Assembly: GCA_020723325.1 (NCBI GenBank)
Contig: DYJD01000021.1
Span: 62,001-126,000 of the forward strand
Length of the DNA: 64,000 bases
Source: Desulfosudis oleivorans
GTDB taxonomy: Bacteria; Desulfobacterota; Desulfobacteria; Desulfobacterales; SURF-7
Reading direction: 5' to 3'
The notes beneath the pieces are model-generated. The model saw only the letters and a list, made by a program, of their open reading frames with translations, did not search any database and was not told where the DNA came from. A program made the position numbers and the translations under genes. Positions 1 through 64,000 of the stretch are shown one piece after another (the stretch's first letter is position 1; each line of letters begins with the position of its first letter).

Positions 1-92
1 GGATGGATATCTTCCGCCTATATGTCAAAAAGCGCTTGTTGAGTCAAGGCGGTAATGATAAGCATAAATATATATTTTCAGAGGATTGGATA

Positions 93-2090
93 CTAGATTT
101 TAAACCGTTGGACCGCTTCCTTTAAGGTCGTTGCCAATTCCGATAATTTATTCGCATTGGTGTCGATCCGGCTGCTGGTTCGCATGATTTCGGCAGCCCC
201 GAGATTGACCCCGGCAATTTCCCTGGCGATTTGATCTGACACGGCCGAACTTTGTGAAACATTTTTATTGACTTCCAGCACCCCTTTGGCTGCCTGGGCG
301 ATATTATTGGCGATTTCCTTGGTGGTGATGGATTGTTCTTCGATGGAGCCGGCAATATTGGAAACGATTTCATCCACCACATTGATTACGCCGGTAAACT
401 CGCTGATTTGCTGGATGGTCATTTCGGTCTTATGCTGTATCTTTGATATTTTTTCCCTGATCTGCCCTGTGGCGCCGGCTGTTTGTCGGGCCAGCTCCTT
501 GATTTCATTAGCCACCACGGCAAAGCCCTTGCCGGCCTCCCCGGCCCGGGCCGCTTCAATCGTGGCATTAAGCGCCAAAAGATTGGTCTGCTCGGAAATT
601 TCATTGATGGCTTCTGTAATCTGACTGATCTCAATGGCGGCGCGGCCCAGCTCATCGACTTGCTCGGTGGTGCTTTTGGAACGGACAACCGCTTGTTCTG
701 AAATGCTGCGCGCCTTTTCGGAGTTTTGGGCGATTTCGTTAATGGTGGCGGTCATTTCTTCAGAGGCCCCGGCCACCATTTCAATATTTGCCGATGTCTG
801 CTCCATGGCGGCAGCCACTGATCCCATGCTGATGCTCATCTCGATGGCGGCGGCAGCCACACTGTCGGATTGATGGGATGAATCCCGGGCCGCTTTGGCC
901 ATATCCCCTGAAAGCCCGGAGAGGGAGTCGGCGGAAGAATCGAGCTGGTCCGCGTGTTGCACGATTTTATGGATCATTTCCTGAAGATTCTCGATAAAAA
1001 CATTGAACCAGCGGGCAAGTTCCCCCAATTCATCCTTCCCGCCCACAGGCAGCCGATAGGTCAGGTCCCCTTTTCCATGGGCGATGTCTTTCAACCCGTC
1101 CACAACATGGGCGATGGGGGTTGCAAGGGAGCGATATATAAAAATATTTAAAATGCCCGATAACAAAACAATGGCCAACACACCGGTGATCATGGCAAAA
1201 TTGCTGATCCGGCCGGCTTGCTGAACCTTGCTGTTGCTTAATGCCACAATCTGATCCGCGATCTTTTTTGATTTTTCGCCGGCTTCGATAATTTCCTTAA
1301 TGGCCGACTGGTTTTCCTGCCAAAAATCAGCGATCTTTTTTTCAATACTCTCCACAGCATTCATTTTTTCTTCGACTTTTTTCCAGCTCATTGCAAACCC
1401 ATCGATATTGACGGCTTTGATGAGCATGCGCGTGTTATAAGCTTCAACATCAATTTGCTTTTTCAGTTCTTGCCTTTTTGATCCATATTTTTCGGCATTG
1501 TCAGTTAGAAAAAGATTTTCATTCAAATTGAGTATCACTTCATTTCTGATTCCTAAAAGCTGTTTGAACTGTTTGCGTACGGCATCTTTTTTCGGTGCAA
1601 TAAAGTCACCGTTCAAGAAAAGAGCGGCCTCTTCATCGTTGATGATCTTTATAATATCTTGGAGCAGGGACTCGCATTTCAGCCAGGTATCGCGAAGTTC
1701 CTCCTTGGCGCGATTCATTGATACCGTATTCGCAACTATGGCTTCAAAAAGCTCAGCGCTTTTCTTTTCAAGGGCCTTCATTGCATTGATCAGCCCATGG
1801 ATTTCCGTATTTTGTGTTGACTCTGTTATTTTCTCGATGACTTCTGTGAATTGACTCCGGTAATTTTTTGACTCCTGGACCAGGTGCGCCTCCGTGGACC
1901 GAATATAGCGTTCCTCAATCCTTAAGATATTGGAAATATCGCCGGCAGAGGCCTGGCTGAGGCGGCTGATTTCGTTTTCCTGATGGATAAAACCCTGCAT
2001 ATATCGGCCGGTAGCGCCGATAATCAACATCCCCAGAATACCGATGGTTGTAAGAAAGATCATTCTGGTTTTGATGGAATAAATCTTCAT
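93..2090 (-). CDS. Methyl-accepting chemotaxis protein
   Basis: This 665-aa inner-membrane chemoreceptor would relay an external signal to CheA/CheW. A first membrane segment lies at about residues 9-28, followed by a long helical periplasmic domain (about 30-295). A second membrane segment is at about 297-320, then HAMP (about 321-375), then the cytoplasmic coiled-coil signalling domain. The highly conserved hairpin tip ([20 protein letters not shown]) sits near residue 495. There is no C-terminal NWETF-type pentapeptide to tether adaptation enzymes. The start is supported by an AAGGAAG ribosome site about 6 nt upstream. It heads away from no chemotaxis kinase, but a CheC-like phosphatase and a single-domain receiver lie just upstream on the same strand, so a shared pathway is likely. 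The ligand cannot be told from the sequence. Confidence 0.95.
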
Positions 2091-2157
2091 ATTAGTTCTT
2101 CCTTTGAATACAACGGAATATGAGATCGCTATTGTGTTCTTGAATGAGCGTCACGTT

Positions 2158-3144
2158 TTATATGTAGCAAACCTGATCCTTGCCGTTTCTTTTGGCCTGA
2201 TACATGGCTTTGTCGGCGCGGGCGATGAATTCGTCCAAAGTTTCGGTTCCGTCGAACTGGGCGATGCCGATGCTGATGGTGACTGAAAAAGGCGTCATGT
2301 CTTTGGGTCGAAAAACGAGATGTTTACATTTCTCACGAACACGTTCGGCAATGTTGATGCTTTGAATCAGGGATGTTTCCGGAAAGACCGCGATGAACTC
2401 TTCACCGCCGTATCGATAAGTCGTATCAAATGTCCGGGTGTGCTTCTTCAAAATGGCGGCAAGTTTGATCAGGACTTTGTCTCCCTCCAAATGCCCATAG
2501 TAGTCGTTTATGCCCTTGAAATTATCCACATCCAGGAGAGCAATGGAAAGCGGCCTGTCATATCGCTTGCTCCGCTCCATTTCATTCCTCAATTCACTGA
2601 AGAGATGACGGGAATTGTAAAGTTGGGTGAGCTCATCCGTGATGCTCAGTTCCATGAACAAGCGTTCGCTCTCCTTTAATGCCGCTTCAATCTTCTTCCT
2701 TTCCTCGATTTCAAGCAGGGCCTCCTTGTGGAGGATTCTGATATCGGCAATACGTTTCGTCAGGTCGGTTACGTCTTCCATGGCGATGACCGCCAGGATC
2801 TCACCTTCCGGGATTTTCACCGGAGAAACGGTTGTGTGTTGGATGCGGAATTGGTTGTCCGGTAAAGGGCAGGGGATGAAATACTTATGGAGCTGGGAAG
2901 AAAAGATGAGCGGCGGACCGTCGTCAAAGATGCTCTTGAGGCGATCCAGGTATTTGGGCTGTCGGATGTGGGGGAAGAAAAGGGTCAGCTCTTTATCAAG
3001 GATGTCTTCTTTTTTAATGCCTGTCCATTGTTCCAGACAGATATTCCAGGCAACCACGATCAGATTCCGACGCAGGACCAGGATGCCCACAGGCACTTTG
3101 TCGATGATGACCGCATTATCGATGACCTGGAATATCGTATTCAT
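2158..3144 (-). CDS. PAS-GGDEF diguanylate cyclase
   Basis: This 328-aa cytoplasmic protein should make cyclic di-GMP from two GTP. An N-terminal PAS domain (about residues 5-115) is followed by a short helical linker and a GGDEF domain (about 165-326). The catalytic motif is GGEEF near residue 245. An inhibitory-site RxxD (RTFD) lies five residues before it, so product feedback inhibition is expected. No membrane segment is visible. Its start codon overlaps the stop of the CheC-like gene by four bases (ATGA), so the two are translationally coupled. This ties c-di-GMP synthesis to the adjacent receiver and phosphatase genes. The PAS ligand is unknown. Confidence 0.93.
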   Translation of the reverse strand: MNTIFQVIDNAVIIDKVPVGILVLRRNLIVVAWNICLEQWTGIKKEDILDKELTLFFPHIRQPKYLDRLKSIFDDGPPLIFSSQLHKYFIPCPLPDNQFRIQHTTVSPVKIPEGEILAVIAMEDVTDLTKRIADIRILHKEALLEIEERKKIEAALKESERLFMELSITDELTQLYNSRHLFSELRNEMERSKRYDRPLSIALLDVDNFKGINDYYGHLEGDKVLIKLAAILKKHTRTFDTTYRYGGEEFIAVFPETSLIQSINIAERVREKCKHLVFRPKDMTPFSVTISIGIAQFDGTETLDEFIARADKAMYQAKRNGKDQVCYI

Positions 3145-3758
3145 AGTCGGGGTGAACTGGAAATGGCCTGATCGATCGCTTTGAGAAGATTGTCAAAGGC
3201 ACCCACTTCAAACAGGAGAATAATGTCTCCGACAATATCGTGGGTCTCCACGCGGAAGCGGGTCTGCACCAGAAGAACAGTGGTGTTGGGATCGACATCC
3301 GGTGCACCGAGCAAGCTGATGATGGTGCCTTCAACATAGGTCGGCAAATTATATTCGATGGATTTCCCCAGAATATTGGAAAGAGAACCCATTACACCAT
3401 TTAAAAGAATATTGCCAACTTCCGTGAGGGTTCCCTTCTTCAGAGCATTGAAGTCTTCGCTGACTTCTTCTGTTCCGATCAGCATATCCACCAGTTTCAC
3501 GGCGCTTTCTGGGGGAAAAACCAGGGATGATGTGCCGGAAAAAGAGCCTTTGAACATCAGGTGGACGGCGGAGAGGGGCTGGTTCACAAGATCGCCGAAT
3601 TCTTTACCAAGGTCATGTATGTCAAAAACCTTGATGAGGGGAACCTGCAAATGAATATGGGCGCTGATCAAGTCGTTGAGCATGCCGGCGGCTTTCCCCA
3701 CGCCGATATTGACAATCTCTTTCAACGCATCTAATTGTTCATCCTTTGGGGCAACCAT
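3141..3758 (-). CDS. CheC/CheX-type chemotaxis phosphatase
   Basis: This 205-aa protein resembles the CheC family, which dephosphorylates CheY-P. The N-terminal helix carries the family pattern D-x3-E-x2-N (DALKEIVN, about residues 10-17), followed by GVGKAAGMLNDL. A second, less perfect copy (TEVGN) appears near residue 112, as expected of the two-fold CheC fold. It lies 3 nt downstream of a CheY-like receiver gene, its likely substrate, and overlaps the diguanylate cyclase gene by 4 nt. Together these suggest a small receiver/phosphatase/cyclase signalling operon. No CheD gene is seen nearby. Whether it acts on flagellar CheY or only on the adjacent receiver is inference. Confidence 0.85.
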   Translation of the reverse strand: MVAPKDEQLDALKEIVNIGVGKAAGMLNDLISAHIHLQVPLIKVFDIHDLGKEFGDLVNQPLSAVHLMFKGSFSGTSSLVFPPESAVKLVDMLIGTEEVSEDFNALKKGTLTEVGNILLNGVMGSLSNILGKSIEYNLPTYVEGTIISLLGAPDVDPNTTVLLVQTRFRVETHDIVGDIILLFEVGAFDNLLKAIDQAISSSPRL

Positions 3759-3761
3759 CTA

Positions 3762-4130
3762 TTATGCCTCCCTTGTCTTCAAAGCCTTTTGGATCGCTTC
3801 CTTAAGTGTGCCCTCTTTCGGCGGCTTGTTAAGCACTTCAACCGCCCCGAGTTTCAGACACATGGCTTTAGTATCCTCCTGGATATCGGCAGTGACGACG
3901 ACCACCGGGATGTCGGAGGCGCTTTCTTTCAGGTGTCTCAGCAGTGTTTGGCCGTCCATTTCGGGCATCAGCAGATCCGTGATAATGCATTCGAAGTGTT
4001 GCGATTGCAAAATCTTCAAGCCTTCCTTGCCGTTTTCAGCTTCTATGATGCTGTAGCCTTCCCCTGCCAAACCTTTGATAAGCTGGCTACGGGTGAATTT
4101 TGAATCATCGATAAGTAGAATGCGAGTCAT
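3762..4130 (-). CDS. CheY-like single-domain response regulator
   Basis: This 122-aa protein consists only of a receiver domain. The acidic pair is D8-D9, the phospho-acceptor is D52 (IITDLLMPEMDG), the switch threonine is T80 and the conserved lysine is K102 followed by Pro. There is no output domain, so it should act by protein contact. A strong ribosome site (AAGGAG) precedes the ATG. It is the first gene of the receiver-CheC-GGDEF group. The adjacent CheC-like phosphatase probably resets it. The partner kinase is not visible here, although the histidine kinase gene at 4585-6126 is the nearest one. Confidence 0.93.
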   Translation of the reverse strand: MTRILLIDDSKFTRSQLIKGLAGEGYSIIEAENGKEGLKILQSQHFECIITDLLMPEMDGQTLLRHLKESASDIPVVVVTADIQEDTKAMCLKLGAVEVLNKPPKEGTLKEAIQKALKTREA

Positions 4131-4584
4131 GACGATCTCCTTGGTTCGACATAGCGGGCGTAATTTTTCGGGATCGTTGGATTTGTATCTAATTTTGTTC
4201 TCATTTTATGCCAAGGGCGCAAGGGTGTCAAGGAGGATAAGGATATTTTGCATGCCATTTGCCTTGGTCCCATACCCTCCTTACAATCCATTTGCATATT
4301 GATAAGCATACTCTGGAGATGATTCAGCCGGCTCAATTCAAATTAAAGAGATCGAAATCAAGGATAAGGATAGGGATAAAAGTTGACTGTTGTACTGCCA
4401 AGTATATTTGGAGAGCAGTTTTGTATCAAGAACTTCATGAACACAATATTTAAACTTGGCCTGGATAATGAAGAAAATAGGAATCACCCTTATAACGAAC
4501 AGAATTCAGAATTTCTAAAAAACTGCTGACAGCTTTAGTTGCGGATATAAGGATAAAATGGGATCGCTTCTGGTAAAACCGGAT
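4131..4584. other. Gene-free stretch with short repeats
   Basis: No convincing gene lies here. The stretch holds the promoter side of the receiver gene and the downstream end of the histidine kinase gene. A short-period purine-rich repeat at about 4353-4379 (aatcaaggataaggataggg) resembles the variable 6-nt-period repeats found in other gaps of this window. No clear terminator hairpin was found. Confidence 0.5.
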
Positions 4585-6126
4585 TTAGGCCGCTTCCGAT
4601 AACCTTCCACCATTCACAGGCATCCTGAAATGAAATACGCTCCCCTTCCCCACCTGGCTTTCAACGGTGATGACGCCTTTGTGGATTTGGGCAATGTGTT
4701 TGCAGATGGCGAGCCCCAATCCACTGCCCCCCAAATCCCTTGAACGGGCCTTATCCACCCGGTAAAAACGCTGGAAAATGAAGGGCAGGTGCTCCTCCGG
4801 AATGCCCATGCCGGTATCGCTCACAATTACTGAGACCTCACGGAAGCCGGCTTTGACTTTAATGCGGATCATTCCGCCGCTATCCGTATAGCGAAAGGCA
4901 TTGCTTAGCAGATTTACGATCAGTCGCCGCAGGCTTTTCTTATCCCCCCGGACCAGGACCGGTCCGCCTAGCTGGAGCTGCAGTTCAAGGCCTTTTTCCC
5001 GGCACAAGACCTCCATGTCGGAGCCTACGGCACGCGCAAGCTCATTCAAATCCAGACGCTCAAAGGCGTAGGTCTCTTTGCCTGAGTCGGCCCGGGCCAA
5101 TTCCAGCAATTGACCGGTGAGGTGGGCCATGTGCTCCGCCTCTCCGGCGATGGTTTCCAGGGTTTTCCGATATTCATTGGGAGAGCGCTCTTTTCCCAAT
5201 GCCAGCGTGGCTTCGGCCTGAATCACCGACAGGGGGCCGCGCAGTTCATGGGAGGCGTCGCCGGTGAATTCTTTCTGTCGTTCAAAGGCCCGCTCCAGCC
5301 TGGCGATCATTTGATTGAGGGTTTCGGCAAGATAACCCAGTTCATCCCTGGTCTGAACCGGGATTCTCCTTCCCAGATCGGTTTCCCCGATTTGACGGGC
5401 GCAGTCCGCAATCTGCTCCACCGGCTTCAAGGCCCGCCGGGCCAGAAACACCCCACCGCCGCCGGAAAGCAAAAGGGTCAGGGGCAGTGCCCCTGACATG
5501 ATCTGCAACAATTGCTGAAGAACCCGGCTAATATCGCCGGTGGGCCGGGCCACAACCAACGCGGCCTTATGGATTTCCAGAACTCGCTTGTTCTGGGGCG
5601 GGGGCGGCGGCCGAATATCATCCCTTCTCGGCGGCGGGTGCGGGGGTCGATGGTCTGTTCTGTCAAATTCGTCTTGTCCTTGTTTCTCAGGGACAAAACG
5701 CTCTGGCCGAACCTCCGGATTATCCGGAATAAACGGCGAGATAAAGACCCGAAACACCCCTCCATTAGGGATTTCTATATCAGCGAACAGGCTTTCACCT
5801 GCCAGGACCTTGTCCACGATCTCATGGCGCACGGGAAAATCTTTGCCCCGGGGGGAAATCCGCCGCAATTTGTTTTCATTATAAAAGTAAAAAGAAATAT
5901 ACTCACCGGCTTCATCCTCAAAGGTACCTCCGGCGATGATGGATAAAATTTCCCGAAATTCCGATAGCTGCGTGACCCGGGCCTGCAAGGCCGCGTCCAG
6001 ATTGCCGTACAACGTAAGGGAAAGCGTCAAATAGACCCCGGTCCCCAGGGACACCAGCAGGATCGTGAGAATGCCCAGATACCAAATGGTGAAGCGGAAA
6101 GTGATGCTGTGCCGGAAATTCATCAT
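4585..6126 (-). CDS. Two-component sensor histidine kinase
   Basis: This is a 513-aa membrane sensor kinase. Membrane segment 1 is at about residues 10-33 and membrane segment 2 at about 205-230. The periplasmic loop between them contains an unusual Pro/Arg-rich stretch (about 150-175, with PPHPPPRR and PPPPP). HAMP follows (about 230-285), then HisKA with the phospho-accepting His in SHELRGP near residue 293. The ATPase domain has the N box (NLLSNAFRYTD), G1 (DTGMGIP) and G2 (GGSGLGLA). The protein overlaps its cognate regulator by 4 nt. The pair resembles the Cus/Cop/Qse group of OmpR-class systems, but the signal is not evident. The proline-rich loop could be a disordered tether. Confidence 0.95.
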   Translation of the reverse strand: MMNFRHSITFRFTIWYLGILTILLVSLGTGVYLTLSLTLYGNLDAALQARVTQLSEFREILSIIAGGTFEDEAGEYISFYFYNENKLRRISPRGKDFPVRHEIVDKVLAGESLFADIEIPNGGVFRVFISPFIPDNPEVRPERFVPEKQGQDEFDRTDHRPPHPPPRRDDIRPPPPPQNKRVLEIHKAALVVARPTGDISRVLQQLLQIMSGALPLTLLLSGGGGVFLARRALKPVEQIADCARQIGETDLGRRIPVQTRDELGYLAETLNQMIARLERAFERQKEFTGDASHELRGPLSVIQAEATLALGKERSPNEYRKTLETIAGEAEHMAHLTGQLLELARADSGKETYAFERLDLNELARAVGSDMEVLCREKGLELQLQLGGPVLVRGDKKSLRRLIVNLLSNAFRYTDSGGMIRIKVKAGFREVSVIVSDTGMGIPEEHLPFIFQRFYRVDKARSRDLGGSGLGLAICKHIAQIHKGVITVESQVGKGSVFHFRMPVNGGRLSEAA

Positions 6127-6791
6127 GCAACCAGCCGGTAGCCCGTCCCGCGAATGGTTCGAATGATATTCTTACCCTGTTCCGGGTGGATTTTCTGCCG
6201 GATCCGCCGGATATAGACATCCACCAGATTGGAGATGCTGTCGAAATCGTAATTCCAGGCATGTTCTTCAATCATGCCGCGGGTGATCACCGCACCGGGA
6301 TTACGCATCAGATATTCCAGAATGGCATATTCCTTGGTGGTCAGATCCAGTTGGTTTTGTTGCCAGGTCACTTGACGGGTGACGGTATTCAGGACAAGGT
6401 CGCCCGCTTTCAATTCCGCTGTTTTAGATGAAGCGTCACGCCGCAGCAACGCCCTGACCCTGGCCAACAATTCGCTGAAGGCAAAGGGTTTCACCAGATA
6501 ATCATCCGCCCCGGTATCCAGCCCTTTGACCCGGTCCTCCACCGTATCCTTGGCGGTCAGCATGAGAATGGGGGTTTTAATCTTTTTCCGGCGTAGGTTG
6601 CGGCAGACATCGATTCCGTTTTGTTTCGGCAGCATGATGTCCAGAATGATGAGGTCATAGGGGCTGCTTTCAGCATAATATTCCCCGTCCTCCCCGTTGT
6701 GCACGCAATCCACGGCATACGCCTCTTCAACAAGCCCGCGTTTCAACACATCACACAGTTTTTGATCATCATCCACCATTAGAATGCGCAT
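6123..6791 (-). CDS. OmpR-family response regulator
   Basis: This 222-aa regulator has a receiver domain (residues 1-115) with acidic residues D7-D9, phospho-acceptor D51 (IILDIMLP), the KPF lysine motif near residue 101, and a C-terminal winged-helix DNA-binding domain (about 125-222, ending RGTGYRLV). A GAGAGGAG ribosome site precedes the ATG. The stop overlaps the start of the sensor kinase gene (ATGA), so the two form one operon. The target genes are unknown. The divergent gene to the right is a decayed secreted-protein copy. Confidence 0.95.
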   Translation of the reverse strand: MRILMVDDDQKLCDVLKRGLVEEAYAVDCVHNGEDGEYYAESSPYDLIILDIMLPKQNGIDVCRNLRRKKIKTPILMLTAKDTVEDRVKGLDTGADDYLVKPFAFSELLARVRALLRRDASSKTAELKAGDLVLNTVTRQVTWQQNQLDLTTKEYAILEYLMRNPGAVITRGMIEEHAWNYDFDSISNLVDVYIRRIRQKIHPEQGKNIIRTIRGTGYRLVA

Positions 6792-7088
6792 ATTCTTGCT
6801 CCTCTCTAATGATTCATACCCCGATCAACCAGGCCCAGCCCCGCAACCATGGCAAAAGCCGGTGGGTATTGTTCAATGACCGTGAATATATTTCATTATA
6901 ACACAGGAACATGAACCGAAAATGAAAAATTCTTCTGCCGGATGGTTCGGTAATGCTTTGTTGGTTATTTTCGATTCATCCGAAATTCATCTTCATGACT
7001 TATCCTCTATCCCAGCAGTAAGAACTGAGATTCCGTAACGCAGTATTCAAAACCTGAAGGGAAGCATGAAAAAAAAACATCTCAAAAA
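6792..7088. other. Intergenic region upstream of regulator
   Basis: This 297-nt gap holds the promoter region of the response regulator operon on the minus strand. On the plus strand it leads into a decayed gene that has an in-frame TAG at 7089-7091. No operator-like palindrome or promoter with good spacing was recognised. Confidence 0.4.
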
Positions 7089-7091
7089 TAG

Positions 7092-8164
7092 GGGATCAGT
7101 CAAACCCTGTCCGACGGCGCCCAGAAATGCACCATCGCCTTTGACGGTTTTGCCTTTATCATCGGCAATTTTGAAGCCCAGACCTTTTTTCCCCCAGGCA
7201 AGGTGGCTGATTATTGGGGCTTTCAGTATTTGCGAGACAATACACCAGATGGCAACGGACACAATACCAGTTTTCTGACCAACGTGGCATTCAATGTCCT
7301 GTATACATTGAACGCAACCCAGTTGAATATTCTTAAAACTCTGGCCACCAGTCAGGTGAGTCAGATCAATCTTTACGGCTATAAACGTTTCCCCTTGATG
7401 AAAGCCTTCCGGCGCCAATTGGATGGGGATTTTCCTGCTGGAAAAACCGACTTATCCCTTACGGCCGAGAAAGCAGCCTTCATTGAGCTTTATCGCCTCG
7501 ACGGCCAGATCAGCTTTGACCGGGCTGTTGCCTATGCAAGCATTTTTAGGAGTTTAAGCAGTACCCAGAAAGCGTACCTGGACAAAATGAAGTCCGGCGG
7601 GTTTGCTTCCTGGACCGTGACCACGGAAATGGAAACAACGGTTAAAAACCTGTTGCGAAGCGCTTCCAACGATGTGTGCGTGGCCCTGATGACTTATGCC
7701 GGTGATCTGTTTGCCTGGTATGCAGGCTCTGTTGACGCGGATGTGTATTTCTGCCCGGAACGTCAGGGCACCTACTTCGGTTCTTTCTATGTCAAGGACG
7801 CGCCGGCCATCGGCCATGAAGGCTATAAGATCGATGAACAGCTCACAGCCGGTGCCGGACAGAAATTTTTAGACGAACTGTCTACTACTCAACTGGATAC
7901 CCTGATCACCAATCTAGTAGCCCAGCAGAAAACCGATCTGTATGCCATCGTCCAGGTGCGCAAGGATACTGCCGTTCTGTTGCGAAGCCTGATCACATCG
8001 ACTGCGCCCACCGCCGCCACCCTGGCCCAAAGGTTTCCAACCTGTCAACAGGATCCCATACCGTTGCATTCAAGAATATCAATGGGTGGAAAAAACCTGT
8101 TAACAAGACCGTATCCATTACAGGCGGCCAAACCGCGTCCATAACAGGAATCTACAGTCGTTGA
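7092..8164 (+). pseudogene. Decayed, chimeric copy of the exported protein at 8750
   Basis: From 7092 the frame reads ISQTLSDG, then TIAFDGFAFIIG and FFPPGKVADYW. This aligns with the middle domain of the 853-aa exported protein encoded at 8750-11311 (TIAFDGLAFLTG, FLPPGKVADFSG) and continues in the same order for about 310 codons. The copy lacks the signal peptide and Cys-rich region, and a TAG precedes the homology. Near 8030 the similarity stops. The open frame runs to 8144 as nonsense, while the other frame (8030-8164) reads like the end of a PEGA-type repeat (LSTGSHTVAFKNINGW, then TVSITGGQTASITGIY, stop). The locus therefore looks like a truncated duplicate joined out of frame to the tail of another secreted protein. 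A GTG at 7203 could still give a 313-aa product without an export signal. Confidence 0.75.
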
Positions 8165-8301
8165 CCAATATCGGGGTGTTTGTGAAAAAAATTCGGTTCC
8201 TTTCATGTGGGCTTCATCTTCCTACTCTATAGTATGTTTCAAAGGCAGCAAGAATCTGCCGGTAGGAAATAAAGTTCAACACTCAAAATCAGGAGGAAAA
8301 A

Positions 8302-8703
8302 ATGAAAACACGCCTTATCACAATGGCTTTGATGATGATTCCCGTCATTATGATCGGTCAAGTCGCCGTAGCTGAGAACAGCCAACGCAGGCAAAACAAC
8401 CCTGAAGAGAACAAGGTGGCCGGACAGGCAAAGGAGGAACAGGGACCTGCGGACAACCTGAACTCCGGTGAAGTAAAGTTAAAAGTGGCCGCAATCCTGT
8501 CGAAATACAAGGCGGCCAACCTGACGGTTGCCGATGCCAAAGCCATCAATGAAGCCTTCCGGGCAGCCGGAGTCCGCAGAGGCCCGGAACAGAAAGCCGC
8601 CATTGAGGCCGCGGGATTCGATCCTCAAAAAATCAGCAAACTCGATCCACCGCCTGAAAAAAATAAAGGAGCCGATCCAAACCACAGCAAGCAAGCCGAA
8701 TAA
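8302..8703 (+). CDS. Small exported protein of unknown function
   Basis: This 133-aa product has a clear signal peptide (MKTRLITM, hydrophobic core, cleavage predicted after AVA near residue 24). A charged, low-complexity region follows, then a helical segment (about 50-115) with KVAAILSKYKAANLTVADA and AGFDPQKIS. It ends in a Pro/Lys-rich tail. A strong AGGAGG lies 6 nt before the ATG. It precedes the large exported protein by about 45 nt in the same direction, so co-expression is likely. I do not recognise the family. The Asn/Pro/charged composition fits a small periplasmic or extracellular protein. Confidence 0.75.
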   Translation: MKTRLITMALMMIPVIMIGQVAVAENSQRRQNNPEENKVAGQAKEEQGPADNLNSGEVKLKVAAILSKYKAANLTVADAKAINEAFRAAGVRRGPEQKAAIEAAGFDPQKISKLDPPPEKNKGADPNHSKQAE

Positions 8704-8749
8704 CTATCAACTTCCATCATAGTGAAAGTGCCTTATGAAAGGATACCAA

Positions 8750-11311
8750 ATGAAACCCCAATTAATCAAAAAATACTGTATCATTGCCTGCCTGCTGGTG
8801 CTCAGCGGCCTGATATTCGGATTTTCCGGCGGCTTTTCCCTTACCTTAGCGGCGGATACGACTCCGGATACCTGCCTGAACAACACTGCCTCCGAAGCTG
8901 TCTGCAAAGACTGCTGCGACTGTTTGGACAATCCGGAAGAGCGCAAAACCTGCCGCGATGCCTGTATCGCAAAATCCGCCACCACGGAGGGATTCAACGG
9001 GAACACCGACCTGATCACGGTGAACGCCCCCTCGGTTCTGGGGCCGGATGGCGATTATTCAAAGGCTACAGGGACCGGGAATGAACAGGACTGCAAAACC
9101 TATTGCGATGAATCCGGCGATTTGTCCTGCGGCGATCGACGCTTCTGCCGGGATGCTTGCAACGAAACCTTCGGCGACGGGACAACGCCCCCTGTGGATC
9201 CCAACGGCGGCGGGAACAACAACAACAATAATAATAATAACGGCGGGAGCAATATCTCCATAGACCAGGCTGTATCGGACGAGGCTCAGCGCAACACTAT
9301 TGCCTTTGACGGCCTGGCCTTCCTCACCGGGGACGCTTGCTCGGACACCTTTCTACCCCCGGGAAAAGTGGCGGATTTTTCCGGCTTCCAATACCTGCGG
9401 GACACGGACCCCACCCAACTGGGCCATAACACGGATTTTGTCACCATCATTGCTTTCAACATGCTCAATATTTTGACGGAAAGCCAGATCGCGGAACTGG
9501 TCGCCTTGGCCAAAAAACAGATTACCATGATCGACCAGTACGGTTATGACCGCTTCCCCCTGATGAACGCCTTCCGACGTCTGCTGGTAGGCGATATCCC
9601 GGATGGGAGCGACAGTCTTTCCCTGACTGCGGTCAAAGCCTACTCTGCTGAATTGTATCAACTGGACGGCGAAATCAGTTACGACCGGGCCGAAACCCTG
9701 GGCCATATTCTGCGGAATATGACCGCGGATCAAAAAAGCGCCTTGGAAGCCCTAAAAGCCTTGAACGGCGTGGGGAACTGGAACAAAACCTTGACCGACC
9801 CCCTCAAAGCCCTGCATCTCAGTCAGTCGGAAAATGTGGCCGTCATGACCTATGCCAGTGAGATGTACAGTTGGTATGGGGGTTCGGTGGAAGCCGACAC
9901 CTATTTCTGTCCGGAACGGCAAGGCACGTATTTCGGCTCCTTTTACATGAAAGACGCACCCGCCATGGCCGCCGGACCGGGCTTCACCATTGATTCCAAT
10001 CTCACCGCCGACATGGGCAACCGTTTTATCGCAGCCTTGTCGGCCACCCAGGCCCCCCTGGTGACCGGACTGGTGGATATTCAGCGGGACTCCCTGATGG
10101 AAATTGTAACCACCCGGCGCCTCATCGCCACCCAGTTGCGGCGTTTCATCACCGAAACTTCCGTGGATAAAACCCCGATATTATCTTTGGCGGCCCGTTA
10201 TGGGGAACTGGATGGCACCATCGTTTACAATTATGCCACTAATTTTTCCGCCTTGAAAAAGACTTTACGTTCGGAACAAATGCAAACCCTGACAGGAATA
10301 CGCGAAGAATGGAATACCATCCCCTGCTCCGGCGCTTATCTTTATTCCGCAAAAATCAGTATGCCGGATGTTATGAATACGGATTTCCTGTTCGGCGTTT
10401 CCTCAAACAACGGAGGTGAGACTTCTGTCCCCAACCGGATATCCAACGCCTTTTCCTTTGCCGAAGGCCCGGCCTGCAATGCCGCGGGACAGCTTTTTTT
10501 CTCCGACATTTCCGCCGATCGTATTTACAAATGGTCCGCGGATCTGGGCCTGACCGTATTCCGGGAAAATTCCGGGGGCGCCAACGGCCTGTATTTCGAT
10601 GCCGCCGGCGATCTCCTGGCTTGTGAAGGTAACACCGGCCGTCTTACGGCCACGGACTCCTCCGGCAACGTGACCGTTCTGACGGATGCCTATAACGGCC
10701 TGCGGTATAACGAACCCAATGACCTGTGGGTGACGCCCAATGGCGGCGTCTATTTCACCGATCCGGTTTATTTCGGAACCAAGGTCCAGGACGGCGAGCA
10801 TGTATACTACCTGTCTGCGGATAGAACCAAGGTCCAGCGGGTCATCAGCGACCTGGTACGGCCCAACGGCATCATCGGCACCGGTGACGGCGAGACCCTT
10901 TATGTCACCGACCATGGCGCCGGCGCCACCTATCGTTATACCATCAACGACGACGGCACCCTTGCCAACAAACAGATCTTTGTTTCCAAGGGCGGCGACG
11001 GCATGACCATAGACAGTTTGGGCAATGTGTATCTTTGTGCTGAAAATCTGCTGGTCTATGACAGCAGCGGCAACCTGCTGGAAACCATATCCGTTCCGGA
11101 GCGCCCCACCAATGCTTGTTTCGGCGGCAGCGACCGCAAGACCCTGTTCATCACCACCCAGACGGTCCTCTATTCCTTGAGCCGCACCGCGGCCGGCATA
11201 ATGCCTTCAGAAAAAAAAACCGGCACAACTTCAGCCGGAAACAGCTCAACCGCATCCGGCAGTACCGGCAGCGACGGCGGCGGCTGCTTCATCGGTTCTC
11301 TCTTGCCGTGA
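8750..11311 (+). CDS. Large exported protein with SMP-30-like propeller
   Basis: From ATG 8750 (AAAGGA six bases upstream; an in-frame ATG at 8735 is possible but less well placed) this gives 853 aa. A signal peptide ends near TLA-ADTT. Then come a Cys-rich segment with CKDCCDC and CKTYCDESGD-type motifs (about 45-145), a Gly/Asn linker (NNNNNNNNN near 160), and an all-alpha domain of unknown function (about 175-540) shared with the decayed copy at 7092. A beta-propeller follows (about 560-815) with FAEGP, GANGLYFDAAGDLL, NEPNDLWV and VRPNGI repeats typical of the SMP-30/gluconolactonase class. The tail, rich in Ser/Gly, ends GGGCFIGSLLP. This looks like a shortened CFI-type C-terminal anchor signal. 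Substrate and role are unknown. Confidence 0.85.
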   Translation: MKPQLIKKYCIIACLLVLSGLIFGFSGGFSLTLAADTTPDTCLNNTASEAVCKDCCDCLDNPEERKTCRDACIAKSATTEGFNGNTDLITVNAPSVLGPDGDYSKATGTGNEQDCKTYCDESGDLSCGDRRFCRDACNETFGDGTTPPVDPNGGGNNNNNNNNNGGSNISIDQAVSDEAQRNTIAFDGLAFLTGDACSDTFLPPGKVADFSGFQYLRDTDPTQLGHNTDFVTIIAFNMLNILTESQIAELVALAKKQITMIDQYGYDRFPLMNAFRRLLVGDIPDGSDSLSLTAVKAYSAELYQLDGEISYDRAETLGHILRNMTADQKSALEALKALNGVGNWNKTLTDPLKALHLSQSENVAVMTYASEMYSWYGGSVEADTYFCPERQGTYFGSFYMKDAPAMAAGPGFTIDSNLTADMGNRFIAALSATQAPLVTGLVDIQRDSLMEIVTTRRLIATQLRRFITETSVDKTPILSLAARYGELDGTIVYNYATNFSALKKTLRSEQMQTLTGIREEWNTIPCSGAYLYSAKISMPDVMNTDFLFGVSSNNGGETSVPNRISNAFSFAEGPACNAAGQLFFSDISADRIYKWSADLGLTVFRENSGGANGLYFDAAGDLLACEGNTGRLTATDSSGNVTVLTDAYNGLRYNEPNDLWVTPNGGVYFTDPVYFGTKVQDGEHVYYLSADRTKVQRVISDLVRPNGIIGTGDGETLYVTDHGAGATYRYTINDDGTLANKQIFVSKGGDGMTIDSLGNVYLCAENLLVYDSSGNLLETISVPERPTNACFGGSDRKTLFITTQTVLYSLSRTAAGIMPSEKKTGTTSAGNSSTASGSTGSDGGGCFIGSLLP

Positions 11312-11364
11312 CATCAGCCAATGGGAACCGATTGGCGTGGCTTTCCGGCGGTGAAATTCAGATT

Positions 11365-11396
11365 GTGGATGTTGTACCCATGGGTGCAACATCCAC
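11365..11396. repeat. 15-bp near-perfect inverted repeat
   Basis: GTGGATGTTGTACCC and GGGTGCAACATCCAC flank a 2-nt centre, with one mismatch. It lies between the exported-protein gene and the DUF1566 remnant. It has no following T-run, so it may be a recombination scar or operator rather than a terminator. Confidence 0.6.
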
Positions 11397-12159
11397 CTGT
11401 CGATACCGGCCAGAAAAAGTGCTACAACAATTTGGCGGAGATCACGCCACCCGCTTCCGGGCAGGAGTTCTACGGGCAGGACGGCCAGTTGGAAGGCATC
11501 CAGCCCGACTATACCCTGAACGACGACGGTAAAACCGTACTGGATGAATCCACGCAGCTCACCTGGATGCGCGGTCCCAATACTACCCTCACCCCTCCGG
11601 TTGCATCGGACAAAAAGACCTTTGATGAGGCCGGGGAATGGGTGGCCGCGGTCAATGCCGTGAATTACGACGGTTTCAGCGACTGGCGTCTGCCGACCAT
11701 AAAGGAGTTGTACTCCCTGATGAACTTTGACGGCACAGATCCCAGCGGTTACAACAGCGCCGGCACAGCAGGCCTCACACCCTTTATCGACACAACCTAT
11801 TTTAATTTCGGCTATGGCCAGACCAGCGCCGGGGAACGCATCATCGACTCCCAGTATGCTTCCACTGATGTCTATGTGGTCGATACGGGGGATAATGGGC
11901 TCAGGAAACTTTTCGGCTTGAATCTGGCGGACGGCCGCATCAAGGGCTATGATCTTTCCATGCCCGACGGCCGGGAGAAGACCTTATCCACGGCGCCGGC
12001 TGCCAGCGCAGCGATCCCAAAGTCGAGCCGCCCTACCCTTTTGCCGCTACCCGCACGGTCACAAAACACGGGGTTACCTATACCGGCTATGCCCAAGGCC
12101 CCCAGGGCGACGCCCTGCGCGGATTCAACTATGCCCGCTTGGTGCGGAATGCGAATTGA
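11393..12159 (+). pseudogene. Frameshifted DUF1566 (Lcl C-terminal) gene
   Basis: The frame from about 11393 gives PPVDTGQKKCYNN, then the DUF1566 hallmarks QLTWMRG, DWRLPTIKELYSLM and GRIKGYD, ending near 11985. The open frame then continues to 12265 as nonsense. The shifted frame (gaccttatccac onward) reads GAGCQRSDPK, TYTGYAQGPQGDALRGF and NYARLVRNAN before a TGA at 12157-12159, which is the normal end of this family. A small deletion or -1 shift around 11985 has thus broken the gene. The N-terminus is also missing: there is no start codon or signal peptide upstream of the family's PVVDTGQ-like opening, and the adjacent 15-bp inverted repeat marks the boundary. A related DUF1566 domain survives in the kinase encoded at 17362. 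Confidence 0.8.
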
Positions 12160-12229
12160 TCAGGTCGCCACGGTTCCAGATCCTTTTGGGGCAAGGAACT
12201 CTATTCCTCCTGTTGCATGGAGGTCGACC

Positions 12230-12856
12230 TTATTCAGCAATATGATATTTTTTCAGTATCTCTGAATAAATGCCTTTTTCTTTTATATGCTTCAAGGAAA
12301 CGTTGAATTTTTCTTTGAGCATCGCAGCACCTGGATATTTTTTTGAAATCATTAAACGAAGCATATCTTCTTTAAGCGGTTTTTTTACTGTAGCAAAATT
12401 AAACTCTTTTCGTGGGAATAATTTCTTGATAATTTCCCAGCCAACCAGCTCATCTGTGGGGACAAGGTCAACTACATGGGCATTGAGTTTTTTAAAGCTT
12501 AATTCATCTGTAACGGAATATTGAACTTTCATTCCGGCCGCTTTGAAAACCGGCTCGTACCAATTTCCTAGCGCACCACCAATATTATATTCTTTAAGGT
12601 CCTCAAGCTTGTCCCAGGTGATTTCATCTTTAAACTTTGATTTAAGAAAAAAGAACTTGATTCTAGAACTTACAATTTCATCTGAAAAATCAAAAGTATT
12701 TTCTCTTTCCTTGGTTTTAAAATATGGAAATCCTGCAAATGCAGAGCCATATTTTAGATTGTATTCACTCCTTTTCCATGGATAAAATTTGTATTCAAAT
12801 GGTACCCCCATATCTGTAAAAACAGCGGTTACGATTCCAGGAGATAGAGAACCGAC
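12230..12856 (-). pseudogene. 5'-truncated periplasmic substrate-binding protein
   Basis: The reading frame gives SPGIVTAVFTDMGVPFEYKF, then YPWKRSEYNL and, further on, KTKERENTFDFSDEI, IGGALGNWYEP and YGSAFAGFPYF. This is the usual order in family-3 (SBP_bac_3) amino-acid-type binding proteins after the first lobe has begun. The start is absent: a TAG at 12857-12859 closes the frame, and there is no signal peptide or ligand-contact N-terminus. The codon and base usage is clearly more AT-rich than in the flanking genes, which suggests foreign origin. The product from the internal ATG at 12811 (193 aa) would lack export and half the first lobe. Confidence 0.75.
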
Positions 12857-13005
12857 CTATAAGCGCTTTCCGCTCATTCAGACCTTATGTCGGCAATGGT
12901 AAAGTAAAATTTTCAACCTCCCTGAGCAGAGCCGTCGTAATGAAAAATACCAATGAAATGTAAAATCCATTGTCAGATATCATCGCCATATGGGGATTTG
13001 ACTAC

Positions 13006-13068
13006 TTGACAAGCAGCAGCCGGGTGGGGTTTATTGAATTCAGATCCAGTATGTTGGATCTGAATTCA
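13006..13068 (+). promoter_or_regulatory. Promoter and 14-bp perfect inverted repeat upstream of the BKACE gene
   Basis: TTGACA at 13006-13011, an 18-nt gap and TTTATT at 13030-13035 form a plausible sigma-70 promoter. Starting at 13035, TGAATTCAGATCCA and its exact complement TGGATCTGAATTCA (13055-13068) flank a 6-nt centre. The repeat sits where transcription would begin, 27 nt before the gene, so it could be an operator for a repressor or a 5' hairpin. Confidence 0.55.
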
Positions 13069-13094
13069 GCCACAACTTTCCCCCAGGAGGCCCC

Positions 13095-14018
13095 ATGCAA
13101 AAATTCATTCTGAATTGCGCGGTCACCGGCGCCATACACACCCCCACCATGGCGCCCTATCTGCCCATCAAACCCCAGGATATCGCCGGCCAGGCCATTG
13201 AAGCGGCCCAGGCCGGCGCTTCCACGGTGCATGTGCATGCCCGGGACCCCGTCACCGGCATGCCCACCGCCGATCTCCGGATTATGGGCGAAATCGTTTC
13301 CACCATCCACGCCAAATGCGATGTGGTGATCTGCATCACCACCGGCGGCGGGGTCAACATGACCGTGGATGAACGCATTGCCGCGGTGCCGGCTTTCAAG
13401 CCGGAGCTGGCCTCCTGTAACCTGGGCTCCATGAATTTCGCCCTGTTTCCGGCCCTGGAGAAAATCAGCCAATGGAAATACGACTGGGAGCCCAAATATC
13501 TGGAGATGTCCAGGGACTTCATCTTCCGCAACACCTTTGCGGATCTGGAGCGTATTTTGCGGGTGTTCAAAGAGAGCGAAACCAAGCCGGAATTTGAGGC
13601 CTATGACATCGGCCACCTGTACAATGCCCATTATTTCTACGAAAAAGGCGTGATAGAAGACCCGTTCTATGTCCAGTTCGTCACCGGGATTCTGGGCGGC
13701 ATCGCCTCGGCCATCCCCCACCTACTGCATATGAAGCAGACCGGCGACACTCTGTTCGGAAGCCGTTATCTGTTTTCCACCATCGGCGCCGGCCGGCACG
13801 AACTACCCATGGCCACCACGTCCCTGTTCCTGGGGGGCGGTGCCAGGGTGGGGCTGGAAGACAATCTGTGGCTGGCCCCCGGTGAGATGGCCAAATCCAA
13901 TGCCGAGCTGGTGGAAAAAATGGTGCGCATCGCCCGGGAATTCGCCTTTGAGCCGGCCAGTCCCGATGAAACCCGCAAAATGCTGGGACTCAAAGGACGG
14001 GATCAGGTTAATATGTGA
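13095..14018 (+). CDS. BKACE-family (Kce-like, DUF849) enzyme
   Basis: This 307-aa protein belongs to the beta-keto acid cleavage enzymes. They use a zinc ion and acetyl-CoA to split beta-keto acids such as 3-keto-5-aminohexanoate. The zinc-binding pair is H46 and H48 in VHVHARD. Other family features are ICITTGGG, ASCNLGSMNF, FEAYDIGHL and the GGGARVGLEDN segment that carries the third ligand (Glu). The N-terminal motif reads TGAIHTPTM, where lysine-pathway Kce has a glutamate, so the substrate is probably not the lysine intermediate. CAGGAGG lies 6 nt before the ATG. No lysine-fermentation genes (kal, kdd) are nearby. It stands alone behind its own promoter and inverted repeat. Confidence 0.85.
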   Translation: MQKFILNCAVTGAIHTPTMAPYLPIKPQDIAGQAIEAAQAGASTVHVHARDPVTGMPTADLRIMGEIVSTIHAKCDVVICITTGGGVNMTVDERIAAVPAFKPELASCNLGSMNFALFPALEKISQWKYDWEPKYLEMSRDFIFRNTFADLERILRVFKESETKPEFEAYDIGHLYNAHYFYEKGVIEDPFYVQFVTGILGGIASAIPHLLHMKQTGDTLFGSRYLFSTIGAGRHELPMATTSLFLGGGARVGLEDNLWLAPGEMAKSNAELVEKMVRIAREFAFEPASPDETRKMLGLKGRDQVNM

Positions 14019-14057
14019 TGTAAGGAAAACACTCAGGTGGTAAGGGGTTCTGTCGTT

Positions 14058-14077
14058 CGATTACGATTACGATTACC
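14058..14077. repeat. Short-period repeat (cgatta units)
   Basis: CGATTA is repeated three times (ending ACC) just downstream of the BKACE gene. Similar 6-nt-period tracts occur near 37040 and in the gaps at 17211 and 55735. Confidence 0.7.
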
Positions 14078-14171
14078 TTTTTTCACATTGATCCATTTGC
14101 CTGGGAAATGCGGGCATGCTTTTATGCAAGCGCCACTGCCGATGCCATCGGAAATCTGATTTTCAGGCCAT

Positions 14172-14243
14172 AGCATGGTAGTAATAAAGCGGCCGTCTAT
14201 AATCGAGCAACGGGGTTTCATTCAATAAGGCGTTATTTGACAT
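14172..14243 (-). other. 23-codon ORF with strong ribosome site, probable gene stub
   Basis: On the minus strand an ATG at 14243 is preceded by AAAGGAGG at ideal spacing. It opens a frame reading MSNNALLNETPLLDYRRP that stops after 23 codons. The ribosome site is stronger than those of many real genes here, so this is more likely the 5' stub of a deleted gene than chance. The opening resembles the start of some transglutaminase-like proteins, but that is a weak impression. The rest of the 14019-14499 gap holds no other gene. Confidence 0.35.
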
Positions 14244-14365
14244 GGTATCCTCCTTTGGTAAGCAGTTTCGTTTTTATGAGGCCTATCAGTTCCCAAAGGA
14301 AAACACTTGAATAAACGGGTCATTTTTCAGTATGTCGGAATCGGGAAAATGGCCTTGACAAATGA

Positions 14366-14394
14366 TTGACATGGCCCTGCCCTTAAACTATATA
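14366..14394 (+). promoter_or_regulatory. Sigma-70 promoter for the GAF-kinase-GlgP operon
   Basis: TTGACA (14366-14371), a 17-nt spacer and TATATA (14389-14394) precede the GAF gene by about 105 nt. An overlapping TTGACA lies at 14355-14360. This is one of the best promoter matches in the window and would drive the 14500-21306 gene group. Confidence 0.6.
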
Positions 14395-14499
14395 TGGTTG
14401 TACGGGTAAATCCCCATTGATCCCCCAATTTTACGGCTATGGATTTAATGCTCTTTCCGATCCCGACAGATCCTTTTCTCAATGAAGGAGGCTGAACCC

Positions 14500-15060
14500 A
14501 TGGAACCCAAATTTACATTCGGCGCATTTAAAACCATCAGCAGGGCCATATCCACCTATGAAGACCTGAACCTGCTGATCAATCATTTTGCCGAAGGACT
14601 AGTCCGGACCTTTAAAATCAAAGGCTGTTGCATCATGCTGTATGATGAAAGGGAGAAGCAGTTGTTCCAGGTGGCGAGCTGCGGTATCAGTATGGAATAT
14701 TTAACAAAAGGACCGGTCTTTCTGGATGACCGTTTCTACGATTTTAAAAAAGGCGAGCCGGTCATTATCGAAGATCTTGAGCATGATCCACGGGTCCAAT
14801 ATCCGGAAGCCGCCAAAAAGGAAAACATCAACGCGCTGTTATCGGTTCCCATTAAATACAAGGACGCCATCCTGGGCATTGTGCGGTTATACCACCATGA
14901 AGCCTTCAACATCCATGCAGAGGACCTGGATTCCATCAAGGTCATCTCCCGGCAACTGGGGCTGGTCATCGAGAACAACGGCTATCTGAACTTCATTGAA
15001 AAGCTGAAAGCCGCCATGGAAAGCCTGCCCCTGCGCATGCTGACAGGATTGCACCCGTGA
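14500..15060 (+). CDS. GAF domain protein
   Basis: The start at ATG 14500 is chosen because GAAGGAGG lies 9 nt upstream; an ATG at 14482 would overlap that ribosome site. The 186-aa product is a single GAF domain (about residues 15-170) with the pattern CCIMLYDE, FLDDRF, LLSVPIKYKDAILGIVRLYHHE and FNIHAEDLD. It has no membrane segment or output domain, so it should be a small-molecule or redox sensor acting on a partner. The stop overlaps the GTG start of the kinase-like gene (GTGA), which makes that protein the obvious partner. Confidence 0.88.
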   Translation: MEPKFTFGAFKTISRAISTYEDLNLLINHFAEGLVRTFKIKGCCIMLYDEREKQLFQVASCGISMEYLTKGPVFLDDRFYDFKKGEPVIIEDLEHDPRVQYPEAAKKENINALLSVPIKYKDAILGIVRLYHHEAFNIHAEDLDSIKVISRQLGLVIENNGYLNFIEKLKAAMESLPLRMLTGLHP

Positions 15061-15965
15061 GCGGCCGACTCATTACAGATACTTCCGACTTCATGGCCAT
15101 TGACCGGGGTGATGAAATCGTCGTCGGAGAGCGGCGCTACAGTGTCATCGGCTATGCCCGGGAAAGACGCTTCGGCATCGAAGATCCCAAATTCTGGGTA
15201 AAACGGGTGGTTGATGTGGAAAACGGCGAGCGCAAAATCATCAAACTCGCTTTTTATGAAAATTTTATCACCACCGTGGGCGGCATTAAAGTGCGCTGTT
15301 TTCGCAGCCCGGAAAAGGAAGGCCTGATTCTGGATCTGGTGCGCAACCATGGACATTTCATGCAGGGCCGGGCCTATATTGATCAGGACGGCAACAATAT
15401 CCGTGTGCTGGACGTGGTGCGAGGAACCGACTATCTTGTCTACCTAGATACCATCAGCATCCCCCACGAAGAATATACCCGCACCATCATGCCGCGTTTG
15501 TTGAAAAACATCATCAAGGCTTTTGAGGCCATTCATTTTCTGCATATAAACGGTTTCAGGCACGGCGATATCCGCAATGACCATCTGTATGTGGAGCATG
15601 ACAGCGGTAAAATGATCTGGATCGATTTTGATTATGATTTTGAAGCCATGGAAAATCCTTTCAGCCTGGATCTGTTCGGTCTGGGCAATATCCTGGTCTA
15701 TACCATCGGCAAAGGATTTCATGATCATTATTCCCTGGTCAATGACACCGCCACCTACGGCGAGCTGATCCAGCGGGTTTCTTCAAAGGATTTTTCCATT
15801 TTGGATAAGGGGCGCTTGATGAATTTGCGCAAATTATATCCATATATTCCCAAGACATTGAATGACGTTTTGCTGCATTTTTCCATCGGTGCGGAAGTCT
15901 ATTATGAATCCGCAGCAGAAATCATCGAGGATTTGAACCGTTGTCTGCATTCGGTTTCCGAATAG
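15057..15965 (+). CDS. Divergent protein-kinase-like protein
   Basis: This 302-aa protein begins with GTG overlapping the stop of the GAF gene. It has a kinase-like fold with altered motifs. The catalytic loop reads HGDIRNDH (H169, D171) instead of HRDxKxxN. The metal-binding loop is WIDFDYDF (D190) in place of DFG. The C-lobe continues with LDLFGLGNILVYTIGKG. A glycine-rich loop is not obvious, although IIKLAF may carry the ATP lysine. It could be an active atypical kinase, closer to aminoglycoside-phosphotransferase-type enzymes, or a pseudokinase. The coupling to a GAF sensor and position upstream of a stress protein, a phosphoesterase, a canonical Ser/Thr kinase and glycogen phosphorylase suggest a regulatory role. 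Confidence 0.75.
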   Translation: MSGRLITDTSDFMAIDRGDEIVVGERRYSVIGYARERRFGIEDPKFWVKRVVDVENGERKIIKLAFYENFITTVGGIKVRCFRSPEKEGLILDLVRNHGHFMQGRAYIDQDGNNIRVLDVVRGTDYLVYLDTISIPHEEYTRTIMPRLLKNIIKAFEAIHFLHINGFRHGDIRNDHLYVEHDSGKMIWIDFDYDFEAMENPFSLDLFGLGNILVYTIGKGFHDHYSLVNDTATYGELIQRVSSKDFSILDKGRLMNLRKLYPYIPKTLNDVLLHFSIGAEVYYESAAEIIEDLNRCLHSVSE

Positions 15966-15977
15966 GAGGGATATATT

Positions 15978-16424
15978 GTGACTAGTTCAATTCTTATGGC
16001 ATTTAATGACTCCATCAGTTCACGGGCGGCCATTGAATTTTTATGCAAGGCGCCGTTGAACCATGAAGCCCTTCACCTCCATCTGGTGCATATCTTCCGC
16101 AAGCCCACCGCCGGTGAGGATCTGATGGGCCATAAATTTATGGAAGAGCAGCCGGTCCGCCTCATGAACGCCCTGCAGGAGGCCAAGGACAAATTGATTT
16201 CCCATGGTTTTCAGCCGGAGCAGATCGAGATTCAACTCCTGAAAGATCCTTATCCTACGGTTACCGAAGGCATCATTGATATTTTTCATAAAGGCAAATA
16301 CGACTTGGTGGTCATCGGCCGCAAACGCATGTCCAAAGCCGAGGAATTCGTTTTGGGTGATCCCAGTACCAAACTGGTGCGGGCCCTGGAGAACACCGCC
16401 GTGCTCGTTGTAAAAAGCAAGTGA
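15978..16424 (+). CDS. Universal stress protein (UspA family)
   Basis: This 148-aa single Usp domain protein starts with GTG behind AGGAGG. The ATP-binding loop is visible as VVIGRKRMSKAEEFVLGDPSTKLV, corresponding to the family G-x2-G-x9-G-S/T pattern with the first glycines altered (GRKRMSK). That raises doubt about nucleotide binding. It lies 12 nt after the kinase-like gene and 22 nt before the phosphoesterase gene, well inside the operon. The family helps cells survive starvation and redox stress. Its exact role here is not known. Confidence 0.85.
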   Translation: MTSSILMAFNDSISSRAAIEFLCKAPLNHEALHLHLVHIFRKPTAGEDLMGHKFMEEQPVRLMNALQEAKDKLISHGFQPEQIEIQLLKDPYPTVTEGIIDIFHKGKYDLVVIGRKRMSKAEEFVLGDPSTKLVRALENTAVLVVKSK

Positions 16425-16446
16425 ACCTGTCGACAACGGTTGCATC

Positions 16447-17187
16447 ATGAGACTGGCGGTTCTTTCCGACATCCATGCCAATCTGGAAGCATTGCTGCAG
16501 GTGCTCACGGATTTGGAACAGCAAGATATTGATGAAATCATTTCCCTGGGAGACAATATCGGCTATGGTCCGGACCCGGACCAGGTCATTTCCATCCTGC
16601 GCCGGCGTGATGTCCATTGCATTTTAGGGAATCATGAACTGGCGGTGAAATCCGGCAAATATCTGGCCTGGTTCAATCCCACGGCGCGCAAATCACTCTT
16701 GCGCACCATCGTGCTCCTGTCGCCGCCGGCCGTGGATTATATCAACGGACTTACGACTTCCCTGGTGCGCCATGATTGCCGCTTTGTGCATGGTTTCCCG
16801 CCGGCTTCGGTCACTACCTATCTGTTTCAGGTTTCGGACGGGGATTTAGCCCCGGTTTTTGAAAAATTAAAGGAAAGCATCTGCTTTATCGGTCATACCC
16901 ATGATCTGGCCCTGATCGCCTATGATCGCAACCGTATCTGGCGTTTGGCTTTTTCCGAAGGACTGCGGCAGTTGAATCCCGAACTTCAATACCTGGTCAA
17001 TATCGGCAGTGTGGGACAACCCAGGGACGGCAACCCCTGCGCCAAGTACGTCATCCTGGACACGGCCACCTATACCCTCGAACTGCGCCATGTGGCCTAT
17101 GATCGTTTCACCACGGCGGACAAGATCATCAAGGCCGGAATGCCGAAATTGTATGCGGAGCGGCTGGTGGGGGGGGGTGGGATTTGA
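16447..17187 (+). CDS. Calcineurin-like metallophosphoesterase
   Basis: This 246-aa protein carries the five metal-binding blocks of the family in order: SDIHANLEA (near residue 7), GDNIGYGPDPD (near 36), GNHE (near 61), the histidine in FVHGFPP (near 115) and GHTHDLAL (near 149). The length and blocks fit the YfcE/diadenosine-tetraphosphatase-like subgroup of cytosolic phosphodiesterases or protein phosphatases. Being placed between two kinase-type genes, it could be the phosphatase of the pair, but that is inference. The C-terminus ends in a glycine run (VGGGGI) made by a G-tract that is prone to slippage. Confidence 0.9.
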   Translation: MRLAVLSDIHANLEALLQVLTDLEQQDIDEIISLGDNIGYGPDPDQVISILRRRDVHCILGNHELAVKSGKYLAWFNPTARKSLLRTIVLLSPPAVDYINGLTTSLVRHDCRFVHGFPPASVTTYLFQVSDGDLAPVFEKLKESICFIGHTHDLALIAYDRNRIWRLAFSEGLRQLNPELQYLVNIGSVGQPRDGNPCAKYVILDTATYTLELRHVAYDRFTTADKIIKAGMPKLYAERLVGGGGI

Positions 17188-17210
17188 GATATGGGATAGT
17201 AGTTGCTGTA

Positions 17211-17243
17211 TCGGGGTCGGGGTCGCTATCGGGATCGGGATCG
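17211..17243. repeat. Short-period repeat (tcgggg/atcggg units)
   Basis: The gap between the phosphoesterase and kinase genes holds two TCGGGG units, then a variant, then two ATCGGG units. It belongs to the same style of intergenic 6-nt-period repeat as those near 14058 and 37008. No gene is visible in the surrounding 174 nt. Confidence 0.7.
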
Positions 17244-17361
17244 AAAAATTAGATGTGGGATGTGGAATGCGTGGTAACGCGGTTTTTCATTAATCGTTAG
17301 TAATTAGCAATTGTTAACGATCAATTGCTAATCAAAAAGATAGCGGGATGCCGGATAAGGG

Positions 17362-18714
17362 ATGAAAACCATCGGTAAATATATTGTGCGCGGGTTGTTG
17401 GGCCGGGGGGGCATGGGTAAGGTCTTTAAGATCGAGATTCCGGTCATCGGGAAAATCGCTGCCTTGAAATATCTGGATCCCAATCCTTTTCTAGTAAGCC
17501 TGATGGGCATGAAAAAAATCCGGGATTTGTTTATCAGCGAGGCAGTGGTGATGGCCGGGCTCAAGCACCCGGCCATTGTGGACATCTGGGATTTTGATGA
17601 GGTCCACGGTCATCCCTATTATCTCTTTGACCTGTACAGTCACAATCTGGGGACGGTCATGGGCGAATCCTACCATAGTGAAAGGCCCTGCCGCCGGCTG
17701 CCGGTTGAAAAAGCCCTGCATTATGCCGGCCAGATCCTTGCCGGGTTGGAATGCATGCATGCGGCTGGTATCATTCATCGCGACATAAAACCCTTCAATA
17801 TCCTGTTGACGGATCAGGATATGGTGAAGATCTGTGATTTCGGGCTCTCGAAAATGCGCGGCGAGGTTTTCAGCGGTCCGCCGGGCCTGAAGATCGGCAC
17901 GCCGTATTACGCCGCCCCGGAACAGGAAGAGCAGCCGGACCAGGCTGACCAACGGGCTGATCTGTTTTCCGCGGGTGTGCTGTTGTATCGCATGGTCACC
18001 GGTTTTCTGCCGGCCAGGCAGCGCCAACCCATTCAGACCCTGCGGCCGGAGCTGGATGGGGCTTGGGATGATTTTTTTGCAGCAGCCCTGGCCGCCGACC
18101 TGCAAAAACGCTTTCAAAGCGCCGGGGCCATGATCCATGCCCTGGATGGACTGAAAGCCGCCTGGGAAACTCGTAAGCAAAAGGTCTGCACCCTGCTGGA
18201 AGAAATTCCGACCCGCCTGCCGAAGGATGCGGCCCAAGTCCCGCCGTGTCTTCGAAAAGAGCCCATAAAGGTCGCTGGCAAAAAGGCCCAGGAGGTTTTG
18301 CAAATGGACAACCTGCGGCAACCCTGCAAGTATTTCCAAGGGGATTTTCAAACCATCTCCCCGGAGTTGGTTTTGGACCGCGCCGCCAATCTGATCTGGC
18401 AGCGGCAGGGCTCCGCCTATCCCCTCACCTGGCTAAAGGCCCGGGAATTTGTCGCCGAATTGAACCGCTTCAAATACCAGGGCCGCGCCGACTGGCGTCT
18501 GCCGACCATAGCGGAACTTATGACCCTGCTCACCCCGGTTCCGGAAATGAAAGACTTATGCCTTCCGCCGGTGTTCAATCCATCCCAAAAATGGCTGTGG
18601 AGCTGCGACCGGCAGTCCTTTATCTCCGCCTGGTATGTCAGTCTGGAGATGGGATATATCGCCTGGAACGATTTTTCAGCTTACTATCATGTCAAAGGCG
18701 TTTGTGGGGCTTGA
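17362..18714 (+). CDS. Ser/Thr protein kinase fused to a DUF1566 domain
   Basis: This 450-aa protein has a canonical Hanks-type kinase domain (residues 5-275). The glycine loop is GRGGMGKVF, the ATP lysine is in AALKYL, the catalytic loop is HRDIKPFN (H139-D141), the metal loop is DFG (D159) and the activation-segment end is GTPYYAAPEQ. A linker of about 80 residues leads to a C-terminal DUF1566/Lcl-type domain (about 345-448) with LIWQRQG, DWRLPTIAELMTLL and WYVSLEMG. DUF1566 is usually found in exported proteins, yet no membrane segment separates the two here, so the tail must be cytoplasmic. It lies upstream of glycogen phosphorylase and may regulate it. Confidence 0.9.
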   Translation: MKTIGKYIVRGLLGRGGMGKVFKIEIPVIGKIAALKYLDPNPFLVSLMGMKKIRDLFISEAVVMAGLKHPAIVDIWDFDEVHGHPYYLFDLYSHNLGTVMGESYHSERPCRRLPVEKALHYAGQILAGLECMHAAGIIHRDIKPFNILLTDQDMVKICDFGLSKMRGEVFSGPPGLKIGTPYYAAPEQEEQPDQADQRADLFSAGVLLYRMVTGFLPARQRQPIQTLRPELDGAWDDFFAAALAADLQKRFQSAGAMIHALDGLKAAWETRKQKVCTLLEEIPTRLPKDAAQVPPCLRKEPIKVAGKKAQEVLQMDNLRQPCKYFQGDFQTISPELVLDRAANLIWQRQGSAYPLTWLKAREFVAELNRFKYQGRADWRLPTIAELMTLLTPVPEMKDLCLPPVFNPSQKWLWSCDRQSFISAWYVSLEMGYIAWNDFSAYYHVKGVCGA

Positions 18715-18736
18715 TTGCCTTTCCGGCCAGCCCGGA

Positions 18737-18763
18737 TGTGGAAGCGGCTTCCAGCCGCCATGA
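18737..18763 (+). repeat. REP-like palindrome, copy A
   Basis: The core GCGGCTTCCAGCCGC (GCGGCT-TCC-AGCCGC) is preceded by TGTGGAA. The same element in opposite orientation occurs at 35394-35418 and, in a variant form, at 23557-23582. It lies between the kinase gene and glgP. Confidence 0.7.
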
Positions 18764-18828
18764 GGCCCAAGTGCTGATGAAGACCATTGTTTTATGAAAA
18801 GCAACCATACAAAAGGGAGTATGCCCCC

Positions 18829-21306
18829 ATGACAACTTCCAGAAAAACGCCCCTTGGATCAGAAGCGTCTGAAAACATCCGCACGGGCCTGGATCTTGAA
18901 AGCATCAAGCAGGACATCATGGAAAACCTCCAATATGTCCTGGCCAAACCGGCTTCCATGCGCACCCTGAACGATCAGTACCTGGCGGTTTCCTACAGCG
19001 TGCGCGACCGCATGATGAAGTATTGGCTCAATACCGTGGAACGTTTTTTCAGCACCAAAACCAAGGCGGTGGGGTACTTCAGCGCCGAATTTCTATTGGG
19101 TCCCCAGCTCAAGCGCAACCTGCTCAGCCTGGGCATCCATGAAACCATGCAACGGGCTTTGTCCGAACTGGGCATGGACCTTGAAGCCGTAATTGAACAG
19201 GAGCCTGAACCCGGCCTGGGCAACGGCGGCCTGGGACGTCTGGCAGCTTGTTTTATTGAATCCCTGGCCACCCTGGGAATTCCTTCCATCGGCTTCGGCA
19301 TCCGCTATGAACACGGCATGTTTCACCAAACCTTTCAGGACGGCTGGCAGAAAGAACTGACCGATCACTGGCTGCGCCTGGGCAACCCCTGGGAGATTCC
19401 AAGGCCGGAGCGTATTTATGATGTTTTCTTCGGCGGGCACACCGAGCGTTATGACGATGCTGACGGCCGGCGGCGCGTCAAATGGGTACCGGCCAAAGTC
19501 GTGCGGGGCATGGCCTATGACATTCCCATTCTGGGCTATAAGGTGGAAACCGCCGGCATGCTGCGCCTCTGGAAAGCGGAAGCCCATGAATCCTTTGATT
19601 TCCAGGATTTCAATGTGGGTGACTACTACGGCGCGGTGGAAATGAAAATCACGGCGGAAAACATCACCAAGGTGCTCTATCCCAACGACGAGCAACTCCA
19701 GGGCAAGCAATTGCGCCTGGAACAGCAGTTCTTTTTCGTGTCCTGCTCCCTGCAGAATTTGATGGAAATGCATCTGCTCAAGGAACCGGATCTTACCAAT
19801 TTCCATAAAACCTTTGCCTTGCAGTTGAACGACACCCATCCGGCCATTGCCGTTGCCGAACTGATGCGCCTGCTGGTGGACCAACACCGGCTTACCTGGG
19901 ATCAGGCTTTTCAGATCACGCAAAAAACCCTAAGCTACACCAACCACACCTTGTTACCCGAAGCCTTGGAAAAATGGCCCCTGCCGCTCTTCAGCGCCTT
20001 GCTGCCCCGGCATATGGAAATCATCTATGAAATCAACCATCATTTCCTGACCGGAGTTCAGCGCAGTCCCCTGGCCAAAAAGGTGCGCATTGATCAGCTT
20101 TCCCTCATTGACGAAACTGATCACAAATACGTGCGCATGGCCAACCTGGCCTGTGTGGGCTGCCATGCGGTCAACGGCGTGGCCGAGCTGCATACGGAAC
20201 TGTTGAAAAAGCACACCCTCAAGGATTTCTACATCCTGACCCCCAAAAAATTCAGCAACAAGACCAATGGCGTAACCCAGCGGCGCTGGATGGTCCTGTG
20301 CAACCCGCGGCTCACCCGCCTGATCTCGGAAAAAATCGGCGAGGGCTGGATCAAGAATCTCGACGAACTGCGCAACCTGGAGAAGTTTGCCGATGACAAG
20401 GAATTCCTGGCCAAATGGTGGCTGGTGAAGCAGAACAACAAGCGCGAGCAGGCGGAATATGTCATGAACAAGACCGGGGTGGTGCTGAACACGGATTCCA
20501 TGTTCGATGTCCAGGTCAAACGCATCCATGAGTACAAACGCCAGCATTTGAAAGTGCTGCACATTATCACGCTGTATAATCGCATTAAAAACAATCCCGG
20601 CATGGAAGTGGTCCCGCGCACCTTCATCTTCGGCGGCAAGGCGGCCCCAGGCTATTATATGGCCAAGCTGATCATCAAGCTGATCAATTCCCTGGCAGGC
20701 CTGATCAACAGTGACCCGGATGTGGACGGCCGCCTCAGGGTGGTTTTCATCCGCAATTTCAATGTCAAAATCGGTCATCGGGTCTATCCGCCCGCCGACC
20801 TGTCCGAACAGATCTCCACTGCCGGAATGGAAGCTTCCGGCACCGGCAACATGAAGTTTTCCATGAACGGCGCCCTGACCATCGGCACCCTGGACGGCGC
20901 CAATATTGAAATCCGGGATGAAGTCGGGGTTGACAATTTCTTTCATTTCGGCTTAAGCCTTCAGGAAGTTGAAGACCTGAGATCCAAAGGATATCGTCCC
21001 ATGGACTATTATCATAATCATTTTGAACTCAAGGCCGCCGTCGACCTTGTACGTTCGGGCGCCCTAACCCCCAGCCGACCGGAGTTGTTTCAACCCCTGG
21101 TGGACGCCCTGCTGCATGAAGACAAATACATGTTGATGGCCGATTATCCTGATTATATCGCCTGTCAGGAAAAGGTCGATCAGCTCTGGAAAAACCAGGA
21201 GCTGTGGACGCGCATGTCCCTGCTGAATGTGGCCCGCATGGGTAAATTCTCATCCGATCGGGCCATTCGGGAATACTGCCACGATATCTGGAAGATTCCA
21301 GTATGA
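18829..21306 (+). CDS. glgP: Glycogen phosphorylase
   Basis: This releases glucose 1-phosphate from glycogen or maltodextrin using pyridoxal phosphate. From ATG 18829 (AAGGGAG upstream; an in-frame TTG at 18787 is less likely) it is 825 aa, normal for the family. Conserved blocks are GNGGLGRLAACF, GIRYEHGMFHQ, LNDTHPAIAVAELMR, TNHTLLPEALE, KTNGVTQRRW, VKRIHEYKRQHL and the PLP-lysine motif GTGNMKFSMNGAL followed by GTLDGANIEI. The enzyme is cytoplasmic. It is the last gene of a group carrying a GAF sensor, two kinase-type proteins, a stress protein and a phosphoesterase, which suggests that storage-polymer use is tied to this signalling set. Confidence 0.97.
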   Translation: MTTSRKTPLGSEASENIRTGLDLESIKQDIMENLQYVLAKPASMRTLNDQYLAVSYSVRDRMMKYWLNTVERFFSTKTKAVGYFSAEFLLGPQLKRNLLSLGIHETMQRALSELGMDLEAVIEQEPEPGLGNGGLGRLAACFIESLATLGIPSIGFGIRYEHGMFHQTFQDGWQKELTDHWLRLGNPWEIPRPERIYDVFFGGHTERYDDADGRRRVKWVPAKVVRGMAYDIPILGYKVETAGMLRLWKAEAHESFDFQDFNVGDYYGAVEMKITAENITKVLYPNDEQLQGKQLRLEQQFFFVSCSLQNLMEMHLLKEPDLTNFHKTFALQLNDTHPAIAVAELMRLLVDQHRLTWDQAFQITQKTLSYTNHTLLPEALEKWPLPLFSALLPRHMEIIYEINHHFLTGVQRSPLAKKVRIDQLSLIDETDHKYVRMANLACVGCHAVNGVAELHTELLKKHTLKDFYILTPKKFSNKTNGVTQRRWMVLCNPRLTRLISEKIGEGWIKNLDELRNLEKFADDKEFLAKWWLVKQNNKREQAEYVMNKTGVVLNTDSMFDVQVKRIHEYKRQHLKVLHIITLYNRIKNNPGMEVVPRTFIFGGKAAPGYYMAKLIIKLINSLAGLINSDPDVDGRLRVVFIRNFNVKIGHRVYPPADLSEQISTAGMEASGTGNMKFSMNGALTIGTLDGANIEIRDEVGVDNFFHFGLSLQEVEDLRSKGYRPMDYYHNHFELKAAVDLVRSGALTPSRPELFQPLVDALLHEDKYMLMADYPDYIACQEKVDQLWKNQELWTRMSLLNVARMGKFSSDRAIREYCHDIWKIPV

Positions 21307-21342
21307 TCTTATCTGAATGGATTTTTTATCAACATCGCCGGA

Positions 21343-23448
21343 TCATTCAGGCTTTTGAATGACTTCGCGGATTTTTCGGGAAAGTGCATGAATCGAGTAG
21401 GGTTTTTCGATGAATTGGATGCCCTCATCCAATACCCCGTGGTGGGCGATGACATTGCCCGTATAACCGGAGGTAAACAAGACTTTGGTCCCCGGCCGGC
21501 TTTGGGTGAGTTTTTCCGCCAGAACCTTGCCGTTGATGCCCGCCAGGATGACATCCGTCAGCAATAAATCGATCGGCCCTGGATGGGCCGCGGCAACGGC
21601 CAGGGCCTCTTCGCCGCTGTCGGCTGAAAGGACATGATATCCAAGGCGCTCAAGAGCCGATAAGGCAAAATCCCGCACCAGGGCATCATCCTCCACAAAC
21701 AGAATGGTTTCATTGCCCTGGGGCACGACTTCCATGGCTTTTTCTTTTTGGGCCTGTTCGGCTGAAGCTGCCTGGGGGAAATAGATCTTGAAACTGGTGC
21801 CCTTGTCCAGTACCGAATAGACTTCAATGCAACCATTATTCTGCTTTACCGCGCCATAAACCGTGGCAAGCCCCAGACCGGTTCCCTTGCCCTTTGGTTT
21901 TGTGGTGAAGAAGGGTTCGAACAGATTTTTTTTCACCTCTTCCGTCATGCCCGTGCCGGTATCGCTCACGGCCAAGGAAACATAGCTGCCGGGTTGGGCA
22001 TGGGGATGGCGCTTGCAATAATACTCGTCCAGGATCACGTCGGCAGTTTCCAGGATCAATTTCCCGCCGTCGGGCATGGCGTCCCTGGCGTTGACCGCGA
22101 GATTAATGAGGATCTGTTCGATCTGGCCCGGATCAGCCTTGATCTTACCAGTGGAACTTAGAACGGTCTTGAGGCGAACATCTTCTCCGATCAGGGTGCC
22201 CAGCATTTTAGACATTTGTTTGACGATGAAGTTGAGGTCCATCGAGCGCGGTTCAATGACCTGCCGGCGGGAAAAGGCCAGCAGTTGCTTTGTGAGTCCG
22301 GCAGCGCTTTCCGCCGCCTTCATCACTACTCCGAGTTTTTGACGGACCAGGCCGTCCGCCTCCGAATTCATCATCACCAGGTGGGTGTTGCCCATGATGG
22401 CCGTCAGCAGATTGTTGAAATCGTGGGCAATGCCCCCGGCCAGGCGACCGATGGATTCCATTTTCTGGGCCTGATGCAATTGTTTTTCCAGCTTGTCTTT
22501 TTCCTCTTTTTGTTTTTGGATCATCTCCTGGCTGTGTTTACGTTCGGTGATGTCCACATTCAGGGTCAACAGATAGGGTGTGTTGCGGATGGTCAGGAAT
22601 TCAGCGGAGAAATATATGGCATGGCTGTTTCCGCCTTTGTCGCGGAACAGAATCTCTTCGTTGAGCACCCGGCCGTCCTGCTTGAGCTTGGCCAGCACCC
22701 GGTTGCGGTCTTCCGGGTTCATCCAGAGGTTCAAATCAAACGAGGTCCGGCCGATGACTTCTTCGCGGGTATAGCCCGAAACCGCATAAAAAGAATCGCT
22801 TACTTCCACATAGCGGCCCTCGGCCACGGTGGATAGGGTGACCACCACCGGGCTCAGCCGGAACGCCGTGGCAAACTTCTCCTCTGACTCCCGCAGCCGC
22901 TCATTGGCCTCCTTGTATTCCACATTGGCCTTTTGCAGTTTTTGGATGGCGCCTGCCAGCTCGGTATTGACCGTCTCCAGCTCCTTTTTTTGGGACCGGA
23001 TGGTCTGCTCAGCCTGCTTGCGCTCGGTGATATCCCGCAGGGACTCGATGGCGCCGATCATGCGGCCGTCGGCGTCGTACAGCGGCTTGGCCACGGCCCA
23101 CAGATAAGCCCCGCCTTTGGGCAGGGCATGCACATAAGCTTCGGCAATAATGCTGTCCCGGGATCTTGAAAAGTCGGGATATTGCTGCCGGATGAGGGTG
23201 TCGTCGCTGGTCACCAGGTCGATGAGGATGGGTCGCCGGCAGCCATAAAACGGCAGGGAGTATTCATGGTCCGCCTTTCCCAGGATTTGGGCCGAAGGAA
23301 CCCCGGTCAATTCCTCCATGGCGTGATTCCAAACCACCACCCGCTTTTGGCCATCGATCACAAAAGTGGCATCCGGCAGGAAATTGATGATGTCCTTGAG
23401 CTGCATTTCCGACGGCAGCAGCGGGCTCTGGGGTTGATTGTCGATCAT
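21343..23448 (-). CDS. Hybrid sensor histidine kinase (PAS-PAS-HK-REC)
   Basis: This 701-aa protein has no membrane segments, so it is a cytosolic sensor. PAS domain 1 spans about residues 15-140 and ends in a PAC motif ([13 protein letters not shown]). PAS domain 2 is at about 185-310. HisKA follows with the phospho-accepting histidine in [12 protein letters not shown]. The ATPase domain has [11 protein letters not shown] (N box), DTGTGM and [11 protein letters not shown]. The C-terminal receiver (about 580-695) has acceptor Asp in LLLTDVIL and KPYS near the end. It converges on glgP with 36 nt between stops. No dedicated output regulator is adjacent. The pattern (GGIAHDFNN) is typical of the large soluble hybrid kinases of Desulfobacterota. 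Confidence 0.95.
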
Positions 23449-23556
23449 GTCGTCATATTATCCATTTTCGCCGATCCTTCAAGTGTTTTTTCAATCCGCT
23501 GATTGCTCTTGAAATGGAAACTATTACGGGGTAAGCCTTTTTGTGTGAAAGTCGGC

Positions 23557-23582
23557 ATCGCGGCGCCAAGCCGCTCCCACAC
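23557..23582 (-). repeat. REP-like palindrome, copy B
   Basis: ATCGCGGCGCCAAGCCGCTC then CCACAC is a variant of the element at 35394 in the same orientation. It falls in the gap before the helicase gene and is translated if the upstream TTG-type frame from 23503 is used, which argues for the ATG at 23605 as the real start. Confidence 0.6.
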
Positions 23583-23604
23583 ACCCGGAAGAGATGATCG
23601 GAAA

Positions 23605-26600
23605 ATGAACACACAGCCCCTTGCCTTGTTCCATCCCCTGGTGGCGGAATGGTTCCGCACCACCCTGGGAACCCCCAGCGACATTCAGACCCGGGCCTGG
23701 CCGGAGATCGCCGCGGGAAATCACGTGCTGGTGACGGCCCCCACCGGCAGCGGCAAGACCCTCACCGCTTTTCTGTGGGCCTTGAACCAGCTCATCACCC
23801 GCAAATGGTCCGGGGATCAGGTGCGGGTGCTGTATGTGTCGCCCCTGAAAGCCCTGAACAACGATGTGCACCGCAATCTCAACCTGCCCCTCACCCAATT
23901 GCACGGGCATTTCCATGGGGCCGGACAGGCCTTTCCCATGATCCGGGTCCAGACCCGCAGCGGCGATACCCCCCAGGACGAGCGCCGGCGCATGCTGAAA
24001 CGGCCGCCGGAGATTCTCATCACCACTCCGGAAAGCCTGAATATCCTCATCAGCTCCAAGGCCGGCCGCCGTCTGCTCACCGGCCTGAAAACCGTTATCC
24101 TGGATGAAATCCACGCCGTGATCGCCGGCAAGCGCGGCACCCATCTCATGACGGCCGTGGACCGCCTGGTGCCCCTGTGCGGCGAATTCCAGCGCATCGC
24201 CCTTTCCGCCACCGTGCGGCCCATGGAAAAAGCAGCGGAGTTCATCGGCGGCTATCGCCTGGAAGGAGATAAAACCGGACCGGTCCATGTGCGCCGCAAA
24301 GTGGTGACCGTCGCGGCCAAAGTGCGCAAACACCTGGAAGTATCCATCCGCTTCCCTGCCAAAACCGGATCGGAATTGCCCGCTGCTTCGGTTTGGCCGG
24401 CCCTGATCGAAGCGTTTAAAATCCTGATCCATCAGCACCGGTCCACGCTTTTCTTTGCCAACAGCAGGCGTCTTTCGGAAAAGGTCGCCCGCCTGCTCAA
24501 TGAAAATGAACCCTTACCCCTGGCCTACTCCCACCACGGCTCCCTGGCCAAGGAAATCCGCCTGGCCGTGGAGCAGCGCCTGAAACAACAGGAATTGCGC
24601 GCCATCGTGGCCACCAATTCCCTGGAACTGGGCATTGATATCGGCAACCTGGACCAGGTGGCCCTGATCCAGACCCCTATTTCCATTTCCTCGGCTGTTC
24701 AGCGCATCGGCCGTTCCGGCCATCAGGTGGGGGCCGTCAGCCGCGGCGTCCTCTTTCCCACCCACGGCCGGGACTTCATTCATGCGGCCGTCATGGCTCG
24801 CTGTGTAACGGAACTTACCATTGAAGCGGTTGAACCGCCGGAGTGTCCCCTGGATGTCCTGGCCCAGGTGCTGCTTTCCATGGTTACCGTGGAGACCTGG
24901 GACCTGGACGAACTCTTTACCTTGATCCGCACCAGCGCCCCCTATCACCACCTCAGCCGCCGCCATTTCGACCTGGTGCTGGACATGCTGGCCGGCCGCT
25001 ACGCCGACACCCGCATCCGCGAACTCCGGCCGCGCCTCCTCCTGGACCGCACCACCAACAAGGTCCAGGCCAAAAGCGGCAATTCAGCCCTGTTGTTCCT
25101 GGGGGGCGGCACCATACCGGATCGGGGCTATTTTGACCTGCGCTTGCAAGGCGACCGCAGCAAAATCGGCGAACTGGACGAGGAATTCGTCTGGGAGCGC
25201 CATGTGGGCGAGACCTTTGCCCTGGGAGTCCAGACCTGGCGCATCCAGCGCATCACCGCCAATGACGTGGAAGTGCTGCCGGCGGAAAGCCGCCCCGGCA
25301 TCATCCCCTTTTGGCGGGCCGAGGCCCGCAACCGGGATTTTCACTTTTCGGAAAAAATCGGCGAATTTCTGGAGGCGGCCGAAAAGGCTTTACCCCATTC
25401 GGTTGCTGATTTCGTGAAACATCTGACCACCCATTACTTCATGGAACCCCAGGCCGCCGCGGAATTGAGCGCCTTTCTACAAGCCCAGCAACAAGCCAGC
25501 CGCGCGCCCCTGCCCCACCGCCGGCACCTGCTGGTGGAGCATTTTGACGATCCCCTGAACCGGGCCGACAAAAAACAGGTGATCCTGCATACCCTCTGGG
25601 GCGGCCGCGTCAACCGCCCATTGGCCGTGGCCCTTGCAGCCGCCTGGGAGCGCGCGCATGGCTACCGCCTGGAAGTGTTTGCCGACGATGATGCCGTTCT
25701 GGTCATGCTGCCCCATGATTTCGATGCCAAGACCTTGCTGCAAATGGTGCACAGCGGCAATGTGGAGCTTCTGCTGCGGGAAAGACTGGAGTCCACCGGC
25801 TTGTTCTCGGCCTGCTTCCGGGAAAACGCCGGCCGCGCATTGCTCCTGCCCAAACTGACCTTCGGCAAACGCATGCCCCTCTGGCTCAACCGGCTGCGCG
25901 CCAAAAAATTGCTGGATGCGGTCATGGGCAGCCGGGATTTCCCCCTGCTCCTGGAAACCTGGCGCACCTGCCTCCAGGACATCTTTGATTTGCCCAACCT
26001 GAAAATGCTCCTGGATGAACTGGCCCAAGGCGCCATCAAGGTGAGCGAAGCCTATACCACCCTGGCTTCGCCCTTTGCCGCCGGCCTGATCTGGCAGCAA
26101 ACCAACACTTACATGTACAAGGATGACACCCCGGAGTTCTCCCGCAAATCCGCCCTGGCGGGCGATCTGATCCGGGAAATCTCCCTGAGCGCCGGGTTGC
26201 GTCCAAATATTCCCAGAGAGCTTACGGAAACCCTGGAACACAAGCTCCAGCGCACGGCCCCCGGCTATGCGCCGGGCTCGGCCCTGGAGCTTCTGGACTG
26301 GGTCCGGGAACGGCTCCTGATACCCATGGCTGAATGGATGGTTCTGCTTGCGGCCGTGAGCCGGGACCATGCCATAGACGCTGATGCCCTCCTTTTGGAA
26401 ATCGGCCACAGACTGTTACGAATCCGGGTGGGCCAGGCGGTTCAGGAAGGCATTGCGGCCCGGGAAAACCTGCCGCGCCTGTTGCACATATTTGGAAGCG
26501 ACACCCTGGCTGTCTTGCCCCTGGCAGAAGCCACCCATGGGCCTTACACCTTCCCGGCAATCAATGGCGAAAATGTTCTCCAACCACTATCTGAAGAGGA

Positions 26601-28107
26601 GAAGGAGACGGACGCCCCGGACCCGATCCAGGCCCTGGCCCGGTTCCTTTCCCAATGGCTGGCTTATTACGGTCCTGTGCCCCTGCAACGACTGAAGGAC
26701 CTTTTCGAGCCGGTTGCCGCGGACTTGGAACCAATAACCTCCACCCTCCTGGAAAGCGGCTTGATCGTCCTGGATCTGCTGACTGAATCAGCAGTGGAAC
26801 CGGAGATCTGCGACCTGCAAAATCTGGAAATCCTGCTGCGCATGCTGCGCAAAGCCCGCAAGCCGGCCTTTGCCCCCCTGCCCATTCGCAAACTGCCCTT
26901 ATTCATGGCCGACTTCCAGGGCCTCACCGCCCCAGGTGAAGCTGTGGAAGATCTGCAGAACCGCCTGGAACAGCTTTTCGGCTATTGCGCCCCGGCCGCG
27001 GACTGGGAACAATGGATCCTGCCGGCCCGCTTGCGGCCCTATTTCCCGGCCTGGCTGGACAGTCTGATCCACTCGTATGATCTGCGCTGGTTCGGTGCCG
27101 GCAAGGAAAAAATCGGTTTTGCTTTTGAAGAAGATCTACCCCTTTTTCAGGAACCCCTTGCGGAACAAGCCGCTGCCCAAACCGAAAAAGGCCTTCAGGA
27201 TCTGATCCCGGAAGGCAAAGGCCGCTATGCCCTCCTGGACCTGGCCCGTCAAGCCGGTATCAGCACTGAAGCTGCCACGCGAAGACTATGGGATCTGGCC
27301 TGGGCCGGCCGGATCGGCTCTGACAACTTTGCCGTGCTGCGCAGCGGCATCCTCAACCGCTTCACCCCCCAACCCCTTTCGGAGAGTTCCGCGGCCCACA
27401 GCCGCGGCCGCTTCAACCGCTGGAAAGCCGGCCGCCCCATGGCCATGGCCGGCAACTGGTTTATCCTGCCCGGCCCGGAAACCGAAGCGGATGGAATCAG
27501 CCGTCTGGAATCCGACAAGGAACGGGTCCGCCAACTGCTCCAACGCTATGGGATTGTCTTCCGGGAACTCTTGAACCGTGAACTGCCGCGGCTGCAATGG
27601 AAAAACCTGTTCAAAGCCCTGCGCCTGATGGAGCTTAGCGGCGAAGTCCTATCCGGCGCCTTCTTCGAGGGCATCGGGGGATTGCAATTCATTTCCCCGG
27701 AAGCCCTGGGCCGGGTGCAAGCCGCACTGCCCGAAGACGCGGTCTTCTGGATGAACGCCACCGATCCGGCCTCGGCCTGCGGCCTGAACCTGAAAGCCCT
27801 TAAATCCCTTTTGCCGGCCCGCCAGGCCGCCACCTTCCTGGTCTTTCACGGCGCCAGGCCCGTGCTCATCGCCCGCAAAAACAGCCTGGAACTTACCATC
27901 CAGGCTCAGCCGGACTCCCCCCACCTGCCCCGCTATTTTGCCCTTTTCAAGGACCTGCTCAACCGGGAATTCAACCCGCGCCGCTCCATCCGCGTGGAAA
28001 AAATCAACGCCGCCCCGGCCCTGGACAGCCCTTACGCCCCGGCCCTGAAAGCCATGGGCTTTGTCAAAGACCACAAAGGCTTTGAGCTCAGACGGCGTTA
28101 TGATTAA
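23605..28107 (+). CDS. lhr: Lhr-type large ATP-dependent helicase
   Basis: From ATG 23605 this is 1500 aa, the size of full-length bacterial Lhr. The helicase core (about 1-870) has the Q/P-loop TAPTGSGKT near residue 48, motif II DEIHAV near 166, SATVRP, TNSLELGIDIG and QRIGRSGHQ. A long C-terminal Lhr extension follows (about 870-1500), with winged-helix-like repeats. It is a 3'-5' superfamily 2 helicase linked to DNA repair. The start is chosen over the longer frame from 23503 because those 34 codons are made of a REP-like intergenic repeat. No nuclease or phosphoesterase partner is adjacent. GC content is higher than that of its neighbours. Confidence 0.93.
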   Translation: MNTQPLALFHPLVAEWFRTTLGTPSDIQTRAWPEIAAGNHVLVTAPTGSGKTLTAFLWALNQLITRKWSGDQVRVLYVSPLKALNNDVHRNLNLPLTQLHGHFHGAGQAFPMIRVQTRSGDTPQDERRRMLKRPPEILITTPESLNILISSKAGRRLLTGLKTVILDEIHAVIAGKRGTHLMTAVDRLVPLCGEFQRIALSATVRPMEKAAEFIGGYRLEGDKTGPVHVRRKVVTVAAKVRKHLEVSIRFPAKTGSELPAASVWPALIEAFKILIHQHRSTLFFANSRRLSEKVARLLNENEPLPLAYSHHGSLAKEIRLAVEQRLKQQELRAIVATNSLELGIDIGNLDQVALIQTPISISSAVQRIGRSGHQVGAVSRGVLFPTHGRDFIHAAVMARCVTELTIEAVEPPECPLDVLAQVLLSMVTVETWDLDELFTLIRTSAPYHHLSRRHFDLVLDMLAGRYADTRIRELRPRLLLDRTTNKVQAKSGNSALLFLGGGTIPDRGYFDLRLQGDRSKIGELDEEFVWERHVGETFALGVQTWRIQRITANDVEVLPAESRPGIIPFWRAEARNRDFHFSEKIGEFLEAAEKALPHSVADFVKHLTTHYFMEPQAAAELSAFLQAQQQASRAPLPHRRHLLVEHFDDPLNRADKKQVILHTLWGGRVNRPLAVALAAAWERAHGYRLEVFADDDAVLVMLPHDFDAKTLLQMVHSGNVELLLRERLESTGLFSACFRENAGRALLLPKLTFGKRMPLWLNRLRAKKLLDAVMGSRDFPLLLETWRTCLQDIFDLPNLKMLLDELAQGAIKVSEAYTTLASPFAAGLIWQQTNTYMYKDDTPEFSRKSALAGDLIREISLSAGLRPNIPRELTETLEHKLQRTAPGYAPGSALELLDWVRERLLIPMAEWMVLLAAVSRDHAIDADALLLEIGHRLLRIRVGQAVQEGIAARENLPRLLHIFGSDTLAVLPLAEATHGPYTFPAINGENVLQPLSEEEKETDAPDPIQALARFLSQWLAYYGPVPLQRLKDLFEPVAADLEPITSTLLESGLIVLDLLTESAVEPEICDLQNLEILLRMLRKARKPAFAPLPIRKLPLFMADFQGLTAPGEAVEDLQNRLEQLFGYCAPAADWEQWILPARLRPYFPAWLDSLIHSYDLRWFGAGKEKIGFAFEEDLPLFQEPLAEQAAAQTEKGLQDLIPEGKGRYALLDLARQAGISTEAATRRLWDLAWAGRIGSDNFAVLRSGILNRFTPQPLSESSAAHSRGRFNRWKAGRPMAMAGNWFILPGPETEADGISRLESDKERVRQLLQRYGIVFRELLNRELPRLQWKNLFKALRLMELSGEVLSGAFFEGIGGLQFISPEALGRVQAALPEDAVFWMNATDPASACGLNLKALKSLLPARQAATFLVFHGARPVLIARKNSLELTIQAQPDSPHLPRYFALFKDLLNREFNPRRSIRVEKINAAPALDSPYAPALKAMGFVKDHKGFELRRRYD

Positions 28108-28333
28108 GGACTGTTGGACGAATTGTTGTAACTCAGGTGAATAGACCGAAGGCTGAAGACCGAAGGTCAAAGGTCAAAGGTTTTTGATCTAACTACACGA
28201 TATCCCGCAAAACTTCAGTGGAAAGACAAAAGCTCCATTGTTTTGATTGATTTATGCCCGATGTTTGGTTATCTTTCCGCCTTTGGCATCGATATCAGTG
28301 TATTTACAAGGACATCATTTCAAGGGTGAACGT
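28108..28333. other. Intergenic gap with short repeats
   Basis: It holds a small direct repeat at about 28143-28180 (gaccgaagg, then ggtcaaa twice). No gene or strong promoter was recognised. Confidence 0.4.
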
Positions 28334-28594
28334 ATGAACAACAGACAACTTACTCCGGCCTACATCTTCTTCTATCTTCTTTTCTCGCCGGAAACATGGC
28401 GCGCATTGATCGGCCTGATCGTTTCCTATTTTCTAACCCCACAACTCCTTCCGCCGCAAATCGCCGCAGCCGGCAAAGCCATGCTGTACGTCATGATCGC
28501 CACCATCGGCTATGCCGGCAGCGGCCTCCCGGCCCGCTGGATTACCGGGATGCTGAAACGATTCATCATGGGTGATCAGAGTCCAGGGAAATAA
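28334..28594 (+). CDS. Small membrane protein, unknown function
   Basis: From ATG 28334 (AAGGGTGA upstream) this is 86 aa. Two hydrophobic segments lie at about residues 8-37 and 45-66, separated by PQLLPPQIAAAGKA. The end is charged (MLKRFIMGDQSPGK), so it is probably a two-pass inner-membrane protein with no recognised family. A degraded partial copy (from LTPQLLPPQIAA on) lies at 29326-29491. The BrnTA toxin-antitoxin genes separate the two copies. Confidence 0.6.
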   Translation: MNNRQLTPAYIFFYLLFSPETWRALIGLIVSYFLTPQLLPPQIAAAGKAMLYVMIATIGYAGSGLPARWITGMLKRFIMGDQSPGK

Positions 28595-28706
28595 TGGCGG
28601 ATACCATATCCGATCCTGAAATTGATTAATTGAGCACCGATGAGTCCGCAGTGGGCATTAAAATTGAGCCATTACCTGAAAAACAAGTTGAGAGGAAGTT
28701 GAGATA

Positions 28707-28964
28707 TCAATTATGAGCTATACGCTCCAGCTCTTCACGGATGACTTGCCGAATAACAGTCTCGTCTAGGGGCTTACTACTTTTTGCAAGATATTCCCTA
28801 AGCGCCTCATTAATCATGGTCTGGTATCCATATCCGGCTTTTTCCGCGCGCCCGCGGAAATGCTCTATGATGTCCGTATCAAGATACATTGTAACCCTCG
28901 TTTTTCCCTTGGTTGGAAGGACCTGTCCTCTCTTTGCATTTTCAAAATTGTATTCCTTTTTCAT
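28707..28964 (-). CDS. brnA: BrnA-family antitoxin
   Basis: This 85-aa protein has a disordered basic N-terminus (MKKEYNFENAKRGQVLP), then a ribbon-helix-helix segment (TRVTMYLDTDIIEHFRGRAE, then GYQTMINEALREYL). This is the DNA-binding and toxin-neutralising fold of BrnA. Its start overlaps the end of the toxin gene by 23 nt, the normal brnT-brnA arrangement. The pair probably represses its own promoter at 29224-29252. A chromosomal toxin-antitoxin pair beside an integron integrase fits a stabilising role for the accessory region. Confidence 0.88.
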   Translation of the reverse strand: MKKEYNFENAKRGQVLPTKGKTRVTMYLDTDIIEHFRGRAEKAGYGYQTMINEALREYLAKSSKPLDETVIRQVIREELERIAHN

Positions 28965-29220
28965 ATTGCTTCCTTTCCGCTGGCGTCGCTTTTCTGGCCG
29001 AAATCATACGAATGGCATCAGCACGGTATGAATACACAACTGTTAATATTCGGCCAACCGCATCTACGCCGACAGAAACAAATCGTTGCTCACTAGAAAC
29101 AACAGACTCTTCTAAAGTCATGGCAAATGGATCAAAAAGTACCATCTCAGCGTCAGAGAAGCGTACTCCATGCTTTTTGAAGTTGATTTCAGCCTTATTG
29201 GGGTCCCAAATTACATACAT
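28942..29220 (-). CDS. brnT: BrnT-family ribonuclease toxin
   Basis: BrnT is a RelE-like ribonuclease toxin that BrnA neutralises. From the ATG at 29220 this is 92 aa, usual for the family. The opening WDPNKAEINFKKHGVRFSDA is diagnostic, followed by FDPFAMTLEES, the loop RFVSVGVDAVGRILTVVYSYR and IRMISARKAT. The in-frame ATG at 29232 is unlikely, because the -10 box of a consensus promoter (29224-29229) would lie inside the gene. With the 29220 start, transcription would begin at or beside the start codon, giving a leaderless or nearly leaderless message. Confidence 0.88.
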   Translation of the reverse strand: MYVIWDPNKAEINFKKHGVRFSDAEMVLFDPFAMTLEESVVSSEQRFVSVGVDAVGRILTVVYSYRADAIRMISARKATPAERKQYEKGIQF

Positions 29221-29223
29221 AAG

Positions 29224-29252
29224 ATTATACATATATTATATGCATATGTCAA
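29224..29252 (-). promoter_or_regulatory. Consensus promoter of brnTA with palindromic spacer
   Basis: On the minus strand TTGACA (29252-29247), a 17-nt spacer and TATAAT (29229-29224) match the sigma-70 consensus exactly. The spacer includes the palindrome ATATGCATAT, a plausible site for BrnA autorepression. Confidence 0.65.
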
Positions 29253-29325
29253 GATAAGTATCTTCCATTAAATTACTCTGTAAATGGAAATCACAGTAAT
29301 GATGTACGAATATCCCGACCATCTC

Positions 29326-29491
29326 CTTTTTTTAACCCCCAGGTCCCTTCGCCGCAGATCGCCGCAGCCGGTAAAGCCATGCTGTACATCATGATCGCCA
29401 ACATCGCTATGCCGACAGCGGTCTCCCGGCCCGCTGGATTACCGGCGTGCAGAAACAACTCATCCTGGGTGACAGACAGCCCCGCACCTGA
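29326..29491 (+). pseudogene. Degraded partial copy of the 28334 membrane protein gene
   Basis: The sequence from about 29326 (tttaacccccaggtcccttc) to 29491 matches 28430-28592 through CGCCGCAGCCGG, AAAGCCATGCTGTAC and CGGCCCGCTGGATTACCGG. It has several substitutions and small deletions that break the frame. The 5' half is absent. It lies between the toxin-antitoxin pair and the integron integrase, so a duplication or an insertion with flanking duplication occurred here. Confidence 0.75.
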
Positions 29492-29519
29492 TCATAAAAC
29501 CCCATGCCGTTAATTTTTA

Positions 29520-30506
29520 TTAATTCAAAACCGGTGCCTGATTTCGGTCCAGCGGGCTGATCACTGCCCGGCCGCCTTTATTCAAGACATGCGTATAAAT
29601 CATGGTGGTGCTCACATCCTTGTGACCGAGCAATTCCTGAACCGTGCGGATATCATATCCGCCCATCAGCAGATGTGTCGCAAAACTGTGCCGAAACACA
29701 TGACTGCTGACCGGCTTGATGATCCGAGCCAGCTTAACCGCCTGGCGGATCGCCCCGTTAAGACAGGACAGATGAATGTGATGACGCCTGCGTTTGCCCG
29801 ATCGCGGGTCCGTTGATATCGATTTGGAAGCAAAAACATACTGCCAACGCCATTCCCTATCCGCATTGGGATATTTCCGTTCAAGTGCATAGGGCAAATA
29901 CACAGAGCCGCCCCCTTTCAGCAAATCTTGATCGTGGATTTGCTTGCGCACATGCAGATGTGCTTTCAGCAACGGCTTAATATCTTCGGGCAGCATGGTG
30001 ATCCGATCCTTATGGCCTTTTCCATCTCGCACCACAATTTCATTCAACTCGAAATCAAGATCCTTGACCCGCAATCTGGCGCATTCAATACCGCGAAGAC
30101 CGGCACCGTATAGAATTTTTCCCATTAATTGGTATTCGCCGGTCATTGAATTGATGATGGCCATCATTTCCTTTTCAGACAATACAACCGGCCGCTTTTC
30201 CGGCCGCTTGGCTCTTACTGAGTCGATATTTTCCGGAAACTCGATCTTTAACACTTGCGAATACAGGAACAACAGCGCATTGAACGCCTGGTTCTGAGTT
30301 GATGCGGCCACATTTCGTTTTACCGCCAAATCCGTTAGGAATGCCTCGATTTCCTTGAATCCCATGTCCTTTGGATGTCGCTTATTATGAAAATATATAA
30401 ACCGCTTAATCCAAGATATATATGCCTCTTCGGTACGAATGGATAAATGCCGCACCCGAATAAGATCCCGCACCTGATCAAGTAATTTAACCGGTCGTTT
30501 CTCCAT
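29520..30506 (-). CDS. intI: Integron integrase
   Basis: This 328-aa tyrosine recombinase (start ATG 30506, preceded by GGAGGAAACG; an upstream frame reaches 30545) catalyses cassette insertion at attI and excision at attC. The N-terminal SAM-like domain ([20 protein letters not shown]) is followed by the catalytic domain with Arg in [13 protein letters not shown], HxxR in [12 protein letters not shown], His in LLGHKDVST and nucleophile Tyr in TMIYTHV. The integron-specific insertion is present ([19 protein letters not shown], then [13 protein letters not shown]), which separates IntI from Xer recombinases. It is transcribed away from the cassette array, the normal geometry. The gene looks intact, so the array may still be mobile. 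Confidence 0.95.
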
Positions 30507-30654
30507 CGTTTCCTCCTCTTCCATAATAAAAATGTTTGACTTCAAATCAGTTTTGTATTAACAGCTTGAATATATAATAATTATATTTATTGAAGAAATT
30601 GATTTGTTTATTTTTATAAACCCAAAAGATAATTTTTGTCAACATATTTTTTGC

Positions 30655-30829
30655 GTTATTGAGCGATTTCGCTCCATATCATGGGATTTCCGGTGTTATT
30701 GAGCGATTTCATTCAAATTTGCTTTCAATATGGCTACAAAATATTTGTTTTCAATTGTAATATTATTGTGTTATAGAATAGGCGATATTTTAATATTGAG
30801 TGAAATTACACCATAATATATGTTAGGGC
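30655..30829 (+). other. Presumed attI region and first recombination point
   Basis: Between the integrase start and the first cassette are two direct copies of GTTATTGAGCGATTTC (30655-30670 and 30695-30710), 40 nt apart, which may be integrase-binding repeats. The junction with cassette 1 is at GTTAGGGC (30822-30829). The surroundings are very AT-rich, and no LexA box was recognised upstream of intI. Confidence 0.6.
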
Positions 30830-30837
30830 TCAAGGTC

Positions 30838-31164
30838 ATGTCGGATTCTCTTCTGGTCAGTTGGCGTGACAACATTGTTGGAGAACTTCAAAATCCAATG
30901 CCTGATATGTGGTACTTGGATGGCGAATGGGTCTCGAATGGTTCTAAGCACGCCCAAGATTTTGAAATATTGGTTCGAAATTTTGATACGAAACAGGTCT
31001 ATCAAGACCATACCAAAGGAACACGCGCATTACTTTTCGAAACAAAATCACTGGAAGGCTCGGGCATAAACGCAGTGATTATTTCCCTTACAGATAATCG
31101 TCTTTTTTTGCGCCGCGTTTTTGAAAAAGAAGCAATTGAGTGGCTCGTTGCCAATGTTAGATAA
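30838..31164 (+). CDS. Cassette 1 protein, unknown function
   Basis: This 108-aa soluble protein starts at ATG 30838; the ATG at 30820 overlaps the recombination site and is unlikely. The sequence opens MSDSLLVSWRDNIVGEL and contains DMWYLDGEW and LLFETKSLEGSGINAV. No signal peptide, membrane segment or catalytic motif is recognised. It is the first cassette and so the one best placed for expression from a promoter near attI. Its attC follows 24 nt after the stop. Confidence 0.7.
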   Translation: MSDSLLVSWRDNIVGELQNPMPDMWYLDGEWVSNGSKHAQDFEILVRNFDTKQVYQDHTKGTRALLFETKSLEGSGINAVIISLTDNRLFLRRVFEKEAIEWLVANVR

Positions 31165-31187
31165 ATATCTAAGCAGTGGCTCACTGA

Positions 31188-31282
31188 GCCCTAACAAGTC
31201 AATCAACCCGACCGCAGGGTACGGTCTTTCTCGCTTATGCATCAGCGCCTCGGCTGCGGCGGGTTATCTCCAACGTTCGGTG
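31188..31282 (+). repeat. attC site of cassette 1
   Basis: It begins GCCCTAAC and ends AACGTTCGGT. The inner arms AACCCGACCGCAG and CTGCGGCGGGTT pair with one unpaired A, the extrahelical base that orients recombination. Confidence 0.85.
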
Positions 31283-31588
31283 CGCAGGATGTGATTCCCG
31301 TTTTGAATCCGGTAGAGAGTCGTAGCAGTGGCAGTTCAAGCGGTGGGTCCCGGCGGTGTTGATCGTTCCAAAAGGTCGAGCATGCACCAAGTACAAAAGT
31401 GAGCGGCCGTCATTGTATAGAGCCCGTTCACGCTGCTTCAATTCAGGCTTTAATTGAAGCGATTACCGATTGTATCAAGGTCGATTGAGTTCACCGAACC
31501 CGGCGTTCCAGCCAACGGGCAGGAGCCGGTCGCGTCGGAGTGAAATTTGATCGTCAGCGGCGGCTCCAGCCCGTAGCTGAACTTTTCG
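31276..31588 (+). other. Cassette 2, no convincing gene
   Basis: This cassette runs from GTTCGGTG (31275) to GTTATGCC (31588). About 210 nt lie before its attC. No plus-strand frame with a ribosome site exceeds about 30 codons, and the minus-strand frames cross the attC boundary. It may be a non-coding cassette, carry a small RNA or promoter, or be a decayed gene. Confidence 0.6.
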
Positions 31589-31595
31589 TTATGCC
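31492..31595 (+). repeat. attC site of cassette 2
   Basis: It begins CACCGAAC and ends CGTTATGCC. The arms around AACGGGCAGGAGCCG and CGGCTCCAGCCCGT pair. It resembles attC 4 closely in sequence and length (about 104 nt). Confidence 0.85.
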
Positions 31596-31617
31596 TACTT
31601 GAAAAATAAGGATATAA

Positions 31618-32178
31618 GTGAAAATCAATCGTCAGTTCCAAGATTTGCATTCACCTGGTCAGAATGGAACGGACTGGTATACTATTCAGGTTGTCGAGCG
31701 CGATATCTGCCTGCTATACCATCAACTTGCAGACTACTCATATATCATGGGAGACCTTTATTACGGAGATGTTTTTGCCCTTCCGTATTGGGAATATCTC
31801 AACATCCCGAATCTTGAAACTGAACGACAAGCTTTTATCCGTAACGGCTGCCTAGTAATGCTCTATGCAATGGCTTCAGAAGTCCTCGATGGGAGTGGAA
31901 CCTATTTAACAATGGAGCGAAAGCGTTATCACGCTGCTCGGGCAGCAGTTGAAGCATTGCCCAATTTTGACGATGAGTCTAATCGATTGATAGCAGCAGT
32001 CAAAGGTTCATTTAAATTGATCGATGAAAAACGTGGGACATGGGATGATATACCTGAAGTACAAGATGTGATTTCGGAATCAACTTGGATACACGAATGT
32101 TTCGTGCGTCAGTATTTTATTGAACGTACGAATGATTTTTTCAAGAATCCATATTTCCGAAATGAAGGGCCAAAATGA
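31618..32178 (+). CDS. Cassette 3 protein, unknown function
   Basis: This 186-aa soluble protein begins with GTG behind AAGGA. It is rich in aromatic and acidic residues (DWYTIQVVERDICLLYHQLA, GDLYYGDVFALPYWEYL, WDDIPEVQDVI, STWIHECFVRQYF). It is mainly helical by appearance, with no export signal and no motif I can name. Its codon usage is more AT-rich than the chromosome's, as for other cassette genes. The attC begins 7 nt after the stop. Confidence 0.75.
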   Translation: MKINRQFQDLHSPGQNGTDWYTIQVVERDICLLYHQLADYSYIMGDLYYGDVFALPYWEYLNIPNLETERQAFIRNGCLVMLYAMASEVLDGSGTYLTMERKRYHAARAAVEALPNFDDESNRLIAAVKGSFKLIDEKRGTWDDIPEVQDVISESTWIHECFVRQYFIERTNDFFKNPYFRNEGPK

Positions 32179-32184
32179 AAAAAC

Positions 32185-32250
32185 GGCATAACCATCCGCT
32201 TGTGAGTGACGCGCAAAAAGCCGCGCGCCCCACAGCGGCGCGGTTGTGCA
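32185..32250 (+). repeat. attC site of cassette 3
   Basis: It begins GGCATAAC and ends GGTTGTGCA, about 66 nt. The arms CCGCTTGTGAGTGACGCGC and GCGCGCCCCACAGCGG pair imperfectly. It is almost identical to attC 6. Confidence 0.85.
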
Positions 32251-32272
32251 TAAAAGGAAATGATTATAAAGC

Positions 32273-32569
32273 ATGCCATTACCTTTATTGGATATACTCG
32301 CCTTCTCATTTATATTTGAACCCTTGCTATATTTGATAATTCCAAGTTTTCATGGAAAGTTGTCAACAACTGGTAAGTGCTTTCAAATAGTTGGGTTGGT
32401 CTCATTTTTAATTTCAATAATATTCTTAATCGAATCATTCTCATCCAGTAGTTATTCGGTTCTTTTGTTCATTTTATTTTTTGGAATTAGCTACATATCT
32501 GGGATTGTTTGCTTAAACCTTGACCCTGAAAGAGAGAAAAAGAAAGAAAAACGACAACATAAATTATAA
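32273..32569 (+). CDS. Cassette 4 small membrane protein
   Basis: This 98-aa protein has three probable membrane segments (about residues 5-25, 37-54 and 62-82) and a highly charged cytoplasmic tail (DPEREKKKEKRQ). No family is recognised. It has a ribosome site AAAGGAA upstream. The stop lies 5 nt before its attC. Small membrane proteins are common among integron cassettes. A role as an immunity or envelope-modifying protein would be a guess. Confidence 0.7.
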   Translation: MPLPLLDILAFSFIFEPLLYLIIPSFHGKLSTTGKCFQIVGLVSFLISIIFLIESFSSSSYSVLLFILFFGISYISGIVCLNLDPEREKKKEKRQHKL

Positions 32570-32573
32570 AAAT

Positions 32574-32677
32574 TGCACAACCAGACGCTCCAGTCAACGG
32601 GCAGGAGCCGTTCGGATCAGAGTAAAATTTGGGCAATAGTGGCGGCTCCTGCCCGTCGCTGAGCTACTTGTTCGGCA
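32574..32677 (+). repeat. attC site of cassette 4
   Basis: It begins TGCACAAC and ends TTGTTCGGCA, about 104 nt. The arms AACGGGCAGGAGCCG and CGGCTCCTGCCCGT pair well. It is related to attC 2. Confidence 0.85.
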
Positions 32678-32726
32678 AAAAACATAAGAAAATATAGAAT
32701 GAGAATAACTTAGGAGGGAGTTGGGT

Positions 32727-33374
32727 ATGTCAGAAATAGTCAAGAATAAAAAATTAAAGGACATCATCCCAATACTCTGGAGTTCATATGAGCACATGTT
32801 CGCTGTGAGAGAGACTGGTACAACAAATGGCATTAATTACTTGATGGTAGTTGCCACTTTTTTGCCGGTTTTTTGTCTTACATTATATATGGCTTTTCAA
32901 AGTATACTATTTCTAGTTCCTATTTTATTTCAAATTGCGGCGCTCTTAATCTTGTTAAAGAGGTTCTTTATCAAGGGACAGATACATTGGTTTAAATTGG
33001 AAGATACTCTATTACAACTTGATAACAATGCCTTAGAAAAATATTTGTTTGCAGAATTGAAAGCATTTGAAGATGATTCTTGGAGGCGTTCGGGAGCTTT
33101 TTCTACCATTATCAAGAGAGCATTATTTCTCTTAGTATTTTCAATATTTTTGACTTCCCTTGTATCTGCTTTTGTGTTTATGAAGGGCGATATCCAATTA
33201 TATGTGGTGACGGTATTTTTGGTAGTTGTATTTTTGCTTCTTTACTTTTTCTATAAAGAGGTTCCTGAAAATAAGTTTGAGGATGATAAACAAAGATATT
33301 TAAATGATATTAACATCTGGCTTAAAAAGAACGAGGGTGAAAGTGGTCCCGAGACAGATTCAATTACTAAATAG
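32727..33374 (+). CDS. Cassette 5 membrane protein, unknown function
   Basis: The start at ATG 32727 follows TAGGAGGG; an in-frame TTG lies at 32721. The 215-aa product has four probable membrane segments in two pairs (about residues 38-58, 60-80, 130-150 and 155-175). A cytoplasmic loop (KLEDTLLQLDNNALEKYLFA) separates the pairs, and the tail is charged. The architecture resembles SLATT-type two-hairpin membrane proteins, but I cannot confirm it. Its attC begins 30 nt after the stop. Possible roles include membrane-linked defence effectors, but nothing here proves that. Confidence 0.7.
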   Translation: MSEIVKNKKLKDIIPILWSSYEHMFAVRETGTTNGINYLMVVATFLPVFCLTLYMAFQSILFLVPILFQIAALLILLKRFFIKGQIHWFKLEDTLLQLDNNALEKYLFAELKAFEDDSWRRSGAFSTIIKRALFLLVFSIFLTSLVSAFVFMKGDIQLYVVTVFLVVVFLLLYFFYKEVPENKFEDDKQRYLNDINIWLKKNEGESGPETDSITK

Positions 33375-33404
33375 CTTTCGATATTTTGGAATAACATAGC
33401 GAAA

Positions 33405-33468
33405 TGCCGAACCACCGTGTGGAGAGGACGCGGTAAAACATTGTGCCTCTCACACGGAACGTTATGGT
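33405..33468 (+). repeat. attC site of cassette 5
   Basis: It begins TGCCGAAC and ends AACGTTATGGT, about 64 nt. The arms CCGTGTGGAGAGG and CCTCTCACACGG pair with one extrahelical G. Confidence 0.85.
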
Positions 33469-33476
33469 CCTCTAAT

Positions 33477-33833
33477 ATGAAGCTATTTAAAAAAACATTT
33501 TATTTGGTTTCTCTCTTATTCATGTTCGGATGTGCATCCACAGGAACAGATACCCATATTCGAGGAGCACTTGTCTGGAATAATAATCAGCAAACGATCA
33601 AGCCATGTGGTTCAGAAGAGATTTATTGGGTAAGAGTTCTTGCGTCAAATCCAAATTTCTTGCTCACACAAAAGGTTAAAGAACTTTCTGGTGTAGGACA
33701 CCAAGACATAATAGCCGAGTTCAATGGAGAGCTTAGCAAAGACAAAGTTACTTTTTCTCCTGGTTATCATGTTGATGGAATACTCATTGTGAATAAAACT
33801 ATTTCGGTTGAGAATGGAAATTGTTCAAAATAA
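33477..33833 (+). CDS. Cassette 6 lipoprotein
   Basis: From ATG 33477 this is 118 aa; the longer frame from 33417 runs through attC 5 and is rejected. A lipoprotein signal peptide is clear (KKTFYLVSLLFMFGCAS, lipobox FMFGC, Cys 19 expected to be lipidated). The mature part is a short beta-rich domain with two further cysteines (KPCGSEEIYWVRV and the C-terminal NCSK) that could form a disulphide. No family is recognised. It would sit in the periplasm anchored to a membrane. Confidence 0.75.
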   Translation: MKLFKKTFYLVSLLFMFGCASTGTDTHIRGALVWNNNQQTIKPCGSEEIYWVRVLASNPNFLLTQKVKELSGVGHQDIIAEFNGELSKDKVTFSPGYHVDGILIVNKTISVENGNCSK

Positions 33834-33836
33834 AAA

Positions 33837-33901
33837 AGCATAACCATCCGCTTGTGAGTGACGCGCAAAAAGCTGCGCGCCCCACAGCAGCACGTTAGCG
33901 T
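33837..33901 (+). repeat. attC site of cassette 6
   Basis: It begins AGCATAAC and ends CACGTTAGCGT, about 65 nt. It is almost identical to attC 3, differing at a few paired positions. The outer match to the cassette's own GTTATGGT has one mismatch, which may reflect recombination between related cassettes. Confidence 0.8.
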
Positions 33902-33927
33902 GATGCCATAAGACAGAAGGAGTTTGA

Positions 33928-34197
33928 TTGGATAAGCCAGATGCAATAACCAGAGGTTTTGTCAATATTGCAGCATTCCAGGAACGCTATATGCGGATTT
34001 TGCCGCCAACGACTGATCTGACCTTGCTAGTACTCAAAGGGCACCTTTTGATTGAGGAACAACTAAACTTATTTCTTGAGACAGAACTTAAACACTATTC
34101 GATTTTGAAGGACGCAAGGTTAACATTTCTTCAGAAGCTAAAAATCGTGCAATCTATGTGTTGGTTAAAAAAGGGGACAGGTAATTTTTTCAATTGA
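33928..34197 (+). pseudogene. Cassette 7 gene, 3' end cut off
   Basis: A TTG start at 33928 follows AGAAGGAG. The frame reads MDKPDAITRGFV, then FQERYMRILPPTTDL, LLVLKGHLLIEEQLNLFLE, and is cut after VQSMCWLKKGTGNFFN. The last residues come from GGGGACAGGTAATTTTTTC, a sequence often seen at the left side of REP-associated transposase genes. No attC follows, so the cassette lost its 3' part when the transposase unit arrived. The intact family has an N-terminal helical domain (GHLLIEEQL) known from other hypothetical proteins. Its function is unknown. Confidence 0.65.
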
Positions 34198-34267
34198 TTT
34201 TTTCCAAATCTCGCTCTATGTTGGCCTATATTGATAAAAGCCATCTTAAATTTAATGAGAGGTCCCT

Positions 34268-35185
34268 ATGCCGCGTATCGCCCGCATGCTCGTACACGAC
34301 CAGAAGACGGTTTATCATGTCATCTCACGCACCGCCCTGGATGGGTATCCCCTGGGGGATTTTGAGAAAGAACATTTGGTTGAACTGCTTAAAACCCTGA
34401 GCAAACAGTATTTCACCGAGATTCTTGGGTTCTGTGTCATGGGCAATCATTTCCATCTCCTCGTGCGGATAATTCCGGACCAGTATTTCTCGGATGATGA
34501 TCTTCGTAACCGATATAAAGCGGCTTTTGCCGACAAAGAATTATATGACGGCCAGATTCCACATTATCGCGACAAATGGTCGGACTTATCGGAATTCATG
34601 AAGGAGCTCAAGCAACGGTTTTCCTTGTTTTATAACAAAAGGCACCATCGGCGCGGATTTTTCTGGGGCGACCGGTATAAAAGCCTGATTGTGGAAAACG
34701 GCGAGACCTTGATCAACTGTCTAGCCTATATCGACTTGAATCCGGTAAGAGCCGGACTAGTTCAGAGACCCGAGGATTACCGCTGGTGCTCGCTGGCCTA
34801 TCATATCCAGACCGGCAACAAGGATGGCTTTCTTTCCCTTGATTTTGGTCTAGTGGAATTTGGTGAAAAGGATGCGGATGAGCGCCGGCGTTATTACCGG
34901 CGCTATGTATATGAGGCCGGCGGTTTTAAGAAACAGGGCAAGGCCGGGATGATCCGGCGCGAAATCGTCGACCGGGAGCGGAAAGATAATTTCGAACTGA
35001 ATCGCATGCGCCGGTTTTTATACCGCACCCGCTATTTTACGGATGCGGGCGTGATCGGCTCCAAGGAATTCGTAAGTGCTCATTATCAGCGTTTCAAGGA
35101 TGTCTTCATCAGTAAAAAGGAAAAGCACCCCCGGCCGATAGATGGACTTGCTTTTTACTCACTGAAGCGGCTTTCGGAAGGATAA
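34268..35185 (+). CDS. REP-associated tyrosine transposase (RAYT, Y1 type)
   Basis: This 305-aa single-strand DNA transposase has the HUH pair in GFCVMGNHFHLLVRI, the tyrosine region LINCLAYIDLNPVRAGLV, and SRTALDGYPLGD near the N-terminus. The order and length fit TnpA-REP/RAYT proteins rather than minimal IS200. It starts at ATG 34268 behind GAGAGG. It interrupts the seventh integron cassette. REP-like palindromes at 35394, 23557 and 18737 are candidate substrates. RAYTs usually do not move themselves but spread short palindromes. Confidence 0.92.
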   Translation: MPRIARMLVHDQKTVYHVISRTALDGYPLGDFEKEHLVELLKTLSKQYFTEILGFCVMGNHFHLLVRIIPDQYFSDDDLRNRYKAAFADKELYDGQIPHYRDKWSDLSEFMKELKQRFSLFYNKRHHRRGFFWGDRYKSLIVENGETLINCLAYIDLNPVRAGLVQRPEDYRWCSLAYHIQTGNKDGFLSLDFGLVEFGEKDADERRRYYRRYVYEAGGFKKQGKAGMIRREIVDRERKDNFELNRMRRFLYRTRYFTDAGVIGSKEFVSAHYQRFKDVFISKKEKHPRPIDGLAFYSLKRLSEG

Positions 35186-35533
35186 TATATGTCTGGCCGA
35201 CCTTGGTAGTCTGCATTGCCGTATTTATGTGCACTGCTTCCTGACAAACCCGATGACGCCCCGGTACAGGTACCGCGATAAGTATTTCAAAGCGGCCCTT
35301 CAAGATATAGCCGTTTTCTTACCAGTACAACTATTTCAACATCCTTAACAGTCGATTACGAAAAAAAGCGGCCTTGATCCTATCTTCAGTCGTATCGCGG
35401 CTGGAAGCCGCTCCCACAATGGGAGAGGGCTCAAACGATGATTAAAGCCCCCCAAACGGTAGATTAGATTTTTCCAAAGCCCTCACTTACGAATCGTTTT
35501 GTTTTGGTGAAACCTTCATTAACAGGATTTGCT
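35186..35533. other. Gap downstream of the transposase
   Basis: It holds a REP-like palindrome at 35394-35418 and otherwise no clear gene. A short stretch at about 35250-35300 (cgatgacgccccggtacagg, then cgcgataagtatttcaaagc) may be decayed coding sequence but is not identifiable. Confidence 0.4.
35394..35418 (-). repeat. REP-like palindrome, copy C
   Basis: ATCGCGGCTGGAAGCCGCTC then CCACA forms a GCGGCT-GGA-AGCCGC hairpin. It is the exact inverse of copy A at 18737-18763 over the core. It lies 208 nt after the RAYT gene. Confidence 0.75.
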
Positions 35534-36796
35534 CTATCCCCTGCGTTTCTGAAACACCTGAAAACCTGTGGTAAACATGGTTTTGGCGAGGGATAGCCAC
35601 ACGGACTCATCCGGTTGGGTGGGTTTGCCGGCGGCAAGTCTGGCCAGTTGCTGTTCATACCAGGTGACCTCCAGCATGGCGGATTTGTCCAACCAGGACA
35701 GGCCGGTCTTGAGTGGTTTCACTGAGCTTGTATACGCCTCGCCGGAAAGAATTTTGGCCGGCAGGTCCGGATCCACAGCCAGGGGCCGGGCCAGACCCAC
35801 CAAGTCGGTTTCGCCGGCTGCCACGGCCGCGGTCATACCGGCGCTGGTGCGAAAACCGCCGGTAACGGCCAGGGGGGTTTTGACGGTTTGTTTGATTTTA
35901 GCGGCAAAGGATAGAAAATAAGCCTCACGTTTGGCAGTGGATGTTTTTTCCGTCTTGCGGCCGGCCATGGCCGGGCTTTCATAAGTGCCGCCGGAGACTT
36001 CAATTAAGTCAATGCCGGCCTCGGCCAGGGCAGTCACCACCACCAGGGCTTCTTCTTCAGAAAAACCGCCATGCATGAAATCAGCGGAATTCAGTTTCAC
36101 GGAAACCGGAAAGTCTTCCCCTACCCGGGTGCGAATGGCGCCGAGGATTTCTAAAAGAAAGCGCATCCGGTTTTCAATGCTGCCACCCCATTCATCCCTG
36201 CGTTGGTTATGCTGGGGAGATAGGAACTGGCTGATGAGATAACCATGGGCCGCATGAATCTGCACGCCGGTGAAACCGGCTTTTTGAACAACCGCCGCGG
36301 ATCCGGCAAAACGCTGGATAATGGTGTTGATTTCTTCAGGGCTGAGTTCCCGGGGCGGATTAAAAAATTTCCTCAGGGTCGGCGCACTGAAAGGAATGGC
36401 CGAGGGTGCCACCGGTTCCGGTGAAAGACTTTTCGGGCTCTGTTTGCCAGGATGGTTGAGCTGCACCCAGATATGGGCATTGTTGGCCTTGCCGGCATTG
36501 GCCCAGGCCTCCAGGGCGGCCAGATCCCTATCATCTTCAATCACCACATTGCGGGGTTCGCCCAGTGCATTTGGGTCCACCATGACATTGCCGGTAACGG
36601 CAATGCCGACACCGCCCCAGGCGAATGTATTGTACAGCCGACAGAGGCTTTCCGTGGGTCGGTTGTCCACCGTGCCCAAAATTTCACTCATGGCGGATTT
36701 CATCAAGCGGTTTTTGATTTCAATTCCACATGGCAGGCTCAACGGCTCGGCCAGGGCACTTGCGCTGTTTGCATTTGTTCTTTTCATGGTTTTCAA
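35534..36796 (-). CDS. NADH:flavin oxidoreductase (old yellow enzyme family)
   Basis: This 420-aa TIM-barrel flavoprotein should bind FMN and reduce an activated double bond or a related substrate with NAD(P)H. Family motifs are KNRLMKSAMSE at the start, WVQLNHPGKQ, GFTGVQIHAAHGYLISQFLSP (the HxxH-type active-site region), NQRRDEWGGSIENRMRF, and VSGGTYESP. The C-terminal GGFRT and LVGLARPLAVDP bind the phosphate. It lacks the C-terminal iron-sulphur and FAD domains of 2,4-dienoyl-CoA reductase. The start may be ATG 36796 or the in-frame ATG 36787. It stands alone beyond the integron. The substrate is not apparent. Confidence 0.92.
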   Translation of the reverse strand: MKTMKRTNANSASALAEPLSLPCGIEIKNRLMKSAMSEILGTVDNRPTESLCRLYNTFAWGGVGIAVTGNVMVDPNALGEPRNVVIEDDRDLAALEAWANAGKANNAHIWVQLNHPGKQSPKSLSPEPVAPSAIPFSAPTLRKFFNPPRELSPEEINTIIQRFAGSAAVVQKAGFTGVQIHAAHGYLISQFLSPQHNQRRDEWGGSIENRMRFLLEILGAIRTRVGEDFPVSVKLNSADFMHGGFSEEEALVVVTALAEAGIDLIEVSGGTYESPAMAGRKTEKTSTAKREAYFLSFAAKIKQTVKTPLAVTGGFRTSAGMTAAVAAGETDLVGLARPLAVDPDLPAKILSGEAYTSSVKPLKTGLSWLDKSAMLEVTWYEQQLARLAAGKPTQPDESVWLSLAKTMFTTGFQVFQKRRG

Positions 36797-37108
36797 GCCT
36801 CCTGCCGAAGGTCTTTATCAAAATTCCCATGGGGAAATCAAGTCATGGGACCTTTATTCCCAGGGCAATCGAATACAAAGGAAGCCCTTTCATCGGGGCC
36901 ACGCCGGTGGTGGAGCTCTATGTTCCGCCGGTTTTCTGGGGCGGAAGTTTCCCCGGCCGCCGTTTCTTAGGGAGCTTGAAAATTTTAATTTACCATTTTA
37001 TTCAAATTCGTGCTCGTGCTCGTGCTCGTGCTCAGCGAAGCGGTACTCGTAATCGTAATCGAACGACAAATTTGAATAGTACATAAGCAGCCGATTAGGA
37101 TTACGAGT
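36797..37108. other. Gap with variable short-period repeats
   Basis: The 312-nt region holds the promoter side of the oxidoreductase gene and, from 37008, a run of TCGTGC units followed by TCGTAA units. No gene was recognised on either strand. Confidence 0.5.
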
Positions 37109-37135
37109 ATGAGCAAGAGCACGAAAAGCGGTAAA
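37001..37135. repeat. 6-nt-period repeat in inverted pair
   Basis: The left arm (about 37001-37076) contains CGTGCT repeated and ACTCGTAATCGTAATCG. The right arm (37091-37135) reads CGATTAGGATTACGAGTATG then AGCAAGAGCACG, its approximate reverse complement. The transcript could fold into a long imperfect hairpin. The same design is found at 55735-55856. Confidence 0.7.
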
Positions 37136-37303
37136 TTGGATTTTTCCACATCCCTTAGCGCGACTGTGAATTTGTTTAAAGGTGTATATGAAAAAGGCAT
37201 CAAAGTTTTCGGAAAAGAAAAGTTGGAATTAGAACAACGGCTTCAACGCTCGGAAAAATTACCATTGTACGATATTACAATCAACCCATTGGCGGTAAAT
37301 TAG
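37109..37303 (+). CDS. Possible small protein, unknown
   Basis: A 64-codon frame begins at an ATG inside the right arm of the repeat and reads MSKSTKSGKLDFSTSLSATV, then NLFKGVYEKGIKVFGKEKLE. The first residues come from the repeat itself. The rest has a normal amphipathic look, but there is no known family, and the ribosome site (TTAGGATTACG) is mediocre. It could equally be the remnant of a longer gene. CTTAGTCCCTAAG after the stop is a weak hairpin. Confidence 0.3.
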   Translation: MSKSTKSGKLDFSTSLSATVNLFKGVYEKGIKVFGKEKLELEQRLQRSEKLPLYDITINPLAVN

Positions 37304-37355
37304 TATTTTCTTAGTCCCTAAGACTTCCTGTTGCTTCCGCTCTGGGTGGTTTTTT

Positions 37356-40325
37356 CTATGACCGGTATTCGGCTCTTTCAATAATCTCTATTTGCATATC
37401 CTTGTTTAGGTTCACAAAATAAGCATTATATCCAGAGATTCGAACAAGTAGATTCTTATAGTTTTCCGGATTGGCCATGGCATCTTTTAAGACATCGGAG
37501 TTTACCATGTTAAACTGAATCTGCATTCCTCCTTGCTCAAAATAGGTTTTAACATAAGAGTACATAGTGTTAACGATTTTTTCCCGTGAATCGTCTGCTG
37601 CCGGGACAAGTTTGACATTAAAGGCGATATTGTTGTCCATATTGCGAGGGTTCAGCCGGGCGACATCACGGATATTATCCAAAAAATTTTTTGAAGCAGA
37701 TGCATCCGGTGTGACCCCTGGAGAAAAATGGCGGTAGGCCAGTCTGCCGGATGGAAGCGCGCCTGAAAGCGTGCCATAGGCTACATGCTGGGCCACCGAC
37801 CAGAATCCTACTGTATAGTCACCACCGCGAAAGTTTTTGGTGGATTTATAACAACTGTGAATCAGAGATGTTACTCGGTTGGCCATTTCAACTGCCTCAT
37901 CACTGCCTGACCCGAAGCGCGAGACTTTTTTAAGTACCATTGCATGCAGGGAAGGATTGTATTGGAAGTTGGAGTCGATGGCTTCTTTTAACTCCTTGAA
38001 TGAAATTCTTTTTTCATCAAAAACCAGCTTTTTGATAACCATCAGGGAATCGACCACATCGCAAAGCCCAATGTTGAAGCTGCCGGATGTGTTGTAAATA
38101 GCCCCCCCCTTGGTTACGTCTTTTGCCTTCTGAACAGCGCCCTGAATGGCAGTACTCAGGAGGGGGGTAGGACGCAGATATGCATATGCTTCTGCCGACA
38201 TGTTGTTAAGCGCAATCGTATTGTCAATAATGAATTTCTGCTGAGCGGCAAAGGCCTTAAAAAAATCGTCAAATGTTTTAAAATCATTATTTTCCACCCG
38301 GCCTGTTTTGGGTCCAAGGTGCCAGTTCATCAACGGATGGTAGCCATTGTTTAACGCCATTTCCAATCCGGCCACCATATTGACGGATGTCGCTCCTGTA
38401 TGACTCATATGTTTACCGGATAGGGTGATTTCCACACATCCCGTTGAAGCCCAGTCTCGCAGGTCTTCAATTTTGTCGGCGTTCTGACTGAAGGCTTCGA
38501 TAACAGCATCATCATTATGCATGGAAGGTGTCGCAACGGTGATATAGTTTACTTCACACAAGCGTTTCAGAAAGGTGTCGCTGTTCACCCCGAGCTTGAA
38601 CCGGGCATTCATATTCGGATCACTCAGAGAGAGCATCTCCGTGACTTTTAAGAAAATATAGGTCATATCGTTGACCGCATCCTTGCCTTGGGGGGTAACG
38701 CCGCCCACAGTTATGGCTGTTTCGGACTGGCTTCCCCCGAACAGATAGTTTGAGACATCCGGGACAAGGGCATGGTGTTCGGCATTTCTAAGAAAATAAC
38801 AGGATATCAGTTCGAGTACATGCTCAAGATATTGTTTTTTCTCCTGCTTGGTGGATAGTTTTTTCATGTCTTTATCAAAAAACGGTTGAAACAGTTGGTC
38901 CAGGCGTCCCGGAGAAAGGGAGACGTTGGTATTCTCCATCAGAAGTCCTATCCATGAAATCCAGGCGGAATTAACAGCTTCATCCAGTGTCCGGGCGGGA
39001 TTTGCAGGAACATGCCGGCATATTCGAGAAAGTTCACTCAGCTCCGCCTTCCTTTTTAAATCGGTTTCTTTTTCAGCAAGCCTTCCAGCTTCTTGGGCAA
39101 GATTGGCGGCATATGAATTTAGTCCTTCCAGACAAAGAATCATGGATCTTAGCGTATTCAGTTTGTCCGTTTCACCTTCATCCAGTACAGCTATCTGTTG
39201 ACGGACTTCCTCAATCATGGCTTTGGTGCCGTCATTTACAAATCGTGGAAGGTCGGGAACCGTATGGGATATGCTTACGAGTTTGAAATTAAACGAAGCA
39301 ACAAAGCGTTCGTCAATTTTCTGGCAAAACGGATAATCATATTTTTCATGAATCCAGGCCCTGGTAGTCCTTTTTGCCCAGAATGGAAAGATGTCGTGAA
39401 GCTCCTGAGCCGTTTTATCGGAGATGAAATATGGTGTAAGCACCCGTTTGTCAATCGACCCCAATTCTCCCCATATAACGGTACCGGTTGTATCCGGATA
39501 GATCAGGACGCCCACTTCCTCCGGGCAGGTAGTTCCGGCAATCAGGCATTCCGGCCGGATGATGGGTTTTTTATTTTCCATCAGGTATTGAAAGGCGTGT
39601 GCCTGACGAATTTCAGAAAACCAGGGGTTACCGTTTGTATCTTTTTCAAAACCGTTTTTTCGATACCATCGCGTCAGTAGAACAGGCCTCTCGGCTGAAA
39701 TTTCAGGTGTCGTATGCAGGTGCTTTTCGTGAAGCATTTTTATTCGCGGGAATGAATCCAGGCTATATTGTGACAGATACGGATCAGTCAAATGCTTTAC
39801 TCCCGGATCAATGGTTTCGGCCTTTAATCGAAAATTTTTTCTTTTCAGAAGATCTTCTGAGAACTCCGGATTTGTTATCCCATATTCTTCTTTTCTGGAT
39901 TTCACTTCCTGCCTGTTGGCTCTTTCCAGCATTTTTTGATGCCGCTTACCCATAAGCAGCGAAACAAAGTAGTTGAATGCCCCAAGATAAGCCATGTTGC
40001 CATCAAGAATTACTTTATTTTTCAAGATGAGATTTATCGTTTCATTGGGCGTGATTTTAACCATTTCCTTTAATACGTCATCACTGATAAACCGCATGGT
40101 TGCATCAGCATGATCCGGTATGTATTTCAACACCTTTACACGACCATTTTGAAACTGTATCGCCTGCTCCACTGTTCCGTTTTCCGTTTTCAGGCCAATG
40201 GAAAAGTTGGTCCATCCGTCCGTACTATTCAGATATTTTTGTAAAGAAGGCCTGTAGTTGAATTGGGCCGCCATTAAACGAAGTGTCCAGTTGGTCAGGG
40301 TGTTCATATAATTTTTTGTGCGCAT
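37356..40325 (-). CDS. Glycyl radical enzyme with SCP2-like N-terminal domain (copy 1)
   Basis: This 989-aa protein has two parts. Residues about 15-125 resemble the SCP2 lipid-binding domain (GWTNFSIGLKTENGTVEQAI, DATMRFISDDVLKEM, LKNKVILDGNMAYLGAF). Residues about 190-989 form a glycyl radical enzyme barrel. The thiyl cysteine is C630 in STGCVEITLSG, where CxE is the pattern of radical dehydratases and lyases rather than the CC of pyruvate formate-lyase. The glycyl radical site is G965 in RISGYNAYF. The usual GREs are about 790-860 aa; the extra length is the N-terminal domain. It is the last gene of the TetR-GRE-activase-GRE operon and aligns end to end with copy 2. The substrate is unknown; the SCP2-like domain points to a hydrophobic one. 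Confidence 0.9.
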   Translation of the reverse strand: MRTKNYMNTLTNWTLRLMAAQFNYRPSLQKYLNSTDGWTNFSIGLKTENGTVEQAIQFQNGRVKVLKYIPDHADATMRFISDDVLKEMVKITPNETINLILKNKVILDGNMAYLGAFNYFVSLLMGKRHQKMLERANRQEVKSRKEEYGITNPEFSEDLLKRKNFRLKAETIDPGVKHLTDPYLSQYSLDSFPRIKMLHEKHLHTTPEISAERPVLLTRWYRKNGFEKDTNGNPWFSEIRQAHAFQYLMENKKPIIRPECLIAGTTCPEEVGVLIYPDTTGTVIWGELGSIDKRVLTPYFISDKTAQELHDIFPFWAKRTTRAWIHEKYDYPFCQKIDERFVASFNFKLVSISHTVPDLPRFVNDGTKAMIEEVRQQIAVLDEGETDKLNTLRSMILCLEGLNSYAANLAQEAGRLAEKETDLKRKAELSELSRICRHVPANPARTLDEAVNSAWISWIGLLMENTNVSLSPGRLDQLFQPFFDKDMKKLSTKQEKKQYLEHVLELISCYFLRNAEHHALVPDVSNYLFGGSQSETAITVGGVTPQGKDAVNDMTYIFLKVTEMLSLSDPNMNARFKLGVNSDTFLKRLCEVNYITVATPSMHNDDAVIEAFSQNADKIEDLRDWASTGCVEITLSGKHMSHTGATSVNMVAGLEMALNNGYHPLMNWHLGPKTGRVENNDFKTFDDFFKAFAAQQKFIIDNTIALNNMSAEAYAYLRPTPLLSTAIQGAVQKAKDVTKGGAIYNTSGSFNIGLCDVVDSLMVIKKLVFDEKRISFKELKEAIDSNFQYNPSLHAMVLKKVSRFGSGSDEAVEMANRVTSLIHSCYKSTKNFRGGDYTVGFWSVAQHVAYGTLSGALPSGRLAYRHFSPGVTPDASASKNFLDNIRDVARLNPRNMDNNIAFNVKLVPAADDSREKIVNTMYSYVKTYFEQGGMQIQFNMVNSDVLKDAMANPENYKNLLVRISGYNAYFVNLNKDMQIEIIERAEYRS

Positions 40326-40339
40326 TTTTTTCTCCTTTA

Positions 40340-41260
40340 CTACTCCATAAGAATACCCGCATCCGTATAGAGCTTTTTACATATTTTTACCCGATCGCCT
40401 TCCATCCACTCCCCCATCTTGTTTCCACTGTTTGAGGGTGGTTTTATACCGATTTTCTGATTTTTGTCCTGCCATAAGGGATGGTATGGCATGAGTTGTG
40501 TTTTGTTCACATTTTCTTCCCTGAAGAGTGATATGATTGCGGAGAGATTTTCGTTTGTATCGGTAATATCCGGGATTAACGGAGTTCTTGGCAGAATTTC
40601 CACTCCGCCTTCCTGAAACTTCCGATAAAGCCTTTTGAAATTTTCAAGAATGGTTTCATTGGAAAGACCGCAGTATTTTTTATGAATGCGGCTGTCCATA
40701 ATCTTGATGTCAAAATAGATCAGATCCACATAGGGATATACAAGATCCATAAAGGTTTCGTAGCGAAACTGTCCGCAGGTTTCAATCAGGACATGAACAC
40801 CTTTCTCTTTCAGGACTTTTGCAGCTTCTGCTAAAAACAGCATGTAAAGTGTTGGTTCTCCACCTGAAAAAGTCACTCCGCCTTGAGAGGTGTCAAAAAA
40901 AGGTTTGTCCTTGAGTACTTTTTCAACAAGCACCGAAATAGTCATCTCCCGGCCAACCTTCTCCATCGCGCCTGAAGGACAATCTGTCACACACGCAAAG
41001 CATAAGTTGCACCGTGTTCTGTCGATAAAAAATGGATTTTCTCTTGAAAGTGCATTGTCTGGACAGGTTTTCAGGCATGTATTGCAGCCCACACATTCGT
41101 TTGAATCAAATGAAATCTCAACAATCGCTTTTTTGCTTTCCGGATTATGGCACCAGATGCACGAAAGAGGGCATCCTTTAAAAAAAACAACCGATCGGAT
41201 TCCCGGGCCATCATCCAGCGAGTTTCCCTTTATCTCAAGTATTAATGGATTTTTGCTCAT
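40340..41260 (-). CDS. Glycyl radical enzyme activating enzyme (radical SAM)
   Basis: This 306-aa radical SAM enzyme should install the glycyl radical in its partners using S-adenosylmethionine. The SAM cluster motif is GCPLSCIWCHNPES (C-x3-C-x2-C), preceded by DGPGIRSVVFFKG. A ferredoxin-like insert carries two further 4Fe-4S motifs (CVGCNTCLKTCP and CNLCFACVTDCP), usual for activases of non-PFL glycyl radical enzymes. Then come TFSGGEPTL, the GGE motif, and VLIETCGQ. Its start overlaps the stop of copy 2 by 4 nt (41257-41260), and its stop lies 14 nt before copy 1. One activase therefore probably serves both enzymes. Confidence 0.95.
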   Translation of the reverse strand: MSKNPLILEIKGNSLDDGPGIRSVVFFKGCPLSCIWCHNPESKKAIVEISFDSNECVGCNTCLKTCPDNALSRENPFFIDRTRCNLCFACVTDCPSGAMEKVGREMTISVLVEKVLKDKPFFDTSQGGVTFSGGEPTLYMLFLAEAAKVLKEKGVHVLIETCGQFRYETFMDLVYPYVDLIYFDIKIMDSRIHKKYCGLSNETILENFKRLYRKFQEGGVEILPRTPLIPDITDTNENLSAIISLFREENVNKTQLMPYHPLWQDKNQKIGIKPPSNSGNKMGEWMEGDRVKICKKLYTDAGILME

Positions 41261-44223
41261 AAACCGTATTCTGTCCTCTCTATCAGCTCCAACTGCATTT
41301 CTCTGTTCAGGTGTACAAAATAGGCGTTATATCCGGATATCCGCACCAGTAGGTTTCTATATTTTTCGGGATTGGCCATGGCATCTTTCAAGACAGTAGA
41401 ATTCACCATGTTAAATTGGATCTGCATACCACCCTGCTCAAAATAGGATTTTACATAGGAATACATGGTATCGACAGTTTTTTCGCGGGTATCCTTGGCA
41501 GAAGGAACGAGTTTAACATTAAAGGCAATATTGTTGTCCATGTTCCGCGGATTCAGACGGGCGACATCCCGCATGTTGTCCAGGAAACTGTTTGATGCGG
41601 ATGGGTGGGGGGTTGCTCCGGGAGCAAACGGTTTATAGGCTTTCCTGCCCGAAGGAAGCGCGCCTGACAACGAACCATAGGCAACATGTTGTGCCACTGA
41701 CCAGAAACCGACAGTGTAGTCTCCTCCTCGAAAATTTTTAATGGATTTATAGGAATCATGTATCAGGGATGTCACCCGATTGGCCATTTCGACAGCCTCA
41801 TCACTGCCTGAACCAAATCGCGGCACCTTTTTCATTACCATGGAATGGAGTGCCGGATCATGATCAAAATCGGTGTCAATGGCCTTTTTTAAATCTGTAA
41901 ACGTTATTTTCTTCTCGTCATAAACGAGCTTCTTGATCACCATCAGAGAATCCACTACATCGGAAAGACCAATATTGAAACTTCCTGACGTATTGTAATG
42001 AGCTCCGCCCTTTGTAACGTCCAGTGCGTTGTCAATTGCCCCCCGGATGGCGGTACTCAGAAGCGGTGTCGGGCGCAGGTATGCATAGGCCTCTCCAGCC
42101 ATATTGTTGAGTCTGGTGGTGTTTTCTATGATAAATTTCTGCTGCGCAGCAAAGGCGGTAAAGAAATCCTCGAAGGTTTCAAAATCGCCCTTTTCCGGAC
42201 AGCCTGTTTTGGGTCCCATATGCCAGTCCATCAGAGGGTGGTAACCGTTGTTCATTGCCATTTCAAGGCCTGCCACCATATTGATCGATGTCGCACCGGT
42301 ATGACTCATATGTTTGCCGGAAAGGGTTATCTCCACGCATCCTGTGGCAGCCCAGTCCCGTAAATCTTCCATCTTGTCGGCATTCTGGCGAAAAGATTCG
42401 ATTACAGTGTCGTCACAGTGCATGGAAGGTGTTGCCACGGTAATGAAATTCACTTCACAAAGCCGTTTCAGGTAAGTGTCGCTGTTCACCCCAAGTTTGA
42501 ACCGGGCATTCATGTTCGGATCATTCAGAGAGAGCATTTCCGTTACCTTTAAAAAGATGTAGGTCATGTCGTTGACCGCATCCTTGCCGTCAGGAGTAAC
42601 CCCGCCGACAGTGATGGCGGTTTCGGACTGACTGCCCCCGAACAGATAATTGGCCACGTCAGGTACCAGATTGTAATGCTCTGCATTGGCCATAAAGAAG
42701 CAGGAGATCAGTTCAATGGCATTTTCGATGTATTCCTTTTTCTCCTGCTCACCGGTGATCTTTTTCAGATCACTCTCAAAGAAGGGCTGGAAAAGCTGAT
42801 CAAGCCTGCCGGGGGAAAGTGAAACATTATTGTTTTCCATCAGAAGTCCGATCCAGCAGATCCAGGCGGAATTTACCGCTTCGTCGAGAGTTCTGGCAGG
42901 TTTGGCCGGAACATGACGGCATATCTCCCGGAGCTTTTCCAGTTCTGCCTTTCTTTTTGGATTTTTTTCCGTTTCTGCAAGTTTGCCGGCCTGGTCGGCA
43001 AGATTGGCCGCGTATGTGTTCAGGCCTGCCAGACAGATGGTCATGGCGTGTAAGGTGTTGATCTTATCTGTCGCTTTGCCATCTATATGTTTCATTCTTT
43101 CCTGGATCTCATCCAGTATTTGATTTGTTCCTTCCTGAACAAACCGGGGCAAATCCGGCACCGTGTGAGACATGCTGACGATTTTAAAATTAAAGGATGC
43201 CACGGCACGTTCATCGATCTTCTGGCAAAGCGGATAATGATATTTTTCCCGAATCCATTCCCGTGTGGTTCTTTTTGCCCAGAATGGAAAGATATCATGC
43301 AGTTCGGCTGCTGTTTTTTTCGTAATGCGACTGGGACAAAGAATCCTTTTTTCAATGGAATTGAGTTCTCCCCATATCATTGTTCCGGTTGTGTCCGGAT
43401 ATATAAGTACTCCTTCTTCTTCCGGCGTGCAGGTTCCGGCCAAAAGGGTGTCCGGACGAATGACTGCTTTTTTATTTTCCATCAGGTATTTGAATGCATG
43501 TGCCTGCCTGAGTTCGGGAACCCATGGTTTGCCGACCTGATCCTGCTCAAAGCCGTTTTTTCTGTACCATTCTGTGAGAAGCACAGGTCTTTCGGAAGAA
43601 ATCTCAGATATCGCTGCAAAATGTTTTTCATGAAGCTTTTTGATCCGCGGAAAGTCTTCCAAGCCATACTGGGGGAGGTAGGGATCATTCAGGTGTTTCA
43701 CGCCGGGATCTTCTTTTTTCCCCTTCATGCGGTAGGTTTTTCTTTCAAATAGTTCCGTTGACAATTGAAGCTTGTTTAAATCGAATTCTTTTTTTCTTGA
43801 ATTCTTATCCTGTTTTTTTGCCCTGTTCAGCATTCTTTGGTGTATTCCGCCCATCAGAAGAGAGGTGTAGTAATTAAATGCCTGCAGATACCCCATATTG
43901 CCATATAGAATAATTTTATTTTTTAAAACCAGATTCAACATCTCATTCGGAGTGATTTTAACAACTTCCTTCAAAACGCTGTCATCCACAAAATGCATTA
44001 TGGCATCGGCATTTCCCGGAATATCATTCAAAACAGTGACGCGCCCATTCAAAAAAACGATTGCCTGTTTCACACTTCCGGACGCCGTTCTCAGACCGAT
44101 CGAAAAGTTTGTCCACCCGTCATGGCTTTTCATCTGTTTTTTCAATGAAGGACGAAGATTGAATTGCAATGCCATCATCCACAGCGCCAGATGAGTCAAT
44201 GGATTTAAAAGATTGATATTCAT
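41257..44223 (-). CDS. Glycyl radical enzyme with SCP2-like N-terminal domain (copy 2)
   Basis: This 988-aa paralogue of copy 1 has the same domain order: SCP2-like segment (GWTNFSIGLRTASGSVKQAI, DAIMHFVDDSVLKEVV), barrel, thiyl C629 in ATGCVEITLSG and glycyl radical G964 in RISGYNAYF. The two copies are alike throughout, including active-site flanks, and differ mostly in the N-terminal domain and in the linker at about 130-210. That pattern suggests tandem duplication followed by divergence of the substrate-gating part, or two subunits of a heteromer. It lies 14 nt after tetR and is the first enzyme gene of the operon. Radical chemistry implies strictly anoxic activity. Confidence 0.9.
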   Translation of the reverse strand: MNINLLNPLTHLALWMMALQFNLRPSLKKQMKSHDGWTNFSIGLRTASGSVKQAIVFLNGRVTVLNDIPGNADAIMHFVDDSVLKEVVKITPNEMLNLVLKNKIILYGNMGYLQAFNYYTSLLMGGIHQRMLNRAKKQDKNSRKKEFDLNKLQLSTELFERKTYRMKGKKEDPGVKHLNDPYLPQYGLEDFPRIKKLHEKHFAAISEISSERPVLLTEWYRKNGFEQDQVGKPWVPELRQAHAFKYLMENKKAVIRPDTLLAGTCTPEEEGVLIYPDTTGTMIWGELNSIEKRILCPSRITKKTAAELHDIFPFWAKRTTREWIREKYHYPLCQKIDERAVASFNFKIVSMSHTVPDLPRFVQEGTNQILDEIQERMKHIDGKATDKINTLHAMTICLAGLNTYAANLADQAGKLAETEKNPKRKAELEKLREICRHVPAKPARTLDEAVNSAWICWIGLLMENNNVSLSPGRLDQLFQPFFESDLKKITGEQEKKEYIENAIELISCFFMANAEHYNLVPDVANYLFGGSQSETAITVGGVTPDGKDAVNDMTYIFLKVTEMLSLNDPNMNARFKLGVNSDTYLKRLCEVNFITVATPSMHCDDTVIESFRQNADKMEDLRDWAATGCVEITLSGKHMSHTGATSINMVAGLEMAMNNGYHPLMDWHMGPKTGCPEKGDFETFEDFFTAFAAQQKFIIENTTRLNNMAGEAYAYLRPTPLLSTAIRGAIDNALDVTKGGAHYNTSGSFNIGLSDVVDSLMVIKKLVYDEKKITFTDLKKAIDTDFDHDPALHSMVMKKVPRFGSGSDEAVEMANRVTSLIHDSYKSIKNFRGGDYTVGFWSVAQHVAYGSLSGALPSGRKAYKPFAPGATPHPSASNSFLDNMRDVARLNPRNMDNNIAFNVKLVPSAKDTREKTVDTMYSYVKSYFEQGGMQIQFNMVNSTVLKDAMANPEKYRNLLVRISGYNAYFVHLNREMQLELIERTEYGL

Positions 44224-44237
44224 AAACAGTTCTCCTG

Positions 44238-44897
44238 TTAGCAGTTTTTTGGTGTTGTATGAAAAGGGATCATTAACTCATCACACATTCTTTCAATTAA
44301 TTTCTCCGGAATGATTTCATCTAGCTCCAATAAAATTTTTCTGTTGTTCAGCGTGACAATTCCATGAAGGGTGATCCAGGCTTGATAGGCCCTGAAGTCT
44401 ATATCATTTTTCGGAACAGCAGCATTGCTCTCTGAAATTTGGGCAATGGCCTTCAGGGGGACAGCGATTGCATTGATGGCCATTTGTTTGGCCTTCAAAG
44501 CGACTGGTTCAATTTTGTCATTCTTATTTTTGTATTCCAAGTATCTGGGCGTTTCACTGTTTAGCATGATCTGATAATAGTCCGGATTATTGAATCCAAA
44601 TTCCAGATAGGCCCGAATCATTTTTCGCAGGGATTTAAATGGATCCTTTTCTGATTTGTAAGCCTTTTCCAGCTTGGTTTGTAAAAGTTTAAACCCTTTT
44701 ATCTGGATATTCAGGTAGATTTCATCTTTATTGGAATAGTAATAGTATAAATTGGTTGCCGACATCCCGACTCGCTCAGCCAGTTTTCTCAAACTCATAT
44801 TGGCAAAGCCCATCTCAAGGATCAGTTTCATGGCCTCTTCAATAATGTTGTCCTTTATTCTTTCAATCAGTTCTGGAGATCTTGTTATTCTGGCCAT
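44238..44897 (-). CDS. TetR-family repressor of the glycyl radical operon
   Basis: This 219-aa regulator has an N-terminal helix-turn-helix (residues about 10-55, MSLRKLAERVGMSATNLYYY) and a ligand-binding C-terminal domain resembling TetR_C group with AYLEFGFNNPDYYQIMLNS (about 90-110). The ligand is probably a small hydrophobic molecule such as the operon's substrate, which is inference. It is first in the operon, followed 14 nt later by copy 2, so it is expected to repress itself and the enzymes. A 16-bp inverted repeat is centred 48 nt upstream. Confidence 0.92.
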   Translation of the reverse strand: MARITRSPELIERIKDNIIEEAMKLILEMGFANMSLRKLAERVGMSATNLYYYYSNKDEIYLNIQIKGFKLLQTKLEKAYKSEKDPFKSLRKMIRAYLEFGFNNPDYYQIMLNSETPRYLEYKNKNDKIEPVALKAKQMAINAIAVPLKAIAQISESNAAVPKNDIDFRAYQAWITLHGIVTLNNRKILLELDEIIPEKLIERMCDELMIPFHTTPKNC

Positions 44898-44918
44898 AGT
44901 GATGTTTGTCTATGCAAT

Positions 44919-44976
44919 AATTAATATAACACTGTTATGTTTATTATTAATAGAACGGTGTTATATTAATTGTCAA
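44919..44976 (-). promoter_or_regulatory. Promoter and inverted-repeat operator of the tetR-GRE operon
   Basis: AATTAATATAACACTG (44919-44934) and CGGTGTTATATTAATT (44956-44971) form a 16-bp inverted repeat with one mismatch, arms 21 nt apart. On the minus strand TTGACA (44976-44971) and TATTAA (44952-44947), spaced 18 nt, make a plausible promoter. The right arm fills its spacer and the left arm falls at the start of transcription. This is what a repressor site should look like. Confidence 0.65.
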
Positions 44977-44984
44977 CATCAAAT

Positions 44985-45203
44985 TCAATAATCCGGGATA
45001 TGTTCAAGGACCTCCAGCATGGTCACCACATCAAAACATACGTCAGGAAGGCACAGATCCGTGACATCCATTTGCAGTGCCTTGATTATGTAAGGACCGC
45101 CGCGGCTGACGGCATCAATATCCTCCCACCCGGTGGTTTTTTGACTCATCGGGCTTCTTTTAATATTTACTGCTGAACACTCACCTGCTGCTATGGGCAG
45201 CAC
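44985..45203 (-). pseudogene. SAM-dependent methyltransferase remnant
   Basis: The frame reads ALQMDVTDLCLPDVCFDVVT, then MLEVLEHIPDY, and stops. This is motif II and III of class I SAM methyltransferases (usually DLPFPDNSFD-type followed by EVLEHI). The nucleotide-binding GxGxG motif and the whole C-terminal half are absent. The upstream part (PIAAGECSAVNIKRS) does not fit the family. The fragment lies between the operator of the glycyl radical operon and a membrane protein gene. Confidence 0.65.
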
Positions 45204-45262
45204 AAGGCATTGGCATTTACAATGCCGGTGTTTTGCTTATACCCTGGCTGTTTAAAGTTTTC

Positions 45263-45862
45263 TTAATTCTTTAAATTTGTTGGACTGTATAGCGGTTTGC
45301 CGGTAACAATGTACCAAACGCCGATCGCGAATGCCATCAGAGCAAAGAGTAGAATTCCAACCGGAATAAAGAAGCCGATTTTCCAGTTCGCCACTACCCA
45401 TAGTTTTTTGGAGGAGACTTGATTGTCAGCGATAAAATCCTTAATGGTAAACTTGACATCCTCCAAACTATGGGGAGAGATGTGAACCTCCACTTGCCCG
45501 CCTCTTTTCCCTTTGAGAAACAATACCCCCTGTGCTTCCGTGTGGTGAGAATACTTGCCGTGTTCCCGGACAGGTTTACCGTCGATGGTTCGGCTGGTCG
45601 GATCCTCCAAGTCGGTCAGTTGATGTCGAAAAACAGGCACGATCAACAAAAGGTTCTGGTTCACCACCGCATCAACCTTCCCGGATTCGCTGCGCGTCAA
45701 TTGGATGGTAAAGGCGGGAACGATAAAGGTGATGATAATCCCCGGGATGCAAAACACAATCATGGCTCCCCAAAACGCCCGAAGAATCTGTAGCGGAATG
45801 GGACCTTTCTTTTTCAGCTTCTTGTTTTGACGCTGCTGTTCCATTTCCTTGTAAACATTCAT
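45263..45862 (-). CDS. Two-pass membrane protein, unknown function
   Basis: The start at ATG 45862 follows AAGGAGTCGT at good spacing; a longer frame reaches 45949 but lacks a ribosome site. The 199-aa product has a basic N-terminus (KKLKKKGPIP), a membrane segment at about residues 25-48, an external domain (about 50-155, with RTIDGKPVREHG and QVEVHISPHSLEDVKFTI), and a second membrane segment at about 165-188. It probably faces outward. No family is recognised. It stands apart from neighbouring genes. Confidence 0.7.
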   Translation of the reverse strand: MNVYKEMEQQRQNKKLKKKGPIPLQILRAFWGAMIVFCIPGIIITFIVPAFTIQLTRSESGKVDAVVNQNLLLIVPVFRHQLTDLEDPTSRTIDGKPVREHGKYSHHTEAQGVLFLKGKRGGQVEVHISPHSLEDVKFTIKDFIADNQVSSKKLWVVANWKIGFFIPVGILLFALMAFAIGVWYIVTGKPLYSPTNLKN

Positions 45863-46005
45863 ATACGACTCCTTGATAAAAGAAGAACGAATAAATCTAT
45901 CCAACAGATTTTCCAAGCATGGATACCTAGGACGGCAGGAGAATCGCATGTGAACTTGGTACGGAATGTGCGGAAATTAAATATCAACATTTCATCAATC
46001 GAATA

Positions 46006-46140
46006 CTATTGCTTGAATTCCATGCTTAAGCGTTGTCCTTGGGCAATTTGATCTGGCGTCAGATTGTTCAAAGCTGAATCACGATTGATAATGGCAAGTT
46101 TATGACCCTGGGCTGCCCGCCAGATTCCACCATTTATAAG
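46006..46140 (-). pseudogene. C-terminal fragment of a Sel1-repeat protein
   Basis: The frame reads IWRAAQGHKLAIINRDSALN, then NLTPDQIAQGQRLSMEF, and stops. This is the usual C-terminal end of Sel1/TPR-like proteins (AAAQGH then NRD then LTPDQIA-AQRL). The rest of the gene is missing; the frame upstream to 46320 does not look like the family. It occupies part of the otherwise gene-free stretch 45863-46419. Confidence 0.6.
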
Positions 46141-46304
46141 CACAAGCATCATCCTGCGGCACATTTTGGCCCATATCATAACATCAACCCCAGGCTGTTT
46201 ACAGAATAAGGCCAAGCAAAACCATAAGTCAAAACGAAAAAACGATTCGATATTCAAATTTTTTAAATTAGCTTGACAGGCAGTTAACGATGAAATATAT
46301 GTTA

Positions 46305-46316
46305 GTACATATGTAC
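46305..46316. promoter_or_regulatory. Palindrome GTACATATGTAC, possible FabR-like operator
   Basis: A perfect 12-bp palindrome lies 104 nt before the wax ester synthase gene, within AGTACATATGTACGCA. E. coli FabR recognises a site of similar form (AGCGTACA...TGTACGCT). A FabR-like regulator is encoded downstream in the same operon, so autoregulation through this site is a reasonable inference. Confidence 0.45.
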
Positions 46317-46419
46317 GCAAATATGTTTTTACATGTATTTAACATTTGTACAAAACAGCATGTGGAATCCCTTTGGATCAAGATCAATCAAAATATATCA
46401 TTAAGATGAGGAAACGATT

Positions 46420-48777
46420 ATGACCGAAACCATGAGCACCATAGACCATTTCTGGTATCAATTGGATCATGCCCGAAACCCCATGGCCATCACCGCATTG
46501 TTTGAATTCGATACCCCCCTTGATGCAGAACGGTTGCGCAACACAATCGAACAGCGTTGGCTGCGCTTTAACCGCTTTCAACATCGGGTTTCCCAACCTT
46601 TTCCAGGTATCGGCAGACCCAAATGGGTTTCTGACCTGGGTTTTAATTTACGTTCCCACATTCATCGAGCGGCCTTGCCGTCTCCCGGCGATAAAAAAGC
46701 GCTTCAGGAAATGATCGGCGATTTGGCCGCCACTCCCTTTGACCATTCCAAACCCTTGTGGCAAATTCACCTGATTGAAAATTACGGCAGCGGTTGCGCT
46801 GTCTTTTGGCGGATCCATCATTGCATCGCCGATGGCATTGCCTTGATTCATGTTCTGCTGGCCATGACTGATGATGCAGCCGATGCTTCGCGCCCTGTAC
46901 CGGACGCCTTTTTTCCTCTGCCATCCAAGGAAACAATTCTGTCCAAAATGATCAAATCAGCGGCCCAGACCAAAACAAATGTATTTGCCGGGCTTGAGAC
47001 AGTCTTTGACAAGACCCGCCGTCGCCGGTTTGTCCAACAGGTGGCTGAGACAGCCACCATTCTGGAAAAACAAATCCGGATGTCGCCGGATCCAAAGACC
47101 GCGTTCAAAGGGGAACTAAGTTCCCGCAAGGATGTTGCCTGGAGTGATCCGCTGCCCATATTCCAGGTAAAAGCCGCCGGCAAAAGCCTCCAGGCAACCG
47201 TCAATGATGTGCTGATAACCGCCATCAGCGGCGCACTCAGACGCTATCTGATTGAAAAGGATAAACCGGTTGCCGACCTTGATCTGCACATCTCCATGCC
47301 GGTCAATATCCGCAAGGCCGGCATGGAATATGAACTGGGAAACAAATTCGGGGTTGTTTCACTGGCCCTGCCCATGGCGATTGAAGACCCGATTGAACGC
47401 CTGAAAGAGATCACCAAACGGAATAATAAGATTAAAAAGTCGGTGGAACCGCTTCTCAGTTATCAGATCCTAAAGACATTAGGCGCTGCACCTGGAATGA
47501 TCGCCAGGCAGGCTGCGAATTTCTTCGCCAATAAAGGCACGGCTGTGTTGTCCAACGTCCAGGGCCCCAAACAACCGGTGTATTTTGCCGGCAATAAAAT
47601 CAAAAACATGATGTTCTGGGTGCCGCGTTCAGGCGATATTTCCATGGGGATCAGCATCCTGAGTTATGCTGACGGGGTGTCTGTGGGCATATCCTCAGAT
47701 GCCAATATCATTTCAGAACCCCAACAGCTCATCGATTATTTTAAGGAGGAAATCCAATGCCTTTTTGATTTGTCGGCAAATCCCAAAAAGGTGGGCCTGG
47801 GCATGCGTCCCTCAACTCGTGACGGGCTGAAAAATAGTCCCCAAAAGCCATCGCAAAAAAAAGTTACCAAAACCAAGCGCGGCCTTTCAACGGTTCTCAA
47901 CCTGGGAATCCGTTCCATGCCCTTTGATGAACTCACACGCAAATACATGCAAAAAGACTCAAAATTCATCAACATCAACGGAACAAAGGTGCACTATTGC
48001 GACCAGGGCAGCGGACCGGTTCTGCTGCTTCTGCACGGGATTCTTTCCTCGCTGCACACCTGGGACGCCTGGACCGCACTGCTTTCACCCCATTATCGGA
48101 TTATCCGCTTTGATCTGCCGGGCTTTGGATTGACCACCCGCTTGCAGAGCGCCCCTTACAGTCGCGATCTTTTCCTTGATTTTCTGAATCAATTCGTTGA
48201 AACCCTTGGACTTGAACAGATCGATATCGCCGGAAATTCCATCGGCGGTTATCTCGCCTGGAATTATGCCATGCAATACCCGGAAAAGGTGAACAGACTG
48301 CTCCTCATTGACGCGGTGGGCTATCCTCAAGACCTGCCCCGAATCATGAACTTTGTAAATGCACCGTTGATTCGAAACATTGCCGGCCATATGGCCCCTT
48401 GGATTTTCTTTGAACAAAGCGTTCGCTCCATATACGGCGATAAATCAAAAGTGACCGACCAAGTCATCGCGCGCTACTATGATATGGCATCCAGCTCAGA
48501 GAATCGCGGCGCATATGTGGATGTGCTGCGGCTCCTCAAAAACCAATGTGATTCAAAAGCCCTTTGCAGCGGCATCGATACTATAAAATCAAAAACCTTG
48601 CTGATGTGGGGTGAAAAGGATCCTTGGGTTCCGGTGGAAATCGTCAAAAACTGGGAGCGCGATCTTGTTTCATCCCAGACAATAATATACGATGGCGTCG
48701 GGCATTTGCCCATGGAGGAAATTCCACGGCAAAGCGCAAAAGATGCCCATCTTTTTTTGCAAAAAACCGGGATTTAG
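46420..48777 (+). CDS. Wax ester synthase/DGAT fused to an alpha/beta hydrolase
   Basis: This 785-aa protein has an N-terminal WS/DGAT domain (residues 1-460). Its acyltransferase motif HHCIADG (H133-G139) and further family blocks MPVNIRKAG, GNKFGVVSLALP and LSNVQGPKQPVYFAG are visible. A basic linker (about 465-505) leads to an alpha/beta hydrolase (about 515-785). That domain has oxyanion strand LLLLHGI, nucleophile S607 in GNSIGG, acid D734 in WGEKDPW and base H762 in GVGHLP. The first domain should esterify fatty alcohols or diacylglycerol with acyl-CoA; the second could hydrolyse the product or an acyl donor. It is the first gene of an operon with a TetR regulator. Confidence 0.92.
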   Translation: MTETMSTIDHFWYQLDHARNPMAITALFEFDTPLDAERLRNTIEQRWLRFNRFQHRVSQPFPGIGRPKWVSDLGFNLRSHIHRAALPSPGDKKALQEMIGDLAATPFDHSKPLWQIHLIENYGSGCAVFWRIHHCIADGIALIHVLLAMTDDAADASRPVPDAFFPLPSKETILSKMIKSAAQTKTNVFAGLETVFDKTRRRRFVQQVAETATILEKQIRMSPDPKTAFKGELSSRKDVAWSDPLPIFQVKAAGKSLQATVNDVLITAISGALRRYLIEKDKPVADLDLHISMPVNIRKAGMEYELGNKFGVVSLALPMAIEDPIERLKEITKRNNKIKKSVEPLLSYQILKTLGAAPGMIARQAANFFANKGTAVLSNVQGPKQPVYFAGNKIKNMMFWVPRSGDISMGISILSYADGVSVGISSDANIISEPQQLIDYFKEEIQCLFDLSANPKKVGLGMRPSTRDGLKNSPQKPSQKKVTKTKRGLSTVLNLGIRSMPFDELTRKYMQKDSKFININGTKVHYCDQGSGPVLLLLHGILSSLHTWDAWTALLSPHYRIIRFDLPGFGLTTRLQSAPYSRDLFLDFLNQFVETLGLEQIDIAGNSIGGYLAWNYAMQYPEKVNRLLLIDAVGYPQDLPRIMNFVNAPLIRNIAGHMAPWIFFEQSVRSIYGDKSKVTDQVIARYYDMASSSENRGAYVDVLRLLKNQCDSKALCSGIDTIKSKTLLMWGEKDPWVPVEIVKNWERDLVSSQTIIYDGVGHLPMEEIPRQSAKDAHLFLQKTGI

Positions 48778-48817
48778 CATGAACAATTTCCATAGGATTC
48801 TTTTAGGTATATGAGTT

Positions 48818-49513
48818 ATGGCATCGCGTGAGGAAATCATTGCACAAAAAGAAAAAACCAGCCTGGCCCTGACGCAAGCAGCCCTTTCGCTTTGCGCCGA
48901 ACAAGGATTTGCGAGCCTGAGTTTGCGCTCGGTGGCCCGCAAGGCCGGGATTGCCCCGACATCCTTTTACCGCCATTTTCGCGATATTGATGAACTGGGC
49001 ATATCCATGGCCCTGGATGCTAAAAAAATTCTAGACGAATGTTTGAACAATATCCGCCAACGCATTGAATTCTCTTTGGCACAGAAATCGGAGTCCAACC
49101 AAGATTTGCATGGGGCCGTGGATGCTTTTGTGGCTCCGTTTGCCGAGATATTGATGGAGTGTTTTAAAACCCATGCCCATCTTATCCGCCTGTTCTTTCA
49201 AGAACGCACCGGCAGCTCGTCGGCTTTGCGCAGCGCGATTTCCAATGAAATGGAAAAACTCATCGGTTTTCTGTCGGAAGACCTCGCCCGCCTCTCGCTT
49301 TCAATAGGAAGGCCCATCCCAGAAATCCGCCCGCTGGCGGAAACCATGCTGATCATCATCATGGCAACCGGCATGGAAAAAATGCTGAACCCTGAAAGCA
49401 ATGATGAAACGAGCTCAACCGCCATGAAGCAAAAGCTGAAACTGCTTTTCATCGGGGCAATCAACCAGGAAACACCGGCCCCGATACAACCTTTACAGGA
49501 AAATCCGGCATGA
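48818..49513 (+). CDS. FabR-like TetR-family regulator
   Basis: This 231-aa regulator has an N-terminal helix-turn-helix (residues about 15-60, LSLRSVARKAGIAPTSFYRH) and a C-terminal domain with FFQERTGSSSALRSAI, as in FabR, the repressor of unsaturated fatty acid synthesis. It would sense acyl-CoA or acyl-ACP. It lies 40 nt after the wax ester synthase gene and overlaps the next gene by 4 nt (ATGA). This places lipid-responsive control in the operon. A GTACATATGTAC palindrome upstream of the operon is a candidate site. Confidence 0.88.
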   Translation: MASREEIIAQKEKTSLALTQAALSLCAEQGFASLSLRSVARKAGIAPTSFYRHFRDIDELGISMALDAKKILDECLNNIRQRIEFSLAQKSESNQDLHGAVDAFVAPFAEILMECFKTHAHLIRLFFQERTGSSSALRSAISNEMEKLIGFLSEDLARLSLSIGRPIPEIRPLAETMLIIIMATGMEKMLNPESNDETSSTAMKQKLKLLFIGAINQETPAPIQPLQENPA

Positions 49514-50523
49514 ATGCTCCCATTAAAAAATTATTCGAGGCCCATGTGAAGCATGAACTGAACCGTTTCAAGAAGGGCGGATATAAACAGACCATAGAAG
49601 AAGAAGTCTCGGCGGCCTTTGAATGGATCCGGAAAGTCAAATTCAAAGATATTGTGCCCCTGGATCGCATGCTGGGCCTGATTCAACGCAATGTTGTCGA
49701 GCGGCCCATTCCCGGCGCAATCACGGAGCTGTCCGGGGAAATGAGCCGCCTGGTGCATGCCTCTGAACAAAACAATACCACTTCGCTGGAGGATATTTTT
49801 TCGCGACGTCAGTTCGATGAAATCATCGACAAGGCCGTCAGTCTGAAAACCGCCCGAAATAAAATCGTTCATAGTTTTTTAAACAGTCCATTTTACTCCA
49901 AGCTGATTTCACATGTGCTCTATACGGGAATCCGCGAGTACTTGATAACGGAAAATATCATCGCCCAAAACGTGCCGGGTGTTTCGTCCCTGATCAAAAT
50001 GGGGAAAAATGCCGTGCATTACACCATACCCGCGCTGGAGCAAGCATTTGAAAAACGAATCCGCGGCTTCATCGAAAGCAATTTGAAGAACTCCATCCTG
50101 AGGAGCGAACGCTTTGTCAAGGAATTGCTTGTCGAAAATCAAATCATCGAAATGGGCGAGGAGATTTGGGAGTCCATTTCCAAAGAACCATTGTCCGAAT
50201 ACTTCGACTTCATCAACGGCGATGATATGGAAGATTTCATCCTTACCGGCTACGATTTTTGGGGTCATTTCCGGAAAACAAGTTATTTTCAAAAAATTTA
50301 CACCGAGATCGTCCAGCATTTCTATGAAAAATACGGCGATGAAGACCTGGATATTTTCATCGAGGATGTGGGGGTGACCAAGGAAATGCTTGTCCATGAG
50401 CTGACGGAACTGGTTTCCCCTGGTGTTGAAAAAGCCCTTGCCATCGGCTATGTGGAAGAACGCATCCGGGCCAGATTGTGGTCGTTCTACGGTTCAAAAA
50501 AAGCTTCGAAAATTTCGATTTGA
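49510..50523 (+). CDS. Unknown protein of the wax ester operon
   Basis: This 337-aa protein starts by overlapping the TetR gene (ATGA). It is almost entirely helical, with amphipathic segments (LFEAHVKHELNRFKKGGYKQ, LNSPFYSKLISHVLYTGIRE). It has no signal peptide and no obvious membrane span, though about 140-185 (VLYTGIREYLITEN, IPALEQAFEKRIR) might bind a membrane. No catalytic motif is recognised. Being coupled to a FabR-like regulator and a wax ester synthase, it may be a lipid-droplet or acyl-transfer accessory protein, which is inference only. Confidence 0.8.
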   Translation: MNAPIKKLFEAHVKHELNRFKKGGYKQTIEEEVSAAFEWIRKVKFKDIVPLDRMLGLIQRNVVERPIPGAITELSGEMSRLVHASEQNNTTSLEDIFSRRQFDEIIDKAVSLKTARNKIVHSFLNSPFYSKLISHVLYTGIREYLITENIIAQNVPGVSSLIKMGKNAVHYTIPALEQAFEKRIRGFIESNLKNSILRSERFVKELLVENQIIEMGEEIWESISKEPLSEYFDFINGDDMEDFILTGYDFWGHFRKTSYFQKIYTEIVQHFYEKYGDEDLDIFIEDVGVTKEMLVHELTELVSPGVEKALAIGYVEERIRARLWSFYGSKKASKISI

Positions 50524-50605
50524 AATTGTTAATTTTTAATGAAAAATATAGACAAACATTAAGGCAAATAGTAGTAACCAAAACCATTGTGTAGAGAATA
50601 TACTT

Positions 50606-51157
50606 ATGAACATATACTTGATTGGATATCGTTGCACGGGCAAAACCTCCGTGAGCACAGAGATCGGCCGCCGCTTGGGCTGGCCGGTGCTGGACGCGGA
50701 TATGGAGTTGGTACAAGAGCAAGGGCGCTCCATTGCCGACATTGTTGCAGCCGACGGCTGGAGCACTTTTCGCGCCATGGAAAAGACTGTTTTAAAACGC
50801 ATCAGCGCCATGGAGCGCCGGGTGGTGGCCACCGGCGGCGGCGTGATTCTGGATCCGGAAAATGTGGCGGAAATGAAGAAAAGCGGGATCATCGTGCTGC
50901 TCAAGGCCCGCCCTGACACCATTTATCAACGTTTGACCGGCGATCGCAATACCGGCCAATTCCGGCCGGCCCTCACGAACCAGAGTCAATACGACGAAAT
51001 TGTGAGCACCCTTTCGACCAGACAACCGCTCTATGAAGCCGCCATGGACTTCTGTGTGGAAACCGACACGTTGACCATAGCCGAGGTTTGTGATCGGATA
51101 ATGGATGGAATCAAAGAGAAAATGAAAGTGACTAAAGTTAAAAGTGAACTAAAGTGA
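50606..51157 (+). CDS. aroK: Shikimate kinase
   Basis: This 183-aa cytoplasmic P-loop kinase phosphorylates shikimate at the 3-hydroxyl in the chorismate pathway. The P-loop is GYRCTGKTS (near residue 7-15), the shikimate-binding residues are DADMELVQ and the arginine in FRAMEK, and the hallmark is TGGGVIL. R in RPAL (about residue 117) belongs to the lid. Some family members have a Gly instead of Arg in the P-loop, so GYRCTGKT is acceptable. The C-terminus has a short charged tail. It is followed by aroC and a prephenate dehydrogenase gene. Confidence 0.95.
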   Translation: MNIYLIGYRCTGKTSVSTEIGRRLGWPVLDADMELVQEQGRSIADIVAADGWSTFRAMEKTVLKRISAMERRVVATGGGVILDPENVAEMKKSGIIVLLKARPDTIYQRLTGDRNTGQFRPALTNQSQYDEIVSTLSTRQPLYEAAMDFCVETDTLTIAEVCDRIMDGIKEKMKVTKVKSELK

Positions 51158-51238
51158 GCTAAAGTTGAGGAGTCGCTTTACTCCATCAATATCTGAAATT
51201 TGAAATTTCAAATCTGAAATTTTTCATAAGGAGTTCTT

Positions 51239-52291
51239 ATGCCCGGCAACAGCTTCGGCGTTTTGTTCAGAATCACCACCTTTGGGGAATCCCATGGACC
51301 CTCCGTGGGGGTTATTGTGGACGGCTGCCCGCCGCGTATTCCCATGGATGAAAATGTTATTCAAGAAATGTTGAACCGCCGGCGCCCAGGCGGGTCCAGC
51401 GCCAGCACCCGGCGCAAAGAAGCGGATCAGGCCCAGATCCTGTCCGGCGTTTTCAACGGCTTGACCACCGGTACACCCATCACGATTCTGGTGAACAACA
51501 AGGATGCCGACTCGTCGGCCTATGAACCCTATGCGGAAATTTTTCGTCCCGGCCACGGCGACATCACCTACCAGGCCAAATATAGTGTGCGCGACTGGCG
51601 CGGCGGCGGCCGCGCCTCGGCCAGGGAAACCGTGGGCCGCGTGGCTGCCGGCGCCGTGGCCAGGGCACTGCTTACTCGAAACGGGATCGGCATTCAGGCC
51701 TATACCATTGAGCTGGGCGGCATCGTCGCCGCGGGTCGCGACTTGCATGCCGTGGATCAAAACCCCTATGGCTGTCCGGATATGGCGGCCGCTGAATTGA
51801 TGGAAAAACGGATCCAATCCGTTCGCAAAGCGGGGGATACCGTGGGCGGGATTGTTGAAATCCTGGCCCAGGGCGTGCCGCCGGGACTGGGGGAACCGGT
51901 CTTTGACAAATTGGATGCTGATCTGGCCAAAGCCTTGATGAGCATCGGCGCGGTCAAAGGCGTGGAAATCGGCGAGGGCTTCCAGGCTGTGAGGCTGCTA
52001 GGTTCTGAAAACAACGACCCCATCCTGCCGGATGGATTTGCCAGCAACCGTGCCGGTGGAATTCTGGCAGGTATTTCCAACGGCGACACCATCCTCATGC
52101 GGGTGGCGGTCAAGCCCATCCCTTCCATTGCAAAGGAGCAGCAAACCGTAGATGTTTCCAATTCTCCCCAGACCATTTCCATCAAAGGACGCCATGATAT
52201 TGCCGCCATTCCGCGCATCAATGTGGTTTGCGAATCCATGGTGGCCCTGGTTTTGGCCGACCATCTCCTGCGTCAGGAGGTGATTGCATGA
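51239..52291 (+). CDS. aroC: Chorismate synthase
   Basis: This 350-aa enzyme converts 5-enolpyruvylshikimate 3-phosphate to chorismate and needs reduced FMN. The three signature blocks are present: [15 protein letters not shown] near the start, the central [20 protein letters not shown] and the C-terminal [12 protein letters not shown] region with RHD ([11 protein letters not shown]). Its upstream region holds a palindrome TTTGAAATTTCAAA (51199-51212) and an AAGGAG ribosome site. The stop overlaps the start of the prephenate dehydrogenase gene (ATGA), so the two are coupled. Confidence 0.97.
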
Positions 52292-53142
52292 AGACAGCGG
52301 TCACCATTGGTATAATCGGCGGCACCGGCGGGATGGGGCGCTTGTTTGAAGGATTTTTCAAACGCTGCGGCCACCGCGTATTAATTGCCGGCCGCTTCAC
52401 GGAACTTACTTACGCGGACCTCGCCCGCCAATGCCAGGTGGTCATCCTCAGCACCCCTTTAAAAGCGGCCATTCCAATCATTCAGGACATCGGTCCTTTG
52501 CTGCGGGAAGATCAATTGTTGATGGATTTTTGTTCCCTGAAAGAAGCCATTGTTCAGGCCATGCTGACCCATTCCGCTGCCCAGGTGGTGGGCACTCATC
52601 CCCTGTTCGGTCCGTTCACTTCTTCCCTGAAACGCCAGAACATCATTCTGTGCCCGGCCAGAGTGAAGGATTGGCTGGACTGGTGCACAACCACCTTTCA
52701 ACAAGAAGGCGCCATCGTCACCTGCATGGAGGCGGCTGAGCACGATCGCAACATGGCGGTGGTGCAAGGACTCACCCATTTCATCACCATTTGTATGGGC
52801 CGCACCCTCATGAAACTCAATATACAGCCCAGGGAATCCCTACGCTTTGCAACTCCCTTGTTCCGACTGAAACTGGACCTGATCGGCCGCCTCTTTGCCC
52901 AAGACCTGGAACTCTTTTCCAGCCTGGTGGGTGAAAATGAAAATGTGGGCCCGGTGCTGGACACTTTTTTCCAAGTTGTCGATGAAAGCCGGACCAAGAT
53001 GTTTGAGGACGCCGGCCGCGATCAGATTGCTTATTTGCAAGGCATCCGGGATTTTCTAGGGGATTTCTGCGCCCAAGCGCTCAAGGAAAGCAATCAGTTC
53101 ATGGAGACCCTGTACCTGCAAGAAGAAAATGGAAAGTTTTAA
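52288..53142 (+). CDS. tyrA: Prephenate dehydrogenase
   Basis: This should oxidise and decarboxylate prephenate to 4-hydroxyphenylpyruvate for tyrosine. From ATG 52288 it is 284 aa. It opens with a nucleotide-binding motif, [20 protein letters not shown], followed by [24 protein letters not shown] and the family motif GTHPLFGPF. The C-terminal half is helical, with [16 protein letters not shown]. It lacks a chorismate mutase domain or an ACT domain. The start is fixed by the ATGA overlap with aroC and GGAGG upstream; a longer frame reaches 52228. It completes a shikimate-kinase, chorismate-synthase, TyrA set. Confidence 0.9.
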
Positions 53143-53160
53143 GTGACTTTCTTCCTTCTT

Positions 53161-54060
53161 CTATCTTCTCATCAGCCGCTCAATGGCCGCCTTCAAACTG
53201 ATGCGCAGCCGCTCAAGGGCCTCGGCCACCTTGCCGATCTCATCCTTGCGTTTGAAAATAATCTTTTGATCCACATCCCCATCCGCCAAATCCGAAGCCA
53301 TTTTGGAGAAGGTGACCAGCGGTTTCAGAGACCGGTTCACAATTAGGAAAATGACCAAGACGGAAAAAATCAAAAAAACCACGCCACCAATGGTAAGGGC
53401 CTTGAGCAAGGGTTTTTTAAGGGTGAGCATGGATGCCGGAGTCAGGCCGATTTTAAAACAGCCCCAATGCCGGCTTTTAACAAAAATCGGTGAGGAAATA
53501 TCAACCACCACGTCATTTTTATGGTTATCATGTTGAACCAGTCCCTTTTCCTGGCTTCTGGCAGCCTTGATGGAATATTCATCGGTGAAAATGCGTTTGG
53601 TGCGGTTGCCCACAAAATCTTTATTCTCATCACCGCTGATGGGTTGCTGATAACGACTATTGTGGGTGGGCACATAACCATTGACATCCAGGGCCATGGC
53701 ATACAAAACCGTCGGGTTCTCCAAAAATTCATCTTGGAGTTTTAAAATGGCCCGGTCCAGATAGGCATCATATTTAGTATGGTATTTCGGCGGACTGAAT
53801 CCTGAAATAATTTCATACTGCTTATCAAATAGGGCATCAATGGAGATCACTTTGTTGTCCACGGCTTCTTCCATGACGGCGGCGACGCTTTTAGCGCCGA
53901 CCATACTGAGGATCCTGCCCTCCTCGATCATCTGTCCGTAGATGATGTCGGTTTGAACCCGGTATACGTATCCCACGCCTGCCGCGATCATGATGATCAG
54001 GAAACAACTCACCTTCAGGGCCACGCGTATCCCCATCCGACTGTTTACATATTTCAACAT
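53161..54060 (-). CDS. HAMP sensor protein with periplasmic sensing domain
   Basis: The start at ATG 54060 follows AAAGGGAG; a longer frame reaches 54201. The 299-aa product has membrane segment 1 at about residues 10-30, a periplasmic domain (about 30-215) resembling the dCACHE/DUF3365 type (VLYAMALDVNGYVPTHN, IFTDEYSIKAARS), membrane segment 2 at about 225-248 and a HAMP domain (about 250-299). It ends there, with no kinase, cyclase or methyl-accepting part. It may act by contact with a partner or be a truncated receptor. No partner is adjacent. Confidence 0.8.
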   Translation of the reverse strand: MLKYVNSRMGIRVALKVSCFLIIMIAAGVGYVYRVQTDIIYGQMIEEGRILSMVGAKSVAAVMEEAVDNKVISIDALFDKQYEIISGFSPPKYHTKYDAYLDRAILKLQDEFLENPTVLYAMALDVNGYVPTHNSRYQQPISGDENKDFVGNRTKRIFTDEYSIKAARSQEKGLVQHDNHKNDVVVDISSPIFVKSRHWGCFKIGLTPASMLTLKKPLLKALTIGGVVFLIFSVLVIFLIVNRSLKPLVTFSKMASDLADGDVDQKIIFKRKDEIGKVAEALERLRISLKAAIERLMRR

Positions 54061-54100
54061 GCAGAAACTCCCTTTTACTTCACATACGGCGGTAGTAGTA

Positions 54101-54985
54101 TCATCCGATCGGTTTTTTCTCTGCGTAAACCGCCAGGCCAAAAACTTCCGGGCCGCTATGACAGGCAACCGTGGGCATGGCCCGGCCCCGGATGATTTCA
54201 ACGTCCTTCAAATTCAGTTCTTTCAATTTCTCCATAAATACGGCAGCGGTTTTTTCCATGTACTGCCGGGTTGAATCAAAGCCATACATCATGTAAATCC
54301 TGTTGTTGAATGGCCGTTTTTTTATGAATTTATAGGCATTTTCAGCGATGCGGGTAAATACCTTGTCGATTCCTTTTTCTTTGGATATGGGAATCACGAC
54401 CCCTTTTTCCACTCCCAAAATCGGTTTGATATTCATGACCAGGGCTGCAAAGGCCTGGGCCTTACCGATGCGGCCGTTTTTGACAAGATATTTGACTGTG
54501 GGAACAGAAAATTGAATGTAAGTGGATTTTTGAATTTCCGGAAGCAAGGTGTTTATCTCGGTGACTGTTTTCCCTTTTTCCAGCAAGCAGAGAATTTTCT
54601 CGGCAATGAAATATGCACCGGCGGAAACATTGCCTGTATCGATGATTTTTACATCCAGGCCTTTCACCATTTGTCTGGCGCGATCGCAAATTTTAACCGT
54701 GTCGGACATCTTGGCGGAAAGATGGATATCGATCAATTCGTCATAACCCTTGTCCCGAATGGCTTCATACTGATCGTAGATATCCCACAAGGTCGGCGGA
54801 TTGGTATTGAATTCTTCCACTTTATCGATCATGCCGTAGTATTGATCCATGTCCAGGTTTTTCCAGTCCCAATATTCCTTTCCGTCCAGAATAACCTTGA
54901 TGCTCATGACATCCAGATTGTATTTGGAAACGATTTCCGTCGTCGGCGCGCAGCCAGTGTCGATCATCAGCATTCGTTTCGGCAT
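54101..54985 (-). CDS. DegV-family fatty-acid-binding protein
   Basis: This 294-aa protein belongs to the DegV family. Members bind a fatty acid between two alpha/beta domains and, in Gram-positive bacteria (FakB), present it to a kinase. Characteristic features are MLMIDTGCAPT near the start, the LSAKMSDTVK loop, VKIIDTGNVSAG, and NIKPILGVEKGVVIPISKEKG. The C-terminal domain has GRAMPTVACHSGPEVFGLA. No FakA-type kinase gene is near. In a window with wax ester, polyunsaturated-type lipid and SCP2 genes, a lipid-carrier role is plausible but unproven. Confidence 0.9.
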   Translation of the reverse strand: MPKRMLMIDTGCAPTTEIVSKYNLDVMSIKVILDGKEYWDWKNLDMDQYYGMIDKVEEFNTNPPTLWDIYDQYEAIRDKGYDELIDIHLSAKMSDTVKICDRARQMVKGLDVKIIDTGNVSAGAYFIAEKILCLLEKGKTVTEINTLLPEIQKSTYIQFSVPTVKYLVKNGRIGKAQAFAALVMNIKPILGVEKGVVIPISKEKGIDKVFTRIAENAYKFIKKRPFNNRIYMMYGFDSTRQYMEKTAAVFMEKLKELNLKDVEIIRGRAMPTVACHSGPEVFGLAVYAEKKPIG

Positions 54986-55121
54986 GAACCCTCCGCTTTG
55001 TTTAACAGTCCGGCTTGTTTAATTGTGCAAGACTCATAACACAGCCCTTTTCCATTATGCAAGGATGTTTGATAAGGACATTTTTACATGCGCTTCCTTC
55101 TGTGACTTAGCCCCGCTGTTC

Positions 55122-55150
55122 TTGACAATAAATAGCCCTTCCCATATAGT
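55122..55150 (+). promoter_or_regulatory. Sigma-70 promoter of the CBS protein gene
   Basis: TTGACA (55122-55127), 17 nt, then TATAGT (55145-55150) is a near-consensus promoter 71 nt before the CBS gene. Confidence 0.7.
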
Positions 55151-55220
55151 AGGACTGTGAGATGAGCTGGAGCGCTGCGCGATCATTTCAAATCCCCTAA
55201 CCGTTCGAAAAGGAAATCCC

Positions 55221-55676
55221 ATGCTGACGGTAAAAGACATCATGACAAAAGAAGTGATCAGTGTATCCCCGGATACGGAAATCACCCGGGCCGCCAAAAT
55301 ACTCCTGGAAAAACGCATCAACGGGATGCCGGTGGTGGACGATCAAAACCGTTTGGTGGGGATTATCTGCCAAAGCGATCTCATTGCCCAACAAAAACGT
55401 TTTCCCGTCCCCAATCTGTTTACCTTCCTGGATGGTTACATCTCGTTGACTTCCATCAAACACCTTGAGCATGAAATTCAAAAATTCGCGGCCATTACCG
55501 TTGCCCAGGCCATGTCCCCCAAGCCGGTGACAGTTCACCCGGATACCACCATTGAAGAGGTGGCATCTTTGATGGTCGACAAATATTATCACACTTTACC
55601 GGTGATTGAAGACGGGAAGCTCGTGGGAATAGTAGGAAAAGAAGATATCTTGCGGACGCTTATGGCAGGATCATAA
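55221..55676 (+). CDS. Two-CBS-domain protein
   Basis: This 151-aa protein is a tandem CBS pair. CBS 1 opens VKDIMTKEVISVSPDTEI (about residues 3-60) with INGMPVVDDQNRLVGIICQSD. CBS 2 (about 90-150) opens VAQAMSPKPVTVHPDTTI with YYHTLPVIEDGKLVGIVGKEDIL. The pair should bind adenine nucleotides and act as an energy or ligand sensor. There is no fused effector. It has its own near-consensus promoter and a strong terminator, so it is a single-gene unit. The ribosome site is AAAGGAAA. Confidence 0.92.
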   Translation: MLTVKDIMTKEVISVSPDTEITRAAKILLEKRINGMPVVDDQNRLVGIICQSDLIAQQKRFPVPNLFTFLDGYISLTSIKHLEHEIQKFAAITVAQAMSPKPVTVHPDTTIEEVASLMVDKYYHTLPVIEDGKLVGIVGKEDILRTLMAGS

Positions 55677-55689
55677 AAAATTGATTCTA

Positions 55690-55729
55690 ATAGGAAATGC
55701 GTTCATGTGCCCATGAACGCATTTCCTAT
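55690..55729 (+). terminator. Terminator after the CBS gene
   Basis: ATAGGAAATGCGTTCATG and its exact complement CATGAACGCATTTCCTAT flank a 4-nt loop (TGCC), an 18-bp perfect stem starting 14 nt after the stop. A weak T-rich tail follows. Confidence 0.75.
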
Positions 55730-55734
55730 TTCTC

Positions 55735-55856
55735 TTAATCTTGCTCTTGATCTCACTCTTACTCATTCTCTTAAATCTTAATCTCCATTACTAAACAATA
55801 GAAAGAATGCAATTACGATTTAGGATTAAGATTATGAGCAAGAGCAAGACTTGATT
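55735..55856. repeat. 6-nt-period repeat in inverted pair
   Basis: The left arm (55735-55790) has TTAATCTTGCTCTTGATCTC and CTCTTAAATCTTAATC. The right arm (55817-55852) has GATTTAGGATTAAGATTATG then AGCAAGAGCAAG, its approximate reverse complement. The design is the same as at 37001-37135 with other repeat letters. Confidence 0.65.
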
Positions 55857-55861
55857 GCAAA

Positions 55862-56161
55862 CTATGCCGGCAACCCGGAGCCCAATGGAATAATATCCGC
55901 CCCGTTTTCTCCAGTAATATGAATCTGAACTTCATTATCCTGAAAATTCGTCAGATTTTTTCGGAAAACGTCCCGGCCGAAACCGGAAACGGAAATTTTC
56001 ACCAGATCACCGGTATGAATAAAGACATTGTGGGCGGAACTGCAATCGTCTTTTAAGACATGGATCAATTCACAGATGGACATGTCGGTAAAGTCACCGA
56101 ACAATTGCAGATGAATACTGTCAACCTCTTGAACCTTTCTGATCTTAAATCTTGAATTCAT
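55862..56161 (-). CDS. Small STAS-like protein
   Basis: This 99-aa protein alternates beta strands and helices (SIHLQLFGDFTDMSICELIH, then VFIHTGDLVKISVSGFGR), as in STAS anti-anti-sigma proteins. No clear phospho-acceptor serine lies at the usual place (the LFGDFTDMSICE segment would carry it). It might be a non-phosphorylated STAS protein or another ligand-binding fold. It lies between the repeat pair and the NtrC-type gene and is not obviously co-transcribed with either. The assignment is tentative. Confidence 0.6.
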   Translation of the reverse strand: MNSRFKIRKVQEVDSIHLQLFGDFTDMSICELIHVLKDDCSSAHNVFIHTGDLVKISVSGFGRDVFRKNLTNFQDNEVQIHITGENGADIIPLGSGLPA

Positions 56162-56387
56162 GCCTCATCCTCCCGGTTTATATAGAAAAAACATTCAAAC
56201 ACTTGGGAATCCGTCTTTAAAAACTGCGGATAAAGTAATTCAAAAACCGGGCCAAAAAACTAAAAAGACCACTGATTCTCAAATCATCTTTAATCTTAGC
56301 AGGTTTTATCGCGCGAAAACTTCTTGATGCTGGTTCAGGGCATATCTTAACCCTGAAAATGTCCTATTAAGTAGGAATATCGTCCAA
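56162..56387. other. Gap without recognised gene
   Basis: This stretch of about 226 nt is the upstream side of the STAS-like gene and holds no obvious gene. Confidence 0.4.
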
Positions 56388-56440
56388 TAAAAAAGGACAC
56401 CGGTCTGGATTCACAGGCCGTAAGACTTTATGGCCGGTCC
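56388..56440 (-). terminator. Terminator after the NtrC-type gene
   Basis: On the minus strand GGACCGGCC pairs with GGCC and CCGGTGTCC in a branched stem, followed by TTTTTTA. It lies about 60 nt downstream of the regulator's stop. Confidence 0.55.
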
Positions 56441-56500
56441 TGCTTGTTGTGACATGTTTTTTTCAGGGATCGGATTGTCCAATCGGATGGGAAACAGCCC

Positions 56501-57922
56501 TCACAGCTTGCCGAATCGGGATACATTGTATTTTTTCATCAAACCGTATAATCGCGATCGCGAAAGGCCTGAAAGCTTGCAGGCTTCCTTGATGCGGCTT
56601 TGGGTGGCGCTCATTAATTTTTCAAGATATTCCTTTTCCAGGGATGCCAGTCCTGTTTCGCGGTAATCTTTCAGTGAAGGCAGCGGTGCCGGAGAAGGTT
56701 CAGGCTTGAGGATTTTGGGAGGTTTATTCGGCGCCGGCTTATCCCCCAGTGAGGCCTGTTTGACTTTTATGCGGATATGCATGGGCAAATGATAGGGGAA
56801 AAGGATGGGGGCATCCAAGGCTTCGGAAATGACGCTCTCCAGGGTATTGATAAGTTCCCGCACATTGCCGGGCCATTCGTAGGCTGTCAATGCCTCCACA
56901 AATTCCGGCGAAAAGCCTTTAATGGCAATCCCATTGTTCTCACACATTTTGGCCATATAGTAGGTGAGCAATTCACGGGTGTCCTCTTTACGTTCGATCA
57001 GGGAGGGCAAATGGATATGAAGCGAACGTAATCTGAAAATCAAATCCTTTCTGAAATTGTGTTCAGCCACCATGCGATCCAGATCCCGATTGGTGGCTGC
57101 AATCAGTCGAAAATCGCTGTGGACTTCCAGTTTTCCGCCGACCGGTCTGAAATGGCGCTCCTGGAGCACGCGCAGAAAACGTTTTTGCACAGTCAAGGGC
57201 AATTCGCCGACTTCATCCAGAAAAACTGTGCCGCCGTCGGCCTGCTTGATCAGGCCTTCCTTGGCTTGATTGGCGCCGGTGAACGCCCCCCTTTCATGAC
57301 CGAATAAAAGACTTTCAACAAGGGTTTCCGGTAACACCGTGCAATCCACTACCACAAAATTCCGGTGGGCGCGGGCGCTGTTGTTGTGAATGGCCCAGGC
57401 AAACAGTTCTTTGCCTGTGCCGGTTTCCCCGGTGATCAATACATTGGCGTCGCAACAGGCAGCCCGGGCTACGACATCCAGACAACCCTTCATGCTGGGA
57501 CTGGAGCAGATGATGCCGTCCAAATTCAAGGCCACGGGTTGCTTGGACTCAATCTTGTTTTGACGATATTGCAATACCCGCAATAAAGGCAGGGTCATTT
57601 CCTTAATGGAAGAAGGTTTCTTGACATAATCCCAGGCACCGCTTTTGATGGCAAGTTCAGCGCCTCTGGAATTGGCATAGCCCGTAATGATGATGATTTC
57701 GGGTTTTGAAGGCGCTGCCTTGAATTTGGGCAGATTTTCAAGACCGTCACCATCCGGCATGCGTACATCCAGGTACACAACATCGTAGGAATTGCGATAA
57801 GCCTCCTCAAGCCCTTCTTTTAAATTATCCCGGCAGGTCACATCATGACCGGTGCGCTTGATGGCCCGGGAAAGGGCATCGTTCATCATTTTATCATCGT
57901 CAACGATGAGGATTTTCGACAT
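56501..57922 (-). CDS. NtrC-family sigma-54 response regulator
   Basis: This 473-aa protein has a receiver domain (residues 1-120; acidic D8-D10, acceptor near 54 in VVYLDVRMPDG, KKPSS lysine). A sigma-54 AAA+ domain follows (about 140-370) with Walker A GETGTGKE, the GAFTGA loop that contacts sigma-54, Walker B (GTVFLDEVGELP) and R-fingers. A C-terminal Fis-type helix-turn-helix (about 430-470, SRIKEACKLSGLSRSRLYGLM) completes it. It activates promoters recognised by sigma-54. No cognate kinase is adjacent. The hybrid kinase at 21343 could serve, but that is guesswork. No -24/-12 site was identified nearby. Confidence 0.95.
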   Translation of the reverse strand: MSKILIVDDDKMMNDALSRAIKRTGHDVTCRDNLKEGLEEAYRNSYDVVYLDVRMPDGDGLENLPKFKAAPSKPEIIIITGYANSRGAELAIKSGAWDYVKKPSSIKEMTLPLLRVLQYRQNKIESKQPVALNLDGIICSSPSMKGCLDVVARAACCDANVLITGETGTGKELFAWAIHNNSARAHRNFVVVDCTVLPETLVESLLFGHERGAFTGANQAKEGLIKQADGGTVFLDEVGELPLTVQKRFLRVLQERHFRPVGGKLEVHSDFRLIAATNRDLDRMVAEHNFRKDLIFRLRSLHIHLPSLIERKEDTRELLTYYMAKMCENNGIAIKGFSPEFVEALTAYEWPGNVRELINTLESVISEALDAPILFPYHLPMHIRIKVKQASLGDKPAPNKPPKILKPEPSPAPLPSLKDYRETGLASLEKEYLEKLMSATQSRIKEACKLSGLSRSRLYGLMKKYNVSRFGKL

Positions 57923-58310
57923 ATTCAGCTCTTCAAAAATAAATACTGCATGTAAAAGGGTCTCAGATTCAAAAGGATCATTAAGGATTAATGGAAGAAA
58001 AAGATATGTCGGACCGTAGTGGAATCTACTATAAACAAAAATCTTTCTTTTTGCAATAAGGATTTAGCATAAGCTTATGATATTTTTTATTTGAAACGAC
58101 TTTGTTAAAACAAAAAACTTGCTTTTCAAAGAGATTCCGGTTTATATGATGTGACCACGTGGTCATTTTTCATAACCATCTTATTTAACCGCCTATTCAA
58201 ACGACACACGCGGTTATTTTATAGGGCTGTAAAAACAATGTTTTAACCTGCAAACATGAATCAGACGTTTCTTGACAACCACCCTGGTTTTGCAGTGAAA
58301 GGACATAAGC
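57923..58310 (+). promoter_or_regulatory. Promoter region of the pfa genes with 14-bp palindrome
   Basis: In this 388-nt gap TTGCTT (58119-58124), 17 nt, then TTATAT (58142-58147) is a possible promoter. Immediately downstream, TGACCACGTGGTCA (58152-58165) is a perfect 14-bp palindrome at the presumed transcription start, a likely repressor or activator site. No gene lies in the gap. Confidence 0.5.
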
Positions 58311-59954
58311 TTGACAACCAACAATATCCATTATTCCGGCCATTGGCTGGCGGGGGAACAAACCCCGCAACCGCTTGAAAAATATTTAAATTCAGCCTTA
58401 CTACAAGTTCACCGGCCGATCTTTGTGGTGAAACTGGCAAGCGGCAACGGCGTAGCTGTGGACGGCACAGCGTATCTGGGAAACAACCACCCCGCCCCTT
58501 CAGGGGCATACCCCCTATCGGCCTTTGCCCCGGCCCTGCCGCCCACGGCCTTGGGTGATCCGTGTTTTAAACAATCCTATGGGCTGCAATATGCATATAT
58601 CACCGGCGCCATGGCCAATGGAATTGCCTCGGTGGAGATGGTGCAAGCTGCCGGACGGGCCGGCATGTTGGGTTTTTTCGGCTCGGGCGGGCTTTCCCTG
58701 GAGCGCATCCGTTCCGCCATCGAGCGCCTGAATAAAAATGCGGATAAAATTCCGTTTGGTTTTAATTTCATTCACAGCCCCCATGAACCGGATCTGGAGG
58801 CAGCCACCGCCCAATTGTATTTGGACATGGGGGTAACAGTCGTGGAAGCCGCGGCCTTCATGCGCTTAACCCTTCCCCTGGTTTATTACCGTGTCAAGGG
58901 CATCCATTTGGATGCTGCCGGCCGCATTGTCTGCCCCAACAAAATCATCGGCAAAATTTCCCGGGTGGAAGTGGCCCGCCAATTTTTCGCGCCGCCGCCG
59001 GAAAAAATTCTCAAGCAATTGCTCAGTCGCAATATGATCACGGAAAATGAAGCAGCCCTGGCCCGGCGTTTGCCCATGGCCGACACCCTGAGCGCCGAAG
59101 CCGATTCCGGAGGCCATACCGACAACCGGCCGGCCCTTTCCCTCTTGCCCACCATGCTCGCTTTGCGGGACGAAATGGCCCGGGAATACAATTATCCTGT
59201 GCCCTTGTTTGTGGGTTTGGGCGGGGGGATCGCCACCCCCGAGTCCGCAGCCGCCGCCTTTGCCATGGGCGCCGCCTATGTGTTGACCGGTTCGGTCAAT
59301 CAAGCCTGTATCGAATCCGGCACTTCCGAAGCGGTTCGCCAGATGCTGGCTGAAGCCGGCCAGGCGGACGTAACCATGGCTCCGGCCGCCGACATGTTCG
59401 AGTTGGGAGTGAAGGTCCAGGTTCTCAAGCGCGGCACCATGTTCCCGGTGCGGGCTGCCAAATTGTATGAATTTTTCAATCGGTACAATCGCTTCGAGGA
59501 TATTCCCGAAAAGGATCGCAAAAATCTGGAAGATAATTTTCTGCAATGCAGCTTTGAGGAGGAATGGCGTCAAACCCGTGCTTTTTTTCAAAAAAGGGAT
59601 CCCAAGCAAATTGACCGGGCTGAGGCCGACCCCAAACACAAGATGGCCCTGGTGTTTCGTTCTTATCTCGGCCGTTCCTCCAATTGGGCCGTGAGCGGCG
59701 ACCCGGCCCGGCGCATGGACTATCAGGTATGGTGCGGCCCGGCCATCGGCGCTTTCAATGAATGGGTTAAAGGCACCTTCCTGGAAGCGCCTGCCAACCG
59801 CAGCATCGCCGTTGTAGCCATGAATCTGCTGCTGGGTGCCGCTGTGGCCACCCGCGCCGCCTGGCTGCGCAATCAAGGTATTGAATTGCCGGCCGGAATC
59901 GGTCATTTCAGGCCGTTGCCTTTGGATGAAATCCGGCAATATCTAACAACTTAA
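58311..59954 (+). CDS. pfaD: PfaD-type enoyl reductase
   Basis: This 547-aa flavin-dependent TIM-barrel enzyme should act as the trans-acting enoyl reductase of a PfaA-type lipid synthase. It starts at TTG behind AAAGGA. Conserved features are YAYITGAMANGIASVEMVQA, MLGFFGSGGL, IPFGFNFIHSP, VVEAAAFM, GGGIATPESAAAAFAMGA, VLTGSVNQACIESGTS, and the C-terminal VWCGPAIGAFNEW. The size fits the family. It precedes the synthase gene by 14 nt. The order pfaD then pfaA differs from the gammaproteobacterial pfaABCD order and is nearer to the myxobacterial arrangement with the reductase first. Confidence 0.95.
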   Translation: MTTNNIHYSGHWLAGEQTPQPLEKYLNSALLQVHRPIFVVKLASGNGVAVDGTAYLGNNHPAPSGAYPLSAFAPALPPTALGDPCFKQSYGLQYAYITGAMANGIASVEMVQAAGRAGMLGFFGSGGLSLERIRSAIERLNKNADKIPFGFNFIHSPHEPDLEAATAQLYLDMGVTVVEAAAFMRLTLPLVYYRVKGIHLDAAGRIVCPNKIIGKISRVEVARQFFAPPPEKILKQLLSRNMITENEAALARRLPMADTLSAEADSGGHTDNRPALSLLPTMLALRDEMAREYNYPVPLFVGLGGGIATPESAAAAFAMGAAYVLTGSVNQACIESGTSEAVRQMLAEAGQADVTMAPAADMFELGVKVQVLKRGTMFPVRAAKLYEFFNRYNRFEDIPEKDRKNLEDNFLQCSFEEEWRQTRAFFQKRDPKQIDRAEADPKHKMALVFRSYLGRSSNWAVSGDPARRMDYQVWCGPAIGAFNEWVKGTFLEAPANRSIAVVAMNLLLGAAVATRAAWLRNQGIELPAGIGHFRPLPLDEIRQYLTT

Positions 59955-59968
59955 TTTAGGAAAGACCA

Positions 59969-62900
59969 TTGAAACCCGAAAAAAAATCAGCCCAGTCAAA
60001 ACCGGCCATTGCCATTATCGGCATGGGATGTCTTTTCCCCAGGAGCGCCGATGTTAAAGAATTCTGGCGGCTTTTATCCAGAGGGGAGGACGGGATAACA
60101 GAAATACCCCCGACCCACTGGTCCCTGAAAGACTATTATCACCCCAATCCCAAGCATCCGGATCATACCTATTGCCGCAAAGGCGGATTTTTATCACCGA
60201 TTTCTTATGATCCGGCCGAATTCGGCATTCCGCCCAACATCCTGGAAGCCACGGACACATCCCAATTGTTGGGACTGCTGGTGGCCAAAAAAGCCCTGGC
60301 TGATGCAGGTTACGGGCCGGACCGGGAATTTGATCGCGGCCGGGTCAATGTTGTGCTGGGAGCCACCGGCACCCAGGAACTGGTCATCCCCCTGGGCGCC
60401 AGGCTGGGACATCCCATCTGGCGCAAAGCCCTTACGGATTCGGGAATTGCCGCGGATAAAATCGAGGAAGTCATGGGACGCATGGCCGACTCCTATGTGC
60501 CCTGGCAGGAAAATTCTTTTCCCGGTCTGCTGGGTAACGTCATTGCCGGCCGGATCACCAACCGCCTGGATCTGGGCGGGACCAACTGCGCAGTGGACGC
60601 GGCCTGCGCCAGCTCCCTTTCGGCCCTGAATCTGGCCATCCTGGAATTGCAGGCCGGCCGCTGTGATTTGTCCCTGTCCGGCGGCGTGGATACCCTCAAC
60701 GACATTTTCATGCACATGTGCTTTTCCCAGACCGGTGTGCTCTCCCATACCAGCGACGCCCGTCCATTTTCAGAGGAGGCGGACGGCACCGTGTTGGGGG
60801 AAGGCATCGGCATCCTGGTTCTGAAACGCCTTGGGGATGCGGAAAAAGACGGCGACCGTATCTATGCGGTGATAAAATCCATCGGTTCCTCCAGTGACGG
60901 CAAATCCCAAAGCATTTACGCCCCCAGCGCCGACGGCCAGGCCAAGGCCCTTACCGCCGCCTATGCCGAAGCCGGGGTTGCGCCTGGAACCGTGGAATTA
61001 TTGGAGGCCCACGGCACCGGCACCCGTGTGGGGGATGCCGTTGAATTCACGGCCCTCAAAAACGTATTCAAGGACAGCCGGCGGCCGGGCCCCCGTTGCG
61101 CGTTGGGCTCGGTCAAATCCAATATCGGCCATACCAAGGCCGCGGCCGGCGCTGCCGGACTGATAAAGGGGGCCCTGGCCCTGCACCATAAAGTCCTGCC
61201 CCCCACCTTGAAAGTGGCCAAGCCTGACCCCAAACTTGCCATTGCGGACAGTCCCTTTTTTCTCAATGCCAAAACCAGGCCCTGGCTCGGTTCCCCGCAC
61301 CATCCACGCCGGGCCGGCGTAAGCGCCTTTGGTTTCGGCGGCAGCAATTTTCATGTGGTGCTGGAGGAATATCAGGCTCAAAAAGCGGCCCCTTCCTGGG
61401 ACGGCATGGTGGAAATCGCCGCTTTTTCCGCAAAGGATAACGGCGAGCTGACATCCAAACTCCGGAAATTCATGGCTGGATTGGGCCCCCGGCCGCCTTT
61501 TGCCGACCTGGCCAGGGCCGCGGCCGAGACCCGGCGTTCTTTTGCCAGCCAGGACAATGCGCGTCTGTTGTTTCTCTTGGAAAGACCCGCTGACGCCCTG
61601 GGCGCTGAAACCCAACCGTTGATCCAGCGCCTGTCCGAGGCTTTGACTGCCTTGGAAACCGGTGAAACCATCAAGCTTTCCGGACCGGAGGTATTCTTCG
61701 GCGGGCCGGAACATGCGGGCAAGCTGGCCTTTCTCTTTCCAGGACAGGGCAGCCAGTATGTCTTCATGGGCACGGATCTGGCCTGCTGCTTTCCCGAAGT
61801 TCAGGACACACTGAATTTCTGCAACCATCTTTTCCAGGCCGCTTACCCGGAGCGCACACAACGCCTCAGCGATTTGATTTTTCAAATCCCCATGGCGGCC
61901 GAAGAACCCATGGATGCGGAAGAAGCCCTGCGCTCGACGGACGTGGCCCAACCGGCCATCGGCGCCCTCAGTCTGGCCATGCTGCGCGTTCTGGAACGCT
62001 TCGGCATCAAACCTTCTGCCGTTGCCGGCCACAGTTACGGTGAATTGCCGGCCCTGTTTGCCGCCGGTCGTCTGGGCTTGGAAGACGTGGTCAGCCTGTC
62101 CATCCAGCGCGGCAAATACATGGCCGGGGCCGGCGATGATTCTGGAACCGACAAGGGCACCATGCTGGCAGTCAAAGCCCCCATTGCCGAGCTGGATGCT
62201 TTGATTCAGGAAAACCATTTGGATGTTGTCCTGGCCAACCGCAATGCGCCGGAGCAGGGTGTCCTGTCCGGCAGTACGGAGGCCATTGCCGCAGCCCAAA
62301 AAGCCTGCAAAGCCAAAGGCTATCGCGCCACCCGCTTGCAGGTGGCCGCGGCCTTTCACAGCCGCCTGGTGGCCCATGCCGCCGAACCCTTTCAGACCGC
62401 CTTGCAGGAGGTGGCATTCAAGGCTGGGGAAATTCCGGTTTTTTCCAACAGCACCGCCGAACCTTATCCCATGGAAGGGGACCAAAGCCGGCGCATATTG
62501 GGCGAGCAGCTTTTGAATCCCGTGCATTTCATCCAGCAGATAGAAAACATGTATCGTCTAGGGGCGCGCACGTTTGTTGAAGTGGGTCCCAAGGCGGTTC
62601 TCAGCGGCTTGGTGGGCGCCATTCTAAAAGGACGTGATTTTCATGCGATTTCCCTGGATCGCTCGGCCGGCCGCAAATCCGGTCTGGCCGACCTGGCCGC
62701 CTGTTTGTGTCGCCTGGCGGCAGACGGCCATCCCGTGGCCCTGAAGGAATGGGAAGAGCCCCTGGAAGCGCCCCCCAAGCAAATGATGAGCATTCCCATC
62801 TGTGGCGTCAATTATCGCAGTCCGGTCAAGGAACGGCCGCCATCCAAACCTGCCACAGCGGCAAAGGCAGTGGATGCACCCAAGCCCATACCGAGTCGTC

Positions 62901-64000
62901 CGATAACAGCGGACACCCCGGCCGGTGCACCCAGCCGGGAAATACCGGCACCGGCAACAAAGGCCATGCCCAAACCGGCTGCCGGCCCAACCGTGAATGC
63001 CATCCCAGCCGGCCAGCCAGGGCAAAACCCCTTTGTGGCCGACGCCCTGAAAATCGTCTCGGAGAGCTTGAAATCCATGCAGGCCCTCCAGGCCCAAACC
63101 GCCGACACCCATAAAAAATTCCTGGAAACCCAAACCGAAGCCACCCGCAGCCTGCAAGCCATGCTGGAACGCACTCGGCAACTCACGGAAAGTGCTTTTG
63201 GTTTGGGACCGGCCCAATGGCCGCCGGCCCATTTTGCAGCGGAACCGCATAAGGTCGTTCGGGTACAACCGTCGGCCGTATCAAGCGCACCCCGGGCTGT
63301 TTCGCAACCGGTACCGGTTCAAGTTGTGGTCCCGGCGCCCACACCGCCGATGGCGGAAAAACCCAAACCCAGGCCGGCGGCGGCAACCCCTGAAATTGAA
63401 CAAGCCCTCATGCAGGTGGTGAGTGAGCTCACCGGCTATCCAGTGGAAATGCTCTCGGCCGACATGGACATTGAGGCGGATCTGGGTATTGACTCCATCA
63501 AACGCGTGGAAATCCTCTCGGCCTTTGAGGAGAAAATGCCGGACCTGCCGGCAGTGGCCCCTGAAGACCTGGCCAGCCTGAAAACCCTGGGGCAGATCAT
63601 CGCCCATGTGGCCGGGTCCTTATCAGTCCAGGCTGTCACAGCGTCCGCAGCCGCACCGGCCGTACCACCGGCAACCCAGCCGGCTTGTTCCAAGGCGGAC
63701 ATTGAACAAGCCCTCATGCAGGTGGTGAGCGAACTCACCGGCTATCCGGTGGAGATGCTCTCGGCCGACATGGACATTGAGGCGGATCTGGGTATTGACT
63801 CCATCAAACGCGTGGAAATCCTCTCGGCCTTTGAGGAGAAAATGCCGGACCTGCCGGCAGTGGCCCCTGAAGACCTGGCCAGCCTGAAAACCCTGGGGCA
63901 GATCATCGCCCATGTGGCCGGGTCCTTATCAGTCCAGGCTGTCACAGCGTCCGCAGCCGCACCGGCCGTACCACCGGCAACCCAGCCGGCTTGTTCCAAG
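59969..64000 (+). CDS. pfaA: PfaA-type polyunsaturated fatty acid/lipid synthase, 3' end outside
   Basis: The frame opens at TTG 59969 behind TAGGAAAG and stays open to the window end (1344 codons). Domain order is ketosynthase (about 10-460; C213 in DAACASS, HGTGT, SNIGHTKAA), acyltransferase (about 585-880; FPGQGSQ, S689 in GHSYGE, AAFHSR), a linker with coiled coil (about 1000-1080), then two acyl carrier domains with phosphopantetheine serines S1176 and S1278 in LGIDSIKRVE. It would build long acyl chains on tandem carriers with the PfaD reductase. Ketoreductase and further parts lie beyond the window. The product could be a polyunsaturated fatty acid or another secondary lipid. Confidence 0.95.
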   Translation, partial: MKPEKKSAQSKPAIAIIGMGCLFPRSADVKEFWRLLSRGEDGITEIPPTHWSLKDYYHPNPKHPDHTYCRKGGFLSPISYDPAEFGIPPNILEATDTSQLLGLLVAKKALADAGYGPDREFDRGRVNVVLGATGTQELVIPLGARLGHPIWRKALTDSGIAADKIEEVMGRMADSYVPWQENSFPGLLGNVIAGRITNRLDLGGTNCAVDAACASSLSALNLAILELQAGRCDLSLSGGVDTLNDIFMHMCFSQTGVLSHTSDARPFSEEADGTVLGEGIGILVLKRLGDAEKDGDRIYAVIKSIGSSSDGKSQSIYAPSADGQAKALTAAYAEAGVAPGTVELLEAHGTGTRVGDAVEFTALKNVFKDSRRPGPRCALGSVKSNIGHTKAAAGAAGLIKGALALHHKVLPPTLKVAKPDPKLAIADSPFFLNAKTRPWLGSPHHPRRAGVSAFGFGGSNFHVVLEEYQAQKAAPSWDGMVEIAAFSAKDNGELTSKLRKFMAGLGPRPPFADLARAAAETRRSFASQDNARLLFLLERPADALGAETQPLIQRLSEALTALETGETIKLSGPEVFFGGPEHAGKLAFLFPGQGSQYVFMGTDLACCFPEVQDTLNFCNHLFQAAYPERTQRLSDLIFQIPMAAEEPMDAEEALRSTDVAQPAIGALSLAMLRVLERFGIKPSAVAGHSYGELPALFAAGRLGLEDVVSLSIQRGKYMAGAGDDSGTDKGTMLAVKAPIAELDALIQENHLDVVLANRNAPEQGVLSGSTEAIAAAQKACKAKGYRATRLQVAAAFHSRLVAHAAEPFQTALQEVAFKAGEIPVFSNSTAEPYPMEGDQSRRILGEQLLNPVHFIQQIENMYRLGARTFVEVGPKAVLSGLVGAILKGRDFHAISLDRSAGRKSGLADLAACLCRLAADGHPVALKEWEEPLEAPPKQMMSIPICGVNYRSPVKERPPSKPATAAKAVDAPKPIPSRPITADTPAGAPSREIPAPATKAMPKPAAGPTVNAIPAGQPGQNPFVADALKIVSESLKSMQALQAQTADTHKKFLETQTEATRSLQAMLERTRQLTESAFGLGPAQWPPAHFAAEPHKVVRVQPSAVSSAPRAVSQPVPVQVVVPAPTPPMAEKPKPRPAAATPEIEQALMQVVSELTGYPVEMLSADMDIEADLGIDSIKRVEILSAFEEKMPDLPAVAPEDLASLKTLGQIIAHVAGSLSVQAVTASAAAPAVPPATQPACSKADIEQALMQVVSELTGYPVEMLSADMDIEADLGIDSIKRVEILSAFEEKMPDLPAVAPEDLASLKTLGQIIAHVAGSLSVQAVTASAAAPAVPPATQPACSK
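63395..64000 (+). repeat. 306-bp tandem repeat encoding acyl carrier domains
   Basis: Two copies, starting ATTGAACAAGCCCTCATGCA at 63395 and 63701, are nearly identical at the DNA level over 102 codons, including the Ala/Pro linker. The last 34 nt of the window (from 63967) repeat the linker again, so a third copy is likely to follow. Confidence 0.9.

Follow-up and report, generated by a model that had tools for sequence, protein, structure and literature searches.

WS/DGATs are the makers of bacterial wax esters and triacylglycerol, and to our knowledge the release and recycling of these lipids are much less settled than their synthesis. A gene in the 64-kb window (the whole stretch of DNA that was analysed) joins a predicted ester-forming domain and a predicted ester-cleaving domain in a single polypeptide. 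The excerpted text of one paper (PMC10351704) gives the accumulation of wax esters or triacylglycerol as having had no report in Deltaproteobacteria. The fusion and the gene cluster to which it belongs point to a hydrolase as partner and to candidates for the regulator and its operator. This gene context suggests that ester making and ester recycling are coupled, and the regulator looks like a fatty-acid sensor.

Two enzyme domains in one open reading frame

The gene occupies positions 46420..48777 (+) and consists of one open frame of 785 aa that starts with ATG, contains no internal stop and ends exactly at position 48777. Its N-terminal half matches both Pfam domains of the WS/DGAT family, with WS_DGAT_cat (PF03007) at residues 5-264 (46432..47211, +; 133 bits, cut-off 23.6) and WS_DGAT_C (PF06974) at residues 307-446 (47338..47757, +; 138.5 bits, cut-off 20.7). 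The NCBIfam model TIGR02946 is also passed by the fusion (375.2 bits, cut-off 309.95). The catalytic motif of wax ester synthases (WS) is present as HHCIADG at residues 133-139 (46816..46836, +) and aligns with the same motif in the solved WS/DGATs 7nxg and 6chj, as do the stretches PLW, ND and SNVQGP, which we take to be family motifs. When 33 stand-alone WS were used to define columns conserved at 95% or more (36 unfused rows from outside the gene module described below, less three divergent ones), the window WS half was found to retain 95 of the 109 columns.

The WS half is followed by a basic linker at about residues 449-505 (47764..47934, +), as evident by its composition (12 K/R versus 4 D/E over residues 447-505). 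The AlphaFold model of the fusion is poor (mean pLDDT 50), with values below 50 at residues 455-506, and the relative facing of the two sites is not readable from it.

An alpha/beta hydrolase (ABH) domain makes up the remainder of the protein, from about residue 506 to residue 785 (47935..48774, +), and Abhydrolase_1 (PF00561) matches residues 533-767 with 101.3 bits (cut-off 25.8). The putative nucleophile Ser607 lies in GNSIG (48238..48240, +), the putative acid Asp734 in EKDPW (48619..48621, +) and the putative base His762 in GVGHL (48703..48705, +), and each is invariant in 17 of 17 aligned ABH sequences, that of the window included. The C-terminal half thus carries both the fold profile and the Ser-Asp-His residues that place it in the ABH superfamily. 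Fifteen closer relatives, taken from 32 ABH rows, define 51 columns conserved at 93% or more, and the window protein retains all except one (50/51). None of the NCBIfam equivalog cut-offs is reached by this half; its match to OlsI is weak (34.4 bits, cut-off 385).

The sequence-only reading of this DNA had described a WS joined to an ABH in one chain, with catalytic residues kept on both sides. Both points are borne out by the uninterrupted frame, by the Pfam and TIGR02946 scores above cut-off and by the positions of HHCIADG, S607, D734 and H762. The fusion is real as well as rare, and judged by sequence both halves are apparently functional.

A separate feature was noticed among the unfused WS. 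The C-terminal tail of 25 of 37 such rows (e.g. L047:5564-7243) carries a Cys/His motif, C..(.)T..G..C...[YF]C..H, for which no Pfam family was found in the one tail tested; the motif is absent from both fused WS.

Distribution and origin of the fusion

A second copy of the fusion was found in G211, a separately assembled genome from another family (f64) of the same order. The copy (G211:C315) is an open frame of 687 aa that is cut by the contig end and lacks its N-terminus, yet it is 54% identical to the window protein over residues 90-781 and carries both HHCIADG and the triad residues. The WS halves of the two proteins are 48% identical and the ABH halves 65%. Downstream of it lie homologues of the same TetR regulator and then of the same 337-aa protein that follow the fusion in the window. 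Because this second fusion was assembled separately and has the same two downstream genes, a sequencing error or artefact is unlikely, and a two-ORF artefact is ruled out by the single frame together with the fusion in another genome.

Such an arrangement is scarce. The genome that contains the window (7.2 Mb, 113 contigs) holds the fusion once, along with two other WS, of 43 and 48% identity, and an ABH (46%) encoded on its own, and it is the only one with the fusion among 59 genomes searched as relatives, itself included. Searches that scored no more than the two or three best candidates of each genome, such that a weak fusion could escape, recovered the fusion in 2 of 389 genomes of the class (our genome and G211), in the same two genomes of an order set of 389 that overlaps heavily with the class set, in 1 of 345 genomes of the same phylum (our genome alone) and in 0 of 398 genomes of another phylum, that of an alphaproteobacterial locus. 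Among plasmids, 534 records match part of the fusion query, in none of them over 80% of its length at one place; identity to the window WS is about 24-29% for the WS of the plasmid records listed. Stand-alone WS of the order share at most 51% identity with the window WS over most of their length. A scan of genome contigs with exact short patterns, which is weak evidence of absence, yielded three relatives and no fusion, and in pattern-limited scans of viral contigs neither the fusion nor the 337-aa protein had a relative.

Several long frames were considered as further fusions and rejected. The frames of L096 and L097 (657 and 1013 aa) are stand-alone WS with open sequence upstream, and that of G417 (659 aa) is actually a WS of 529 aa. 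In G726 (534 aa) the stretch of about 220 residues ahead of the ABH has no match to WS, and the additional sequence carried by the WS of L072 (795 aa) and L073 (773 aa) has none to the ABH.

Among the open-licence papers listed by the searches, none describes a fusion of a WS with a hydrolase in its title or in the opening of its abstract. The joining of an ester-forming and an ester-cleaving domain had been called unusual in the sequence-only reading, and for WS/DGATs the description holds in these surveys (2/389 genomes of the class, 0/398 in the other phylum). However, it does not extend to acyltransferases in general, as evident by the excerpted account of plant and algal phytyl ester synthases (PES), in which an unrelated acyltransferase domain and an ABH share one chain (PMC12526585).

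Trees were examined for both halves. The WS tree (39 rows) groups the window with G211 and the lone WS of G035:C251 (99/95), and the remaining stand-alone WS fall outside this clade. At 1.28 versus 0.20 for G211, the branch of the window is long, and given this length the function of the window WS domain may have shifted. The ABH tree (32 rows) unites the window and G211 with two ABHs that are not fused, those of G049 and G260, in one clade (100/99), with G211 beside G260. Because the WS tree pairs G211 with the lone WS of G035 while the ABH tree pairs it with the lone ABH of G260, the history may comprise either a single fusion that was later split or two fusions.

A regulator, a conserved companion and a putative operator

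Two genes follow the fusion on the same strand. The first begins 40 bp past the fusion and encodes a TetR regulator of 231 aa (48818..49513, +; Pfam TetR_N). It scores 126.4 bits against the NCBIfam FabR model (NF008402), below the cut-off of 151, and because of this score we term it only ‘FabR-like’. The second, whose ORF overlaps that of the regulator by 4 bp, encodes an uncharacterised protein of 337 aa (49510..50523, +), here called the DUF. There is no Pfam family for the window protein and no credible PDB match for the family profile; a match to HRD3 (E 0.06) was taken as chance, and the AlphaFold model (mean pLDDT 36.6) is too poor for a fold search. What is new here is that a gene pair for a FabR-like TetR regulator and a DUF stands behind the fusion and, in relatives, behind a DAGAT-type acyltransferase.

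The DUF family occurs in 32 of 389 genomes of the class. We read 32 DUF loci from 30 of these genomes, several of them cut by contig ends; G004 and G185, which have partial matches, were left out. A TetR homologue adjoins the DUF gene in 25 of the 32 loci. In 12 of the 32 loci the TetR-DUF pair is preceded by a gene for a protein that we call U314 and by one for a DAGAT-type acyltransferase. The latter was identified by Pfam as PF03982 in L139 (53.9 bits, cut-off 22) and in L148, and the other DAGAT-type proteins of the module are at least 67% identical to that of L139. The WS-ABH fusion occupies the acyltransferase place in 2 of the 32 loci, and no stretch read holds both a WS and a DAGAT in the module.

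U314 (L139:2956-3900 and relatives) is a highly conserved protein of about 314 aa whose gene lies ahead of the DAGAT-type gene in all 12 such loci. By eye it looked like an acyltransferase, an assignment that found no support (20% probability in a profile comparison with DAGAT, and no credible PDB or Pfam match). It was not found in G000, G211, G035, G049 or G260.

Separate hydrolase genes also occur within the module. In 4 of the 12 DAGAT loci (L142, L162, L074 and L075) the DAGAT and TetR genes enclose one for an ABH that shares 46-48% identity with the fused ABH, and in L162 and L075 its ORF has an 8-bp overlap with that of DAGAT if the first start codon is taken. The pairing is not obligatory, because the other 8 DAGAT loci have none of this ABH in the stretch read. 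Other loci have different arrangements: in G035 (L050) a distant ABH (22%) lies between TetR and the lone, divergent WS of the fused clade, in G049 (L041) a divergent ABH stands alone beside TetR-DUF, and L152, L153 and L159 have distant ABHs (28-29%). The stretch of G260 has no TetR-DUF match beside its unfused ABH. With G066 as positive control (two matches), PF03982 has no match in the contigs of the window's own genome or among the Pfam matches of the fusion protein; G049 has a single match, on a different contig, and G000, G211, G035 and G260 have none, although the absence is weak for G211 (80% complete) and G260 (74%). From this distribution, the acyltransferase and the hydrolase look like a functional pair in which the acyltransferase was exchanged and fused.

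A putative operator for the FabR-like regulator, the palindrome GTACATATGTAC (pattern GTACANNTGTAC), lies at 46305..46316, 104 bp before the fusion start. FabR is reported, in the excerpted text of PMC4804515, to have ACAnnTGTnnnnT as its core and unsaturated thioesters as its ligands; the palindrome of the window holds ACAnnTGT of this core, and the outer T of the published version falls outside the scoring. The pattern was found by a palindrome search in the same upstream regions in which it was then counted, such that the counts are no independent test, except that its single match in the 64-kb window is judged against shuffles of the window itself (0.01 expected). Upstream sequence is available for 15 module units, and in 12 of these the pattern lies 19-193 bp ahead of the first gene, namely in 10 of the 13 with an acyltransferase gene and in both units of the ABH-containing kind (L152 and L153). 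For L075 this count takes a U314 start later than that of the longest ORF, which places the operator upstream. No exact copy exists in L145 or L074, which have near matches of 13 of 16, and none was found in the 217 bp upstream of the L141 unit or in the ABH/TetR gap of G049 (score 9 of 16). Outside the module, the pattern occurs once in 553 kb from 101 loci, some of which overlap.

Possible roles of the joined active sites

The closest solved relative of the ABH half is PlaF (6i8w; 5.5e-41 in a PDB profile search), with the Ser, Asp and His residues aligned. The excerpted text of PMC9132575 describes PlaF of Pseudomonas aeruginosa as a membrane phospholipase A1 with an N-terminal transmembrane-juxtamembrane anchor and a catalytic part in the periplasm. 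Unlike this protein, the fused ABH comes after the linker behind a WS domain, and the sequence ahead of it contains no strongly hydrophobic segment. Mean hydropathy exceeds 2.0 in a segment at the N-terminus of 8 of the 17 aligned ABHs (L025, L027, L042, L043, L044, L046, L077 and L083), whereas the window, G211, G049, G260 and five other ABHs are without a strongly hydrophobic N-terminus. From the lack of such an N-terminus, compared with membrane-anchored PlaF, we infer that the fused hydrolase should act in the cytosol, alongside acyl-CoA and storage lipid.

With moderate confidence, we favor the explanation that the protein is a cytosolic two-site enzyme for acyl recycling. The N-terminal half would transfer acyl groups from acyl-CoA to an alcohol or to diacylglycerol, as predicted from its family. 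In the same compartment, the C-terminal half would remove acyl groups from an esterified lipid, which may be a glycerolipid, a monoacylglycerol or a wax ester. Acyl chains freed by one half could then be re-activated and stored by the other. The operon is probably controlled by the FabR-like regulator through GTACANNTGTAC, and would respond to acyl thioesters. Relatives apparently divide the same paired job between two proteins, a DAGAT-type acyltransferase and a hydrolase, whereas in the window protein a WS/DGAT would have taken the place of this acyltransferase and been joined to the hydrolase. This explanation is suggested by the motifs and most family-conserved columns in both halves, by the G211 fusion and the WS clade, and by the DAGAT/ABH pairing and the operator. 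Against it stand the unfused nearest ABHs of G049 and G260, the latter without TetR-DUF, as evident by which one chain, and even the module, is not needed everywhere. A coupling of lipid storage to release had already been raised in the sequence-only reading, and that part of its proposal fits the gene context (TetR-DUF, DAGAT/ABH pairs and operator).

We weighed four alternatives to acyl recycling. Two independent enzymes may have been joined only for equal dose or co-localisation, with sites that have no metabolic coupling. This is unlikely in our view, though it deserves serious attention: the long linker may allow flexibility, DAGAT and ABH are separate genes in relatives, of which 8 of 12 DAGAT loci have no such ABH, and the ABH is unfused in G049 and G260. 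However, the fusion is found in two families with the same downstream genes, and acyltransferase and hydrolase genes are paired in four further loci. An assembly error or a decaying gene, for which the low count of 2 in 389 genomes of the class and the long WS branch could speak, is almost inconceivable given that the fusion recurs, together with its downstream genes, in a second genome, and given the motifs and columns conserved in both halves.

The other two alternatives concern the chemistry. WS/DGATs use acyl-CoA, and this argues against a true transacylase, in which the ABH serine would take an acyl group from a glycerolipid and pass it to the WS acceptor without acyl-CoA. A contact between the two sites is likewise unsupported, the AlphaFold model being uninformative. 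Some ABH proteins are named acyltransferases, the window ABH has its weak match to OlsI (34.4 bits versus the cut-off of 385), and PES, which combine ABH and acyltransferase, are credited in the excerpted text of PMC12526585 with making phytyl esters and triacylglycerol; even so, we consider this possibility, which the sequence-only reading had also raised, improbable. Less probable still is that the ABH is a thioesterase or a small-molecule hydrolase (e.g. C-C bond, MCP-type), with the link to lipid coming from the WS half only. Meta-cleavage-product hydrolases are close behind PlaF in the PDB search (1j1i, 6.3e-37) and the domain reaches no equivalog cut-off, but its best solved relative is a phospholipase, and its close relatives lie beside DAGAT in four loci and are fused to WS in two, among neighbours that are mostly untyped by family searches.

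Comparison with known systems places the acyl-recycling proposal in context. Bacterial WS/DGATs (TIGR02946; 7nxg, 6chj) share both Pfam domains, HHxxxDG and the aligned PLW, ND and SNVxGP stretches with the window protein, in which, unlike in these enzymes, a complete hydrolase comes after the C-terminal domain. A C-terminal lipid-related addition also exists in Bacteroidota WS/DGATs that end in SCP2, according to excerpts of PMC10351704; however, SCP2 binds and transfers lipid, whereas the domain added in the window protein is an enzyme. The same two enzyme kinds occur together, but as separate genes, on Woeseia scaffolds (same excerpts) and on a Sphingomonas paeninsulae plasmid, in each case with a WS/DGAT gene near an ABH gene.

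As portrayed in the accessible text of PMC12526585, PES join an ABH fold and a DAGAT domain in one chain, and the phytyl esters that they make are fatty acid esters of phytol. The fusion is a bacterial parallel to these enzymes, whose lipase activity is there only postulated. Their acyltransferase is a DAGAT (PF03982) located C-terminal to the ABH, unlike the WS/DGAT (PF03007) located N-terminal in the window protein, and PES are best regarded as an analogue that may work similarly, not as the same architecture or membership. For BrPYP, the excerpted text of PMC9111173 reports that the pale-petal allele naturally lacks 35 aa of the ABH part. Tentatively, and with clearly less confidence, we extend the acyl-recycling proposal to a fatty-acyl-responsive system for neutral-lipid editing, in which a FabR-like sensor and the DUF would operate with an acyltransferase-hydrolase pair. 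The acyltransferase could be of DAGAT type or, by non-homologous replacement, a WS/DGAT fused to the hydrolase, in which case a single polypeptide would move acyl groups from membrane lipid to stored lipid or back, as a bacterial counterpart of plant PES. We found no description of such a system in the accessible text of the open-licence papers searched.

Other features were observed in the window. Divergent from the fusion is a gene for a 228-aa protein (45263-45949, -) with membrane-like segments by eye and no Pfam match above cut-off. Farther upstream, two glycyl-radical enzymes that are 74% identical (37356-40325 and 41257-44223, both -) lie on either side of an ORF that by eye is activase-like (40340-41260); both are extended at the N-terminus by about 190 aa, and the one extension tested matches no Pfam family. 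Two ORFs that by eye resemble an integrase (29520-30545) and a transposase (34268-35185) flank a stretch within 29520-35185 in which G+C drops to 37% at 32-34 kb.
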